Source: Macrolepiota albuminosa (Eukaryota; Basidiomycota; Agaricomycetes; Agaricales; Agaricaceae). From it: a DNA stretch of 64,000 nucleotides. Where the stretch lies: NCBI GenBank assembly GCA_027475525.1, contig JAMWFC010000077.1:124001-188000 (forward strand), read 5' to 3'. Below are positions 1 to 64,000 of the stretch, piece after piece; within the stretch, counting starts at the first letter, position 1; the number at the start of each line of letters is the position of its first letter. The position numbers and the translations under genes are program-made. The notes beneath the pieces were generated by a model. That model did not search any database. It was not told where the DNA came from and saw only the letters and a program-made list of their open reading frames with translations.

Positions 1-47
1 CTCCCACATCTCTCACATACATACTCCATACACATATCCAATGCAAC

Positions 48-990
48 ATGACCTCCACAAACTCATCAAATCTGCCAAATTTCTCCAAGAAGGTGCACTT
101 TGACAGAACAAACTATAACACCTTCAAAACTCAAGTCATGATCGCAGCCAGGGTGCATGGTGCTCACAGCTATCTGGATGGAACAATAGCAAAACTGACA
201 CCTCCCACAAGAGACCAAAAAATACCAGAAATTAAAGGCACTGAGTGGTTATTGAAAACCCCATCCCTGGAGGAATGAAAAGAGAGGGATGCTTGGGCAC
301 TGAGTTTAATTATATACAATGCTAAAAACCCAGTCAGACTGGGAATCAAGATGGATGGCACAGCAGCGGAAGCCTGGACATCCCTTACTGAAAACTTCAG
401 AGTCTTCTTGGAGATTGTGGCCATGGACGCAAAAAAGTGCCTGCAAGCCATGAAATTTTCTGACAGGATGGATTTCCTTAAGCACGTGGAAGACATGCAA
501 GAAAAATAAAAACAGGCTACCAAAAAAAGTGCAAGCATATCTGATACAATATTCCAAATCATCTTGATGACATTCTTTCCAGAGTCATAGAACACAGTAG
601 TCACAGGACTGTATACAATGAAAACAACAAAAGAAGTAGTGGCTGTGCTTACTATTTATTGGGACCAGCTAGTTCTTCAAAAACAAAAGGCTGGCATCTC
701 TACCACAGCCCTGCAGGCACAGACTAACCAAGTAAAACCAAAATTGGTCTGCGTCAATCTAAACTGTTGACGATCTGGTCATGTAATTAAAAATTGCTAT
801 TAGAAGGGTGGAGGAAAAAAAGGGCCAGTTCCCACTAAACTTCAGGAACAGGTCAAAACAAACCAAATCTACCACCACTGAGACACAGTCTATATTGCTG
901 GCCATGAACACAGCAGCTGCAGCTAACCAACTGTCAGGTTCCGCTGAGTCGGGGGCTTTCTGGGAAAGCAATGCCCTTACAATGTGGACT
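48..990 (+). pseudogene. Ty1/copia gag remnant
   Basis: Degenerate gag of a copia-type LTR retrotransposon, which would encode the particle protein. The frame opens at ATG 48 (MTSTNSSNLPNFSK) and stays recognisable through in-frame stops at about 276 and 507. Around 750-800 a zinc-knuckle remnant reads NC*RSGHVIKNCY: the second Cys, the His and the last Cys remain, the first Cys position is changed and a stop lies in the middle. A basic Gly/Lys-rich stretch follows. The 5' LTR lies outside the window. The frame is cut at about 990-1000 by a G-rich insert and copia coding resumes near 1740 with the protease. Not functional. Confidence 0.8.
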
Positions 991-999
991 TGATCTACG

Positions 1000-1735
1000 G
1001 ATACTCGGGTGTCTGGAACTCCAGGACTGGGACTCTGAGGTTCAAGACGTGGATAGGGGTGATCCTGGGAGAGGGAACTTGGTCCAGGAGTTTTGGGTTT
1101 CGAGTAGCTGAGGGTAGGGTGGGGGTCGAGTCATGAACTGGGGGTTCTAAGACGAGACTGGGTTAACAAATTAAAAGTCGCGAAGTGTGTACCAAGCTTA
1201 GAGCACACGGTTATTCAAGCGTGCCAGTCAGTGCATACCAGTCAAGCAGAGGGCACGCAACAATTCAAGTTATTATCAAGACTAGCAAATACAATGGGGG
1301 ACTATGCTATAAGTACTACGGAGCCAGGTCTCGGGGTTCTGGGGTGTCTGGGATAAGTCCTGGGAGGCATTGAGTAGCAGACAGTGACTGAATACCTGGA
1401 TCGCGCATGGAGTGCGCAATCAATTGGCGTGGAGGGAGCTGTGATGCGTGATGCATGATGGCCAGAAGTGAGCCACATGATCCAATTGTTGATGATGGCT
1501 GGTCCTGGGGTCCATGAAGCAGGGTCCCCGGGGGTGCTGGCTGATAGCAGTCTTTGATGTGTGTGATAGCGGCGTTGGTAGCTGTGGGGGCGGGGTGTGC
1601 TGTGGGTTGACAAAGGAGGCTCTCGGATGGGGCTCTGGGGATGCCTCTGGGGAGTTCCGGAGGGGAGGGGTCGTGACACCAACAGCTAGAAGTACTCCAA
1701 GCAACATACGCACTGTCAGCTATAGTACATAAGCA
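1000..1735. mobile_element. G-rich insert inside copia element
   Basis: About 0.7 kb of non-coding sequence separates the copia gag end from its protease. On the plus strand it is strongly G-rich, unlike the A-rich copia flanks. It holds a TATA-like box near 1308 (ctataagtac) and ends near 1680 with gtcgtgacacca. It looks like a solo LTR or another non-autonomous insertion, but I could not fix its ends or find a clean target duplication. Boundaries are approximate. Confidence 0.45.
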
Positions 1736-1739
1736 GGAG

Positions 1740-2931
1740 AGTGAGCTCACAATGATCAAATGGATGGAAGCAAATACTACAAGGATGCCAGAAATCCTGA
1801 CTTATGCAGACTCCAGCACCACCAATCACTTTTTTGTAAACCAAGAAGTATTCTCAGACTACAAAGAACTACCCACCTCAATTGAGGAACATGCAGCACC
1901 CACCCTGATTGAGGGACATGCAGCACCCAAAGGAGCTATGTTCTACATAGTGGGATGAGGTACCGTCAGGTGAATCTGCTGAATGGAGCATGGGTTATCT
2001 GAGCTGATATTCAAAGACACCCTCTATGCACCAGACTTGACATCAAATCTTATATTAATCAACCAGTTTGATAAGGCAGGCTTTAAGGTCATCTTTGCAG
2101 GAGATGAAGTCCAATTCCAAGACCAGCATAGCAGGAAGATACTCTGGGGATCAGGCATTAGAGAGATGTACCTACTGAGTGCATTGGGAGGTTCAAGCTC
2201 ACTGACAGCACTTGTTGCCAGGTCCCAGATGAAACCCACCACCCTTGATGTGTGGCATCATTGTTTTGGCCACACGAGTGTAAAAATGATTAGACATGTC
2301 CTAACAAAGGACTTAGTTGATAGCTTAACCATACAAGGAAACCTTAACATACCTGGTTTGTGTGAGGACTGCATGTATGGGAAACATGCAGCCAGGCCTT
2401 ACAATGCGGATGTTTAGCCAGAGGGGTTCTTGAATGAGTGTGTCCATATCGACCTATGAGGTCCTTTGAGTGTGTTATTGTTAAGGAGGGCAGTGTATAT
2501 GATGCTAGCTATAAATGGTGAAATGCTTACATATTTCTGGCTATTTCTTGCCAAGAAAGGATGCTGCAACAACATTAATAGCATTCACTGCCTATCATGC
2601 TGAATCGGAATGCCAGACTGGGAGAAAACTGAAGCAAGTCTATGTCAATGCTGGCGGGGAGTGGGTGAACGACCTATGGTCAACATACTTTAGTGGCTAT
2701 GGTATCATACTGAGGATCACAACCCCATATGCACATGTCCAAAATAGACTAGTGGAGAGGGCAAATTGCACGATCATCGAGGGGGTATGCTGCATGCTGG
2801 CAGAAAGCAGTCTGCTAAAAGAATTATGGGCAGAAGCAGCCACGACATAAATTCACATACAAAACTTACTCCTATTTGCTCAGCACCCAGGAACAATTCT
2901 GAGAGAAGCCTGGATGGGCTGCCAACAATGC
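1740..2931 (+). pseudogene. Ty1/copia protease, pre-integrase and integrase core remnant
   Basis: Continuation of the copia polyprotein. Around 1800 the protease motif reads YADSSTTNHF, where copia proteases have DSGAT.H, so the catalytic Asp is kept and the Gly is lost. At 1983-2417 lies the gag-pre-integrase zinc motif (DVWHHCFGHTS, then CEDCMYGK), which gives the HHCC pattern. At 2515-2850 is the integrase core (NAGGEWVND, then TPYAHVQNRLVERANCTI, with the catalytic Glu in the latter). Stops and frameshifts occur throughout. A solo LTR interrupts the frame at 2932. Confidence 0.85.
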
Positions 2932-3990
2932 CGACAGGCTTATACTCAGACTGAGTGCATCAAGAAACATTATAGGTTGGCCAATACTTGACATACAAGA
3001 GACTCTAGCAACCAGATTGGATACAGAACAGCTCTGGCTTGTATGCTTTATTGCAGGTCTTACCCATTTATCTTAATCACTATTTATCAGCCCTTCAGCA
3101 CTCTCTATTCACTAACTTCAAAGAATTGAGAGGTTTGGGATATATAGCACTAACACAACAATGGGAGGTGGACTCTGACCAAACTCTGATCATTTCCAAA
3201 AGAGGTCAGCATTAGGTGCTGCCATTTGACAAGGCACCTCAATCAGAAGTCTAAAAGAATCAATGATAGCGGCACAGGATATATTCAAACTCAACATTGG
3301 GACCTGTTAGGAATTGATACAATAAGTAGTGCCGACATTAGTGCTCATAGCGTCTGTTAAGAATTTTCCAACCATACTCTGAAGTAGCCTGGCCAATCAG
3401 AATTATATTAAGAGTGAGCAGACCTGTACAATTCTAAGTCAATTTAGAGTTGCCGTTGGTCACTGTGAATTATAATGCTGTTGGTTGCCATCATTCATAT
3501 GCTGCAGGTTGCTGTTGACAGGTCATCATTAGAGGGAATCATGAGAAGAGGTAGCACTGCAAATGGACTTATCTTGGAAGACATAGTAGCACATAGTATA
3601 TAAGATAGCTACTTTACATATATATAATAATGAATTGTAACTCTTAAACACCCAAGTTATACTTAGTGTTCAAATTGTGCTAGATCTGCCTAACTTCATC
3701 CCTAAGTTGGGCGCTAGCTTCATCTATCTCGTCTACATTGTTTATAATGCTATTTATGGGCACATTTTGCTGTGCTATTTGTCTTCTTTTCTATATCCTT
3801 GCCTAAACTATGGTGCTCACAGTTTGTTAGATAGCACCCAAGGTGCTATTATTTAGCACATCATTTTATCACATTTGCTTGAGCACACCAGGACCCCATC
3901 AGGACTCTTCATAACTACACACGCCAGGTGCTGGAGATGGCATTGTACTGCATATATATCTAGCACACTCAACCACAGTTGGCACCATTA
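2932..3990 (+). repeat. Solo LTR, copy A, inside copia integrase
   Basis: A ~1.06 kb repeat that also occurs at 43915-45037 (+) and 47563-48601 (-). By alignment with those copies its ends are the decayed forms of TGATAGGCTT... and ...GGCGTCATCA. An internal TATA element (tagtatataagatagctac, near 3594) is shared by all three copies, as expected of an LTR promoter. It splits the copia integrase: the frame resumes right after it with LRPWGCLA, the usual post-catalytic region. The flanks ATGC and GCGC would be the 4-bp target duplication after two transitions. Confidence 0.75.
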
Positions 3991-3995
3991 GCGCG

Positions 3996-5400
3996 TGGAC
4001 TATCTAAGACCATGGGGATGTCTGGCCTAGGCAAAGATCACAGAAGAGCTAGTGAGGTCAAAACTTGACCCCAGGTCAGTGAGAACCCATTTGGTAGACT
4101 ACTCAGACAGGAGTTACCAATTATTTGACCAGAAGTCAAGGACAGTGGTTACTTCACACAACGTCATATTTGATGAGGGAGTGGGGCATTGGTCACTTAC
4201 AGTCATTGGTGACATGGACAACAAATCTCCTTGACAGCCATTGCTGCCTGTATCTTACCCCAGCCAAGCCATAACATCTATCTACCAGCCTGTAGCATCC
4301 AGATTCCACCTCAAAAATGGTCTGTTGCATGCAGATCCAGCCACAGATCCTACCACTGATGATTGATAAGCACCTATCAACATCACATGTGACCTGTCAA
4401 TCCCTGCAGCTGCCATGCAGACACCATTGCAGCCTATACGACAATCTGCCTGCCTGACTAAGCCAACCCCAGCCCTGGTCACTGTTAGAGACACTATTAG
4501 GAGAGAGCAGCAGGCAAGGGAGATGGGCAAGGCCTGGGCAATGGACTTACCCACTGCCTTGCTGGCTAAGAGCCCATATGCATACTTGACTGGCCTTAAC
4601 AATTCTGCAGATACTCACATATCGAAGAATTATACTGTGGCCATGAAGTGGCCAGACTTGTGGCAGCCAGCAATGGATAATGAGCTAGCTATGATGATGG
4701 ACAGAGGCATATTTAAGCTTGTCAATGCTGGAGCAGTTTTGAAGGGCAAGAATATTATGGGTTGTCAATAGGTTTACGCTAACAAATTCAATGCTGAGGG
4801 CAAAGTTGTCAAGAGGAAAGCCTGGTTGGTTGCAAAGGGGTACTTACAGATTGTTGGAGAGGACTTCGACAAGACATATGCTGCAGTGGTCTGCCTGGAA
4901 TCTCTGAAGATGTCGGCAGCTGTGGCAGCACAGAAGAGTCTGGAGATTTGGCAGGTTGATTTTGTCTTGACTTATCTGAATAGCATCTTAGAGCATAACA
5001 TATACATGCACTTGCCACCTGGTTTTTTGGGAAGGGAAGGCAAGCTAGCGCTGCTCTGCAAAACTATTTACAGCTTAATGCAGGGAGGTTACAATTGGTA
5101 CTGGACTCTTAATGGCACCTATACTGATCTGGGATACCAAAAGTCAAGAGCAGACCCATGCATATGCTCCAAAAAGGTGGGCAATGAGATCATCATTACC
5201 AACACTTTCAATGATGACACATTTGATATATCATCATCAAAGGCTGACACAGACCTCGCAAAGAGAGAATTGGCAACAATTTATAAAATAAAGGATCTCG
5301 GTGACCCCACATTCATTCTAGGCATGGCTATTCACAGAGACCCCACCATGGGATCAATTACCCTCTTACAGAAGGTGTATCTAAAATGGGTCCTTGAGTG
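3996..5400 (+). pseudogene. Ty1/copia integrase C-terminus and reverse transcriptase remnant
   Basis: 4000-4234 is the integrase C-terminal part (LDPRSVRTHLVDYSDRSYQ, then HNVIFDE), typical of copia. From 4415 the RT region follows: the entry region (MKWPDLWQPAMDNELAMM), then VAKGYLQIVGEDFDKTYAAV and WQVDFVLTYLNS near 4826-4990. The expected A-motif Asp is within QVDF. The YVDD equivalent near 5200 reads FNDDTFD. Stops and frameshifts make it non-functional. Confidence 0.85.
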
Positions 5401-6203
5401 ATTTAACATAGTGGACTATAACCTTTGACACACACCATTACCCTCTGGTATTGTCCTCACAGCTAAAATGTTCCCAAAAGACAAAACTGAATGAGTCTTC
5501 ATGAGAAACAAACCATACCATCAATTACTTGGAATGCTCATATGGGCGCAAGCTGTGATGCAGCCAGATCTCTCTTATGCTGTGGCGTTTCTAGCCCGGT
5601 TCCAATCAAACCCTGGCCTAGTGCATTGGAAGGCTCTTCTTTATATACTAGCATATGTGAAAGAGATGTTGGGGTACAGGCTCAGATACACAAAAGATCT
5701 TGGAGGATCAGTCAAGCCGCTAGGATACATTGGTTGCCAACTATGGAGGAGATCTAGACACATGCAGATCAACATCCAGATATGTCTTCATGATGGCTGG
5801 AAGGCTAGTCTCATAGAGCTCAAAATGTCAGCAAACTATGGCTCTATCTACAACTGAGGCTGAGTATATGACAATAACAAGGAGATCCCAGCAAGCATTA
5901 TGGATGCACAATTTCATGTCAGAGATCGGCATTGCTCAACTACTCCTAGCCACTCTTAAGATTGACAACAACTTGTCTATTGTACTTGCCAAATCCATCA
6001 AAAGTTACTTGTGGGCAAAGCATATTGATATCAGACATTACTATATCAGGGAATAGATCCAGAATGGCGACATTGAAGTCTTGCACATACTCTCAGTTAA
6101 AAACATTGCCGATATCTACACCAAGCTGCTATCATGCACTTTTACAACTACCTTGTTATGCTCATAAACATAAAAGACACAGATGGTCGTGCAAGTCAGA
6201 GGG
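5401..6203 (+). pseudogene. Ty1/copia RNase H remnant
   Basis: This is the C-terminal part of copia pol. It reads YHQLLGMLIWAQAVMQPDLSYAV at 5515-5580, the connection to RNase H. It continues with ALSTTEAEYMTI at 5841-5876, the RNase H motif with the catalytic Glu, and ends near KNIADIYTKLL at about 6100-6130. A purine-rich tract (gtcagagggag, 6193-6203) follows, as expected for the polypurine tract before a 3' LTR. Several frameshifts. Confidence 0.85.
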
Positions 6204-6404
6204 AGTGTTGAGGAAGAGACTTACATGACATCAACAATATATTCAAACCAACTTTCATTTACGGCACCACCACTCAATTTCCTTCTGGCATAGCTACACT
6301 TACACAATCAGTCTTTGATAATCTTTGTTTTTTTTCTCTTCAGTATATTTTCTTTACAAACAAATAAAGCCCCTCAGTCAACTACATCACAGAGTGAGAC
6401 TGAG
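6204..6404 (+). repeat. Probable copia 3' LTR
   Basis: Begins TGTTGAGGAAG immediately after the purine-rich tract of the copia element, the usual start of copia LTRs. It contains an AATAAAG polyadenylation-like signal near 6363 and could end at ...caactacatcaca near 6404. The 5' LTR is outside the window, so the end is a guess. Confidence 0.45.
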
Positions 6405-8753
6405 GACTAAAACTATTGTTTTACTCTACATTTATGATGCTGTCTCAAGTTGTAGGGCTGGTGTCTGGAAAAAGAAGATTGCTGGTGGCATCAACTGTTG
6501 TGGTTAAAGAAGAGACACAAAGAAAGTTAAATTAAAGGGAGCAAACAAAGAGATGATGCATAGTTTCTAGTTTGTCTAGTCAAACCTGCACTATAGGCTC
6601 TATTTATTCTCAAAATGATTTGACAATATGTCTTAGCAGTCTATCTGACTACTTCAAGCATATAACTAAACAATGGCCAAAAGTGTAAGGTGATTTTTTG
6701 TAAGGGAATGAAGGCAAAAAATATAGATTATAGAAATCTGAGGCAATAAGCAACAGAGAGAGGATAAAGTTGTCTGAAGAGATGTGAGATTTTATATGGA
6801 AATTTTGGTGAGTTGCAATGATGAAAGGTGAGCTAGTCAATAACATGTCATGAATCTAATAGTCAGAAGGCTCATTGTAAGGGTATATTTGAATGGAGAA
6901 AGAGATTCTCTCTATTTGGTTATGATCTACTATAAATTGATCAGTAAAGCTATATGCTGTCTTTACCTAATAGAGAACATTTGATTGAGCAGAGCAGAAG
7001 CTAATTATGGAATCAAGAAAATAATAAGCTGTAATAGCATTGTAGAAGCCTTGAAGTTTGAGCCTGTCAAATCTCTTCCTTTAATCTTATTGCATGGTTG
7101 CTTTTCTCTTGCTGCCTATATTTGAACTTGCATTATTAGAAAAATTAAGTTGTGTTGTTGCATTTTTAGCTGAGTTGCAATTTGGAAAGGAGAAATTATT
7201 GTTTTTTTTATATGAGATATACAAGTAATGATCTGTTTAGCCAGGCAAACAGAAGATTAGCAAGCAAGTTATTACAAGTAATACTCCAATAATTTGCAAG
7301 TAGTGTCAATAGTACTTTTTTATGAATTGTAGTTATTGAGACAGGCTTACAGAATCTAGAAAATGAGCAGAGAGGATATAATTAATGAGTATCAGTCATT
7401 ACTTCAGCTAAGGCAAAGTCCAATAAGCTGAGTAACCACTATTTTTTCCATCTATCTGGTCTTGAGGCAGAATATCTATTTCTCTTTCTTAAAAGTGAGT
7501 GAGTGTTGTTTAGAGTTAGCAACTTAGGCCAAATAAAAGAGTCTTCATCTACTCTATGCGCTAAATTAGCTATTGAAGAGGGATTGAGCTATAGTTTTAT
7601 AGCTATGACTTTGTTATTCTATTTATATAGTTTTGTAAAATATGTAACTGTTTTGTTGCAGATGTTTTGTTTTTCAGTTTTAAAGATGTCAAAAAGTTTT
7701 TCCATAGTTAATGCTAAAGCCAAAAGAAGAGATGAGAACATTGATGGAAACAGTTTTTTGGTTAATTAGCCAGAAAGAATTGAATGAGTTATTGTGCCAT
7801 GTCTTCAGTTTGCCTGTTCTCCCAATATTCTTTCCCCTTTATAGTATTGAGCCTTTGCAAGATGTTTTCAAAGGTACATTGCAAACATTAGTATGGCATC
7901 ATCAAATAAATTTTTAGGAGAAACATTATAAAATGCTCTTCATATTGGATCTACCTATAATTTTAATAGTAAATAAACTCTATACTTTATGACCAGTATA
8001 ATCCAATTTATTTATTGCATTGTAGTAACAATTTGTTGAATTTGAAAGCTCATGACTTTCTTAGAAAACTTTGAGATCTGAGGAGCTAGATATTGAAAGG
8101 TTCAGCCTGCTGCTAAATGAAGGAATTCTAGGAAAAAAGTAAAATAGATCAAGTCACTATCTGAGTGTATATCTGTAGATATGCTTTATGGCCATTTGGC
8201 TTGAAGTAAGGCATTTAACTCTGTACAAAAATTTGTTGGTTTACATTTGTTTTTTTTTTCTTGAGAAAAAATATTGAGGAGCATATTGCACTGATGGAAA
8301 GGCAAGAGAGATTAGAGGACAATGGAGGTCTTCTGGCATAGCAAAAATGAGGTGGGCCTGAATAGATACATGGTCTATTTTTGAGATGAAGTTCTTTAAG
8401 ACATCAATGTAAGTCAAAGCTTCAAATTTAGAAATGGCAGCTCTATCTAGGATAGCCCAATGTGGAAGTGCATCTGAGAATGATTTAAATGTTCAGTTAG
8501 TCTTCCAAGATTAGTCTGGTTAAAAGTTCCAAGCATTGATTGCTCTGTACTGAGAGAGAAAATTTGCAAGGTGGGGAAGATTTCTAAAGGGTCAAATCTG
8601 CATTTAATGAGGAAGTTTCAGCATAGGACATAATGACATTGCAGTTGCCTATGACTATGAATCCTGAGGGCACTTAATTGTAATATTCTGCAATTATCTT
8701 CTAAAAGTGCTCTGAGGACTTTTCTTTTTCTTATTCTCATCACACATAGAGAT
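6405..8753. other. AT-rich unassigned stretch
   Basis: About 2.3 kb of AT-rich sequence without a convincing gene. On the minus strand several pieces have a coding-like flavour but many stops: 7080-6650 (FYNAITAYYFLDSI... to HQNFHIKSHISSDN) and 8690-8340 (IVIGNCNVIM..., FKSFSDALPHWAILDRA...). The second piece could be a decayed LINE-type endonuclease, where GDFN would be expected in place of GNCN. I do not consider this established. Confidence 0.3.
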
Positions 8754-10064
8754 ATCACAATGGTACATGTTATACATTGTATGGGAGCTCGCTTTGTGCC
8801 ATACCATATGTGTCCAGCGGAGTCCACTATACTGGAGTGGAGCAGTCTCCACAGTGCCGTAGAATACAGAGCCGCAGACATGTCACAATGTGCTGTATGA
8901 CACGGTTCAGTGGATCGATAAAAGGTGGGCACACACATGTGCATGCAGGCCCGGCAGATGCCAGCAGACACTAGTGGACATCAATGTGCATCAGCGGCTG
9001 CCAGCAGGCATCAGCCCACGAGTGAAAACCTCCTCCATTGGCGGACGTCATGGCATGAATAAACCCTCCTTGAGGTTCCCCACTTCCCTCCCCTCTCTAT
9101 TCCTCCCCGCAATAACTCAAGGCTGCGCATCTCCCCTTCCCTCCTTTTCCTACCCCCAATGCCAGCGTACGTCCACAAAAGGGCCCTGCAAACCTATGCA
9201 GGCCTACGCAAGCCACCAGCGGACATCCATGCAGACGTACGTTGATGGACTCAAACCTACGTGGGCCCATGCAGGCCTGTGCAGGGCACCAGTGGACATC
9301 CACAGAGGCCTACGCAGGTTCACGGGTCTGGTTGGACCAAGGAAAAAGGTAACTTTGTCTTGCCCACTGTATGCCTGTGGGGAGGAATTGAACCCCTGGC
9401 CTTGAGAAAGCCTCCAGCAACGGAACGCACATTTAACCATTGCACCACAGGTCTGTTACTAATGGATAGATTCAAAGGTTGGATAACACAATGAACGGAC
9501 ACCCACCTACATTTCTGCAGGTTCCTGTATGGATTTTTTGAGGTGGAAGGGGGGTGGCATACCTCCCAAAAGAGTTTTCATGGCTTGAAAGGGGCATTGG
9601 CATCAGCAGCCATCAGCTTGGCATCCGTCAGAGTTCGTTGGCAGCCATTGTGACCTGCTGGCATCTATCAGCATCCATTGGCATCCATTGTGCATCTGTT
9701 GGCATCCGCCAGATATCTGCTGGTATCCGTCAGCAACCCCCAGCATTGTCTGGCATTAGGGCAGGAGAGAAGAAAATGGGGTGCATGGGCATCTGCTGCA
9801 TGGGGTGGCGTTTTGGAGAGCGTGGGGGGTGGTGGAAGAGGGATGGGAGTAGGGAGAAAGAGGGGGAAGAGGGAAGGGGAGGAGTGTGGGTGTCCGCTGG
9901 TATACCAGTGGACATAGCAGATGTTGGACGTCAGGTCAGGGAGGAGGAGGGAAGTGGGGTGCATGTGGTGGATGGGGGTGGCATGTGAGATAGTATGGGG
10001 AGTGGAGAGGATAGCACTGGGGAGAAAGAGGAGGAAGGGCAGAAGAGGGTGCATGAGTGTCCGC
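8754..10064 (+). repeat. Repeat R, copy 1, left part
   Basis: This segment is repeated in inverted orientation at 46660-48993. Similarity starts at atcacaatggtac (8754), matching position 48993 in reverse. It contains a TATA-like gataaaagg (about 8916), a tRNA-like unit (9373-9451), and 9590-9760, where the word ggcatcYgYcag recurs in degenerate form. Long frames here (for example 8890-9405 and 9554-9988) are GC-rich, exist on both strands and are not kept in the other copy, so I do not call genes. It ends at the Gypsy-1 target site CCGC (10061-10064). Confidence 0.8.
9373..9451 (-). repeat. tRNA-like unit in repeat R
   Basis: Read on the minus strand this 79-nt unit starts CCTGTGG and ends CCACAGGC, so a perfect 7-bp acceptor-like stem can form. 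An A-box-like TGGTGCAATGG follows the 5' strand and a B-box/T-arm GGGGTTCAATTCC precedes the 3' strand. The equivalent unit in R copy 2 is at 47275-47353. No proper anticodon arm is evident, so it is more likely the head of a tRNA-derived SINE than a tRNA gene. Confidence 0.55.
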
Positions 10065-11077
10065 TGATAGGACCCCATACAGGATCAGCACATCAACGGC
10101 AGGCTACGGCAACACGGCACAGGTCTGGGATACCTTAGCACATGCTAACTAACCAATTTTGGCAATATTTGATGGCTGCGCACGGCAAGAAGCAGATCCG
10201 ATCAGTGATAGCACCGATGGCAGACAGAATGATAACTGACAGATGGCATCAGTCACTGACGACAGCGCTTAGCGAGAAGCCTGATAATCTATCAAAAACT
10301 GACGGACAGCTTGGCGTTTGACCTTGGCATCTGAGACCACTTAGCGCCTCAATCTGGTGCCTGACATCGCTAAGCATTTTGGACAGACAGAAGGGTGATG
10401 GATTGATGGTTTAGCTTTGCAATCTGTCACCTGGCATCGCTAAGGTTCTTGAATGGACGGTAGAGATCTGAAACCATTGGAGCTACCTCTATGAAATTTT
10501 CTAGTTTACCGCACTTTGGCAATGGTTGGTCACTGGCGACGGATCTGAAACCATTGGAGCTACCTCTATGAAATTTTCTAGTTTACCGCACTTTGGCAAT
10601 GGTTGGTCACTGGCGACGGTGAACTCCCTGTAGTATATAAAGTACTTACCGACTTGTACATACCCATCGAACAAGAGACCAGAGTTTCCTGCTCCCCTTT
10701 CATCAGCCTCCCTTATGCTCAAGATCTCATTTACAGTCGGCAACGTCAAACTTGTCGGCAGTTGCAGACTATTGCTAGCCTTCGACCTATTTGCGCCTTG
10801 CAGCTACGGCAGGCATTATTGACGTTTAGACTTTGCTAAGCTTACCATGCTCTTGCCACTTATGTTGCCGTGTTCACTTACCGCTCCATTCATAGGCGCT
10901 TTACCTTAGCGCTTTACACTTACCGACCCCCTTACCAACTTTTCCTCATTTTCATAGGCACGTTCTCTGGGACCTGCCTGGGACTCCTCACATCACTTAT
11001 AGCGCACCCAACGCTAGCTTTTTGGTACGGTAACACTATAGTTATATTTGTTACTGACCAAACTTTGGGCGTCATCA
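10065..11077 (+). repeat. Gypsy-1 5' LTR
   Basis: Starts TGATAGGACC and ends GGGCGTCATCA. It is 1013 bp here against 935 bp for the 3' LTR; the difference is explained by a 77-bp exact tandem duplication at 10465-10619. A TATA element (gtatataaag) lies near 10632. Related LTRs occur in Gypsy-2 and in the truncated copy at 39960-40887. Confidence 0.92.
10465..10619. repeat. 77-bp tandem duplication 1
   Basis: Exact, second unit starting at 10542; in the Gypsy-1 5' LTR. The 3' LTR has one unit. Confidence 0.95.
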
Positions 11078-11100
11078 AATTGGAGCCCACCACGAGGGAT
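11078..11100 (+). other. Gypsy-1 primer binding site
   Basis: Directly after the LTR comes aat and then tggagcccaccacgag. The reverse complement ends in ...GGGCTCCA, the CCA being the 3' end of a tRNA. The same site, with one change, follows the LTRs of Gypsy-2 (36741-36757) and of the truncated copy (near 39950). I could not name the tRNA. Confidence 0.7.
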
Positions 11101-11457
11101 CTCTAGGGCAGAATTCCGCCAGAAACCCATCTCCAGCATAGGCGCCGCCTGCTAGACCAGTCGGCAGAAGGCATAGCTCCTTCCCACCCATCAACTCCAC
11201 AACCACCTGGTGCCTTACCGGGTCTCTCTCTTGCACAGGAACTACAGAATGCCACTGTAGACAAATTTCCTGATCTCTTCTCACGTTCTTTTGACTTTAG
11301 CGCCGACGACCTCTTAGCGTCGCCGCTTGCTGCACTGCAACCAGTTACCCCCATTACTCCGTTAACGCCTCTTTCTCAACTCATCTCTCTTACCCCGTCG
11401 CCAATCTCAAGAACTCCTTCCCCACAACCACTAACCGAACTCGGTACCACCGTCGCC

Positions 11458-12939
11458 ATGGAACAACAAGTTCAGCGCATGCCGCCACAAAATCACTTCT
11501 CAGCACCGAAATGGGACGAGTCCAAGCCATGGGAGCTCTCCCAGTATTTCAAGGAATTAGAGTATTTATTCAGGGATTGTGGCATTACCAACCACACACA
11601 GATGAAGGAGTACGCGGCAAGATACATGTCATATGACATGGCGGAGACGTGGACAGGCCTTGCCGAGTTTGCCGCCTTTGTTCCTGCCGCCCCACCCGTT
11701 CCAGCCCAAGGCGCCTTGTATGAAGGCTGGAAGACGGCAGTAATTCAGTTATACCCTGGCACTGAAGAAGCTACCTGATACTCGGTAAACGAATTACAGA
11801 AACTAGTACAGGAATCATTCGACAGCGGCACATCGTCTCTTGGCGCATTCTCTACATATTACTGCGAATTCCAAAAGATTGCTAGGTGGTTAGTGCAAAA
11901 CGGCAAGCTTTATATTAACGAGGAACGTTGACTATTCCAACAAGGCATCCCGACTTTGCTTTGAACTCGCATTGCTCGCCGCTTAGAGATAGTTCATCAG
12001 GCCCATCACCCAGACAAGCCCTATAACGTTGCCGACGTCTTTGAAGCCGGTAAATGGGTTCTCAAGGGAATGGACACTGGCGTTGGGCTGCAACGCGCTA
12101 GGACGAGCCCACCACCTGAGCAAACTAACGGTATCATTCCCATCCCACCTCCTGTTGCTGACTTCATCAAGAAGGAGGATCTTAACACTGCCGTTACCGC
12201 TGCTGTCGCTTCCGCCATGACTCATATTGAAACTATGATTACCACCAATCTTGCTAACTGACCCGCTAATGTACCCGCATCTGGCCCTTGCCACTTCTGT
12301 GGGGAAATTGGACATACTATGACTAGAGGATGCTGCGCAACCCTAGAAAACTACATTCGGCAAGGAAGAATTCGAAGGGCTATCAACGGCAAGATAGTTC
12401 TTACTACTGGTGCCACCATCCCCAACTACCCGGACAAGAAGTCTTTCCAGGAGCGAGTTGATGAATGGCATAGGCGCAATCCAGGACAAATCGTTACTGG
12501 CACACTTTCTGGCAACGCCAACCCCGACCCTGAACAGGCAACCCAACAGCAAATGATCCACAAAGTCTTACACTTCAACAGCGTTGGCAACCATCCTACT
12601 TTCTTGTGGGAAGAACAAATCACTAAGCTAGAGAAGGAATTAGATTTGCTCAAGAATCAGCTCTTTGATGGGGTTGAAGTTAAGCAGCCTAAACAACCTC
12701 TTAAAGGATACAAGCCAATGCCTCCCACTAGCAAGTTACCGACTCCTACTCCTGCCGCACCGCCAGCCACCACTCCAGAACCATCCTCGTCCGCTGCCGC
12801 TCCTGACCTGCCTTTGCCGCCTCTCCATCCCTACTCAGGGATTCCCGACTGTATCATGCACCCGCACAGCAAAATTTTGCCACTCCCGAGAAACATCCTG
12901 AAGGGGGTTACTGACCTACTGTGCCAATTTTTGACATAG
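11458..12939 (+). pseudogene. Gypsy-1 gag
   Basis: Capsid/nucleocapsid polyprotein. The frame starts at ATG 11458 and reads NHFSAPKWDES, ELEYLFRDCGI and AETWTGL, all matched in Gypsy-2. Stops at about 11776, 11930, 11962 and 12259 interrupt it. Near 12288-12335 is a zinc knuckle CHFCGEIGHTMTRGCC (CX2CX4HX5C). A Pro/Ala-rich linker follows. At about 12900 the frame shifts to the one that continues into the protease; in Gypsy-2 this junction is in frame, so the shift is a later mutation. Confidence 0.85.
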
Positions 12940-13562
12940 AGAAATCAAACCATGTATTCAACCGCATTATGAAAACCGCTGTCACCTTGTCAGTAGAAGA
13001 ACTTTGTAGTATTGCTCCCAACGTTCGCAACCAAGTCAAGACAGCAGTCACTCCTCGACATCCCTTGGCGACAACCGTTGCCAAGGTCGAGGACCTCAAT
13101 GACGTGCTTCCTGGTTTTTCTGTTACCGTCGACTCTCTGGACGCTGAAGACTCTCCCGCTGACACCATTGCTAACGCCACCTCTGTGGACCCAGTAGAGA
13201 CCTATCTTAGGTCAGTAGACCATGGAGAAGACCCGGCAATTCTTACCATTGCTCAAGAATCGCACGCTATTTGCTCAGTTGCGCTAACGGTAGACAATAA
13301 GCACGAGGTAGAGGCAATTGTGGATAGCGGGTCTCAAATCATTTCTATGGCAGCTGAAGTCGCTAATGATTTGGGCCTCATTTATGACCCTACTGTGATA
13401 CTAAACATGCAGAGCGCTAATGGTACAGTGGACAGATCCCTAGGCCTCGCCAAAAATGTGCCCTGCACCCTTGGCGACATCACTTTTTACCTTCAGATAC
13501 ACATTTTACGATCCCCGGCATATGACTTACTACTCGGCAGACCCTTCGACGTCTTGGCATGA
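12921..13562 (+). pseudogene. Gypsy-1 aspartic protease region
   Basis: Retroviral-type aspartic protease that would cut the gag-pol polyprotein. The active-site motif AIVDSGSQIISM is at about 13315-13350 and the ILRSPAYDLLLGRPF segment near the end matches the C-terminal part of gypsy proteases. It is open for 213 codons, the best kept domain of this gag-PR part. A stop follows at 13560-13562. It is matched by 34733-34035 in Gypsy-2. Confidence 0.85.
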
Positions 13563-14470
13563 TCAGTCGTCAAGACAGTTACCAACAACGAGATGACTTT
13601 AACAATTAGCGACCCCAATTCCAGAATCCGACGAACAGTGCCAACGTTCCCTAGGGGACAACAAAAAGGCACCTGTGCTAAGCCCCCGGAGTTTACTGAC
13701 CAACATGCCAACGAGCCTCCCCACCAGTGTTTTCACAGACCATCAAGGAGGTGATTGGTGACGATCATGGAGATGTGGCGCTAACGCTGGAATATGACCA
13801 TTCTACTGGTCTTGTAAATGTTGTGTCTACTGCTTTTCTTGATGAAGACGTTTTAACTACTTTATCCGCTACCGATGCTGAGCCTTCCCAGAAAAACCCA
13901 AACATTACCGACTCCGCTCTAGTGTACTTGTACCTTACCGCTTCCGAATCATTTCAAAACATTGCGTCTACCGATACTTATCTCACTACCCTTCCCGGAG
14001 CATCGTCTCCTGCCGTTCTCAGACTTGCCACCCCTCAGGCTACAGTTCCCCTTTCCACCCCTGTATATAACCAAGCTAACGCTCCCAAAAGGAAAGGGGT
14101 TCAAGTCAAAAAGAAATATAAGCCAGTTGCACTTAAAACAAAACCCGTCGCTACACACTCTCCCGAGACGTTTAGAATCGAGCGCCAGATCATTGGCGAC
14201 CCTCTTGCCAACATGCCAACCTTATCACCAAATCCGCCACCCTTTCAGCCCACAGGACGTTATACCACAGAGCGCCAGCAACAGTTCGCCAAGGAGCATG
14301 AGACAGGATTTTTGACCAAAGATGAGTTGAACGTCCTTACCAATCTCGTCGCTAAGCAAGATAAAGCCTTTGCTTGGGAGGACTCGGAACATGGCAGTTT
14401 ACATACAGACTTCTTCCCGCCTGTTGTAATCCCGACCATTTCTCACATGCCGTGGACTGAGCACAACTGA
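13563..14470 (+). pseudogene. Gypsy-1 protease-RT linker
   Basis: Continuation of pol between protease and RT. The frame 13727-14470 reads FSQTIKEVIGDDHGD, then a Lys-rich KGVQVKKKYKP, then ELNVLTNLVAKQDKAFAWED and HMPWTEHN, the segment that precedes the RT domain in gypsy elements. Gypsy-2 has the same segment at 34062-33249. No catalytic motif. One frameshift separates it from the protease. Confidence 0.75.
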
Positions 14471-16123
14471 CCGTTACCGCCTGGAATCGAAGCCGAGGCT
14501 GGCATCTACGAACCCTCCAATAGCTCTTACCGCTCCTGATGGTTTTGCATCCTCAAAAAGAATGGCAATCTACGCATAGTTCACAGTCTCAAGCCGCTGA
14601 ATAGAGTTACCATACGACACTCTGGCGTACCGCCTTTCCCTGACCACGTTGCTGAGTCCTTTGCCGGGCGTATTTGTGGCACCACCCTTGACCTCTACGT
14701 TGGCTACGACAAACGCCTAATACATCCTTCTTCCCAGGATCTCACTACTTTTCAAACTCCATTTGGCGCCTTGCGCCTAGTCACTTTACCGATGGGCTGG
14801 ACAAACTCAGTCCCCATTTTCCATGACAACATCACTTTCATCCTCCAACCCGAGATACTGCATAATGTCCTTAGCTTTATTGATGACGTTGGCGTCAAAG
14901 GCCCCAAAGACTGGCAACTTGTAAATGGCTTACCGGCGACCCATCCCGAGAACCCCAGCATTTGCTTAGCGCTATGGGAGTTTTTCCAGCTACTCAGCCA
15001 AGTTCTCCAACGTATGAAGTATAGCGGTGGAACCTTTAGCGGCCACAAACTCCTCCTTTGCGTGCCAAGGTTCAAAATACTTGGTCACATCTGCACTCCT
15101 GATGGTCGCGTTCCCGACAAGTCTTGCTTAGCACTCTTGGAGCAATGGGGTCCTTGCCACGACTTATCTGAAGTTTGCGCCTTTCTTGGTACCGTTGGCG
15201 TTCTCAGGATATTCGTCAAGAATTTTGCCCATCGTGCACATGCTCTTAACCAACTCACCCGTGCCAACAAGCCCTTCGAATTTGGGCCAGACCAGGTCAC
15301 TGCACAGCGAGACTTAGTAAAAGCCCTACAAGATGCCAAACCCCTAGTTTCAATTGACTATAGCTCTGCCGACCCTGTTATCTTAGCAGTGGATACCTCG
15401 TACATTGCCGTTGGCTACTTCTTGTGCCAGTGCCTTAGCGACAATTGGAAACTGCAATGCTACAACCGCTTTGGATCTATCATGCTAAACGACAGAGAGT
15501 CTCGTTACAGTCAGCCTAAACTAGAGCTCTATGGACTCTTCAAAGCCTTCCAGTCGCTAAAGATGTATTTGATTGGCGTGCGGAACCTGATTGTTGAAGT
15601 CGATGCTAGGTACATCAAAGGCATGCTGCAGAATCCCAATATCCAGCCATCTGCTAGCATGAACCGGTGGGTAGTCGCTATCCTCATGTTTCACTTTGAG
15701 TTGGTACACATCAAGAGCTCTTTCCACGGACCAGATGGACTTTCTAGGCGACCACGACAGCCTGGCGACCTGGCAGTGGATCCACAGGCGGATAGCGATT
15801 TCGAGGACTGGATCGACAGATTACATGGTTTCGTGCACCTTATACAACAGCCAATCCCCCTACTACAACGGCAACAGCCTGCCAGTATCCTTTTACATCC
15901 CATTGTCCCTTACTGCCCCGAGATCTTTAGCGCACCCCTCACATTCTACACGGCAAGCATCCTTGGACAAGACTTGCCACCAGTAAAAGTTGTACAGGAA
16001 CCCCATCTGCTAAGAGAAGACAGCAAAAACCTGACCTACGATGCCGTTCTCCGATCCGCCAAAGCAAAGGCGGAAGACAGTCACTTGTTAATAGTTGAAC
16101 AATGGATACAAGACCTTAAGTGA
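14471..16123 (+). pseudogene. Gypsy-1 reverse transcriptase and RNase H
   Basis: RT begins with NLRIVHSLKPLNRVT and has the A motif TLDLYVGYDKRL, then LVTLPMGWTNSVPIFH and the active site FIDDVGVKGP (about 14874-14905). FIDD replaces the usual YxDD, as in a group of basidiomycete gypsy elements. The thumb (FKILGHICTPDGR) and RNase H follow (ILAVDTSYIAVGYFLCQ, LNDRESRYSQPKLELYGLFKAF, VEVDARYIKGML). The stretch 14771-16123 is open for 450 codons. Stops lie upstream near 14470 and 14540. Confidence 0.92.
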
Positions 16124-16129
16124 CCCGCC

Positions 16130-17446
16130 GGCCTTACCGACAAACAGTACACAATCTTTATCCGATATGCCACCCATTTCTTCTTTACCAACAACCGTCT
16201 TTGGCGACGAAATTGAGATGGCACTCACAAGCTGATCATCAAGCCAGATAGTCGCTTACGAGTCCTGCGTGCCATGCATGACGAACTAGGACATAGAGGT
16301 CTGTACGCTATCCAAGCTTCTCTGTTAGAACGGTTCTGGTGGCTACACGCTAGTGCCGACATCGCCTGGTACATTAGGACTTGCCACCTATGCCAAATTC
16401 AACAGACACGCCAAGTGCTTATCCCACCAACCGTTGCAACGCCAGCTCCCCTCTTCAGCAAAATCTATGTCGATACCATGCACATACCCAAATCCGGTTG
16501 CTACAAGTACATCATTCAAGGTCATTGCTCGCTAATCCACTGGCCTGAATTTCGAATGCTTCAGAGAGAAAATACAGATGCGGTCGCCAAGTGGCTATTT
16601 GAGGACATCATTTGCCATTGAGGAGCACTGAGAGAAATCGTCATGGATAACGGTGCGCCAATTATCAAAGCGCTAACATATCTCGCCAAGAAATACAACA
16701 TTCACCACATTCGAGTATCTGGCTACAACAAGCGTGCCAATGGCCTGGTAGAGAGACCACACTTTGACGTTCAGCAAGCGCTCTTCAAGGCAGTTGATGG
16801 TGATGAGTCTCGTTGGAGTGAGGCGACATATTCAGTATTTTGGTCAGAAAGAGTTACCATTCGTAAGCGCATGGGTTGTTCTCCCTACTATGCGGCTACT
16901 GGCACCCATCCGTTACTCCCTGCCGACATTATAGAAGCGACCTACCTTCAGCCAGTGCCCAACAGCATCCTAGCAACTACCGATCTGATCGCCAGATGAG
17001 CCATTGATCTCCAACAAAGGAAAGAAGATTTAGAGCGACTCCACAAGGTAGTCTTTAGCACCCGTCGCCAAGCAGCCTTGCAATTCAAGACCGAGCATAG
17101 CGCCACTATCAAGGACTACAACTTCCTGAGAGGAGCGCTAGTACTTATGCGCAACTCCAAAATCGAGACCTCTTACAACAAGAAAATGCGTCCGCGCTAT
17201 CTAGGACCCTTGGTAGTTATCTCTCGTAACCGTGGAGGCACTTACGTGCTCTGTGAATTAGATGGTTCAGTACTGCATTGACCTGTTGCCGCCTTTCACC
17301 TATTGCCGTATCTCGCCAGGAAACAGATTGACTTGCCGTTGGAAGCGCTAGATATCAACACTGCCAAGCTGAGAGAACTTGAAGAAACAGAATTATTGGA
17401 CGATGATGATTTGCCAACTCTGGTTGAAGAAGAAGAAAATGATTAG
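16130..17446 (+). pseudogene. Gypsy-1 integrase
   Basis: Zinc-binding HHCC region at 16274-16420 (MHDELGHRGLYA, CHLCQIQQ). The catalytic core contains VDTMHIP, then MDNGAPIIKAL, then ERPHFDVQQALFKA, which carry the D, D and E residues in order. The C-terminal GPY/F module reads KKMRPRYLGPLVV (about 17180-17220). Stops at about 16618, 16999 and 17279 divide it. No chromodomain is visible. The acidic C-terminal tail is duplicated by a 77-bp tandem repeat (17381-17535). Confidence 0.88.
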
Positions 17447-17535
17447 AAAAGACTATTGAAGAAACAGAATTATTGGACGATGATGATTTGCCAACTCTGG
17501 TTGAAGAAGAAGAAAATGATTAGAAAAGACTATAT
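17381..17535. repeat. 77-bp tandem duplication 2
   Basis: Units start at 17381 and 17458; end of Gypsy-1 pol. Single in Gypsy-2. Confidence 0.95.
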
Positions 17536-17954
17536 ATTGATAAGCTCTTTCTTTCTATTACTTACCTTACTTATCTTTCTTGCTGATACTTACTGTACTA
17601 TATCCAACAGACAATTCCTTACATAGTCAAGTCGCAGCGCTAGCGTGTCGCCAACGCTTAGCACCCTGCGCAACTCTCACCAAGGGTTTTTTGCTATGAT
17701 GATTTACTGAGCGTTTCCCTTTCTCCTCAAAAATTTGTCTAAGTCCCACACCTATTACTCCTTTTGCTAAAAACCTACCTTAGAATACTTGCCGCTTGCT
17801 TTCTCTTTGCTTTCTTGGCTCTCTGCTGCTGCGCTAACTCAGATTACAGGACTTATCATTCCACTTGGCAAGAAAGCGGCAAGAGATATATATATATGTG
17901 TACTGTAACAAGCGAAAGTCTATATACACGACAGCCTATTTACCCTGAGGTCCA
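17447..17954. other. Convergent non-coding spacer in Gypsy-1
   Basis: About 0.5 kb between the end of pol (+) and the end of the antisense gene (-). The 77-bp duplication of the pol tail lies at its start. Pyrimidine-rich tracts and a (ta)n run (tatatatatatg, near 17887) are present but no gene. Presumably it holds the 3' ends of both transcripts. Gypsy-2 has the equivalent spacer at 30775-31141. Confidence 0.5.
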
Positions 17955-20190
17955 TCAGTCTTCGTCTTCGGTAAGTGACGAGGAGTCGTCGAACGGCAAG
18001 AGGTTGCCAACTTGCACGTGGTTGAGAGTTTGCCACTCCAGAGCCTCGTTGCAGTCAGCTTGATACTCCTGCAAGGTATCCATACTCCTGGTCAAGTTGG
18101 AATACTGCAGTTGCGAAGCCATAATTTGCTCCCGGGCTTGTTCGCGCTCATGACCTAGTACTGCTCGCATGCTTGCTGCATGCACTGCCATCCGCTCTAT
18201 CACCTGGGGAGGGTAAAGGGCCACCACAGGATAGACCAAGTCCTCCCCCAGCCACTCGTGAGAATCGCCAGTGACTCTTGGCTGAGGCTGGGGGGTCCAC
18301 GACAAGGGCCCACTCAAGCTCATCCAGAGCTGCGTCGCTAAGTCACCCTCACTTACCCAGGGGGTGGCAGGCTCCACCGTTGGCAACTCCTGAAACTCAC
18401 TAGGGACGTCCCGCAAAGTCTCATCCATTTCTCCCTCGGCATCCTCATTGCCGCCCTCTACCTCCTCACGACTTGGCAATCCTCCACGTGTCTCCTCCTC
18501 CCTGGCTAACTCCTGCGCGCTAGTGGGCTCTCCCATTATGATGTCACCTTCATCTCCTGGGGCGCCAGCAGTCGAAACATCGAGTGGCACATTTTCAGGC
18601 AAGGCAAGGGGGGACAATAGGCGACTGGGACCAGCCTCACTGCTAATGGGAGGGAGGCGGCTGGCAGCAAGGGCTTCTCCAAGCTCCCTCATCTCCGTGT
18701 CCTCAGCAGTTGGAGAGGAGGGGGGCGACTCGATGTGTATGCGCTTGGCCTTACCCTTGCCCTTGCTTGGGGAGGAGGCCTTATGTTTTTCCTGGCGCTT
18801 GCCAGCGCCGTGCTTGCCGACCGATTCCGATTCATCTCCTTGGCACGTTGGTAGCGCCAAGGAGGACTTGCTGATCTTTGCCGCTCTCCCAGCGGCAACC
18901 TCCTTACGTTCCCCCTCCACAAACTCCCTAGCGCGCTTAACCAAAACTGCACAGGAAAAGGTCCTCTCGACAACGATATCTGGCGCCCCTCCCCGCTCGC
19001 AACTCTTAGCGCCATCAATGGTACAGGCACGCTTGAGAGTGCCACATCGGTAGCAAGGTTGAGCACCTGTGGGGAACCAACAACTCTCGGGATCGTTGTC
19101 AGCCCAACATTTGTCGCACTAAGATCAGTTAAGTGGAAAAAAGGTTATAAAGAATAGTTGCTTACCGCTCCACGCGAATCTTTAAACTCCTGGCACGTTG
19201 CCAGGGAAACCGTGCACTTATTCTTCATCTCAGGCAACTCCACTCCTCTCTTGATGCCCTCATCCATAACAACATCTTCCCGGCGCAGCAAGAGCAAACC
19301 CTTCAACTCCTTGTCGTTGAAAGTTGTCTGACTAGGGAGCTGGGAGAGAGTCAGTAGAAAGTTGGCAAAGAGTCACGACAGCATACCTCATATTGAGGGC
19401 CCTTCCCCTTGCGAGACTAGCAAAAGTTACCATTGGTAAGAAGAAACGCCAACGACGGCAGACTCACTTTCTTCTTCAAAGCCTTGCCAGGCTTAGAAGG
19501 CGAACCCCCTGTGCTTGCCGGCAGTGTGGGGCTCTGAACACTGCTGGTGTGAGACCCCTTGCTGGAACCCTTGGCAACGGACTCCTTCTTCTGCTCCTTG
19601 GCAAGCTCTGCCCTTGCCACTGCCAAGGAGTGCGCGGCAGCAGCAGCGGCAGCCTCCTCCTGTTCCTGCTCGATTTGCAATCGAGCAAGGGGCTCCAGTA
19701 CCTCTTGCTTACTACAGGGAGATAATTCAGTCCATAGCTAGAGAAGGAAAGGTCAGAAGCTACTTACTTGGTTGCCGATGCGCTTACGGTCATTGGCAAC
19801 GCGCCAGAAAAAATGTCCTCCAGCTCATCTTGGATGGTGGAGACAGAGGGAGGTGCCTAGGGAGCAATCAGCTAAGCGACACGGCAGGCAGCAAAGACAA
19901 CTTACAAAGCGGGAGAAGGGTGCTAACCACTTGGCGCCACGATTATCAACATACCTGGCACAACACCACTCCCGCACCTCGATCTCACAATCTCAGCCAA
20001 TGCCAAGAACCCGCACCTCATACCATCGCTCCAGTAACTTCATCACACCAACCACAAGGTTTTGGGATGCCTCAGCGCCAACGCCTTTGATATGACGGAT
20101 AAAGCGGTTGGCCTTGGCGATGTATGCGTAGGCAGCTTCTTGAGCAGCCTGAGAAGGCACGGGGGGCGGAGTTGGAATATGGAAGGACAT
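17955..20190 (-). CDS. Antisense six-exon accessory gene of Gypsy-1
   Basis: Runs opposite to gag-pol, between pol and the 3' LTR. From homology with Gypsy-2 and splice signals the exons are 20190-19906, 19856-19768, 19711-19468, 19416-19387, 19340-19166 and 19118-17955. Introns start GTAAG/GTGAG/GTATG and end TAG/CAG. Product about 660 residues: start MSFHIPTPPP, Ala-rich coiled segment ending KPGKALKKK, a Cys cluster in exon 6 (CX2CX8CX8CX2CX6C, near 19118-19010), a basic GKGKAKR stretch, an acidic middle and a C-terminal helix. Defects: one TGA for Trp in exon 1 and one extra T in exon 5. Function unknown; the Cys spacing suggests zinc and perhaps DNA binding. Confidence 0.75.
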
Positions 20191-20346
20191 ATTTTTATTA
20201 TTGAGCGCCAGGTAAAGATGGGGAGAAGAAACGAAGTCCAAACTCACACGCCAGGACTATAAACAAAATCTCAAGAACGCACGGACCACTTGTCACAAAA
20301 GCGGTAATGGTAGCCTTATTTGGTGACTGAGGACAGTCAATTTTTC

Positions 20347-20359
20347 AGTTGGGGAAAGA
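20347..20359 (+). other. Gypsy-1 polypurine tract
   Basis: The sequence agttggggaaaga lies directly before the 3' LTR start TGATAGG. Gypsy-2 has gttggagggaga at the same place. It would prime plus-strand DNA synthesis. Confidence 0.75.
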
Positions 20360-21294
20360 TGATAGGACCCCATACAGGATTAGCGCATCAACGGCAGGCT
20401 ACGGCAACACGGCACAGGTCCGGGATACCTTAGCACACACTAACTAACCAATTTTGGCAATATTTGACGGCCAGGCACGGCAAGAAGCAGATCCGATCAG
20501 TGATAGCGCTGATGGCAGACAGAATGACAACTGACAGATGGCATCAGTCACTGACGACAGCGCTTAGCGAGAAGCCTAATGATCTATCAAAAACTGACGG
20601 ACAGCTTGGCGTTTGACCTTGGCGTCTGAGACCGCTTAGCGCCTCAATCTGGTGCCTGACATCGCTAAGCATTTTGGACAGACAGAAGGGTGATGGATTG
20701 ATGGTTTAGCTTTGCAATCTGTCGCCTGGCGTCGCTAAGGTTCTTGAATGGACGGTAGGGATCTGAAACCGTTGGAGCTACCCCTATGAAATTTTCCAGT
20801 TTACAGCACTTTGGCAATGGTTGGTCACTGGCGACGGTGAACTCCCTGTAGTATATAAAGTACTTACCAACTTGTACATACCCATCAAACAATAGACCAG
20901 AGTTTCCTGCTCCCCTTTCATCAGCCTCCCTTATGCTCAAGATCTCATTTACAGTCGGCAACGTCGAACTTGTCGGCAGTTGCAGACTATCGCTAGCCTT
21001 CGACCTATTTGCGCCTTGCAGCTATGGCAGGCATTATCGACGTTTAGACTTCGCTAAGCTTACCACGCTCTTGCCACTTACGTTGCCGTGTTCACTTACC
21101 ACTCCCTTCATAGGTGCTTTATCTTAGCGCTTTACACTTACCAACCCCCTTACCGACTTTTCCTCATTTTCATAGGCGCGTTCTCTGGGACCTGCCCGGG
21201 ACTCCTCACATCACTTATAGCACGCCCAACGCAAGCTTTTGGTATGGTAACACTATTGTTATATTTGTTACTGACCAAACTTTGGGCATCATCA
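20360..21294 (+). repeat. Gypsy-1 3' LTR
   Basis: 935 bp, from TGATAGGACC to GGGCATCATCA, followed by the target duplication CCGC. It is the same sequence as the 5' LTR apart from scattered substitutions and the 77-bp duplication present only in the 5' copy. Confidence 0.92.
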
Positions 21295-22790
21295 CCGCTG
21301 TCCGCTGGCATGCCAGTGGATGGTAGCTGGCATCAGCATGTGAGCCAGCTGATGTCAGTGGTGCAACCAGTCCCAGTGGTTCAGTGGTTCAGTGGAATAT
21401 TCATTTATTGATATTCAATATTGTGTACAGCAGTGGGTTCTACTCCTACTCCACCTTAATAGGGTCTAATGGTGACAATGGAATATTGAGAGGCGGGTTC
21501 GACTCCTGCTAGTGACAAATATTTTAATAGGGCCTGTAAGCCCTAATAAAATATCTGTTCATTACTCACTAGCATCATCAAGTTGATCTGTTCAAAACGC
21601 TAGAAATTACTGAAGTGGGTATAGGTTGGACAAATTTGCACATAGTCACGAGTTCTGGAATGATCACATGCGCAAAGATGACCAACCCATGCCACTGCAG
21701 AAATCTCTGGAGTTTTAAACAAATCACATTAATGATGCTAGCGGACATCAGTGGCCTGCTGCTCTAATATGCACTAGCAGGAGTCGAACCCACCTCTTGT
21801 GCACAATATGAAATATCAATTTATCAATATTCCATTGTACCACAGGCGCTTACTTAGAAGTCAGGACAGTGTTCACGCTAGCAGACGTCAGTGGCCTGCT
21901 GCTATTATATAATGTGCACTAGCGGAAGTCAAACCTGCCTCTCAGTGGAATATTCATTTATTGATATTCAATATTGTGTACAGCGGTGGGTTCTACTCCC
22001 CCTACTCCACCTTAACGGGGTCTAATGGTGTGTTTTTATACAGGTGCATTTTTGCTCTACATGTACATCGTACTGACCTATAGTAAGCACCTGTGGTAGT
22101 TGATCTGACCCACTCAATTTTCAGTATTGTGTGGAGTGGCAGGTTCAACTCCCCTAGTCCAGACTTCCCTAGTCTACTATAATGATGTATAATTATACTG
22201 CTGCATTTTCACACTACATGTAAACTGTACTGATTTTTGGCAAGGATCTGTGGTCCAATGGAATATTGATACATTGATATTTCATATTGTGCACAAGAGC
22301 TGAGTTCGAATCCTGCTAGTGCACATCATTAGACATGACATAACTTCGTTTTACTAATTGTTATTTACTACACAGTATGATAAACAAAGTAAGGTTGTAA
22401 TTTTTTACAACGTCCTGTGGTCTAGCAAAATATTGTCAGTCTATATTCTTTCTACTGCACAATTCAAGAGTTCGAGTCCCCCTTGTGTAATCGTTGAAGA
22501 GTGTGTTGTTTTTTGTGTTCATGAGAGTGGCATAACAGAACAAAACAATGGGACGGTTAATCTTAGTGGACCTGAGTCCTGTCCAAACTAATTGAAATGT
22601 CTGTAGTAATGTGCTGTAGCCTAGTACACAATACTAGAGTGATATTTATGTATAATCCACAGAATGTCCTGTGGTCTAGCTGAATATTGTCAGTTTATGT
22701 TCCTTCTAGTGCACAACTGGAGGTAATGGATCAAACAGATTTATAATGGATTTGTCAGCGGCACAATGGGACGGTTAATCTTGACAAAAA
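21295..22790 (+). repeat. Repeat R, copy 1, right part, tRNA-like array
   Basis: Continuation of repeat R after Gypsy-1. It matches 45526-46660 read in reverse, in blocks. It is a mosaic of tRNA-like units on both strands, each with an A-box-like TGGT(C/A)YAATGGAATA and a B-box GGTTCGANTCC. The clearest are 21771-21849 (-), 22245-22324 (+), 22412-22490 (+) and about 22666-22735 (+). Others (21390-21465, 21935-22010) share the inner ttgatattcaatattgtg. The phrase caatgggacggttaatctt occurs twice (about 22547 and 22767). No coding frame is convincing. Confidence 0.7.
22245..22324 (+). repeat. tRNA-like unit
   Basis: A-box-like tggtccaatggaatattg followed about 45 nt later by the B-box gagttcgaatcctg, giving the spacing of a tRNA-derived pol III promoter. 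The acceptor stem is not conserved. This is the best of the short-form units; relatives lie at 21771-21849, 45526-45603, 45685-45762 and 45983-46063. Confidence 0.5.
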
Positions 22791-23529
22791 ATAACCAACG
22801 GAAAAGCCAAGAATTATAGTAACTAAGGATTAAATTACTCGTCTGATGTGTATTCCTCCTTTTTATTAGATTCATGTAATGCATCTGAATAGAACAAATC
22901 CTCATCAAGCAGGTAGTCTGCTGTCAAAAATGCAAAGTCATCCGGTGTATATGGCCCCTGAGGTCTGGGAAGTGTGATGTCTTCATAGTTTACTATCAGG
23001 CCTGACGATGAAGATGGTGAGGGTGACTCTGACATATCAACAGACACATCATCAGTACAACCAGCTTGATTGAAAGGGCCAATGGGCCTACATCGACCAT
23101 GTTTTGCTCTAGCGCGAAATTCTTGTTCTGTTGAAATAAATTAACTATGATTACCAGTGCCAAATTATACTCACGTTGTTGATACAATTTGTTAATTCTT
23201 CTCTGATCCTCATGTCGAGTCATACGTGTCTCATATTCCTCCCACTCCTAGACATTGTTACCAGTAGGTAGGGTTGGAGAAGGAGATTGTTGGAAGGGGA
23301 AAGACTGGATTTGAAGAGCCATTACATCAAAATGCGGTGCAAAATTTTCTTTGTTATCGGCTGCCATGCCTTCATCTGTCTCTTCTGCCATCACAAGAAA
23401 TAGCGGTGGAAAGTTTTCTTTGTCCTCAGTTGCCATAGGTCCGCCGCTCCGGACTTCCATTTGTCTGCCATCACCAGCCGCCATGGTCTCCATCACTGTT
23501 AGTCCTTCTGCTCCTTCACCAACAATGAA

Positions 23530-23937
23530 TAGAGGTGGCAAAGAATTATTGTCCATCTCCTCTTCCACAGAAATGAACAAAGGGGGCAAATCATTGTCTT
23601 TGGTCTCCTCTTCTGCAGGAATGAACAAAGGAGGCAAAGAATCCCAGAAATGAACAAAGGGGGCAAATCATTGTCTTTGGTCTCCTCTTCTGCAGGAATG
23701 AACAAAGGAGGCAAAGAATCCTCTTCCATCTCCTCTTCTGCAGGAATAAACAAAGGTGGCAAAGATTTGTCTTCCATCTCCTCTTCTGCAGGAATGAACA
23801 AAGGCGGCAAAAATTTGTCTTCCGTCTCCTCTTCCACAGGAATGAACAAAGGCAGCAAAGATTTGTCTTCCATCTCCTCTTCTGCAGGAATGAACAAAGA
23901 TGGCAAAGATTCATCTTCTATCTTGTTATCCACCACA
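23530..23937 (-). repeat. 48-bp tandem repeat coding LPPLFIPAEEE units
   Basis: About eight units of 48 bp, each coding a hydrophobic LPPLFIP head and an acidic tail such as AEEEMEDKS. Two more degenerate echoes (FPPLFLVMAEE, FAPHFDVMA) follow near 23410 and 23330. The multiple of three and the drift at variable positions show that the unit has been kept as protein. The long frame on the opposite strand (MNKGGKSLS...) is its shadow. Confidence 0.8.
23571..23724. repeat. 77-bp tandem duplication 3
   Basis: Units start at 23571 and 23648; within ORF-C copy 1, where it shifts the frame of an otherwise regular 48-bp repeat. Confidence 0.95.
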
Positions 23938-24954
23938 ATGAACAAAGAAGGGATACCCTCTAAGTCAGGGTTACTAATGGATGGATTAGGGATATCTACC
24001 TGGTCGTCGTCAGTTTCCCCCAGCTCCATGAATGTCTGGCAGATATAAGCTGCTGGGGTAGAAGGAAGTTGGGATGCTGGTTGAACTACAATGCAAGAGT
24101 TTTCCATTGTAGGGCCATACACCAGTCCAGATTTATTCTGACTATAGAGGTAGTGGAATGGATGTTGTGTGTTTGAGGATTTGATATGCATCAAGGATGG
24201 CCATTAAGGAGAGTTGACATCAGGGAGAGTGGTAAGATGGGCCATGGAGAGGCAGTCTTGAGGATCAGGCTGCTCACCATCAATACTGTTGGTATGGGAC
24301 TTAATATTTGTCAATTGGCCCATCCGAGCAGGATCCATGGACCTGGCAATGAAACTGACAACAGAAGCAGCAACAGACTTGCTGCCAGCAAACAGGCAGA
24401 TTATATCGTTGGCTGTTAGCATATGTTCCATCCTATCCAGCAACCATCACTTGTCTAGGGCTAGAAGCGTCTGCTGGTGGCCTCTGGCAGATCTGCTACC
24501 TGCAAACACATGGAGCAAATTGTCTGATGCTGGGACGGACACCAATCCATCAGATGGCAATGTCATGGGTGGCCGGCGGTTGCATGCCAAGAAGCTTCCA
24601 AGAGAGTGGAAGCCTTGCTGATGTATGAGAAACTCGATGTAGTCAACAACCTCTTGCAAATTTTCTAGTACAGTAGCTTGGGACATGACATTGTGTGGTA
24701 TAGAGGTAGATGCTATTGCACTGTTGCTTTTAGAAGCGGATACTGCTATGTATCAGATTTTTGTGCCTTGTAAACAAAAGTAATTTTCAACAATTCTATT
24801 GCATATGACTGTCACAAATCTGTTCCAATCATCTGCTGATGGCAGCAAGCTGCATCTATCAGTTCAATCTGTCTCTGTATCCATCATATCAATCCATCTC
24901 TGCATCCACTATTTTCACAGTAGATCTCTTGCAGTTTGGGGGGGAATAAAATCA

Positions 24955-27396
24955 GGAAGCACCCATCTAAATTTATCAATTGCCATCAAGGCCAATTCTT
25001 ACCACATGGCCACTTTTTTGTGGGCATATAACTGGAGACCTCTTTTCTTTACTGACATATCACGCTTCAACCAAATATCTGCCTGGTTGAAGAAATACTG
25101 AACTATCCACTCCATTTCACTCGTGACAAGCTGACATTCCTCTGTCTATCTGTTGCGTTGTGCTCTAGCACGTAGATAATGAATACAATTAACTGAAGAG
25201 ATATGTTCATGAATGGATGTAATGATAACGGAAATATTAACAAGAGGACTCACATTCAGAAATAGTTGCAGATTCATTCTCTGCATCAGAATTAGAGTGC
25301 TATATTCAAGATACCTTGATCCTTGATGAATCAGAAATATTGGGATCTTGTATAGCTGTGCTTGCATTCAAATCTGCTTTCTGTAGAACTGGATACTTTC
25401 TCTGAATGCTGGGGTCCGATCCCAGTTGCAGCAGAGCACTGCAGCATTGTGCATAGGCACAAGCCTTCACCAGGATTGAGGCCTGAATTCTTTGAAGAGA
25501 TGCGTGAGGTCACGTTTTCACATTCTTGCTTGGGGCAACCCAGACAATGTGAGAATATAGGAATAATTTCTCTGCAATGGATTTTCAAAGTGCTTGCATA
25601 AGCCTTTCAATTTGAATCAAGCACAGATTGCGCTCTATTATTGTTAATGATGAGACATTACCCATGATCATAGATGGGAAGGAGATTTCAAAATCTTCTG
25701 GAACAACTACATCTATTGGTCCAAGGTTATCCGCCGGCGATACCAGCAGATCCACTGGTTGTCCATCTTCCACCATTTCATTGTCATCAAAGGCTCCAGA
25801 AACTTCATCTGGTTCCAGGAGGACAGTCCACCTTCTACTAGCAATAAACTTGCTCCTATCCTGAAAAGCAGCAAGGACATTGAGTTGAACCCTTAATAGT
25901 TCTCTTTCTGCCTTGACCTTTTGCCGATCATCATTGCTTGCATGCCAATTCAAATGGCGAACCTGGTCCTGAATTGCAATTCTGAGCTTCCAATTAGTGA
26001 AATAGGTTGGGCCATCAGCAATACACCTTACTGCTGCTCCTCAATGTCAAGGGCAAGTTAAATCCAGAAGGAATGAATATCCATTGCTGCAACATCTGTT
26101 GAGTGGTTTCCACTGTCTGCTGCTATTCAGTCTTCACTTGCACTATTGAAGGTCATTGTATGAGCTTTGAGAATATCCATTGCTTTATGGTTTCCCTCCT
26201 CTCTGAGCCTTTCTGCCTTAGCTATTCTGGCTTCCTAGCTTGTCAGTAAATCTGTTGATATTCTGATGGATTGCTTGGTGAAATATTGAATAGCAGCATC
26301 TCTCATCTCAACAGCAGTCCTGTACTTTCAACATAGGAATGGAACCATGTCAAGCAGCTTTTTTCAGTTTGAGTCACACATGTGATCATCAAGGATTTCT
26401 GCCCAATGTGCCAAGATAGCCGTATGGGCCATTTGTGAGACTTCATTTAGTGTAGACCAGAGACTTTCAATTATCTCCCCAGCCAAATGACCAGCCCTGA
26501 GAATGAAGGACAGGACAAAGCAGAAAAAACAATCCTTCTTATGCCCATGGATATGAAGAAGTCCTATTGCAAAGTCTACAAGTAGATTATCTGGCAGGAC
26601 TTCTTTAGCCTTAGCAAGCTGTTCAGAAAATTTGACACACCACTGGCATGCTATGTCATATACCAGTAAGAGACGCTGAATTCCATCATGTTGGTCGTCT
26701 TAACTGTCCATGTGATGGAAAAGTCTGTGTAAACCTGGCCTTCACCACGGGTCAAGTTTGTTACACTATTAGGAGCAAAGCAGCTGTGCCGTATACATGC
26801 TGTTGCAACAATACCAGTAATGTTGCATGACTTGTTCATCATCAGGGCCTTTTCAATAGCTTTGAATATGTTTTCACAAGCAGCTCTCTGGACAGATGGA
26901 GGTCCAGTGGACAGCTGATGGACAGGATTGAATTGATGAGCAGATGGCAGACAGGTAGAGTTAAAGAATGTCACTTACTGTTGGCTGTTCCTTTGTGTGC
27001 TTGAGATAGTAGATGAGCTCATCTCTCCTGGCCATCATACCACCGCCTTCTGAATGCCATACATCATGAGCAGGATTAGAATGTCAGATATGATACACCT
27101 TGAAGTTGCCGTCCATCATTAAAGAACAATTGAACTTCCACCAAACAGGATTTTCTTCCCAGTTGGATGGAAGATTGACTCCTGATTGGGGACAAGTTGG
27201 ACAGAATATTGCAAGTTCACCACGGTCCAGCATCATGGAGTGCCTCGATTCATCATGGCCGAAGCCTGACCACTTCAACTTCTTCAGCCACTGCCATGAA
27301 CAAGAAATTTGTCATAGCTTGTGGTAAAGGTTATCCACCTCACCAGAAAATGCAATCGGGGAAGTTATTCTTGCAATTTTCTGCCAGTACTGGTAG
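24955..27396 (-). pseudogene. KDZ transposase, copy 1, catalytic C-terminal part
   Basis: KDZ (Kyakuja-Dileera-Zisupton) type transposase, separated from its N-terminus by Gypsy-2. Order on the minus strand: Cys motif ELAIFCPTCPQSGVNLPSNW (near 27200), first catalytic Asp region LMMDGNFK, an intron of about 90 bp, then CENIFKAIEKALMMNK, the second Asp region VYD, the zinc-type HIHGHKKDCFFCF insert and the Glu motif GEIIESLW. It ends with RARAQRN and a helical tail. There is a 1-bp deletion near 26690 and stops near 26315. It matches copy 2 at 60580-62989. Confidence 0.85.
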
Positions 27397-27400
27397 GTGG

Positions 27401-28311
27401 TAATGACATCCAAAAGTAGATCAATAGCAGTTACGGTTTACAGCTACTGACCTGTAAGCGTTGGGCACACTAAGTATTTTGAAGGAGTCCTGGGCAGGTC
27501 CCAGAGAACAAGTCGAAAAAATAAAAATTAAGTCGGCAAGAAGTGTCAATAAGAGATGCGTGCTAAGGATTGGGCACCTAAGTAGCTAAGTTAAAGCCGG
27601 TTAAGTACGGCAAGAGATGCAGTAAGAGGACAGGCGGCTTAGTGATGACTAAGTTGCATGTTGCCTGCCATAGGTGCGAGGTGCATAGGTTCCATAAGCA
27701 GGACTGCGGCAAGCAGGCTAAGAGTGTTCAGACAATTGATGACCAAGAACTTAGTCAGCTCAAAAGAAATCTGAACTGTAAGGTGAACTGAGCAAGGTAA
27801 AACGGAGTACTCTGTTCTGTCCTTAACTATTGACAAGTGGTAAGTATTTATAGTAAGTTAAAGTTCCCCGTCACCAAGGCAGGAATAGAATTGTAAGAAT
27901 GTAAGTAAAGGCCATGAATTAAACTAAATAAAAGGAAATTATGAGCTTGCTGTCCATGCTGTCTGTCTTGAGGTTGCCAAGTGCTATTATGTGCCATGGT
28001 GACACGCTAGTCCAACTGTCACAAGTTATTGCATTATCCCTAATTCATAAGCGCTGTCACCAGCTAGCTGGGCCACATGCTGATTAATTAGCGCCACCTG
28101 TCAAGACCTTACCGACAGCATGATAACAGCTGTCATTCCAGCTGCCGCTAGTGCTATCACTGATTGATCTTGATGGTTGCCATGCGTGCCCATTAGGAAT
28201 GGCCTAGAAAGGATAAATCATGTGTGCCAAGTTTGGCATGAGTGCAGCAAGGTGTCCAGAACCAATGCCGAGCCTGCCATTGATGCGCCTAGCCTGTATG
28301 AAGTCCTATCA
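27401..28311 (-). repeat. Gypsy-2 3' LTR
   Basis: 911 bp. Read on the minus strand it runs from TGATAGGACTTC to GGATGTCATTA, so the end has drifted from TCATCA. A purine-rich tract gttggagggaga precedes it (plus-strand coordinates 28312-28323). Confidence 0.92.
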
Positions 28312-28480
28312 TCTCCCTCCAACTGAAAAATTGACTGTCTCCAGTCACAAAAATAGTTACCATTACCACTTTTTGTGACAGGTAGCCCGTGCATCTGCAG
28401 AAATCCCATTATAGTCCTGGCGCATGCTGGGGGACTTCACCTCATTTTGTGAAAAATCTCTGGCGCTTCCCTTCAAGAAC

Positions 28481-30774
28481 ATGTCTTTCCAGATTCCAAC
28501 TCTGCCTGCCATGCCATCTGTCAAGGCCCAGAACGTGGCCCACACATACATTGAGAAGGCCAACAAGTTTCTCAAGCGCATCAAAAATGTAGGCACTGAG
28601 GCACCTTCCAACCTTGTCGTTGGCATGATGCGCCTCCTGGAGTGGTGGTATGAGGTTAGGGTACTTGGCATGGGGTGGGACCATGAGATCAAAGTGCAGG
28701 AGTGGTGCTGTGCATGTTATGTGGACAACCATGGCACCAAGTAGTTAGCGCCGTTCTCTTGATTTGTGAGTTGCCGCTCATGCTTGCCGTTTTGCCAACT
28801 AACCATTCCTTCAGGCACCTCCTCCTGTTCCAAAAATCAAAGATGAACTGGAGGACATTCTTATTGGCACCTTGCCTATGACGGTAAGCACACCTGCCAC
28901 CGAGTGAGTATCCCTGACCCCCATCTTCTAAACTTAGCTGTGGTCTGATCTCTTCCCTCATAGTCGACGAGAGGTGCTGGTGCCCTTGGCGCATATGCAG
29001 GTGGACAAGGAGATTGTGGCAGTGCAGAAGGAGGCTGCTTGTGATGCACGGGAGATTGGGAAGGTGCTGGAGGAATGGGAGTGCATCAAGGTGCTAGTGG
29101 ATGAAATAGAGGATGTGGCCATGGGTAAGACACCTGCCCCTAAGAGGCAAGGTGCCATTGCCCATGTGTTGCCAAGGGAGTCACGTGCCAGCAGTGCTTC
29201 AAGCCCTGCGCTGTCAGCTAGCAAGGCAGGCTCATTTTCAAAGCCTGGCAAGGCTTTGAAGAAAAAGGTAAGTTTAGAGTTCCTTAGCATTGCACCCTGT
29301 TGCTAACAGATTCCCGAGTCTCGTAAAGCTGCCACTCCTTGCTATGCGGTAAGCCTCCCTTGTAAGTCACCAATCTCATTACTGACCAAGTTTCCTAGGT
29401 GCCCACCCAAACCACTTTTAGCGACGCAGAGTTGCAGAGTTTGTTGGTGCTGCATCGGGAAGAGGCTGTTTTGGATGAGGAGATGGATGCAGGAGTGTCC
29501 TTGCTGGAGATGAAGGACAAGAAGACCATTAGCATGTCACGGAGATGGGAGTTCAAAGAATCTCAGGGCACGGTGAGTGTTTCTCTCTTTTTCTTGGTGC
29601 TGTCTTCTGACTTCATCTTTATTGCAACAAATGCTGAGCAGACAATGACCCAGAGGGGTGCTGTTATGGGACCTTTAAGCAGGCTTGTACCCTAGACGGT
29701 GCCAAGAGTTGTGAGCAAGGGGGCACTCCTGATGTGATCATAGAGAGGACTTTTACATGCACCATCCTGGTCAGAAGAGCCCAGGAATTTGTAGAGGGAG
29801 AGAGGAAGAAGGAGGTTGCTGGCGACGCAACCAGTATTAGCAAAAGTTCCCTAGCACTGCTGACATGCCAAGGGGATGATCAATCAAGCGTTAGCAACCA
29901 TGGTGCCAGTGAGCACCAAGAGACTGAGGTCTCTTCGAAACGACAAGTCCCTTCTCCCAGCAAGGGGAAGGGCAAAGCAAAACATGCACGGATAGAGTCG
30001 CCTCCCCCTACCCCTAAAGACGTTGAAATGGAGGAGTTGGAGCAGGCTCTAGCCGCTAGTTGCTTACCGCCCTGGGATAGCAAGGCAGGTCCCAGTTGCC
30101 TGCTCTTGCCTATTCAGTTGCGTGGGGCCTCCTTGCCACCAGCTGCAGGTCAAGAAATCGTTACCGCCCTCCCAGCAGTGCCAGAGAAAGCCGATGGGGA
30201 AGAGACCACTGGTGGGGTTGCTGACGCAGGAGTGGTACGGCAACAGCAGGGGATGAGCAGGACAAGAGCGGGAGGGAGAGTCCAAGTTGGCAGTGGTTGG
30301 CGCCTTACAGCCCCACTGCTCCATGGGCTAGAGAGGTGTCAGATGAGGAAGACATTGCCGGATTGGAGCCATGGCAGCCCATTGTTGCCAGGGTCAATCC
30401 CTCCTGGACCCCCTCAACCCATGCTGCGAGTGACTGGCGACGTGTTCCGTTGGCTGGGGCAGGACCTCGTCTACCCAGTGGTTGCACTTCACCCCTGGGA
30501 GATGCTGGAGAGGTTTGCTGGTTGAGTGGTAAGAATGGAGGAGGTCTTTGAATGGGAACAAGAGAGGATCTGGGCACAGCTTATGGCTTTCCACCTTTGT
30601 TACCATAACTTGGTGCGTAGTCTTGCTGTGCTGCACGACTATCAAGCTGACTGCCAAGATGCTCTAGACTGGCAGTTAGCAAACAACATTCAGCCCAGCA
30701 ACCTCCTGCCTCTTCGTGAAGATTTCCTGCCATTATTGGACAATACCCTGCCGTTGAATGAGGACAGCGAGTAG
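28481..30774 (+). pseudogene. Antisense six-exon accessory gene of Gypsy-2
   Basis: Homologue of the Gypsy-1 antisense gene, again opposite to gag-pol. Exons: 28481-28765 (285 bp, as in Gypsy-1), 28815-28903 (89 bp, as in Gypsy-1), 28964-29267, 29310-29348, 29399-29572 (174 bp) and about 29605-30774. It starts MSFQIPTLPAMP and ends LPLNEDSE. The Cys cluster is damaged: a short deletion removes the CWFPTGAQP part and TGG has become TGA. The last intron has TTAT in place of the acceptor TTAG. Exon 1 has TAG for a Trp codon that is intact in Gypsy-1. The basic GKGKAKHARIESPP stretch and the C-terminal helix (LQ/LHDYQADC) are kept. Confidence 0.75.
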
Positions 30775-31141
30775 ACAGACCTTAGAGTAGATAGGCTGTC
30801 TTGTACATATCTTGTTCCTGCTGCCGTTCATTACACAAACTTTCTTGCCGTCTTGCTGCCAAAAAGCATTCTAAGATAAGTTTCAGGATTAATAGTAGGT
30901 GAGGGACTTAGTCAAATTTGGGGAAAAGAGAAACACTCAGTAGATCATCATAGCGAAAAACCCTTGGCGAGAGTTGTGCAAGGTGCCAAGCATTGGCAAC
31001 ACACTCGCACTGTGGCTTGAGTACATAGAGAAAGTGTCTGTGAAGTATGTACAGTAAGTGATACGGCAAGGGAAAGTAAAATATAGTAAATAAATTGAGA
31101 GAATATGCTTATCAGGGCTTTATAACGGGGTTCTGAGGTAT

Positions 31142-32334
31142 TCAATCTTCTTCTTCAGTTATAGCAGGTAAGTCATCATGGTCCAATAGTTCTGTTTCTT
31201 CAAGCTCACGTAGCTTAGCAGTATCAATATCCAGCGCCTCCAGCAGTAAGTCAATGCATTCCCTGGCGAGGTATGGCAGAAGGCGGAAGGTGGCAACAGG
31301 TCTGTGGAGTACTGATTCATCTAGTTCACAAAGAATGTAAGCACCTCCACAGTTACACAAGATAACTACTAATGGCCCCAAGTAGCGTGGGCGCATCTTC
31401 TTGTTATATGACGTCTCAATTTTGAAATTGCACATGAGCACTAGCACGCCTTGTGGGAAGTCATAGTCCTTAATAGTGGTGCTATGGTCAGCTTCAAACC
31501 TAAGTGCAGCTTGGCAACGTGCGGCAAAGACTGTTTCATGGAGCTGCTCCAAGTCCTTGCATCGTCGCTGGAGGTCAATAGCGCGTCTGGTGATGAGGTC
31601 GGTAGTTGCTAAGAGACTATTTAGTGCTGGCTGGAGGTAAGTTGCCTCCACAATGTTGGCAGGGAGAAGAGGATGGGTACCAGTAGCTGCATAATAGAGA
31701 GAACAACCCATGCACTTATGAATAGTGACTCTTTCCAACCAGAAAACTGAATAAGTCGCCTTGCTCCAGCATGATTTATTGCCATTGACTGCCTTGAAGA
31801 GCACTTGCCGCATGTCAAAATGAGGTCATTCCACTAAGCCGTTAGCACGTTTGTTGTAGCCAAAGCTGTGGATGTGGTGGATGTTGTACTTCTTGGTGAG
31901 GTAAGTCAGAGCTTTAATGATAGGCGCACCATTATCTGTGACAATTTCTCTTAGCACACCCCATCGGCAAATGATGTCCTCAAAGAGCCACTTGGCAATG
32001 GCATCGGTATTTTCTCATTGGAGCATGCAGAATTTGGGCTAGTGGATTAGCGAGCAGTGTCCTTGGATGATATACTTATAGCGACCAGACTTAGGCATGT
32101 GCATGGTGTCGATGTAGATCTTGCTAAACAAAGGTGCTGGAGTAGTGATGGTAGGTGGTATGAGCACTTGGCGAGTCTGCTGAATCTGACAAAGGTGGCA
32201 AGTCCTGATGTACCAGGCAATGTCAGCACTAACGTGAGGCCACCAAAAGCGCTCCAGGAGAGAGGCCTGGGTAGCATACAATCCTCTGTGACCGAGTTCA
32301 TCATGCATAGCATGGAGAATACATAGGTGACTGT
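31142..32334 (-). pseudogene. Gypsy-2 integrase
   Basis: Reads HDELGHRGLYATQ and CHLCQIQQ (zinc-binding part), IYIDTMHMPKSGRY in the core, then in 31813-31142 a 223-codon open stretch with RYLGPLVVI (GPY/F module) and an acidic tail ending EEED. The region between the two open stretches (31815-32040) holds the second catalytic Asp and Glu motifs across a stop and a frame change. It closely parallels Gypsy-1 16130-17446. Confidence 0.88.
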
Positions 32335-33563
32335 CGGGCTTGATGACTAATTTGTGGGCACCATCGTGACTGGGTCAGCAGAGGTGTAGTCAATAGGAAC
32401 AAGTGGCTTAGCATCTTTTAATGCCTTAACAAGGTCACGTTGGGAGTTAACTTGGTTAGGGCCAAACTCAAAGGGTTTGTTAGTGCATGTGAGTCAGGTA
32501 AGGTGATGAGTGCAATGGGCAAAGTTCTTGACAAAAATATGGAGGACACCAACGGTTCCTAAAAAGGCACAAACTTCAGACAGGTCATGGCAAGGACCCC
32601 AATGCTTGAGGAGGGCTAGGCAAGATTTGTTGGGAATGCGGCCAGCGGGAGTGCAGATGTGGCTAAGTATCTTGAACCTTGGCACACAGAGCAGGAGCTT
32701 GTGACCACTAAGGTGCTGCCACTGTACTTCATGTGCTGGAGAACATGGTTAAGCAGCTGGAAGAAGTCCCAGAGCGCCAAGCATATATTATAATTGTTGG
32801 GATGCTTCTCCAGTAAGCCATCAATGAGTCGCCACTCCTTAGGACCTTTAATGCCAACATCATCTATGAAGCTGAGCACGTTATGGGGGATCTTGGGTTG
32901 CAAGATAAATGTGATGTTGTTGTGAAAGATAGGGACTGAGTTAGTCCAGCCCATAGGGAGAGTAACTAGGCATAAGGCACCAAAGGGAGTTTGGAAGGTG
33001 GTAAAGTCATGGAAAGAGGGATGGATCAAGCATTTGTCGTAACCGACATAGAGGTCAAGAGTGGTGCCACAGATGCGACTAGCAAAGGACTCAGCAACAT
33101 GGTCAGGAAAGGGAGGCATGTCAGAGTGCTGAATGGTAACTCTATTCAGTGGCTCTAGACTGTGAACAATACGCAAATTACCATTTTTCTTGAGGACACA
33201 GAACCAGCGGGAGCGGTAAGAGCTGTTGGATGGCTCATAGACGCCAGCCTATATCTTGGTGCATATGATCTGGCAGACCTCGGCCTTGATGCCAGGCAGC
33301 AAGGGTCTGTTGTGTTCAGTCCATGGTACGTGAGGAACAGTAGGGATTACCACTGGCAGGAAGAAGTCTGTGCACAAGCTGCCACGCTCAGAGTCCTCCC
33401 AAGCAAAGGCTTGATTCTGCTTGACAATGAGGTCAGTAAGGACGTCCAGTTCGTCTTTGGTGAGGAAGCCAGTATCGTGCTCCTTAGCGAATTGCTGTTG
33501 GTGCTTGGTGGTAAATTGTCCTGTCGGTTGGAATGGTGGCAGGTGCAGCATGAGAGTCGGCAT
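32335..33563 (-). pseudogene. Gypsy-2 reverse transcriptase, RNase H deleted
   Basis: RT runs from ELDVLTDLIVKQNQAFAW through NLRIVHSLEPLNRVT and LVTLPMGWTNSVPIFH to the active site FIDDVGIKGP. It continues through FKILSHICTP and VGVLHIFVKNFAH. After this the sequence jumps from the SADP segment straight to HDGAHKLVIKP, which in Gypsy-1 is about 0.83 kb further on (15378 to about 16214). The whole RNase H domain is therefore missing. Two frameshifts and several stops occur. Confidence 0.88.
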
Positions 33564-34733
33564 GTTGGCCAGTGGATTGTCAAGAATATGGCATTTGATT
33601 CAGAAAGCTTCTGGAAAGTGAGCAGCAACGGGTTTTGTTTTAAGTGACGGGCTTGTATTTCTTTTTGACTTGTACCCCTTTCCTTTTAGGTGCGTTAGCA
33701 TTAGTATAAACAGAGGTGGAAAGGGGGCTAGAGTTGGTAATGGTAGAGTGGAGAGCAGAAAGTCCAAGAACAGCAGGAGCAGAGGCTCTGGGAAGGGTCG
33801 TTAAATAAGTATCTTTTGTAGCGATTTTCTGGAAAGAGTCCAAGGCGGTAAGATAAAGGTAGGCAAGAGATGAGTCGGTAATGTTTTGTGGGTTTTTCTG
33901 GGGATTCTTAGTAACACAATTAGGTACAGTAGAAAGTACTTCTGTATCAAGAAAAGCCGTTTTCAAAATATGTACATGACCACTGGCATGGTCAAATTCT
34001 AGTGTTAGCGCCTCATCTCCATGATTGTCACCAATCACCTCCTCGATGGTCTGTGAAAACACCTGTGAGGTGGCTCACTGGCATGCTGCTCAGTGAACTC
34101 AGATGGCTTGCTGCCAGTACCTTTCCACTGTCCTCTAGGTAAGGTTGGTACGGTGCGTTGTATTTCGGAATTTGGGTCGCTAATGGTCAATGTCGTCTCT
34201 TCATCAGTAAGGGTCTTGACTATTGAGCACGCTAAGGCGTTGAAGGGTCTGCCGAGTAGGAGATCATAAGCGGGGGAACGTAAGATGTAGATCTGGAGGT
34301 AAAACGTGATGTCACCAATAGTGCATGGCACGTTCTTGGCAAGTCCCAGAGACCTATCAACTGTGCCATTAGCACTCTGCATGTTCAAGACGATGGTAGG
34401 ATCATAAATCAGGCCTAAGTCATTGGCAACTTTGGCAGCCATAGAGATGATCTGGGAGCCACTGTCTACAATGGCCTCGACCTCACTTTTGTTGTTGACA
34501 GTAAGCATGATAGACCTGATAGCATGGGAGTCCTGGATGACAGTAAGGATGGCGGGATCTTCTCCAGGGTCCAAAGACCTCATATACATTTTGACAGGAT
34601 CCACAGAAGTAGTGTTAGCGATGGAATCTGCAGGGAATGTATTGGTGCTAAGCATAATGGGAGGGTCAGTAGCAACTGAGAATCCAGAGAGAGCATTGTC
34701 TAGTTCATTTACCTCAGTAATGGTAGTTGCCAA
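33564..34733 (-). pseudogene. Gypsy-2 protease and linker
   Basis: The frame 34733-34035 carries the aspartic protease motif AIVDSGSQIISM and ILRSPAYDLLLGRPFNALA, almost the same as Gypsy-1. The linker frame 34062-33640 follows with FSQTIEEVIGDNHGD and the Lys-rich KGVQVKKKYKP. The two frames overlap by 28 bp in different registers, so one indel separates them. Confidence 0.85.
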
Positions 34734-34736
34734 GGG

Positions 34737-36740
34737 TTATTGTGGAGTTACTGCTGTTTTCACCTGATTCCTGATGTCTGGCGCAATACTGCAGAGTTCC
34801 TTGACTGATAGCGTGACTGGCATCTTCATGATGCAGCTAAAGACGTGGTTGGATTTCTTAATGTCAAATACAGGTGCAGTAGGATGATAACTGCCTTCAG
34901 GTTGTTTCTTGGGAGTGGCAAAGTTACGTTGGGCAGGAGCATGATACCTATTGGAAAGACCAGCATAAGGGTAAAGAGGTGGCAAAGGTGCATCAGGAGC
35001 AGAAGAAGTCAATGGTGCAGGAGCTGTAGACAAGGATGTGGTAGCAATAGGAACTGGCTGAGTGGCGGGGGCTGAAGATGGCTTGCTGCTAGTGGTCAGC
35101 ATTGGCTTGTAACCATGTAAAGGCTGCTTTGGCTGTTTAATCTCCACCCCATCAAATACCTGGTTCTTTAGAGAGTTAAGCTCCTGTTCCAAGTTCTTGA
35201 TATATTCTTCCTGTGAGAAACTGGGCCGGTTGCCAACGCTATTGAAGTGCAATACCTTGTGAATCATTTGCTGCTGTGCTGCCTGTTTGGGATCCAGATT
35301 AGCGTTGCCAGAGAGGGTGCCAGTAACGATTTGTCCTAGGTTGTGCCTATGCCACTCATCTACCTGCTCCTGATAGGATTTTAGTTCCGGGTAGTTGGTA
35401 ATCGAAGCACCAGTGGTCAAGACAACCTTGCTGTTGAGGGCCCTACATACTTTACCTTGCCGAATATAGGTCTCTAGTGTAGTGCAGCATCCACGAGTCA
35501 TTGTGTGGCCGATTTCACCACAGAAGTGGCAAAGGTTGCTTCCAGGGGTGTTAGCAACTTGGATGGTGGTCGCTGGTGGTGATCATGGTCTCGATACAGG
35601 TCATGGCAGAGGCGATGGCAGCGTTAATAGCAGAGTTGAGTTCTTCTTTCTTAACGAAGTCGGCAGCAGGTATGGCAGAGGTTGGAACGGAAAGTATACT
35701 ATTGGCATGATCAGGAGGTAGGGTTGTCCTAGCATGCTGAGGTCCCAAGCCAATACCTGTGTCAGTACCTTTTAATACTCATTTACCCATGTCAAATACA
35801 TTGGTAACAGTATAGGGCTCCTCAGAGTGATGGGTCAGCTTTGTGATCTCTAAGCGTCTAGTGATCCTGGTCCATAATGATGTTGGGATGCCCTGCTGGA
35901 ATAAGCATCGCTCCTCATTGACATATATTTTACCGTTCTGAATTAACCACCTGGCAACCTTCTGGAATTCCTAGTAGTAAGTCAAGAAAGCACCAAGAGA
36001 GTAAGTGCCACTATTAAAAGAGTCCTGGACTAACTTTTGGAGTTTGTTTACCATGTATCATGTAGATTCTTTGGCATCAGGGTACAATTCAATGATTGCC
36101 TTCTTCCAGTCCTCGTAGGAAGCACCTTGTGCTGGAGGTGCACTGGGCGCAGCAAACTCAGGAAGTCCAGTCCAGGTTTCAGCCATATTGTATGAGACGT
36201 ATCTTACCACGTATTCTTTCATCTGGGTGTGGTCGGTAACACCACAGTCTCTAAACAAGTATTCTAGTTCCTTAAAATATTGGGAGAGTTCCTGTAGTTT
36301 GAACTCATCCCATTTTGGTGCAGAGAAGTGGTTGCGTGGCAGCATGTGCTGAGGAATTGGTTCCATAGCAACTGCCTTGCCGTGCAGAGTCGGTAGAGGT
36401 GGCAAAGGAGTTCTAGGTGGTGGTGAAGGGGTACGGGAAAAGACTAGGCAGGAAAGTGGGATTAAGGGCATAGATGGTGTGAAGTTTTGGAAGTCTGGAA
36501 GAGGCAACGCTAAGGGGTTGTCGCTAGGGTTGAAGTCGAAAGCAACTGGTAAGAGATCAGGAAAATTGTCTACAGAGGCGTTCTGTAGTTTCTGTGCTAG
36601 GGTAAGTCCTGGCAAAGCTCCAGGAAGTTGTGGGGTTGATGAGGAAGGTTGGAAAGGGGTAGTGTATTCTGCTGACTGCTGTAGCAGGTGGCGTTGGCGC
36701 TGGAGACATGTTTCTGGCAGAATTCTGCCCTAAGGTCCCT
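34737..36740 (-). pseudogene. Gypsy-2 gag
   Basis: Open pieces 36615-36058 and 35501-34737 with shorter ones between. The first carries NHFSAPKWDEF and ELEYLFRDCGV. The zinc knuckle CHFCGEIGHTMTRGCC lies near 35520-35475. The second piece continues without break through the Pro/Ala linker into FDIKKSNHVFSCIMK, showing that gag and protease share a frame in this family. Stops occur near 36058, 35970 and 35780. Confidence 0.85.
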
Positions 36741-36757
36741 CATGGTGGGCTCCAATT

Positions 36758-37651
36758 TGATGACGCCCAAAAGTAGATCAATAGCAGTTATGGTTTACAG
36801 CTACTGATCTAGGCACACTAAGTGTTTCGAGGAAGTCCTGGGCAGGTCCCAGAGAACAAGTCAAAAAGATAAAAATTAAGTCGGCAAGGGGTGTCGGTAA
36901 GGGATGCACGCTAAGGATTGGGCATCTAAGTAGCTAAGTTAAAGCGGGTTAAGTGTGGCAAGAGATGCAATAAGAGGACGGGTGGCTTAGCAATAACTAA
37001 GCTGCATGTTGCCTGCTGTAGGTGCGAGACGCATAAAACAGGACTGCAGCAAGCAGGCTAAGAGTGTTCAGACAATTGGCAACCAAGAACTTAGTTAGCT
37101 CAAAAGAAATCTGAACCGTAAGGTGAACTGAGCGAGGTATAACAGGGTACTCTGTTCTGTTCTTAACTATTGACAAGTGGTAAGTATTTATAGTAAGTTA
37201 AAGTTCCCTGTCGCCAAGACAGGGATGGAATAGTAAGAATGTAAGTAAAGGCCATGAATTAAACTAAATAAAAGGAAATTACGAGCTCGCTGTCCATGCT
37301 GTCTGTCTCAATGTTGCCAAGCACTATCATGTGCCATGGTGACACGTCAGTCCAACCATTATGAGTTATTGCATTATTCCTAATTTGTAAGTGCTGTCAC
37401 CGGCTAGCTGAGCCACATGCTGATTAATTAGCGCCACCTGTCAAGACCTTACTGACGGCGTAATGACAGCTGTCATTCCAGCTGTCACCAGTGCTATCAC
37501 TGATCAATCTTGATAGTTGCCATGCGTGCCCATCGGGAATGGCCTAGAAAGGATAAATCGTGCATGCCAAGTTTGGCACAAGTGCAGCAAGATGTCTGGA
37601 ACCAATGTTGAGCCTGCCATTGATGCACCTAGCCTGTGTGAGGTCCTATCA
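36758..37651 (-). repeat. Gypsy-2 5' LTR
   Basis: 894 bp, from TGATAGGACCTC to GGGCGTCATCA on the minus strand, followed by aattggagcccaccatgag (primer site). It differs from the 3' LTR by scattered substitutions and small indels, so the insertion is not recent. Confidence 0.92.
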
Positions 37652-37655
37652 GTGG

Positions 37656-38948
37656 ATGCTTTGCACTCTAGATTTGTCAGATGGAAGTCGTCCAGCATAG
37701 CCATTGTAAAATATGTTTGTGTCTGATCAAATATACTGGGGACCAGCTGTGAGTGGATAGTATTCTCCACCAAGACATCCATCCCAGAACACTCACATGA
37801 AATAATAGTGATGTAGTGTACTCCAATTGTGTGAACAATCTGTTGTATTGGATTCCCAAAGCAATTATATCTGTCGATACAGAACCTGTTTGTGGCTGGC
37901 CAATCTTCTGGAATATCTTCTATTGGCACATTATTCTCTGGTTCCTGTTGCTCTTCCTCTTTCATGATTTGATCAAGGCTGGCATCCTGAAGTCTGCTCA
38001 GGAAATCTTAAGTCATGGATGAATGTGCTGCCAGATATCCCAGATTACTATCCGCTGATGAAAGTTCAACATCCAGTTGATATTTGAGTCGTAGAAACTC
38101 TTGCTCCTAAATGTCCTTTTTCCGCTCATGGTCCTCAAGAGCCCTGACCTGACCTTTTCTTGGATGACAGTTTGCATGCAATGAATTGTGTTGGATATAG
38201 AAATACCCTCCAGTATCTGACATATTCATTGGTTGGAAATACCTACCATTCCATACTTCAGGTCAGTGAAACAGGTTGGAGTTGTGCATGCAGCAGAAAC
38301 ATCCGTGACAGAATATTCTTGACCCAATGCAATCACGGCATTGCCATTGTGCAAGGTAATAGTCAGGACAAGCAAAGCAATCAGTAACATCATTTATTGA
38401 TTCATGACCAAGCAATCCATTGAGCAACTGTAGAACATGGTTGATAAAGTTGTTAAGATAATCTGCTTGTGTCTATATATGAACTTGAATAATTTGCTCT
38501 CAATAATAGCATACATTCAAATCACCTTTACATGCCTTATGAATATAGGCATTGTATCATCTACATCATCTACCGTTGAATTATTGTCCAAGTATGCAAA
38601 GTTATCATCATCTGCAAATGCTGCAGGTGGTGCACCAGTTATAATGAGAATGGAACCCAGTAGTAGCCGTTGTGTTATGAGGACTGGCAACTCTTGTATG
38701 TTCTGAGTGAGTCGTGTCCTTTTCTTAGCAAACAGGATGAGGTCCCTTTGCCTGATAACTGTTGTTTTTGGTTGCTTGCGTTTCTTCAGAGAGTTCAGGT
38801 TCATGATCAAATATCTATGGCCAGGACCTGGCCATTGTACCAGAGATCTAATGAGACCGCTCATTGATATTGGCAATATGCCCCAATTTGAACAGGCCAG
38901 ATACCAGTGGACAGCGGACCCTATCCATTGATGACAAACAGAATCCAT
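37656..38948 (-). pseudogene. KDZ transposase, copy 1, N-terminal part with Cys cluster
   Basis: Upstream part of the KDZ gene, cut by Gypsy-2 at 37655. An acidic N-terminal piece (ADDDNFAYLDNNSTVDDVDD) is followed, probably after an intron, by the cysteine cluster at about 38400-38180: CFACPDYYLAQWQCRDCIG, then FCHGCFCCMH, PEVWNGRYFQP and DTGGYFYIQH. This is the CxC2-type cluster found at the N-terminus of fungal KDZ transposases. The frame then reads DVELSSADSNLGYL and an acidic EEEEQQEPENNVP stretch. It diverges from ORF-A, which starts at about 38943 on the plus strand. Stops and indels are present. Confidence 0.8.
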
Positions 38949-39780
38949 TTGTCATCAACAGACACTGAATGGAAATGTATATTTTATCATGTGATCCTTC
39001 AGTTGAGAACTGTGTGGTTGCAGAAAATTATATTGTCTACAAACATGTCTGCCCTCCTGCAACTGCCTGAACCAATATTTTTACCAAAGAAAGAACGAGT
39101 CGAACCAATATTTACAGTGGAAGAAAGATCTATCTTTAAACCATACAAGGAACTCTACCACTCCTCAACTACTCCTCAAGCTTGGGCTGCTATCTTGAAG
39201 GATAAAATCCTAATGGATATCTTCAACTACTGGGCCACTAAGAGGACAGAGCCAAAGACAGGGGAAGAGTGGGCAGAAAGAATCAAAGTAGGTACAGCAA
39301 CTCATTGCAAAGAACTAGATATCATTTGCTTGAATAGAAGGTTGTCCAGTATATCAAGAATTGCTGGTGCCCTTATTACCAGCATAAAGATCCAAAGGTG
39401 CTCCTGAAAACTTTACTGCGAGATGTTGTCCAGCAAACAATAGCAAAGGAGATAAACAAGGAGTTCCAGAACTTGTTGAGGGGTGAGGATCACAATGCCT
39501 TGGGATTGGATGTATTCGCACAATATAATGTGGCTGTCAAAAATGTTATGCATTAACTCACACTGCAGAAGGAAAGTCATTTATGGAAGATGGCGGCAAA
39601 ATGGAGCGAAAAAGGAAATCCACCAGAAATTCAGTACAAGTTGGTACTCCTTCTGTCCCCCATCCATCCTCTATTCATTATACATCTGTCTGCTTGATTC
39701 TGCTTTCTAATTATTGTCTCTCCAGGAAGGCCTAAAAGCACAGTTTGAAGCATGTGGACAATGCAAATGTGCTTTGATTT

Positions 39781-40887
39781 AGTGGTGTTCTGTAGTTCCT
39801 GTGCAAGAGAGAGACCTGGTAAGGCACCAGGTGGTTGTGGCATTGATAGGTGGGAAGGGGCCATGCCTTCTGCCAACTGCTCTAGCAGACAGTGCTTATG
39901 CTGGAGATGGGTTTCTGGTGGAATTCTGTCCTAAAGCACCCTTGCAGTGGGCTCCAATTTGATGACACCCAAAATTTGGTCAGTAACAAATATAGTAATA
40001 GTGTTACTAAGCCAAAAGCTTGCGTTGGGTGTGCTAAAAGTGATGAGGGGAGTCCCAGGCAGGTCTCAGAGAACGTGTCTATGAGAATAAGGTATAGTTG
40101 GAAAGGGGTTGGCAAGTGTTAAGCACTAAGGTAAAAGCGTCTATGGAAAAAGCGGTAAATGAATGTGGAAATGTGAGTGGCAAGAACACAGAAAGCTTAG
40201 CAAAGTTTAAGCAATGTTAATGCCTGCCATAGCTGCAAAGCGCAAATATGTCGTTGGCTAGCAATAGTCTGCAACTGCTGATGACTTTGATGTTGCTGAC
40301 CATAAATGGTATTTGGACTGTAAGAAAGACTGGAGTAAGTGGGGTAGAAAAACTCTGTTCTGATGCCTATGTACAAGTCAGTAAGTACTTTTATACTACA
40401 AAGAGTTCACTGTTGCCAAGTGACTAATAATGCCAAAGTGCAGCAAACTAGAAAATTTTATAGGAGTAGCTCCAATGGTTTCAGATCCCTACCGTCCATT
40501 CAAGACACTTAGCAACGCCAGGCGGCAGATTGCGACACTAAACCATCAATCCATCAATCTTCTGTCTGTCCAAAATACTAAGCGATGTCAAGCGCTGAAT
40601 CAAGACGCTAAGCAATGTCAGATGCCAAAATCAAACGCCAAGCTGTCCATCAGTTTTTGATAGATCATCAGTCTTCTTGCTAAGCGCTGTTATCAGTGAC
40701 TGATGCCATCTGTCAGTTGTCACTCTGTTTGCCGTCGGCGCTATTATTGATTAGATCTGCTTCTTGCCATGCGTAGCCATCAAATATCACCAAAATTAGT
40801 TAATTAGTGCATGTTAAGGTATCCTGAGCCAGTGCTGTGTTGCCATAGCCTGCCGTTGATGCGCTGATCCTGTATGGGGTCCTATCA
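39781..40887 (-). mobile_element. Truncated gypsy: LTR plus leader
   Basis: Minus-strand LTR at 40887-39960 (TGATAGGACCCC...GTGTCATCA) followed by the primer site and about 180 bp matching the Gypsy-1 leader (11078-11255), ending abruptly at about 39781. The LTR is closest to that of Gypsy-1. The host ORF-A lacks about 270 bp that copy 2 has at 57445-57715, so loss of host and element sequence occurred together. Confidence 0.85.
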
Positions 40888-41760
40888 CTGTCCATCATGC
40901 AATCACCCCATGATTTGACTCCTCTTATTCTTACATGCTATGACCTCATTCTTGATCTGGATAGGGATAGATTCCCAATATTACCAGCAGATCCAGGACC
41001 AAGAATTGGAAATGCTTGTCCGGGACTATCTAAATACTTATTACAGTGAATCCTAGTTTTTTCCACCTTTGCTCATCATCTGATTACTCCATCAGAAATT
41101 GTGTTTGGTTACCGGTATAAATCTGCTCCTTACAAGGCAGTGAGAACCAATGATCAGCAATTCATACATTCAAGGTGTCTTCCAGAGGGTCTGATATTTC
41201 AAGATCCCCATAATCTTGGTTGGCCTGAGCTATTGCATCTGCTGAACTTCTGGAAAGACAGTCAAGGACAGTATGGATCTGGTGACACCTTTTGCTGGAC
41301 AGTTTATCTCAACTGTCACAAGCAGCCAGTAGCTGCCAAGTACAGCACCCAAGCTGATTATGAAAAAAATGCAGCAGCAGCAGCAACATATAAGGCTACA
41401 TGCAAAAATGGAGGGAAAAATTGGAAACAGAGGCCAACACCATCAGCGGTAGTCAATGGCAACAGTAGGACCATTGTTAATGATGGAGCTGCTGATGGTG
41501 GATCCACTTTAGTTACCAGATATGCAGCCAACTTGGAGTGGCAACTGGGGCCTACACTTTCCCTGTCACCTAGCATACCACACATATCACTGCCTGACTT
41601 ACAGGAGGAACTCCCTGTCTTGCGCTCACCACACACTCCCCAGCCTCAGCACCACAACAGATCCACAGTTCACAATGAATCCTGACTAAATGTATCAGCT
41701 TCTGCTCATGACAAGTCTGCTCTCAACAAATCTGTTCATGACAAATGTGGTGATGATACA

Positions 41761-41914
41761 GCAGTGGTAGATGCCACTACCATCCACCTCTTACAACAAA
41801 GAGCAAATCTGTTCATGACAAATGTGGTGATGATACAGCAGTGGTAGATGCCACTACCATCCACCTCTTACAACAAAGAGGATAGAGCCATCCAGACCCT
41901 CCAATTAATGGCCC
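41761..41914. repeat. 77-bp tandem duplication 4
   Basis: Units start at 41761 and 41838; within ORF-A copy 1. Single in copy 2. Confidence 0.95.
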
Positions 41915-42395
41915 TAGTGATGGTTCCCCTAAATATAGAATGTCAAGAAGGGTGCTTGACATTCTTCAAGATGAGGACAATGACCAATTTGAAGGTAAAG
42001 GAAGGCTGGCATTACAAAACCAAAAGAAGTACAAGGCATTGCCTAACCAATTGTCAACAAATTTCAAGCAACCCTGCAAGTTTCAAGCACAAATGCTACA
42101 GGAAGATGCAGCTTGATACATTGATATGTCTACACCAGCAAAAAAGAGTAGCGGCTGCACTAAGGTCATTTGACCAGTCCGCTGTCATTGATGTAGGGAA
42201 GGGGGAAATGTTACATTACATTTTTGTAAACTATAGTGTTACAAAAACGTAGCAATGTCTATCATAACGAAAAAAAAATTGTACAATAAGAAACTGTCCA
42301 TCTTAAACCATCCATCTTCACTTGTCTTCTGTTGCCTTCCATCTCTCAGTAAGCTGACTGGATGATTGGGTCTGTTGCATTGGTGGCCAACTACT

Positions 42396-43880
42396 TCAGG
42401 AGTTGCTGCGAGCCCATCCCCTTAGGCCAGGGAGAGGGTCCTTGGCAGGGACTGGCAGAGGGATGGAAGATGGTTGAGGGGGTGATGGAGATATTTGTGT
42501 GGGAGATGTCTCTGAGGATGTTTGTTGAAGCAGGGATGGAGCAACAGTGAGAGTGGATAAGTCAGCGGCATGATGGGATTGGTCAGTGGTGAGGGCAGAG
42601 GTGTCACCAGTGGGAATGAATACGTCAGCAGTGGGGTCAGGAGTGGTTTCTTCATTTTCAACGATGGGTCCAAGTCCACTGTGCCCTGTTGGATGCACTG
42701 CCACATCATCCTGAGCTGACAGACTGGAGGGACAGGTAAAGATGTGAAGTCGACTCTGCAAAGTATCAACCATACTCCAAATATGGTGGATCTGCTCCTC
42801 CATCTGACAGATCCATCTGTCATGGGATGCAAGCATGTCATCCGCACGAGAAACATTAGTTTGCAGGGTTTCCATGTGGCCACCGAGCATGTCGACCTGA
42901 GTCTGGTAGCAACAGAAGAAGTCCTCAATACACAGTAACCAGCTTGCCTCAGCCATGACAAACCTGTCCTGCACCTGCTCCCCAACATTCTGCAATGCTT
43001 CCTGGAACCCATTCTCCATCCTGTCCAAACAGCTCTCCACCCCTGCCATTACACCAGCCACAATGTCCTCACTGTGACTAGACTCCATTGCCCGCTCCTT
43101 GCCCTTTCCCTTGACCGGAAGAGGATCCGCTGGGCAGTTGGAGGTCGACAGTTGGGATGGACAGATAGACGGTTTTGATGGTCCTGCAATTGGACTGGCT
43201 GGTTCATCTGCTAACTATTGGTTAGCTATTTGAGCAGGAAAAGAGTTTCATACTGTCATCACTCTCAATAATTGTCACTGACTTCTTTCTCAGTGGTTTT
43301 TTCCCCTTTCCCTTGTTGCTGGGCTTGACAGTTTTCTTGACAATCGTCAGGCTGCATGTTTGTTTGCGAATGAGCTGGCAGGGATTGCATGTGGTGCTGC
43401 CCTTTGTCCTGACACACTGTAGCTGCTTACTTGCGCAATATTGGCAAGGGAGGTTGATGTGCTGACCCTCATGACGAGGTGCTGTCATCAGATACCTGCT
43501 CAACAGCATCTCTCCAGTAATTTCCCCTTCAGTATCCTGCCCTCTTGTTCTTCCTCTTCCTCTTCCTCTTCCTCTTCATCCTCATCCTCATCCTCATCCT
43601 CCTGCTCCTTCTGTTGACGATAGGTACCAGGAGGACATTGACCAATATAGGTCACCTGTTTTGGCTTCTTGAGATTTGGCGATGGACCAGACAAATCTTC
43701 TGCTGCTGGAGGACTCGGTCATTTTCTTTTCTTTGGAATTGGTGATAGACCAGATGAATCTCCTGCTGCTGGCCTATGACCTATCCGGTCTTCTTGTGCC
43801 GGTGCCATTGACGGACCAGCCTCGGTTGATGAATCAGGTTGTTCTTCACCCCCACTTGGTTCTTCCCCCCTTCTGCTCCT
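42396..43880 (-). pseudogene. Cys-cluster, coiled-coil gene
   Basis: Upstream part (about 43880-43500) has two related segments, SGLSPIPKKRK and SGPSPNLKKPK, then VTYIGQCPPGTYRQQ and a Glu/Asp run of about 24 residues. A frame change near 43500 leads to the cluster in 43480-43380: C-QY-C-ASKQLQ-C-VRTKGSTT-C-NP-C-QLIRKQT-C (CX2CX6CX8CX2CX7C), close to the fungal Zn2Cys6 pattern. A basic NKGKGKKPLRKK stretch, a stop, then 43088-42396 follow, with heptad-like helices (DRMENGFQEALQNVGEQVQDRF) and a Pro/Ser/Thr tail. The layout resembles exon 6 of the gypsy antisense gene. Function unknown. Confidence 0.55.
43541..43612 (-). repeat. Acidic-run microsatellite
   Basis: Repeats of cttcct and then catcct on the plus strand, coding a Glu/Asp run on the minus strand inside the Cys-cluster gene. 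Confidence 0.85.
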
Positions 43881-43914
43881 CTGGGTCTATTTCTTTGCAG
43901 TGTCCTTCAACTGC

Positions 43915-45037
43915 TGATAGGCTTCTACTTGGACTGAGTGCATCAAGGAACATTATAGGCCAACCGACACTTGACGTACTGAGGGCTCTAGCGACCAGTT
44001 GGAAATATAGAGCAGCCCTAGCTCTGGCAACCTACTACAGGACTTAGCCATTTACCCTAACTACTAGCTACCAGGCCTTTAGCACATTCCATTCACCTAT
44101 CCCAAGGATGAAGGAGGCTCATAACGTATAGCGCTAACACGATGGCAGGAGAGGACTCTAACTAAACCCTGATCACTTCCAGAAGGAGCCAGCAGCAGGC
44201 GCTGCCATTTGACGAGGCACTTCAATCAGAAGTCTAAAAGGATCAATGACGGCGGTACTGGATATACTTAAATCCGACATCTGGACCTACCAGGAACTGA
44301 TACAATGAGTAGCGCTGACATTAGCGCTCACGTCGTCTGTTGAGGATTTTCTGACCATACCCCAGAACAGCCTGGCCAATTGGAGTTATAATAAAAGTAA
44401 GCAGACTCATGCAATTCTAAGCCAATACAGAGTTGCCGCTGGTCGCCGTCATCCATGTGCAAAAGGTTGCCATTGACAGGTTGCTGTTAAAGGAAACCAT
44501 GAGGAGAGGCGCTAGAAGGTAGCGCTGCAGATGGACTTGTATCTTGGCAAACACGGTAGCGCATAGTATATAAAATAGCTACTTTACATGTATATAACAA
44601 GCTGCAGATGGACTTGTATCTTGGCAAACACGGTAGCGCATAGTATATAAAATAGCTACTTTACATGTATATAACAATGAATCGTAACCCCTTGAGCAGA
44701 CAGTTACACTTAGCGTTCAAATCGCACTAGCTTCCTTTAACTTTGTCACTAAGTCGGGCACTAGCCTTGTCTATCTCATCTTTGTTGTTTATGGTGCCAC
44801 CTATGGGCACAATATGCTGCGCTACTCGTCTTTTCTTCAATATCTTTGTTTAAACTATGACGCTTACCGTCTGCTAGGTAGCCCCCAAAGCACTATAATC
44901 TAGCGCATCATTTTATCACCTCTACTCGGGCATACCGGGACCCTGTCAGGACTGCTCACAACTATGCATGCCAAGCGCTGGAGACGGCGTTGTACTGCGT
45001 ATACGTCCAGCGCACCCAACCACAGTTGGCGTCATTA
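43915..45037 (+). repeat. Solo LTR, copy B
   Basis: Same repeat as copies A and C, TGATAGGCTTC...GGCGTCATTA. Flanks CTGC (43911-43914) and CCGC (45038-45041) fit a 4-bp target duplication with one transition. A 77-bp tandem duplication (44524-44677) contains the TATA element tagtatataaaatagctac, so two TATA boxes are present here against one in copies A and C. Confidence 0.82.
44524..44677. repeat. 77-bp tandem duplication 5
   Basis: Units start at 44524 and 44601; in solo LTR B. Single in copies A and C. Confidence 0.95.
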
Positions 45038-45525
45038 CCGCCTGATCATATCCTTGTCAGAAAGCTTGCTCTGGAGTAGCGGGATAACTTTGTTGATGAA
45101 ACTTCTTCTGGCATCAAGGAGGAGTTTCTTGTCATTCTTGATGTCTCTAACTATGAACTACATGTCAATCTACAGGACGACTATTAGTGCATGTCTATTA
45201 GGCAGGAGTGCTTGTATCTTACCAGGTCCTTCTGCTGTGCTTTGAGTTGACACAGGTCTCCTCTGAGAGCAAGATATAATACTCAAACATCTGCATCAAC
45301 AACCTATTGATGGAGTTCTTCATTAGACATGGCAGATAGAGGATTAAAGAAACGGACGAGAACTTTACATGAAGCAAGTTCTGAAAATAGATATCATGTG
45401 ACCCTGTTTAAATTACAAAAGAAGTTTGATTTATTGCTTGACAAAACCTTACTTTGTTTATCTTACAGTTTAGTAAATAACAATTAGCTAAGCAGGTCAA
45501 AAATTCTAAACAGTTTGACATAAAT
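45038..45525 (+). other. Unassigned stretch with coding-like pieces
   Basis: About 0.5 kb between solo LTR B and repeat R copy 2. Two pieces look coding but are unconnected: FVDETSSGIKEEFLVILDVSNYELHV (about 45090-45165) and MADRGLKKRTRTLHEASSENRYHVTLFKLQKKFD (from ATG at about 45330). No family recognised; too short to call genes. Confidence 0.3.
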
Positions 45526-46183
45526 GCACTAGTAGGAATCGAACCCACCTACTGCAAGACATAATAAAGACCAATAGATAATATTCTATTAGACCACCGA
45601 TGCTTACTGTACACTGCTACGATGTAAATAAACATCAGTCTAATATTCTGTGTGTGGTCAAAAATTCTTAAATTCAATGTCAATGCACTAAGGAGAGTCG
45701 AACCCACCTATTGCAAGATACAAGGAATACCAATTGGAAATATTTCACTACACCACAGACGCTTCAGGTATAATGCTATGGTATAAATCAATATCAGTCT
45801 AATATTCCACTACACTCCATGGTTTTCCTCTTTCCTGTATACTTCTATGGTGTAAATAAATATCAGTCTAATATTGTCAATTCAATACAGATGCACTAGT
45901 TGCAGTAAAATCTCTATCCATTCAAATTCTATATGGGTCCATTTGTGTACTACTACATGAACACTGTCCTGACTTGTAGTAAGTGCCTGTGGTACAATGG
46001 AATATTCATAAATTGATATTTCATATTGTGCACAAGAGGTGGGTTTGACTCCCGCTAGTTCACATTATATAATAGCAGCAGGCTGCTGACATCTGCTAGC
46101 ATCATGAATTTGATCCGTTGAAAACTCCAGAGATTTCTGCAGTGGCATAAGATGGATGAGTTTGCATGTGTGTTCATTCCAGT

Positions 46184-46337
46184 GCTCATGACCAGTTGAT
46201 AATACACTGTGGCTGGCTACCTTTGTGCTGGTCTTTGTAAAAAAGGTAGCCAGCCCTGGTGCTCATGACCAGTTGATAATACACTGTGGCTGGCTACCTT
46301 TGTGCTGGTCTTTGTAAAAAAGGTAGCCAGCCCTGGT
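46184..46337. repeat. 77-bp tandem duplication 6
   Basis: Units start at 46184 and 46261; in repeat R copy 2. Confidence 0.95.
46211..46255. repeat. 14-bp perfect hairpin
   Basis: ggctggctaccttt at 46211-46224 pairs exactly with aaaggtagccagcc at 46242-46255, loop 17 nt. The surrounding piece is bounded by tcattccagt and actggaatga, a perfect 10-bp inverted repeat, so it may be a small fold-back element. The hairpin recurs 77 bp downstream through the tandem duplication. Confidence 0.6.
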
Positions 46338-47274
46338 ATATCATCACTTGTTATGTGTACTGGAATGATCTCATGCGTCAACTCCTCCATCCTATCCCGC
46401 TTCAGTAATTTCTAGAGTTTTGGTCAGATCAACTACCACAGGCACTTACTACAGGTCAGTACGATGTACATGTAGAGCAAAAATGCACCCATATAAAAAC
46501 ACACCATTAGTCCCCGTTAAGGTGGAGTAGGGGGAGTAGAACCCACCACTGTACACAATATTGAATATCAATAAACAAATATTCTACTGAACCACTGGGA
46601 CTGGTTGTACTGCTGATATCAGCTGGCTCACATGCTGACATCAGTTACCATCTGCTGGCATGCCAGTGGACAGCGGACACTCATGCACCCTCTTCTGCCC
46701 TTCTCCCTCTTTCTCCCCAGTGCCATCCTCTCCACTCTCCACACTACCTCACATGCCACCCCTGTCCACCACATGCACCCCACTTCCCTCCTCCCCCCTG
46801 ACCTGACGTCCAATGTCTGCTATGTCCGCTGGTGTACCAGTGGACACCCATGCTCCTCCTCTTCCCTCTTCCTCCTCTTTTTCCCCATCCCCATCCCTCT
46901 TCTGCCACCCCCCATGCTCCCTAAGACGCCATCCCATGTGGCAGACGCCCACACACTCCATTTCCTTCTCTCCCGCCCTGATGCCAGATGATGCCAGGGG
47001 TTGCCAACAGATACCAGCAGATATCCAGTAGATGCTGACGGATATACGACGCATGCCAATGGATGCCAGCGGGTCACGATGGCTGCTGACGAACTCTGAC
47101 GGATGCCAGCTGATGGCTGCTGATGCCAATGCCCCTTTCAAGCCACAAAAACTCTTTTGGGAGGTATGCCACCTCCCTTCCACCTCAAAAAATCCATACG
47201 GGAACCTGTGGAAATGTAGATGGGTGTCTGTTCATTGTGTTATCTGACCTTTGAATCTATCTGTTAATAACGGA

Positions 47275-47353
47275 CCTGTGATACAACAGTTAAATGTGTG
47301 TTCCATTGCTGGAGGCTTTCCCAAGGCCAGAGGTTCGATTCTCCCCCACAGGC
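47275..47353 (+). repeat. tRNA-like unit in repeat R, copy 2
   Basis: Counterpart of 9373-9451. It starts CCTGTGA and ends CCACAGGC, with the T-arm/B-box GAGGTTCGATTCTC. Compensating decay of the acceptor stem is not seen, and no clear anticodon arm exists. Confidence 0.55.
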
Positions 47354-47562
47354 ATATGGCAGGCAAGATGAAGTTACCTTTTTCCTTGGTCCAACCAGAC
47401 CCCGTGAACCTGCATAGGTCTCTGTGAATGTCCGCTGGTGCCCTGTGCAGGCCTGCATGGGCCCATGTAGATTTGAGTTTGTCAACATACGTCTGCATGG
47501 ATATCTGCTGGTGGCTTGCATAGGCCTGCGTAGGTCTGCAGAGCCCTTTTGTGGATGTACGC

Positions 47563-48601
47563 TGATGACGCCAACTGTGGTTGGGTGCGCTGGATGTATC
47601 CCAGCGCTTGGCATGTGTAGTTGTGAGGAGTCCTGACAGGGTCCCGGTGTGCCTGAGTGGAGGTGATAAAATGATGCGCTAGATTATAGCACTTCGGAGG
47701 CTACCTGGCAGACGGTAAGCGTCGTAGTTTAAACAAAGATATTGAAGAAAAGACAAGTAGCGCAGCGTATTGTGCCCGTAGGTGGCACTGTAAATGATGA
47801 AGACGAGATAGATGAGGCTAGCGCCTGACTTAGTGGCAAAGTCAAAGAAAGCTAGCGCAATTTGAATGCTAAGTGTAACTGTGTGCTCAAGAGGTTACGA
47901 TTCGTTGTTATATACATGCAAAGTAGCTATTTTATATACTATGCGCTACTGTATTTGCCAAGCTAAAAGTCCATCTGCGGCGCTACCTCCTAGTGCCTCT
48001 CCTCATGGTTTCCTCTAACGGTGACCTTTTGCACATGGATGATGGTGACCAACGGCGTTATGACCCACGGCGACCAGCAGCGACTCTATATTGACTTAGA
48101 ATTGTACGAGTCTGCTCACTTTTACTATAACTCCGATTGGCCAGGTTGTTCCGGGATATGGTTGGAAAATCCTTGACAGACGCCGTGAGCGCTAATGTCA
48201 GCGCTACTTATTGTATCAGTTTCTGACAGGTCCAGATGTTGGATTTAAGTATATCCAGTGCTGCCATCATTGATCCTTTTAGACTTCTGATTGAAGTGCC
48301 TCGTCAAATGGCAGCGCCTGCTGCTGGCTCCTTCTGGAAGTGATCAGGATTTAGTTAGAGTCCTCTCCCGCCGTCGTGTTAGCGCTATGCGTCCTGAGCC
48401 TCCTTTGTCCTTGGGATAGGTGAATGGAGTGTGCTGAAGGCCTGGTAGCTAGTGGTTAGGGTAAATGGCTAAGTCTTGTAGTAGGTTGCCAGAGCTAGAG
48501 CTGCTCTATATTCCCAACTGGTTGCTAGAGTCTTCAGTATGTCAAGTATCGGTTGGCCTATAATGTCTCTTGATGTGCTCAGTCCAAGTAGAAGCCTATC
48601 A
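47563..48601 (-). repeat. Solo LTR, copy C, inside repeat R copy 2
   Basis: 1039 bp on the minus strand, TGATAGGCTTC...GGCGTCATCA. In R copy 1 the flanks are contiguous (gccagcgtacg near 9163), so this is a proven insertion. Flanking ACGC (47559-47562) and ACAC (48602-48605) are the target duplication with one C/T transition. A single TATA element is present. Confidence 0.9.
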
Positions 48602-48993
48602 ACACTGGCGTCAGGGGTGGGAAAAGGAGGGAAGGGGAGGCACACAGCCACAAGTTATTGCGGGGAGGAAGAGAGAGGGAAGAAAAGTGGGGAACCTTGA
48701 GGAGGGTTTATTCATGCCATGACGTCCACCAATGGAGGTTTTCACTTGTGGGCTGATGCCCGCTGGCGGCCACTGATGCACATTGACATCTGCTGGGCCT
48801 GCGTGCACATGTGTGTGCCCGCCTTTTATCAATCCACTAGACCGTGTCATACAGCACATTGTGACACGTCTGTGGCTCTGTATTCTATGGCACTGTAGAG
48901 ACTGCTCTACTCCAGTGTAGCGGACTCTGCTGGACATGTATGGTACGGCACAAAGTGAGCTCTCATACAATGTATAACACGTATCGTTGTGAT
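48602..48993 (-). repeat. Repeat R, copy 2, outer end
   Basis: Reverse match to 8754-9160, including gataaaagg and the tgttatacattgtatg start. Similarity ends at 48993, which sets the outer end of R at the same base as 8754 in copy 1. Confidence 0.8.
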
Positions 48994-49513
48994 GCCCTAC
49001 CTTGCAGACATCAACTTTTTCTACTACACAGGAAACTTTGGTTAATGAATAATGGTCAACTTCCATCATAAACATTCTTCATAAATTGCCTGTACACCTT
49101 CTTCAACAACACTATAGCTGACTAGTTTCTCTGAGCAGGTAGGGCCATATTTCTTGCTGAATCAAAAGTACTACCACACTTGATCCAAGCTGTAGAAAGA
49201 TAGACTACTGATTTCTTTTACAAATATATTTGTAAATATTCAATAATGCTTTATATTTTTGCACTCTGCAGACGTCTTGAAAGCACTAAGCTTTCTTGAT
49301 TATAAATTCTCACTACTGTGCATAGCAGGTATATTACTTGATACTCTCCATTCTGACCTGGACATTTTAATATGCTCAGCAAGTATGTTTTGAGTTGAAC
49401 CTTGATCAAAACTAATCTTGTTGCTATATAAGCAATGAATTTCTCTTCTTTGGCAGGTCAACAGCTTATCCTTGCATGTAGCAGGTATAAAATTTAGTCT
49501 GACAAATATATTC
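48994..49513. other. AT-rich spacer
   Basis: About 0.5 kb between R copy 2 and the chromovirus solo LTR. AT-rich, with short frames only. I see no gene or repeat that I can name. Confidence 0.4.
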
Positions 49514-49518
49514 TTTGC

Positions 49519-50093
49519 TGTCAGGGAACTCCTCATTTCTTCCTTTTCTCATTCCTTATCTCTTCACTTTCCCTTCATTCATTCTCTTATTTCTTTTGAC
49601 ATTATTTCATTTTACTGTTTCTATTCTTTCAACACTATCTGTTAGTACTACTCATTCATTCTCTTATTTCTTTTGACATTATTTCATTTTACTGTTTCTA
49701 TTCTTTCAACACTATCTGTTAGTACTACTCTCAGCTCTTGAGGTGCTCTGGTTCTTTAGCTACTATTCAGACAAGTGTGGGCCCCTCAGCATCGCTTCCA
49801 GACCAGTTATATAAGCCAAAGTTTGCCAAAGTTTGCCCCTTATTTGTGCAATTATTTGTATAGGCAATTTTCAAGTTTTCAAGGTTTTGTTGTACTGTAC
49901 AGTTGTTTCTCATGCTTTAGAGGCCCCAGAAGCATCCAACCTGGCATAGGAAATTCCTAGACTTGTTCTCTTTGAATCTCCCTCTGCCAGGTGAGTAGTT
50001 ATTATGATATTGTCAGTACATACTCTAATATACTTTGGATCTCCCTCTGCCAGCTGTGTGACTGAGCCATAGCCTCTAGAGGTCGCCCTTACA
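49519..50093 (+). repeat. Chromovirus solo LTR with perfect target duplication
   Basis: TGTCAGGGAAC...CGCCCTTACA, flanked on both sides by TTTGC (49514-49518 and 50094-50098). It matches the 3' LTR at 51440-51936 read in reverse. A 77-bp tandem duplication (49576-49729) accounts for its greater length. No internal sequence follows, so it is a solo LTR left by recombination. Confidence 0.92.
49576..49729. repeat. 77-bp tandem duplication 7
   Basis: Units start at 49576 and 49653; in the chromovirus solo LTR. Single in 51440-51936. Confidence 0.95.
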
Positions 50094-50098
50094 TTTGC

Positions 50099-51434
50099 AT
50101 GAGTTATCTCAGTCTTGTGCATAGCTATTGCAGTACTCAAACATGCTAATATATCTCTTTCCAATATGATCTCTGCTGTTTAGCAATTGCTCTCAGAGCT
50201 TATTAGTCATACCTTTTATAGGGTATAGCCACATCAGCAATTATAAGAAAATTTTAATTTTAACTAAGACTGGCTCAGTAAGCTCTCTTGAAAAACCTGG
50301 TATAAAAAATCTTTACCATCTTATCACAAGCAATTAAGCAGCTTATTGGGATGCATAGACCAATGCATGCAAATTTTATTAAAAAATAAACATAAAAAAT
50401 AAAGAAAATTTATTTATTGCAAAAATAAGAAGTTTATTTGTTATAAAAATAAAATATCTTTCTATTAAAACAAAAATGTTGCACATGATCCAAATATATG
50501 CAAATAAGCATGTTTCATCTTTAATTCAACAACTATTTATTTTATAGTTTTTTCTATTTGTATCTGTTTCTGTTTACTATTTCCTAATGAGGTACTTACC
50601 TGAGTTACATTATATAACGTAGCTGGAAATTTAATTTCTATTTCTATTTCTATTTCTGCAGTTAATGTGAATTTTTATATGTGAGATAGCACTAAACCAG
50701 TCACACAAATGTGTGACCTGCATGTATCAATGGCTATGAATGAAAGCTACCAACTAGCTACTCATATATTTATTGTTGGAATTACATTATTTGACTACCA
50801 TATATATACAAAGTAATTGGTTACTGTTGAACACATTACACTAATCACACATGCTTTGTCTGGCCACCAGGGCCAAAGAGCATTGTTTGTGTTTTGTATA
50901 AAAGACTCATCTATATAGACAGCACCCTCAGTTGATGATAGAAAGACTGAGGGTGAGTACCTATAAACATCTAAACAATTACTTATAATTCACTGTACAC
51001 TTAAATTGACTTGTACATCTAATCTTAAACGTAGTGCAATAAATTAGTTGATTATAGAAAGACTGAGGATTGACTAATATGTCTGATCTTAGGTGCAGAC
51101 TATTTATTACACAGTTAGATTTCTAACATTTACATAGTAAGGAGGGAGAATTGACAAATAAGCAACTAGAAGTAAACTAATAGAATACTGATGTAAAGAC
51201 TGTGAACAAAGAGGTGACACAACCTTCCTATCATGTACTTACTTTAGATATCTTAAGGCTAGAATGAAAATATAAAATTTGAATTTTGTGTGGTCAAAAT
51301 ATCTAATGTAAGAGGTAAGCTTGGCTCACTAGGTGGCCATAAGATAGGTCTCACTGCAGATACACAAAATATGTAAAGATTAGAAAATAATAATGTATGC
51401 AAATGACTGTAATGATAAACAGAGCTCATGGTGA
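50099..51434. other. AT-rich spacer without gene
   Basis: Very AT-rich. It contains a tttctatttc microsatellite (about 50638-50658) and two similar phrases gattatagaaagactgagg (50936-50955 and 51053-51071). Nothing coding is visible. Confidence 0.5.
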
Positions 51435-51439
51435 GACCC

Positions 51440-51936
51440 TGTAAGGGTGACCTCTAGAGGCTGTGGCTCAGTCACATAGCTGGCAGAGGGAGATCCAAAG
51501 TGTATTAGAATATGTACTGACAATATCATAATAACTACTCACTTAGCAGAGGGAGATCCAAAGAGAACAAGTCTAGGGATTCTCTATGCCAGGTTAGATA
51601 CTTCTGGGGCCTCTGAAGCATGGGAAACAACTGTACAGTACAACAAAACCTTAAAAACTCAAAAATTGTCTATACAAACAATTGCACAAAGAAGGTCAAA
51701 CTCTAGCTAACTCTGGCTTATGTGAGTGGTCTGAAAGCGGTGCTGAGGGGCCCACACTTGTCTGAATAGTAGCTAAAGAACCAGAGCACCTCAAGAGCTG
51801 AGAATAGTACTAACAAATAGTGTTGAAAGAATAGAAACAGTAAAATGAGATAATGTCAGAAGAAATAAGAGAATGAATGAAAGAAGAGTGAAGAGATAAG
51901 AAGTAAAAAAAGGAAGAAATGAGGAGTTCCCTGACA
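51440..51936 (-). repeat. Chromovirus 3' LTR
   Basis: 497 bp, TGTCAGGGAAC...CACCCTTACA on the minus strand. The solo LTR at 49519-50093 is the second copy in the window. Confidence 0.9.
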
Positions 51937-51989
51937 TCACCTCCCTTCTAGAGCACAGCATCTCAATGTGCTGGATAGAAGTAGTTTTG

Positions 51990-53290
51990 GATGGCCTGGT
52001 CCATCTTGGAAAGAGAAGAGAGGCTTCTGATTGCTTGGGGAGCATTGGGATGCTGTTGATAGAATTTCTAGACCAAGGCAGGGGCATGGACATTCTCTTG
52101 TGGCTCCCAGGAGATATCTTTGATTCCATAGCCCTTCCACTTAACCTTGAACTGAAGCTTGTTTCAAAAAAGTCAGCTGTCTAAGATTTGCTCCACTTTG
52201 TACTCTTCCTTGTTATCTACCAGAACTGGAGGAGGGGGTGGCTGTGGACGTCAACCTAGAACCGGATCCTCTGGTGCAGGAGAGAGCTTCACCACATTGA
52301 AGACTGGATAGAGTCAACTCATTCCACTAGGCAGCTTGAGTCGATAGGCTAGTGGGCCTACTTGCCTTACTATAGGAAAGGGTCTCAGACAACAATGAGA
52401 GAGCTTCTGAAAAGGCCAAGTAGTAGCAATATCAGAGGCATCCAGATAGACTTGATCTCCAGGCTTGTACTTGGGGGCTGGAGTTCGTCCACAATCATAG
52501 TAGCAGGCCATGTCATCTTTTGCCTTAGTTAAGGCAGCCTTGGCTTTCTCTTAGGCTGCCTTCATCCAGTCTAAAAACTCATTGACAGCTTCATTTTCTG
52601 AAGGTTGTCCACAAAACTCAAATCCCATCCAAGGGTATCGACCAGTATCTAGAAAGAAGGGAGATATCTGGATAGCAGCATGTACATGGTTGTTGTACTG
52701 AAACTCTGCTTCTGGTAATAGGTCATCCCAGTCATTCTATCATTCATTGCAGAAGAGCTGGAGGTACTGTTCTAATTCTTGGTTGACACACTTGGTCTGG
52801 CCATCAGACTGAGGGTAGTAGGCTATGGAAGTGTGGAGTTTGACATGGAGGTGATATAGTTCTCTGGTAAACTCAGCCACAAACTGAGGTCTGCGGTCTG
52901 AGACGTAGGCATTTGACAACCCATGGAGTTTCCAGACATGCTTCTGATACAGATTAGCAGTGCCCATGGCAGAGCAAGTGGTGTGTGTCAGAATAAAATG
53001 AGCACATTTGCCACAGAGGTCTACTACCACCATGATCACATCATATCCATGAGAATTTGGTAACTCCACAATGAAGTCTACTGAGGCCATGCTCTAACAC
53101 TCAGCTGAAATAGGCAGAGGATGAAGCTGTCCCATGGGAGGCTGATGACAAGGCTTAGTCTGAAGGCAGATATCACAGGTGGAGGTGTAGGAGCCTATAT
53201 ACCGTGACATCTGAGGCCACCAGTAATTCCAGGAGACCAGCTCCAGTGTCTTCCATCTGCCAGTGTCTGGCTTGCACATGCTCTGTCCAG
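51990..53290 (-). pseudogene. Chromovirus integrase and chromodomain
   Basis: Zinc-binding part 53279-53094 (YIGSYTSTCDICLQTK). Catalytic core 53090-52740: VDFIVELPNSHGYDVIMVVVD, SDRRPQFVAEF and SDGQTKCVNQELEQYL, which hold the D, D and E. C-terminal module around 52511-52314 (YKPGDQVYLDASD, KLSHCCLRPFPIV). The chromodomain lies at about 52218-52030: EEYKVEQILDS, KVKWKGYGIKDISWEPQENV, a typical histone-methyl reader thought to steer integration. Stops divide all parts. Confidence 0.88.
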
Positions 53291-54400
53291 GTTTGTGATG
53301 TAGAGAAAAGCAAAGTTGGCCAGATACAAGGACTATTGAGCCTGTTGGCAGTTAAGTTTCTTGGCCATCTGAAAGTACTCTAAGTTCTTGTGATCAGTCC
53401 ACACCTCGGATTTATGCCTAGCATCCTCAAGGAAATGTCGCCACTCCTCAAATAACTGAATGATAGCTAACATCTCCTTGTCATGGATCTCATAATTTTG
53501 CTCCACAGCATTAAGACTCTTGGAATAGAAAGCCACAGCATGCCACTTACCATCCTCCTTTGACTATTGAGAGAGGATGGCTCCAGTAGCAAAATCTGAG
53601 CTATCAGCTTCAACATGAAAGGGAGAGTCACCATCTGGGAACAGGAGGACAGGCTTTGAAGTGACAGCATGTTTAAGGGCATCAAAGGCTATCTGCTGTG
53701 CTACATCCCAGTGCCAATGAGCATTCTTAGTGGTGAGATCAAAGAGGGGCCAGGCATGGTATGAGAAATCCTGAATAAATCTCCAGTAGAAGTTGGTAAA
53801 GCCTGGAAAGGCCTGAACCTCCTTCTTGTTCTTGAGCTCTGGCCATTCTGCCACACCAGCCATCTTGACTGGGTTCATCTCAGCCATTCCATGAAAGATG
53901 ATCAGTCCAAGATATTTGACCTTAATCTGCTCAAACTCACACTTCTCTGGCTTAAAATAAAGCTGGTGTTGGTGAAGATGTTCCAGTACAATGCGTGTAA
54001 TCTGACAATGCTCCTCTAAAGTCTTGGTATAGATGAGGATATCATTAAGATATACACACACAACACCTGCCACTATGAGGTCTTGGAAAATGTCATTCAT
54101 CATAGTCTGGAAGGTGGCAGGGCTATTAGTGAGGCCAAAAAACATTACCAGAGGTTCAAAGAGTCTGAGAGAGGATAGATCTTGCAGCTAGAGAGCTCAA
54201 TAGCATGGTCCCACTGCTTATGCTCTGGCAGAGAGTCAAATGATGCCTTGGAGAAAACATCTTCAAAGTCTTGCAGGTGATGAGGAACTGCATCTCAAAA
54301 CAACTTAGGAGCAGAGTTAGCAGCAAATGCCTGAGCTAGCTGCTGGGAAGTAGTTTGGCTAGCTCTAATCTCTGCTACAGTTGGTGGAGGTTATAACGTA
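53291..54400 (-). pseudogene. Chromovirus RT (half deleted) and RNase H
   Basis: 54145-53564 reads FFGLTNSPATFQTMMNDIF, then VVCVYLNDILIYT, where the catalytic YLDD has become YLND, and KPEKCEFEQIKVKYLG. RNase H follows (PFHVEADSSDFATGAILSQ; AFYSKSLNAVEQNYEIHDKEMLAI; WTDHKNLEYF). Upstream, HAIELSSCKIYPLSDSLN joins directly to the FGLTN motif, so the first half of RT, including the first catalytic Asp, is deleted near 54150. Confidence 0.87.
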
Positions 54401-55870
54401 GTTGCATAAATCCTATTACCTGTCTCAATAGCCTTGTCTGGAGACTCAGGATCAAGAGCACATCCAAATTCATCTTCACATCTATCTTCCATCTGGGCTT
54501 CACTTGCTACACCTTGAATGTCCTCATAGAGGGCCTCTCTATAAGGGAACACCAAGTGGGGAGGATCCAATAGGTCAAGGTCTGCAAAGGGGAGGTGTCC
54601 AACTTGGCAAGCCTTGATAGCAGCACATGCACAGACTGACTCTCTATGCTCCTCTCTAACTTCCTTGGCACATGTGGAACACCATCAAGGGCAGCAGCTC
54701 ATGCTCACCTTACCCTTGGCCCAGTCAATCTCAGGATTGTGATCATGCAGCCAGGAGAACCCAAGTATCATGTCCTGCTTTCCTAGGCTGGTGACTGCAA
54801 AGACAGCATGCTCAGAATGAGTCTGATAGCAAAGGACTAAATCCACCACTGAGCAGATGGATCCAGCTTCATTGAGTGTGCCATCAATGTTATAGACTAG
54901 AATAGGATGAGAGAGGGGTCAGGTAGTGAGCTGGTGTTGTTCCACATAATTAGTGTCCAGGAAGAGTCCAGTAGCACCACTGTCCAAGAGAGCTATGATG
55001 CTTTGAGTCTGCTGAGTGTCAGTTGTCTCAATCTCCATATTCAGATGCAAAGAATTGGGAGAAGGAGTGGAGGCAACAACATAGCAATGAGGGAGGCATC
55101 GTTTCCAAGCTGGGACATGTGGTCGTTGGACAGGAGGAGAAGGAGAGGAGGTCTTAGCTGAGGCTTGGACCAAGGGGGTATTTTGTACATTGGAGGGGGT
55201 GCTTACAGTCTTAGTCAGAGAATCATGAACAGAGAGCGGTATATTAGAAGATTCTACTGATAGACATGTGAACCAATTAGCACCAGGCAGCGGAAGCGTA
55301 CAACTTCCATTGCTCTATTGAAAACCCTCCTCTGCAGAACCAAAGGACCTATTCAATAGTTCTGCTATAGCTTTTACAGGACCCAAGGACTCCTCCAAAG
55401 ATTCTGTTTCAGTCTGTACATCTGGGGAGGGGTTTCCTCAGATGTCTTGGGCAGCAAGGAGCTGAAAAAGGAGCTCTTCCTGCTCTAAGGCTGAGAGATA
55501 GTGCACTTCCAACCCCTGGGAGCAATATCAAGCAAAGTGACTGGGCTTTCCACAGTGATGGCAGAGGAGAGGAAGGAAGAAATGTTGATGAGAGGCATCA
55601 ACATCCATAGGTACTCCAAGAGGAAGGGGATGCACCACAGGTACCTGAGCTGGGGGTGGAGCACAAAATGGAAGGGAAGGCTGGATAGGATGATGATCAG
55701 AAAAAGATGCCTGTAAGGTGGAGTGAGGGGCAGTTTGATGGTGGAGCTCACATTGTAGTACTTGGTTGCAAGTAGTACTGATAGTTCTGGGGCTTTCTTG
55801 AAGTCTTAGAAAGTGACCTCTAATCCACACTGGTGCTTGATGATAAGGTTGATGTATTGGGTGCTTCACA
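54401..55870 (-). pseudogene. Chromovirus gag C-terminus and protease
   Basis: Gag end at 55869-55528 with the knuckle CHHCGKPSHFA*YC, broken by one stop. The protease active site IIALLDSGATGLFLD lies near 55005-54960. Between them is a Pro/Ser-rich linker. The N-terminal capsid part of gag is absent. Confidence 0.82.
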
Positions 55871-55900
55871 GAATATCAAATATCCTGATGGGCAGAAGAA

Positions 55901-56143
55901 GGTTCTCAATAAACTCCAGCCTAAGTAGTTCACTCCCTGGGAACCACCGAGCCTTTGTCTACCAATAGACTTCCAATAAGAGGTGCTCAATAAACTCTAG
56001 CCTAGGTGATTCACTCCCTGGGAACCACTGAGCCTTTGCCTATCAATTGCCTTCCAATAAGAGGTGCTCAATAAACTCTAGCCTGGGTGATTCACTCCCT
56101 AGGAACCACTGAGCCTTTGCCTATCAATTGCCTGTCTATTCTC
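55901..56143. repeat. 81-bp tandem repeat
   Basis: Three imperfect units with starts at 55901, 55982 and 56063, each containing ctcaataaactctagcctaggtgattcactccc and gaaccactgagcctttg. The units differ by several bases, unlike the exact 77-bp duplications. It lies at the truncated 5' end of the chromovirus; its source is not clear. Confidence 0.85.
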
Positions 56144-56399
56144 TACTAAACTTGGGCTATTTATACTGTTTTTCTGGTGCACAGACCACTATCTACACAT
56201 GACTCTTTTGTTGTCAACTCTTCAGCCTTCAAAACATATTTGATAGTCCAATTTCCCTTTTGGGAGGCATGTTTCGGTGCCACCAGTTCCACCATTCAAC
56301 TTCTTGTTCCACCATTCCTCTGGATGTCTCTGATTGCCACTTCCCCATTTGCTTCAGCTCCATTTAGCACGATCCCATTCATAGATCCTTCTTTTCCCT
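56144..56399. other. Spacer between minisatellite and ORF-A copy 2
   Basis: About 250 bp that is not shared with KDZ copy 1. The switch at about 56400 truncates ORF-A copy 2. A short plus-strand frame (56177-56410) has no support. Confidence 0.4.
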
Positions 56400-58505
56400 T
56401 TCACCTTTAAATTGGTCATTGTCCTCATCTTGAAGAATGTTGAGCACCCTTCTTGACACTCTATATCTAGGGGAACCATCATTAGGGCCATTAATTGGAG
56501 GGTCTGGATGGCTCCATTCTCTTCATTGTAAGAGGTGGATGGTAGTGGCATCTACCACTGCTGTATCATCACCACATTCATCATAAACAGATTCGTCAAG
56601 AGTGGACTCGTTGTGAGCGGAAGCTGATACATTTGGTCGGGATTTGTTGTGAACCGTAGATCTGTTGTGGCGCTGAGGCTGGGGAGTATGCAGTGAGTGC
56701 AAGACAGGGGGTTTCTCCTGTAAGTCAGGCAATGGTGTGTGTAGTACACTAGGTGACAGAGAAAGTGTAGGCCCTAGTTGCCACTCCAAGTTGGCTGCAG
56801 ATCCGGTGACTAAAGTAGATCTGCCATCAGCAGCTCCATCATTAACAATGGTCCTACTGTTGCCATTGACTACCGCTGATGGTGTTGGCCTCTGTTTCCA
56901 ATTTTTCCCTCCATTTTTGTGTGTAGCCTTATGTGCTGCTGCTGCTGCCGCATTTTTTTCACAATCAGCTCGGGTGCTATACTTGGCAGCTACTGGCTGC
57001 TTGTGACGGTTGAGATAAACCGTCCAGCGGAAGGTGTTACTGGATCCATACTGTCCTTGACAGTCTCTCCAGAAGTTCAGCAGATGCAATAGCTCAGGCC
57101 GACCAAGATTATGGAGATCTTGGAATATCAGACCCTCTGGAAGATACCTTGAATGTATGAATTGCTGATCATTGGTCCTCACTGCCTTGTAAGGAGCAGA
57201 TTCATACTGGTAACCAGACGCAATTTCTGACAGAGTGATCAGATGATGAGCAAAGGTGGAGAAAACTAGGATTCACTGTAATGAGTATTTAGATAGTCCC
57301 AGACAAGCATTTCCAATTCTGCCCAAGTTTGAAATATATTTGGTCCTGGATCTGCTGGTAATATTGGGAATCCATCCCTATCCAGATCAAGGATGAGGTC
57401 ATGGCGTGTAAGGATAGGAGGAGTCAAATCATGGGGTGATTGCATGTTGGACGGCATGTCTCTACCAAGAAGAGCAGACATGTAATCCATCATCTTCTTG
57501 TTGAGGTCACTAACAAGGTCAGGAAAGGAGTCTTGAAAGGTAGGTCGGTTAGCATGGGTCAAGTATGACATATTGTCATGACTATAATTGGTGTCAAAAT
57601 TGTTTAAAGAATGATGGCACCACATACATTCTAATAGTCATGCCTTCATCTGCATACCAACCAACAACAGTCCAACTCAACATGCCCATCTCTCTAAATT
57701 GAAACACATCTGCATTGTTCACATGCTTCAAACCGTGCTTTTGGGCCTTCCTGAAAAGACAACAATTAGAAAGCAGAATCAAGCGGATGGATGGGGGACA
57801 AAAGGAGTACCAACTTGTGCTGAATTTCTGGCGGATTTTCTTTTTCGCTCCATTCTGCTGCCGTCTTCTATAAACGACTTTCCTCCTGCAGTGTGAGTTG
57901 ATGCATAACATTTTTGACAGCCACATTATATTGTGCAAATGCATCCAATCCCAAGGTGTTGTGATCTTTACCCCTCAACAAGTTCTGGATCTCCTTATTT
58001 ATCTCCTTTGCCATTGTTTGCCGGACAACATCTCGCAGTAAAGTTTTCAGGAGCACCTTTGGATCTTTATGCTGGTAATAAGGGCACCAGCAATTCTTGA
58101 TATACTAGACAACCTTCTATTCAAGCAAATGATGTCTAGTTCTTTGCAATGAGTTGCTGTACCTACTTTGATTCTTTCTGCCCACTCTTCCCCTGTCTTT
58201 GGCTCTGTCCTCTTAGTGGCCCAGTAGTTGAAGATATCCATTAGGATTTTATCCTTCAAGATAGCAGCCCAAGCTTGAGGAGTAGTTGAGGAGCGGTAGA
58301 GTTCCTTGTATGGTTTAAAGATAGATCTTTCTTCTGCTGTAAATATTGGTTCCACTTGTCTTTTCTTTGATAAAAATATTGGTTCAGACAGTTGCAGGAG
58401 GGCAAACATGTTTGTAGACAATATAATTTTCTGCAACCACACAGTTCTCAACCAAGGGATCACATGATAAAATATACATTTCCATTCAGTGTCTGTTGAT
58501 GACAA
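56400..58505 (-). pseudogene. ORF-A, divergent KDZ-locus gene, copy 2
   Basis: The least interrupted copy of ORF-A. 58505-58047 reads MSSTDTEWKCIFYHV through SISRIAGALITSIK. A frame change leads to KDPKVLLKTLLRDVVRQTM and LGLDAFAQYNVAVKNVMHQLTLQEE (58056-57868). Then comes MLVWDYLNTHYS (57300), and 57182-56523 is open for 219 codons with KAVRTNDQQFIHSRYLPEGL, an Ala run, and a Ser/Asn/His-rich low-complexity part. After a stop, PRYRVSRRVLNILQDEDNDQF leads to the break at about 56400. No domain recognised. It diverges from KDZ copy 2. Confidence 0.6.
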
Positions 58506-59562
58506 ATGGATTCTGTTTGTCTTCGACAGATAGGGTCTGCTGTCTGCTAGTATCTGGCCTGTTCAAATTGGGGCATATTGCCAATATCAATGAGCGGTCT
58601 CATTAGATCTCTGGTACAATGGCCAGGTCCTGGCCATAGATATTTTGATTATGAATCTGAACTCTCTAAAGAAATACAAGCAACCAAAAACAACAGTCAT
58701 CAGACAAAGGAACCTCATCCTGTTTGCTAAGGAAAGGACACGACTCACTCAGGAACACATGAGGGTTGTCAGTCCTCATAATACAATGGCTACCACTGGA
58801 TCCCATTCTCATTGTAACTGGTGCACCACCTGTGGCATTTGCAGATGATGATAACTTTGCACACTTGAACAATAATCCAACGGTAGATGATGTAGATGAT
58901 ACAATGCCCATATCTATAAGGCATGTAAAGGTGATTTGAATGTATGCTATTATTGAGAGTGAATTATTCAAGGTTCAGGCAGTTGCAGGAGGGCAAACAT
59001 GTTTGTAGACAATATAATTTTCTGCAACCACACAGTTCTCAACTGAAGGATCACATGATAAAATATACATTTCCATTCAGTGTCTGTTGATGACAAATGG
59101 ATTCTGTTTGTCTTCGACAGATAGGGTCTGCTGTCTGCTAGTATCTGGCCTGTTCAAATTGGGGCATATTGCCAATATCAATGAGTGGTCTCATTAGATC
59201 TCTGGTACAATGGCCAGGTCCTGGCCATAGATATTTTGATCATGAACCTGAACTCTCTAAAGAAATACAAGCAACCAAAAACAACAGTCATCAGACAAAG
59301 GAACCTCATCCTGTTTGCTGAGGAAAAGACACAACTCACTCAGGAACACATGAGGGTTGCCAGTCCTCATAATACAATGGCTACCACTGGGTCCCATTCT
59401 CATTGTAACTGGTGCACCACCTGCGGCATTTGCAGATGATGATGACCTTGCACACTTGAACAATAATCCAACAGTAGATGATGTAGATGATACAATGCCC
59501 ATATCTATAAGGCATGTAAAGGTGATTTGAATGTATGCTATTATTGAGAGTGAATTATTCAA
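58381..59562. repeat. 591-bp tandem duplication of the divergent promoter
   Basis: 58381-58971 and 58972-59562 are near-identical with a few substitutions. Each unit holds the start of ORF-A (-), the intergenic region and the start of the KDZ gene (+, for example LKKYKQPKTTVIRQRNLILF). Copy 1 of the locus has this segment once (38480-39080). The mismatches argue against a simple assembly error. Confidence 0.8.
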
Positions 59563-59639
59563 GATGATACAATGCCCATATCTATAAGGCATGTAAAGGT
59601 GATTTGAATGTATGCTATTATTGAGAGTGAATTATTCAA
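59486..59639. repeat. 77-bp tandem duplication 8
   Basis: Units start at 59486 and 59563; start of KDZ copy 2. Confidence 0.95.
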
Positions 59640-59641
59640 GT

Positions 59642-59795
59642 TCATACATAGACACAGGCAGATTATCTTAACAACTTCATCAACCATGTTCCACAGTTGC
59701 TCAATGGATTGCTTGGTCTCATACATAGACACAGGCAGATTATCTTAACAACTTCATCAACCATGTTCCACAGTTGCTCAATGGATTGCTTGGTC
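59642..59795. repeat. 77-bp tandem duplication 9
   Basis: Units start at 59642 and 59719; start of KDZ copy 2, directly after duplication 8. Confidence 0.95.
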
Positions 59796-59799
59796 ATGA

Positions 59800-62700
59800 A
59801 TTAATGGATGATGTTACTAATTGCCTTGCTTGTCCTGATCAGATACGTCTCATACAATATAGCTAAATCATGGACAGGTTTGAAGGAGTTCCAAGGACTT
59901 ACCAGCAATGCAGTGCCAAGTATTCTGTCACAGATGTTTCCGCTGCATGCATAACTCCAACCCATTTCACCGACCTGAAGTATGGAATAGTAGGTATTTC
60001 CAACCAATGAATATGTCAGATACTGGAGGGTATTTCTATATCCAACACAATTCATTGCATGCAAACTGTCATCAAGGGAAGGTCAGGGTCAGGGCTCTTG
60101 AGGACCACGAGCGGAAAAAGGATATTCAGGAGCAAGAGTTTCTACGACTCGAATATCAACTGGATGTTGAACTTCCATCAGCAGATAGCAACTTGGGATA
60201 TCCAGCAGCACATCCATCCATGACTTCAGATTTCCTGAGCAGACTTCAGGATGCCAGCCTTGATCAAATCATAGAAGAGGAAGAGCAACAGAAACCAGAG
60301 AATAATGTGCCAATAGAAGATATTCCAGGAGATCGGCCAGCCACGAACAGGTTCCGTATGGACAGATATGATTGCTTTGGAAATCCAATACAATGGATTG
60401 TTCACACAACTGGAATACACTACATCATTGTCATTTCATATGAGTGTTCTGAGATGGATGTCTTGGTGGAGGATACCATCTGCTCGCAGCTAGTCTCCAG
60501 TACATTTAATTGGACACAAATATATTTTACAACGGCTGTCCTGGACGACTTCTGTCTGACAAATCTAAAGTGCAAAGTATCCACCTACCAGTACTGGCAG
60601 AAAATTGCAAGAATAACTTCCTCGATTGCATCTTCTGGTGAGGTGGATAACCTTTACCGTGAGCTACAACAAATTTCTTGTTCATGGCAGTGGCTGAAGA
60701 AGTTGAAGTGGGCAGGCTTTGGCCATGATGAATCAAGACATCCCATGGCACCGGACCGTGGTGAACTTGCAATATTCTGTCCAACTTGTCCCCAACTAGG
60801 AGTCAATCTTCCATCCAACTGGGAAGAAGATCCTGTCTAGTGGAAGTTCAATCATTCTTTAATGATGGACGGCAACTTCAAGGCAGATCATGTCCAACAT
60901 TCTAATCCTGCTCATGATGTATGGCATTCAGAAGGCAGTGGTATGATGGCCAGGAGGGATGAGCTCACCCACTATCTCAAGCACGCAAAGAAACAGCCAA
61001 CGGTGAGTGACATTCTTTAACTCTATCTGTCTACCGTCTGCTCATCAATTCAATCCTGTCCGTCGGCCATCTACTGGACCTCCGTCTGTCCAGGGAGCCA
61101 CTTGTGAAAACACATTCAAAGCTATTGAAAAGGTCCTAATGATGAACAAGTCATGCGACATTACTGGTATTGTTGCAATGGCATGTACATAGCATGGATG
61201 CTTTGCTCCTAATAGTGTAACAAACTTGACCTGTGGTGAAGGCCAGGTTTACACAGACTTTTCCATCACATAGGCAGTTAAGACAACCAACATGGATGGG
61301 ATTCAGCATCTCCTACTGGTATATGACACAGCATGCCAGTGGTGTGTCAAATTTTCTGAACGGCTTGCCAAGGCCAAAGAAGTCCTGCCAGATAATCTAC
61401 TCATGGACTTTGCAATAGGACTTCTTCATGTCCATGGGCATAAGGAGGATTGTTTTTTCTGCTTTGCCCCATCTTTCGTTCCCAGGGCTGGTCATTTGGC
61501 TGGGGAGATAATTGAAAGTCTCTGGTCTACACTAAATGAAGTCTCACAGATGGCCCATATGGCTACCTTGGCACATTGGGCAGAAATCCTTGATAATCAC
61601 ATGTGTGACTCAAACTTGAAGAAGCTGCTTGACATGGTTCCATTCCTATGTTAAAAGTACAGGACTGCTGTTGAAATGAGAGATGCACCCGTTCAATATT
61701 TCACTGAGCGATCCGTCAGAATATCAACGGATTTCCTAACAAGCTGGGAAGCCAGAATAGCTAAGGCAGAAAGGCTCAGAGAGGAGGGAAACCATAAAGC
61801 AATGGATATTCTCAAAGCTCATACAATGACCTTCAATAGTGCAAGTGAAGACTGAATAGCAGCAGACAGTAGAAACCACTCAACAGATGTTGCAGCAATG
61901 GATATTCATTCTTTCTGGATTCAACTTGCCCTTGACATTGAGGAGCAGCAGTAAGGTGTATTGCTGATGGCCCAACCTATTTCACTAATTGGAAGCTCAG
62001 AATTGCAATTCAGGACCAGGTCTGCCATTTGAATCGGCATGCAAGCAATGATGATTGGCAAAAGGTCGAGGCAGAAAGAGAACTATTAAGGGTTCGACTC
62101 AATGTCCTTGCTGCTTTTCAGGATAGGAGTGAGTTTATTGCTAGTAAAAGGCGGACTGCCCCCCTGAAACCGGATGAAGTTCCCAAAGCCTTTGACAACA
62201 ATAAAATGGCAGAAGATGGACAACCAGTGGATCCACTGGTACTACCGGTGAATAACCTTGGACCAACGGATGTAGTTGTTTCAGAAGATTTTGAAATCTT
62301 CTTCCCATCTATGATCATGGGTAATGTCTCACCATTAACAATGATAGAGCACAATCTGCACTTGATTCAAATTGAAAGGCTCCTGCAAGCCCTTCAGGAA
62401 TTCATTGCAGAGAAATCATTCCTATATTCTCACGTTGTCCGGGTCACCCCAAGCAAGAATGTGAAAACTCGAGCTCGCGCATCTCTTCAAAGAATCCAGG
62501 CCTCAATCCTGGTGAAGGCTCGTGCCTATGCACGATGCTGCAGTGCTCTGCTGCGACTGGGATCGGACCCCAGCATTCAGAGAAAGTATCCAGTTCTACA
62601 GAAAGCAGATTTGAATGCAAGCACAGCTGTTCATCAATGATCAAGGTATCTTGGATATGACACTCTAATTCTGATGCAGAAAATGAATCTGCAACTATTT

Positions 62701-62989
62701 CTGAATGTGAGTTCTCTTGTTAACATTTTTGTTATCATTACATCCATTCATGAACATATCTCTTCAGTTAATTGTGTTCATTATCTACGTGCTAGAGCAC
62801 AATGCAATAGAGGAATGTCAGCTTGTCATGAGTGAAATGGAGTAGACAGTTTGGTATTTCTTCAACCAGGCAGATATTTGGTTGAAGCGTGGTATGTCAG
62901 TGAAGAAAAGAGGTTTCCAGTCATATGCTCACAAAAAAGTGGCCATGTGGCAAGAATTGGCCTCGATGGCAATTGATAAATTTAGGTAG
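59800..62989 (+). pseudogene. KDZ transposase, copy 2
   Basis: Not interrupted by Gypsy-2. Cys cluster at about 59840-60060 (CLACPD, then VFCHRCFRCMH, PEVWNSRYFQP, DTGGYFYIQH); the CRDC pair seen in copy 1 is lost here through an indel. Open 59908-60840, with GELAIFCPTCPQLGVNLPSNW near its end. A TAG replaces TGG at 60838. Then MDGNFK (Asp codon 60868), intron 61003-61093, LLVYDTACQW (Asp codon 61325), the zinc-type insert HVHGHKEDCFFCF and GEIIESLW (Glu codon 61505). Stops follow at about 61191, 61271 and 61652. The open stretch 62029-62640 and the tail VWYFFNQADIWLKRG end at TAG 62987. The order of D, D and E with the H/C insert fits the KDZ family. Confidence 0.85.
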
Positions 62990-63237
62990 GTGCTTCCTGA
63001 TTTTATTCCCCTCTAAACTGCAAGAAATCTGCTGTGAAAATGGTGGATGCAGAGACGGATTGATGTGACAGATGCAGAGACGGATTAAACTGATAGATGC
63101 AGCTTGCTGCCATTAGCAGATGATCGGAACGGATTTGTGACAGTCACGTGCAATGGAATTGTTGAAAATCACTTTTGTTTACAAGGCACAAAAATCTGAT
63201 ACATAGCAGTATCTGCTTCTACAAGCAAGAGTGCAAT

Positions 63238-63957
63238 GGCGTCTACCTCTGTACCACACAATGTCATGTCCCAAGCTACTGTACTAGAAAATTTGCAAGA
63301 GGTTGTTGACTACATCAAGTCACGCCTCATTGCAGCACTTTCCATATTTGGCAATCTTGCACCAAGTCTTGAAGCGGAAGAGGCATGGATTATCCAGCAT
63401 CTAGACAAGGAGTTGGTAAGATAACTTCAAAATGTGTAAATATATTAGGATCTGACTGTGTGCCATAGAACTTTGTATTGTCATATCTGGGGGCTGCATC
63501 ACTGAATAATGTGGTCTGCAATGTCTCAGACATTATCAAAAGCATGAGCCGATTTTTCCCTCTCCAAAATCAGCAAACTTTGCCCACAGAGATTCTAGAG
63601 TTTGTTGATAGCTGTCAAGGTCTTATCAGGAATCTGTATGGCTGTGATTGGTGGAACCACATTGGCCAAGAGGATGTTCAGATCTTAAGCAATGAAACGC
63701 TAAAGCATTGCCTTCTCATACATCAGCAAGGCTTCCACTCTCTTGGAAGCTTCTTGGCATGCAACCGCTAGCCACCTATGACATTGCCATCTGATGGATT
63801 GGTGTCCATCCCAGCACCAGACAATTTGCTCCATGTGTTTGCAGGTAGCAGATCTGCCAGAGGCCACTAGCAGACGCTTCTAGCCCTAGACAAGTGACAG
63901 TTGCTGGATAGGATGGAACATGTGCCAACAGCCAACGATATAATCTGCCTGTTTGCT
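63238..63957 (+). pseudogene. ORF-C, KDZ-locus accessory gene, copy 2, truncated
   Basis: Starts at ATG 63238 (MASTSVPHNVMSQATVLENLQ), about 250 bp after the KDZ stop. Exon 1 ends LDKEL; intron 63416-63468 (53 bp, GTAAG...TAG); exon 2 reads NFVLSYLGAASLNNVVCNVSDI and continues to LLIHQQGFHSLGSFLACNR. Stops lie at about 63769, 63868 and 63897; the last (TGA after ALDK) is shared with copy 1. At about 63957 the sequence leaves homology with copy 1, so the LPPLFIP repeat part is absent. It supplies the segment deleted from copy 1. Confidence 0.6.
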
Positions 63958-64000
63958 ATGTCGGAAAAATGTCTCGGGCCGAATCAGGCCGAATCAGGCG

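What the first reader, a model, noticed from the sequence alone, without database searches (positions are those of the whole stretch)
17955..20190. Spliced antisense gene carried as cargo by a Ty3/gypsy family
Gypsy-1 (17955-20190, -) and Gypsy-2 (28481-30774, +) are separate, diverged insertions, yet both carry the same six-exon gene opposite to gag-pol between integrase and 3' LTR. Exon 1 is 285 bp and exon 2 is 89 bp in both, and exon 5 is 174-175 bp. Intron positions match and the start and basic motifs are conserved. Introns can survive retrotransposition here because in the genomic (sense) RNA the antisense introns have no splice sites. A gene kept with its introns implies its own promoter in or near the 3' LTR and a role in the element's life, for example regulation or targeting.
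Basis: partly seen in the sequence, partly recalled or inferred. Interest (0 to 1): 0.88.

Follow-up and report, generated by a model that had tools for sequence, protein, structure and literature searches.

The report
Spliced antisense gene in fungal retrotransposons
A family of jumping genes in what looks like a termite-cultivated mushroom fungus carries, on its opposite strand, an intron-containing protein gene that selection has kept intact while it diverged far more than the rest of the element, which points to a self-regulating accessory gene.

Summary
Confirmed, and stronger than reported. Gypsy-1 carries a six-exon gene antisense to gag-pol between integrase and 3' LTR (20190-17955, minus); Gypsy-2 carries the same gene; both window copies are broken. 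In the 100-Mb genome (Termitomyces-like by protein hits) the gene is a family feature: 69 of 82 RT copies listed have an exon-6 hit at the expected antisense place, at least 73 with fetched copies counted. In 15 of 15 other copies analysed the five introns sit at the same places (74 of 75 GT..AG); 11 of 15 have no stop in the spliced frame. Three of three copies tested have LTR pairs listed at 100% identity, so introns appear to survive mobilisation. Selection is purifying (median dN/dS 0.15; 0.07 in exons 1-2). Unexpectedly the gene is an island of divergence: median Ks 1.18 against 0.22 for RT of the same 11 elements; introns differ by 39%, most of gag-pol by about 5%, the LTR start by 3%. 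It forms three deep classes that the backbone does not track. Homologues were found only in five Termitomyces strains (word-limited search). Best reading: a nuclear, self-specific regulator of the element. Function is inferred; no RNA evidence could be reached.

The parts
10065..11078 (+). Gypsy-1 5' LTR (end approximate); holds a 77-bp exact tandem duplication from 10465
   Evidence: direct repeats D3/D4
11107..17440 (+). Gypsy-1 gag-pol, decayed (RT/RNaseH 14540-16123; integrase about 16200-17440)
17955..20190 (-). Gypsy-1 antisense gene, whole span; one in-frame stop in exon 1
19906..20190 (-). exon 1 (285 nt): conserved helical N-terminal domain; stop at codon 66 in this copy
19768..19856 (-). 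exon 2 (89 nt)
19468..19711 (-). exon 3 (244 nt)
19387..19416 (-). exon 4 (30 nt)
19166..19339 (-). exon 5 (174 nt)
17955..19118 (-). exon 6 (1161 nt + stop): CX2CX8CX8CX2CX6C cluster, basic tract SPSKGKGKAKR, acidic stretch, C-terminal helix
20191..20359 (-). leader / putative antisense promoter: TATA-like box at about 20257-20263 and inverted repeat TGACTGaggaCAGTCA at 20324-20339
   Evidence: nearly invariant in the 16 copies aligned, and shared with Gypsy-2
20360..21297 (+). Gypsy-1 3' LTR (end approximate)
28481..30773 (+). Gypsy-2 antisense gene (four stops; acceptor of intron 5 lost; end approximate)
31142..36729 (-). Gypsy-2 gag-pol, decayed
27464..28310 (-). Gypsy-2 3' LTR (limits approximate)
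   Evidence: repeats D5/D8
36812..37660 (-). Gypsy-2 5' LTR (limits approximate)
   Evidence: repeats D5/D8

Best explanation
An accessory gene of a high-copy Ty3/Gypsy family. Shown: it lies antisense between pol and 3' LTR, has five introns, and is kept open by purifying selection in most copies analysed. Follows from its orientation: the introns are invisible to the splicing machinery in the sense genomic RNA, so whole elements move with introns in place. Inferred: it is transcribed from its own promoter in the leader next to the 3' LTR; its protein (helical N-terminus, six-cysteine probable zinc cluster, basic tract, acidic stretch, long C-terminal helix) is nuclear and regulates the element itself. 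Because the gene is by far the most diverged part of the element and comes in discrete classes spread over one backbone, I propose that the regulation is class-specific (it acts on same-class elements, as Ty1 copy-number control does), so that rare classes gain and several old classes persist while gag-pol and LTRs are homogenised by recombination.
For: Antisense placement in at least 73 of 82 RT copies; conserved five-intron structure, 74 of 75 GT..AG; 11 of 15 stop-free spliced frames; dN/dS median 0.153 whole gene, 0.068 exons 1-2, 0.085 cysteine region, against 0.052 for RT; LTR pairs listed at 100% in 3 of 3 tested copies; divergence island with borders just after pol and just before the LTR; gene Ks exceeds RT Ks in 54 of 55 pairs, and exon-6 distance exceeds integrase distance in 20 of 21 pairs even among copies picked for exon-6 likeness; introns as diverged as the gene (median 0.386); three exon-6 clades (support 99-100) of which RT+IN rejects class A as one clade (p-AU 0.0096); invariant leader with TATA-like box shared by Gypsy-1 and Gypsy-2; basic tract and cysteine cluster conserved across species.
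Against: No RNA or protein evidence. Classes B and C are not rejected as clades by RT+IN (p-AU 0.258, 0.173). In 3 of 55 pairs exon 1-2 Ks is not above RT Ks. All of this genome's copies form one clade against other Termitomyces strains, so no trans-species polymorphism is seen. No region has dN/dS above 1. Pfam finds no DNA-binding domain. Correlation of class with leader and LTR start (r 0.32-0.34) may be plain linkage; gag also correlates weakly (r 0.26), the rest of pol does not. The assembly has joining artefacts that could have made some mosaics and identical LTR pairs.
Confidence: 0.5

Rival explanations
1. Neutral module shuffling. The gene is a useful accessory gene of any kind; several old element lineages each had their own version, and one recently successful backbone picked up versions by recombination between co-packaged RNAs. 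Divergence marks history, not class-specific function.
For: Sharp borders on both sides, class labels mixed over the RT+IN tree, within-gene mosaics such as L018 and L019 (exon 1 of one class with exon 6 of another).
Against: Does not explain why only this module stays old and polymorphic while gag, pol and both ends of the LTR are young in the same elements.
Confidence: 0.27
2. A positive-acting factor: nuclear import, chromatin association or target-site choice of the integration complex, diversified by adaptation to different genomic niches.
For: Nuclear-type features (basic tract, cysteine cluster); plant antisense proteins such as Grande gene 23 are nuclear (passages of PMC7264820).
Against: No data on insertion sites by class were gathered; integrase, the expected partner, does not co-vary with the class (r 0.06, p 0.21).
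Confidence: 0.12
3. The antisense RNA is what matters (double-stranded RNA made with the genomic RNA); the protein is secondary.
For: Antisense transcription of such elements has been proposed to act this way (passages of PMC7264820).
Against: Purifying selection on protein (dN/dS 0.07-0.24), cysteine spacing conserved between strains at 33-41% protein identity, introns free to diverge.
Confidence: 0.04
4. A captured host gene carried as a passenger.
For: Gene-like intron density; no known viral relative.
Against: Present in at least 73 of 82 RT copies, under selection between element copies, multi-copy in five other Termitomyces strains. A single-copy host source was not searched for separately.
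Confidence: 0.04
5. A locally raised mutation rate in the antisense gene, not age or exchange.
For: Introns and synonymous sites of the gene are both diverged, with borders at the gene's ends.
Against: Copies fall into discrete deep clades rather than a star, and L020 and L024 share a nearly identical gene on RT sequences with Ks 0.195.
Confidence: 0.03

Closest known systems
Antisense accessory ORFs between pol and 3' LTR (aORF-3R): Retand, Grande, RIRE2, PvRetro13 of plants (PMC7264820, passages and section 5; PMC11963269, abstract and passages)
   Same: Position, orientation, presence in most copies, suspected nuclear and regulatory role, own promoter in Grande.
   Different: No TRP28 (PF04195) or other Pfam match here; five introns (the word 'intron' occurs 0 times in the main text of either paper); fungal host; gene far more diverged than pol, whereas the review describes conservation similar to other element proteins.
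Botrytis Boty brtn, a fungal antisense gene (Zhao et al. 2011; not held, seen only as cited in PMC7264820, PMC8365987 and PMC4227169)
   Same: Fungal Ty3/Gypsy element with an antisense gene between gag-pol and 3' LTR.
   Different: Boty gag-pol is described with a CHROMO domain (PMC4227169 passage); none was found in the pol tested here. Homology and intron content of brtn could not be checked.
HTLV-1 HBZ and APH-2/3/4 (PMC10186651, passages)
   Same: Spliced antisense gene driven from the 3' LTR side, nuclear regulator of the element.
   Different: Retrovirus; HBZ is a bZIP protein and no bZIP match was found here; HBZ has one spliced form with a small first exon (recalled), here six exons.
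Ty1 / Ty1' copy-number control by p22/p18 and Drt2 (PMC7055915, abstract and section 8; PMC12530519, abstract)
   Same: Self-encoded, subfamily-specific control; the control region (gag) is strongly diverged between subfamilies and shuffled by recombination onto other backbones.
   Different: Sense, derived from gag; here a separate antisense gene with no sign of gag origin. The comparison is one of pattern, not of homology.
Fungal Zn2Cys6 (Gal4-type) transcription factors
   Same: Six cysteines in two CX2C pairs followed by a helix and an acidic region.
   Different: Spacing CX2CX8CX8CX2CX6C, not the CX2CX6C start of Zn2Cys6 (recalled); no Pfam match at E up to 1.

Membership tests
Ty3/Gypsy LTR retrotransposon (the carrier) | LTRs flanking gag, PR-RT-RNaseH-IN in that order | tested here: met
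   (RT, RNaseH and integrase H2C2 by Pfam; integrase after RNaseH)
aORF-3R antisense accessory gene | coding gene antisense between pol and 3' LTR | tested here: met
aORF-3R antisense accessory gene | present in most copies of the family | tested here: met
   69 of 82 listed RT copies, at least 73 with fetched copies; one without it lies at an assembly gap, 8 unexamined
aORF-3R antisense accessory gene | transcribed from its own promoter | not testable with these tools
   leader conserved with a TATA-like box; no RNA data
Retand TRP28 protein | PF04195 domain | tested here: not met
   no match at E up to 1
Boty brtn | sequence homology to brtn | not tested
   brtn sequence and paper not available
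HBZ-like antisense regulator | bZIP domain | tested here: not met
   no Pfam bZIP match
HBZ-like antisense regulator | spliced antisense transcript | not testable with these tools
   splice sites conserved, transcript not seen
Zn2Cys6 transcription factor | PF00172 profile match | tested here: not met
   no match at E up to 1; six cysteines conserved with other spacing
Ty1-type copy-number control | restriction factor derived from gag of the same element | tested here: inconclusive
   no sequence relation to gag was seen in passing; no dedicated profile comparison was run
Known fold of the N-terminal domain | structural relative among solved structures | tested here: inconclusive

The most novel reading that the evidence does not exclude
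The antisense gene is a self-recognition locus inside a retrotransposon: discrete old classes of a spliced, probably DNA-binding regulator are kept by negative frequency-dependent selection and swapped as a cassette onto one homogenised gag-pol-LTR backbone, so that elements police, or are policed by, only their own class.
Probability: 0.28. Interest if true: 0.85.

Novelty: new variant of a known kind. Interest (0 to 1): 0.64.

Why it matters
Antisense accessory genes are known in plant Ty3/Gypsy elements, in Boty and in HTLV, but the function of those of retrotransposons is open. A family with hundreds of copies, an intron-rich gene that tells antisense mRNA from genomic RNA unambiguously (spliced reads can only come from the antisense strand), and natural classes on one backbone makes the question directly testable. 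It also shows that introns can be kept indefinitely in a reverse-transcribed element if they are antisense. If the classes prove to be specificity types, it would be a balanced self-recognition system run by a transposon.

Tried and rejected
Rejected: (1) chance ORFs or a pseudo-gene model: five intron positions conserved and low dN/dS. (2) A sense-strand gene there: in the 8 copies looked at, every sense frame over the cassette has 11-23 stops. (4) Trans-species allele classes: the 11 own proteins form one clade against 19 proteins of five other strains. (5) Ascertainment by RT likeness as the cause of the divergence island: copies picked by exon-6 likeness still show exon 6 above integrase in 20 of 21 pairs and exons 1-5 with introns above it in 19 of 21; of these, the six exon 1-5 values of 0.55-0.61 all involve L004, whose upstream part does not align and should not be counted.

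Led nowhere: Pfam, solved-structure sequence search (only E 0.56-0.8 matches), structure prediction of the T159 homologue P0024 (mean pLDDT 56.5; helical N-terminus, helix 311-338 and helix 542-604 predicted, cysteine cluster not confidently modelled), fold searches. Nine literature searches ran; none of their listings showed a Termitomyces retrotransposon paper or an intron-containing antisense gene of a fungal LTR element, which is not proof of absence since subscription papers are not held. A single-copy host source gene and intron-free copies were not searched for. The gag 5' part also correlates with cassette class (r 0.26, p 0.004; 11 stretches tested); I did not pursue it.

Rows dropped: of 20 fetched elements (L009-L028) the gene analyses used 15 (L012-L026) plus the window copies; L010 and L011 (100-N gaps, gene absent or exon 6 only), L027 (same hits as L026) and L028 (rearranged) were left out. 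Ks used the 11 stop-free copies (55 pairs); the profile used 8 copies (28 pairs). For most class B and C copies the terminal stop codon was not read by the script, because the end column was set by L009. One search used hits typed, not the extra ones, and the search listings are capped.

Full report
What was checked. The window lies in contig C62 of a 100,137,612-base assembly in 129 contigs. All protein relatives found (22 of 22, 16 of 16, 67 of 67, overlapping lists) are annotated as Termitomyces (strains T32_za158, J132, T159_Od127, T112, Mn162), so the host is taken to be a Termitomyces or close kin; this is inference. The searches were word-limited and capped at about 8,000 candidates, so absence from other genera is not shown.

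The gene. Gypsy-1 runs from a 5' LTR at 10065 to a 3' LTR that starts at 20360, with gag-pol on the plus strand. On the minus strand between integrase and 3' LTR lies a six-exon gene, 20190 to 17955. Gypsy-2 has the same gene at 28481 to about 30773. Exon 1 (285 nt), exon 2 (89) and exon 5 (174) are equal in both. Neither is intact: Gypsy-1 has a stop at codon 66; Gypsy-2 has four stops, a lost acceptor at intron 5 and a gap in the cysteine cluster. Their LTR pairs differ at 53 of 944 and 99 of 864 sites.

Family-wide. Twenty elements were fetched by RT likeness to Gypsy-1 (one is Gypsy-1 itself). Exon 6 was found in 19 of 20 and exon 1 in 18 of 20, antisense; the one without exon 6 (L010) has a 100-N gap. 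In the 15 copies analysed further, intron positions are the same, 74 of 75 introns are GT..AG, and 11 of 15 have no stop in the spliced frame; of the other four, L017, L025 and L026 carry 77-bp duplications in exons. Of the 82 RT copies listed (82 scored of 3,723 candidates), 69 have a listed exon-6 hit on the opposite strand 3-7.5 kb downstream, against 3 hits at control placements; four more have the gene in fetched sequence (L013, L019, L026, L027), one is at a gap (L010) and eight were not examined. Hits typed from three searches gave 294 distinct gene places, a lower bound.

Introns and mobility. For three copies with open spliced frames (L022, L023, L016) the 3' LTR was searched in the genome; in 3 of 3 its partner about 10 kb away is listed at 100% identity (rounded). 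So these copies inserted recently with five introns in place. Caveat: an assembler can collapse near-identical LTRs.

Selection. Nei-Gojobori estimates on 11 copies (55 pairs): RT median Ks 0.217, dN/dS 0.052; gene median Ks 1.18, dN/dS 0.153. By part, dN/dS is 0.068 (exons 1-2), 0.24 (exons 3-5), 0.085 (cysteine region), 0.168 (exon 6 middle, 34 pairs usable), 0.093 (exon 6 end). The protein is therefore under purifying selection; no part exceeds 1. Many gene Ks values are near saturation.

An island of divergence. Along the element, pairwise distance (28 pairs, 8 copies) is mostly 0.04-0.07 through gag-pol (0.12 in one 250-bp stretch), 0.10 just after pol, 0.19-0.41 through the gene, 0.10 at the start of exon 1 and leader, then 0.03-0.09 in the LTR. 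Introns differ by a median 0.386, so constraint is not the cause. Gene Ks exceeds RT Ks in 54 of 55 pairs; the exception, L020 and L024, shares a nearly identical gene on RT sequences with Ks 0.195. With exons 1-2 alone, which align without doubt, 52 of 55. Reciprocal control: among seven copies chosen for exon-6 likeness (L002-L008) exon 6 still exceeds integrase in 20 of 21 pairs.

Classes and exchange. Exon 6 gives three clades (support 99-100) with long stems; RT+IN gives a shallow tree on which the classes need 5 changes (least possible 2; shuffled mean 7.4, as low in 5 of 200 shuffles, so class and backbone are not wholly independent). RT+IN rejects class A as one clade (p-AU 0.0096) but not B (0.258) or C (0.173). 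Exon-6 distance does not follow integrase (r 0.06, p 0.21) or RT (r 0.15, p 0.08) distance, but weakly follows leader (0.32), LTR start (0.34) and 5' gag (0.26). Against other strains all own copies are one clade, so the classes arose in this lineage.

Assembly quality. In the window and the 20 elements, 39 of 39 exact tandem duplications of period 25-200 have period 77. I read this as untrimmed overlaps of a k = 77 assembly (recalled default of a common assembler). Some frame breaks are thus artefacts, and linkage across such joins may be chimeric. L018, L019, L021, L022 and L023 have none; all 10 pairs among them keep gene Ks above RT Ks.

Promoter. The leader between ATG and 3' LTR is nearly invariant in 16 aligned copies and partly shared with Gypsy-2, including TTATAGTCCTGGCG, CTGGCGCT and an inverted repeat TGACTG..CAGTCA. 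That these are promoter parts is inference.

Protein. About 650-720 aa in the copies read: helical N-terminus, cysteine cluster CX2CX8CX8CX2CX6C, basic tract, acidic stretch, long C-terminal helix (the structure is of a T159 homologue, with high confidence only for the first 100 residues and the last helix). No Pfam family, no solved relative by sequence, no clear fold match.

Interpretation. Works like: an HBZ/APH-type antisense regulator in placement, and a Ty1-type subfamily-specific control in its pattern of divergence and recombination. Membership: antisense accessory gene between pol and 3' LTR, met; Retand TRP28, Zn2Cys6 and bZIP, not met. Shown: gene, splice structure, family presence, purifying selection, divergence island. 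Inferred: expression, promoter, nuclear site, regulation, class specificity. Rivals are given with odds; neutral shuffling of old modules is the strongest.

Noticed in passing
window 10465, 17379, 23568, 41727, 44524, 46182, 49575, 59485, 59642 and many fetched elements: Exact tandem duplications of exactly 77 bp, 39 of 39 found; read as untrimmed k-mer overlaps of the assembly, which also fake frameshifts and may create chimeric elements.
   Followed up: partly
window 20324-20339 (minus-strand leader), also in Gypsy-2 near 28340: Inverted repeat TGACTG..CAGTCA next to the 3' LTR, conserved between two strongly diverged subfamilies; a candidate binding site.
   Followed up: partly
window 23472-23980: 48-bp tandem repeats, nine overlapping reported copies, open on both strands.
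   Followed up: no
P0036 (Termitomyces J132 protein, 909 aa): Relative of the antisense protein predicted as one chain with Pfam PF14223 and PF22936 domains; a fusion or a gene-model error.
   Followed up: no
L009-L026, 5' 1.2 kb of fetched gag: Gag distance correlates weakly with cassette class (r 0.26, p 0.004, 11 stretches tested), a possible partner signal.
   Followed up: no
window 24387-27400 against 60581-63957, and 37652-41803 against 56519-60584: Long inverted copies (90-96% alike) of other elements that flank the Gypsy insertions.
   Followed up: no
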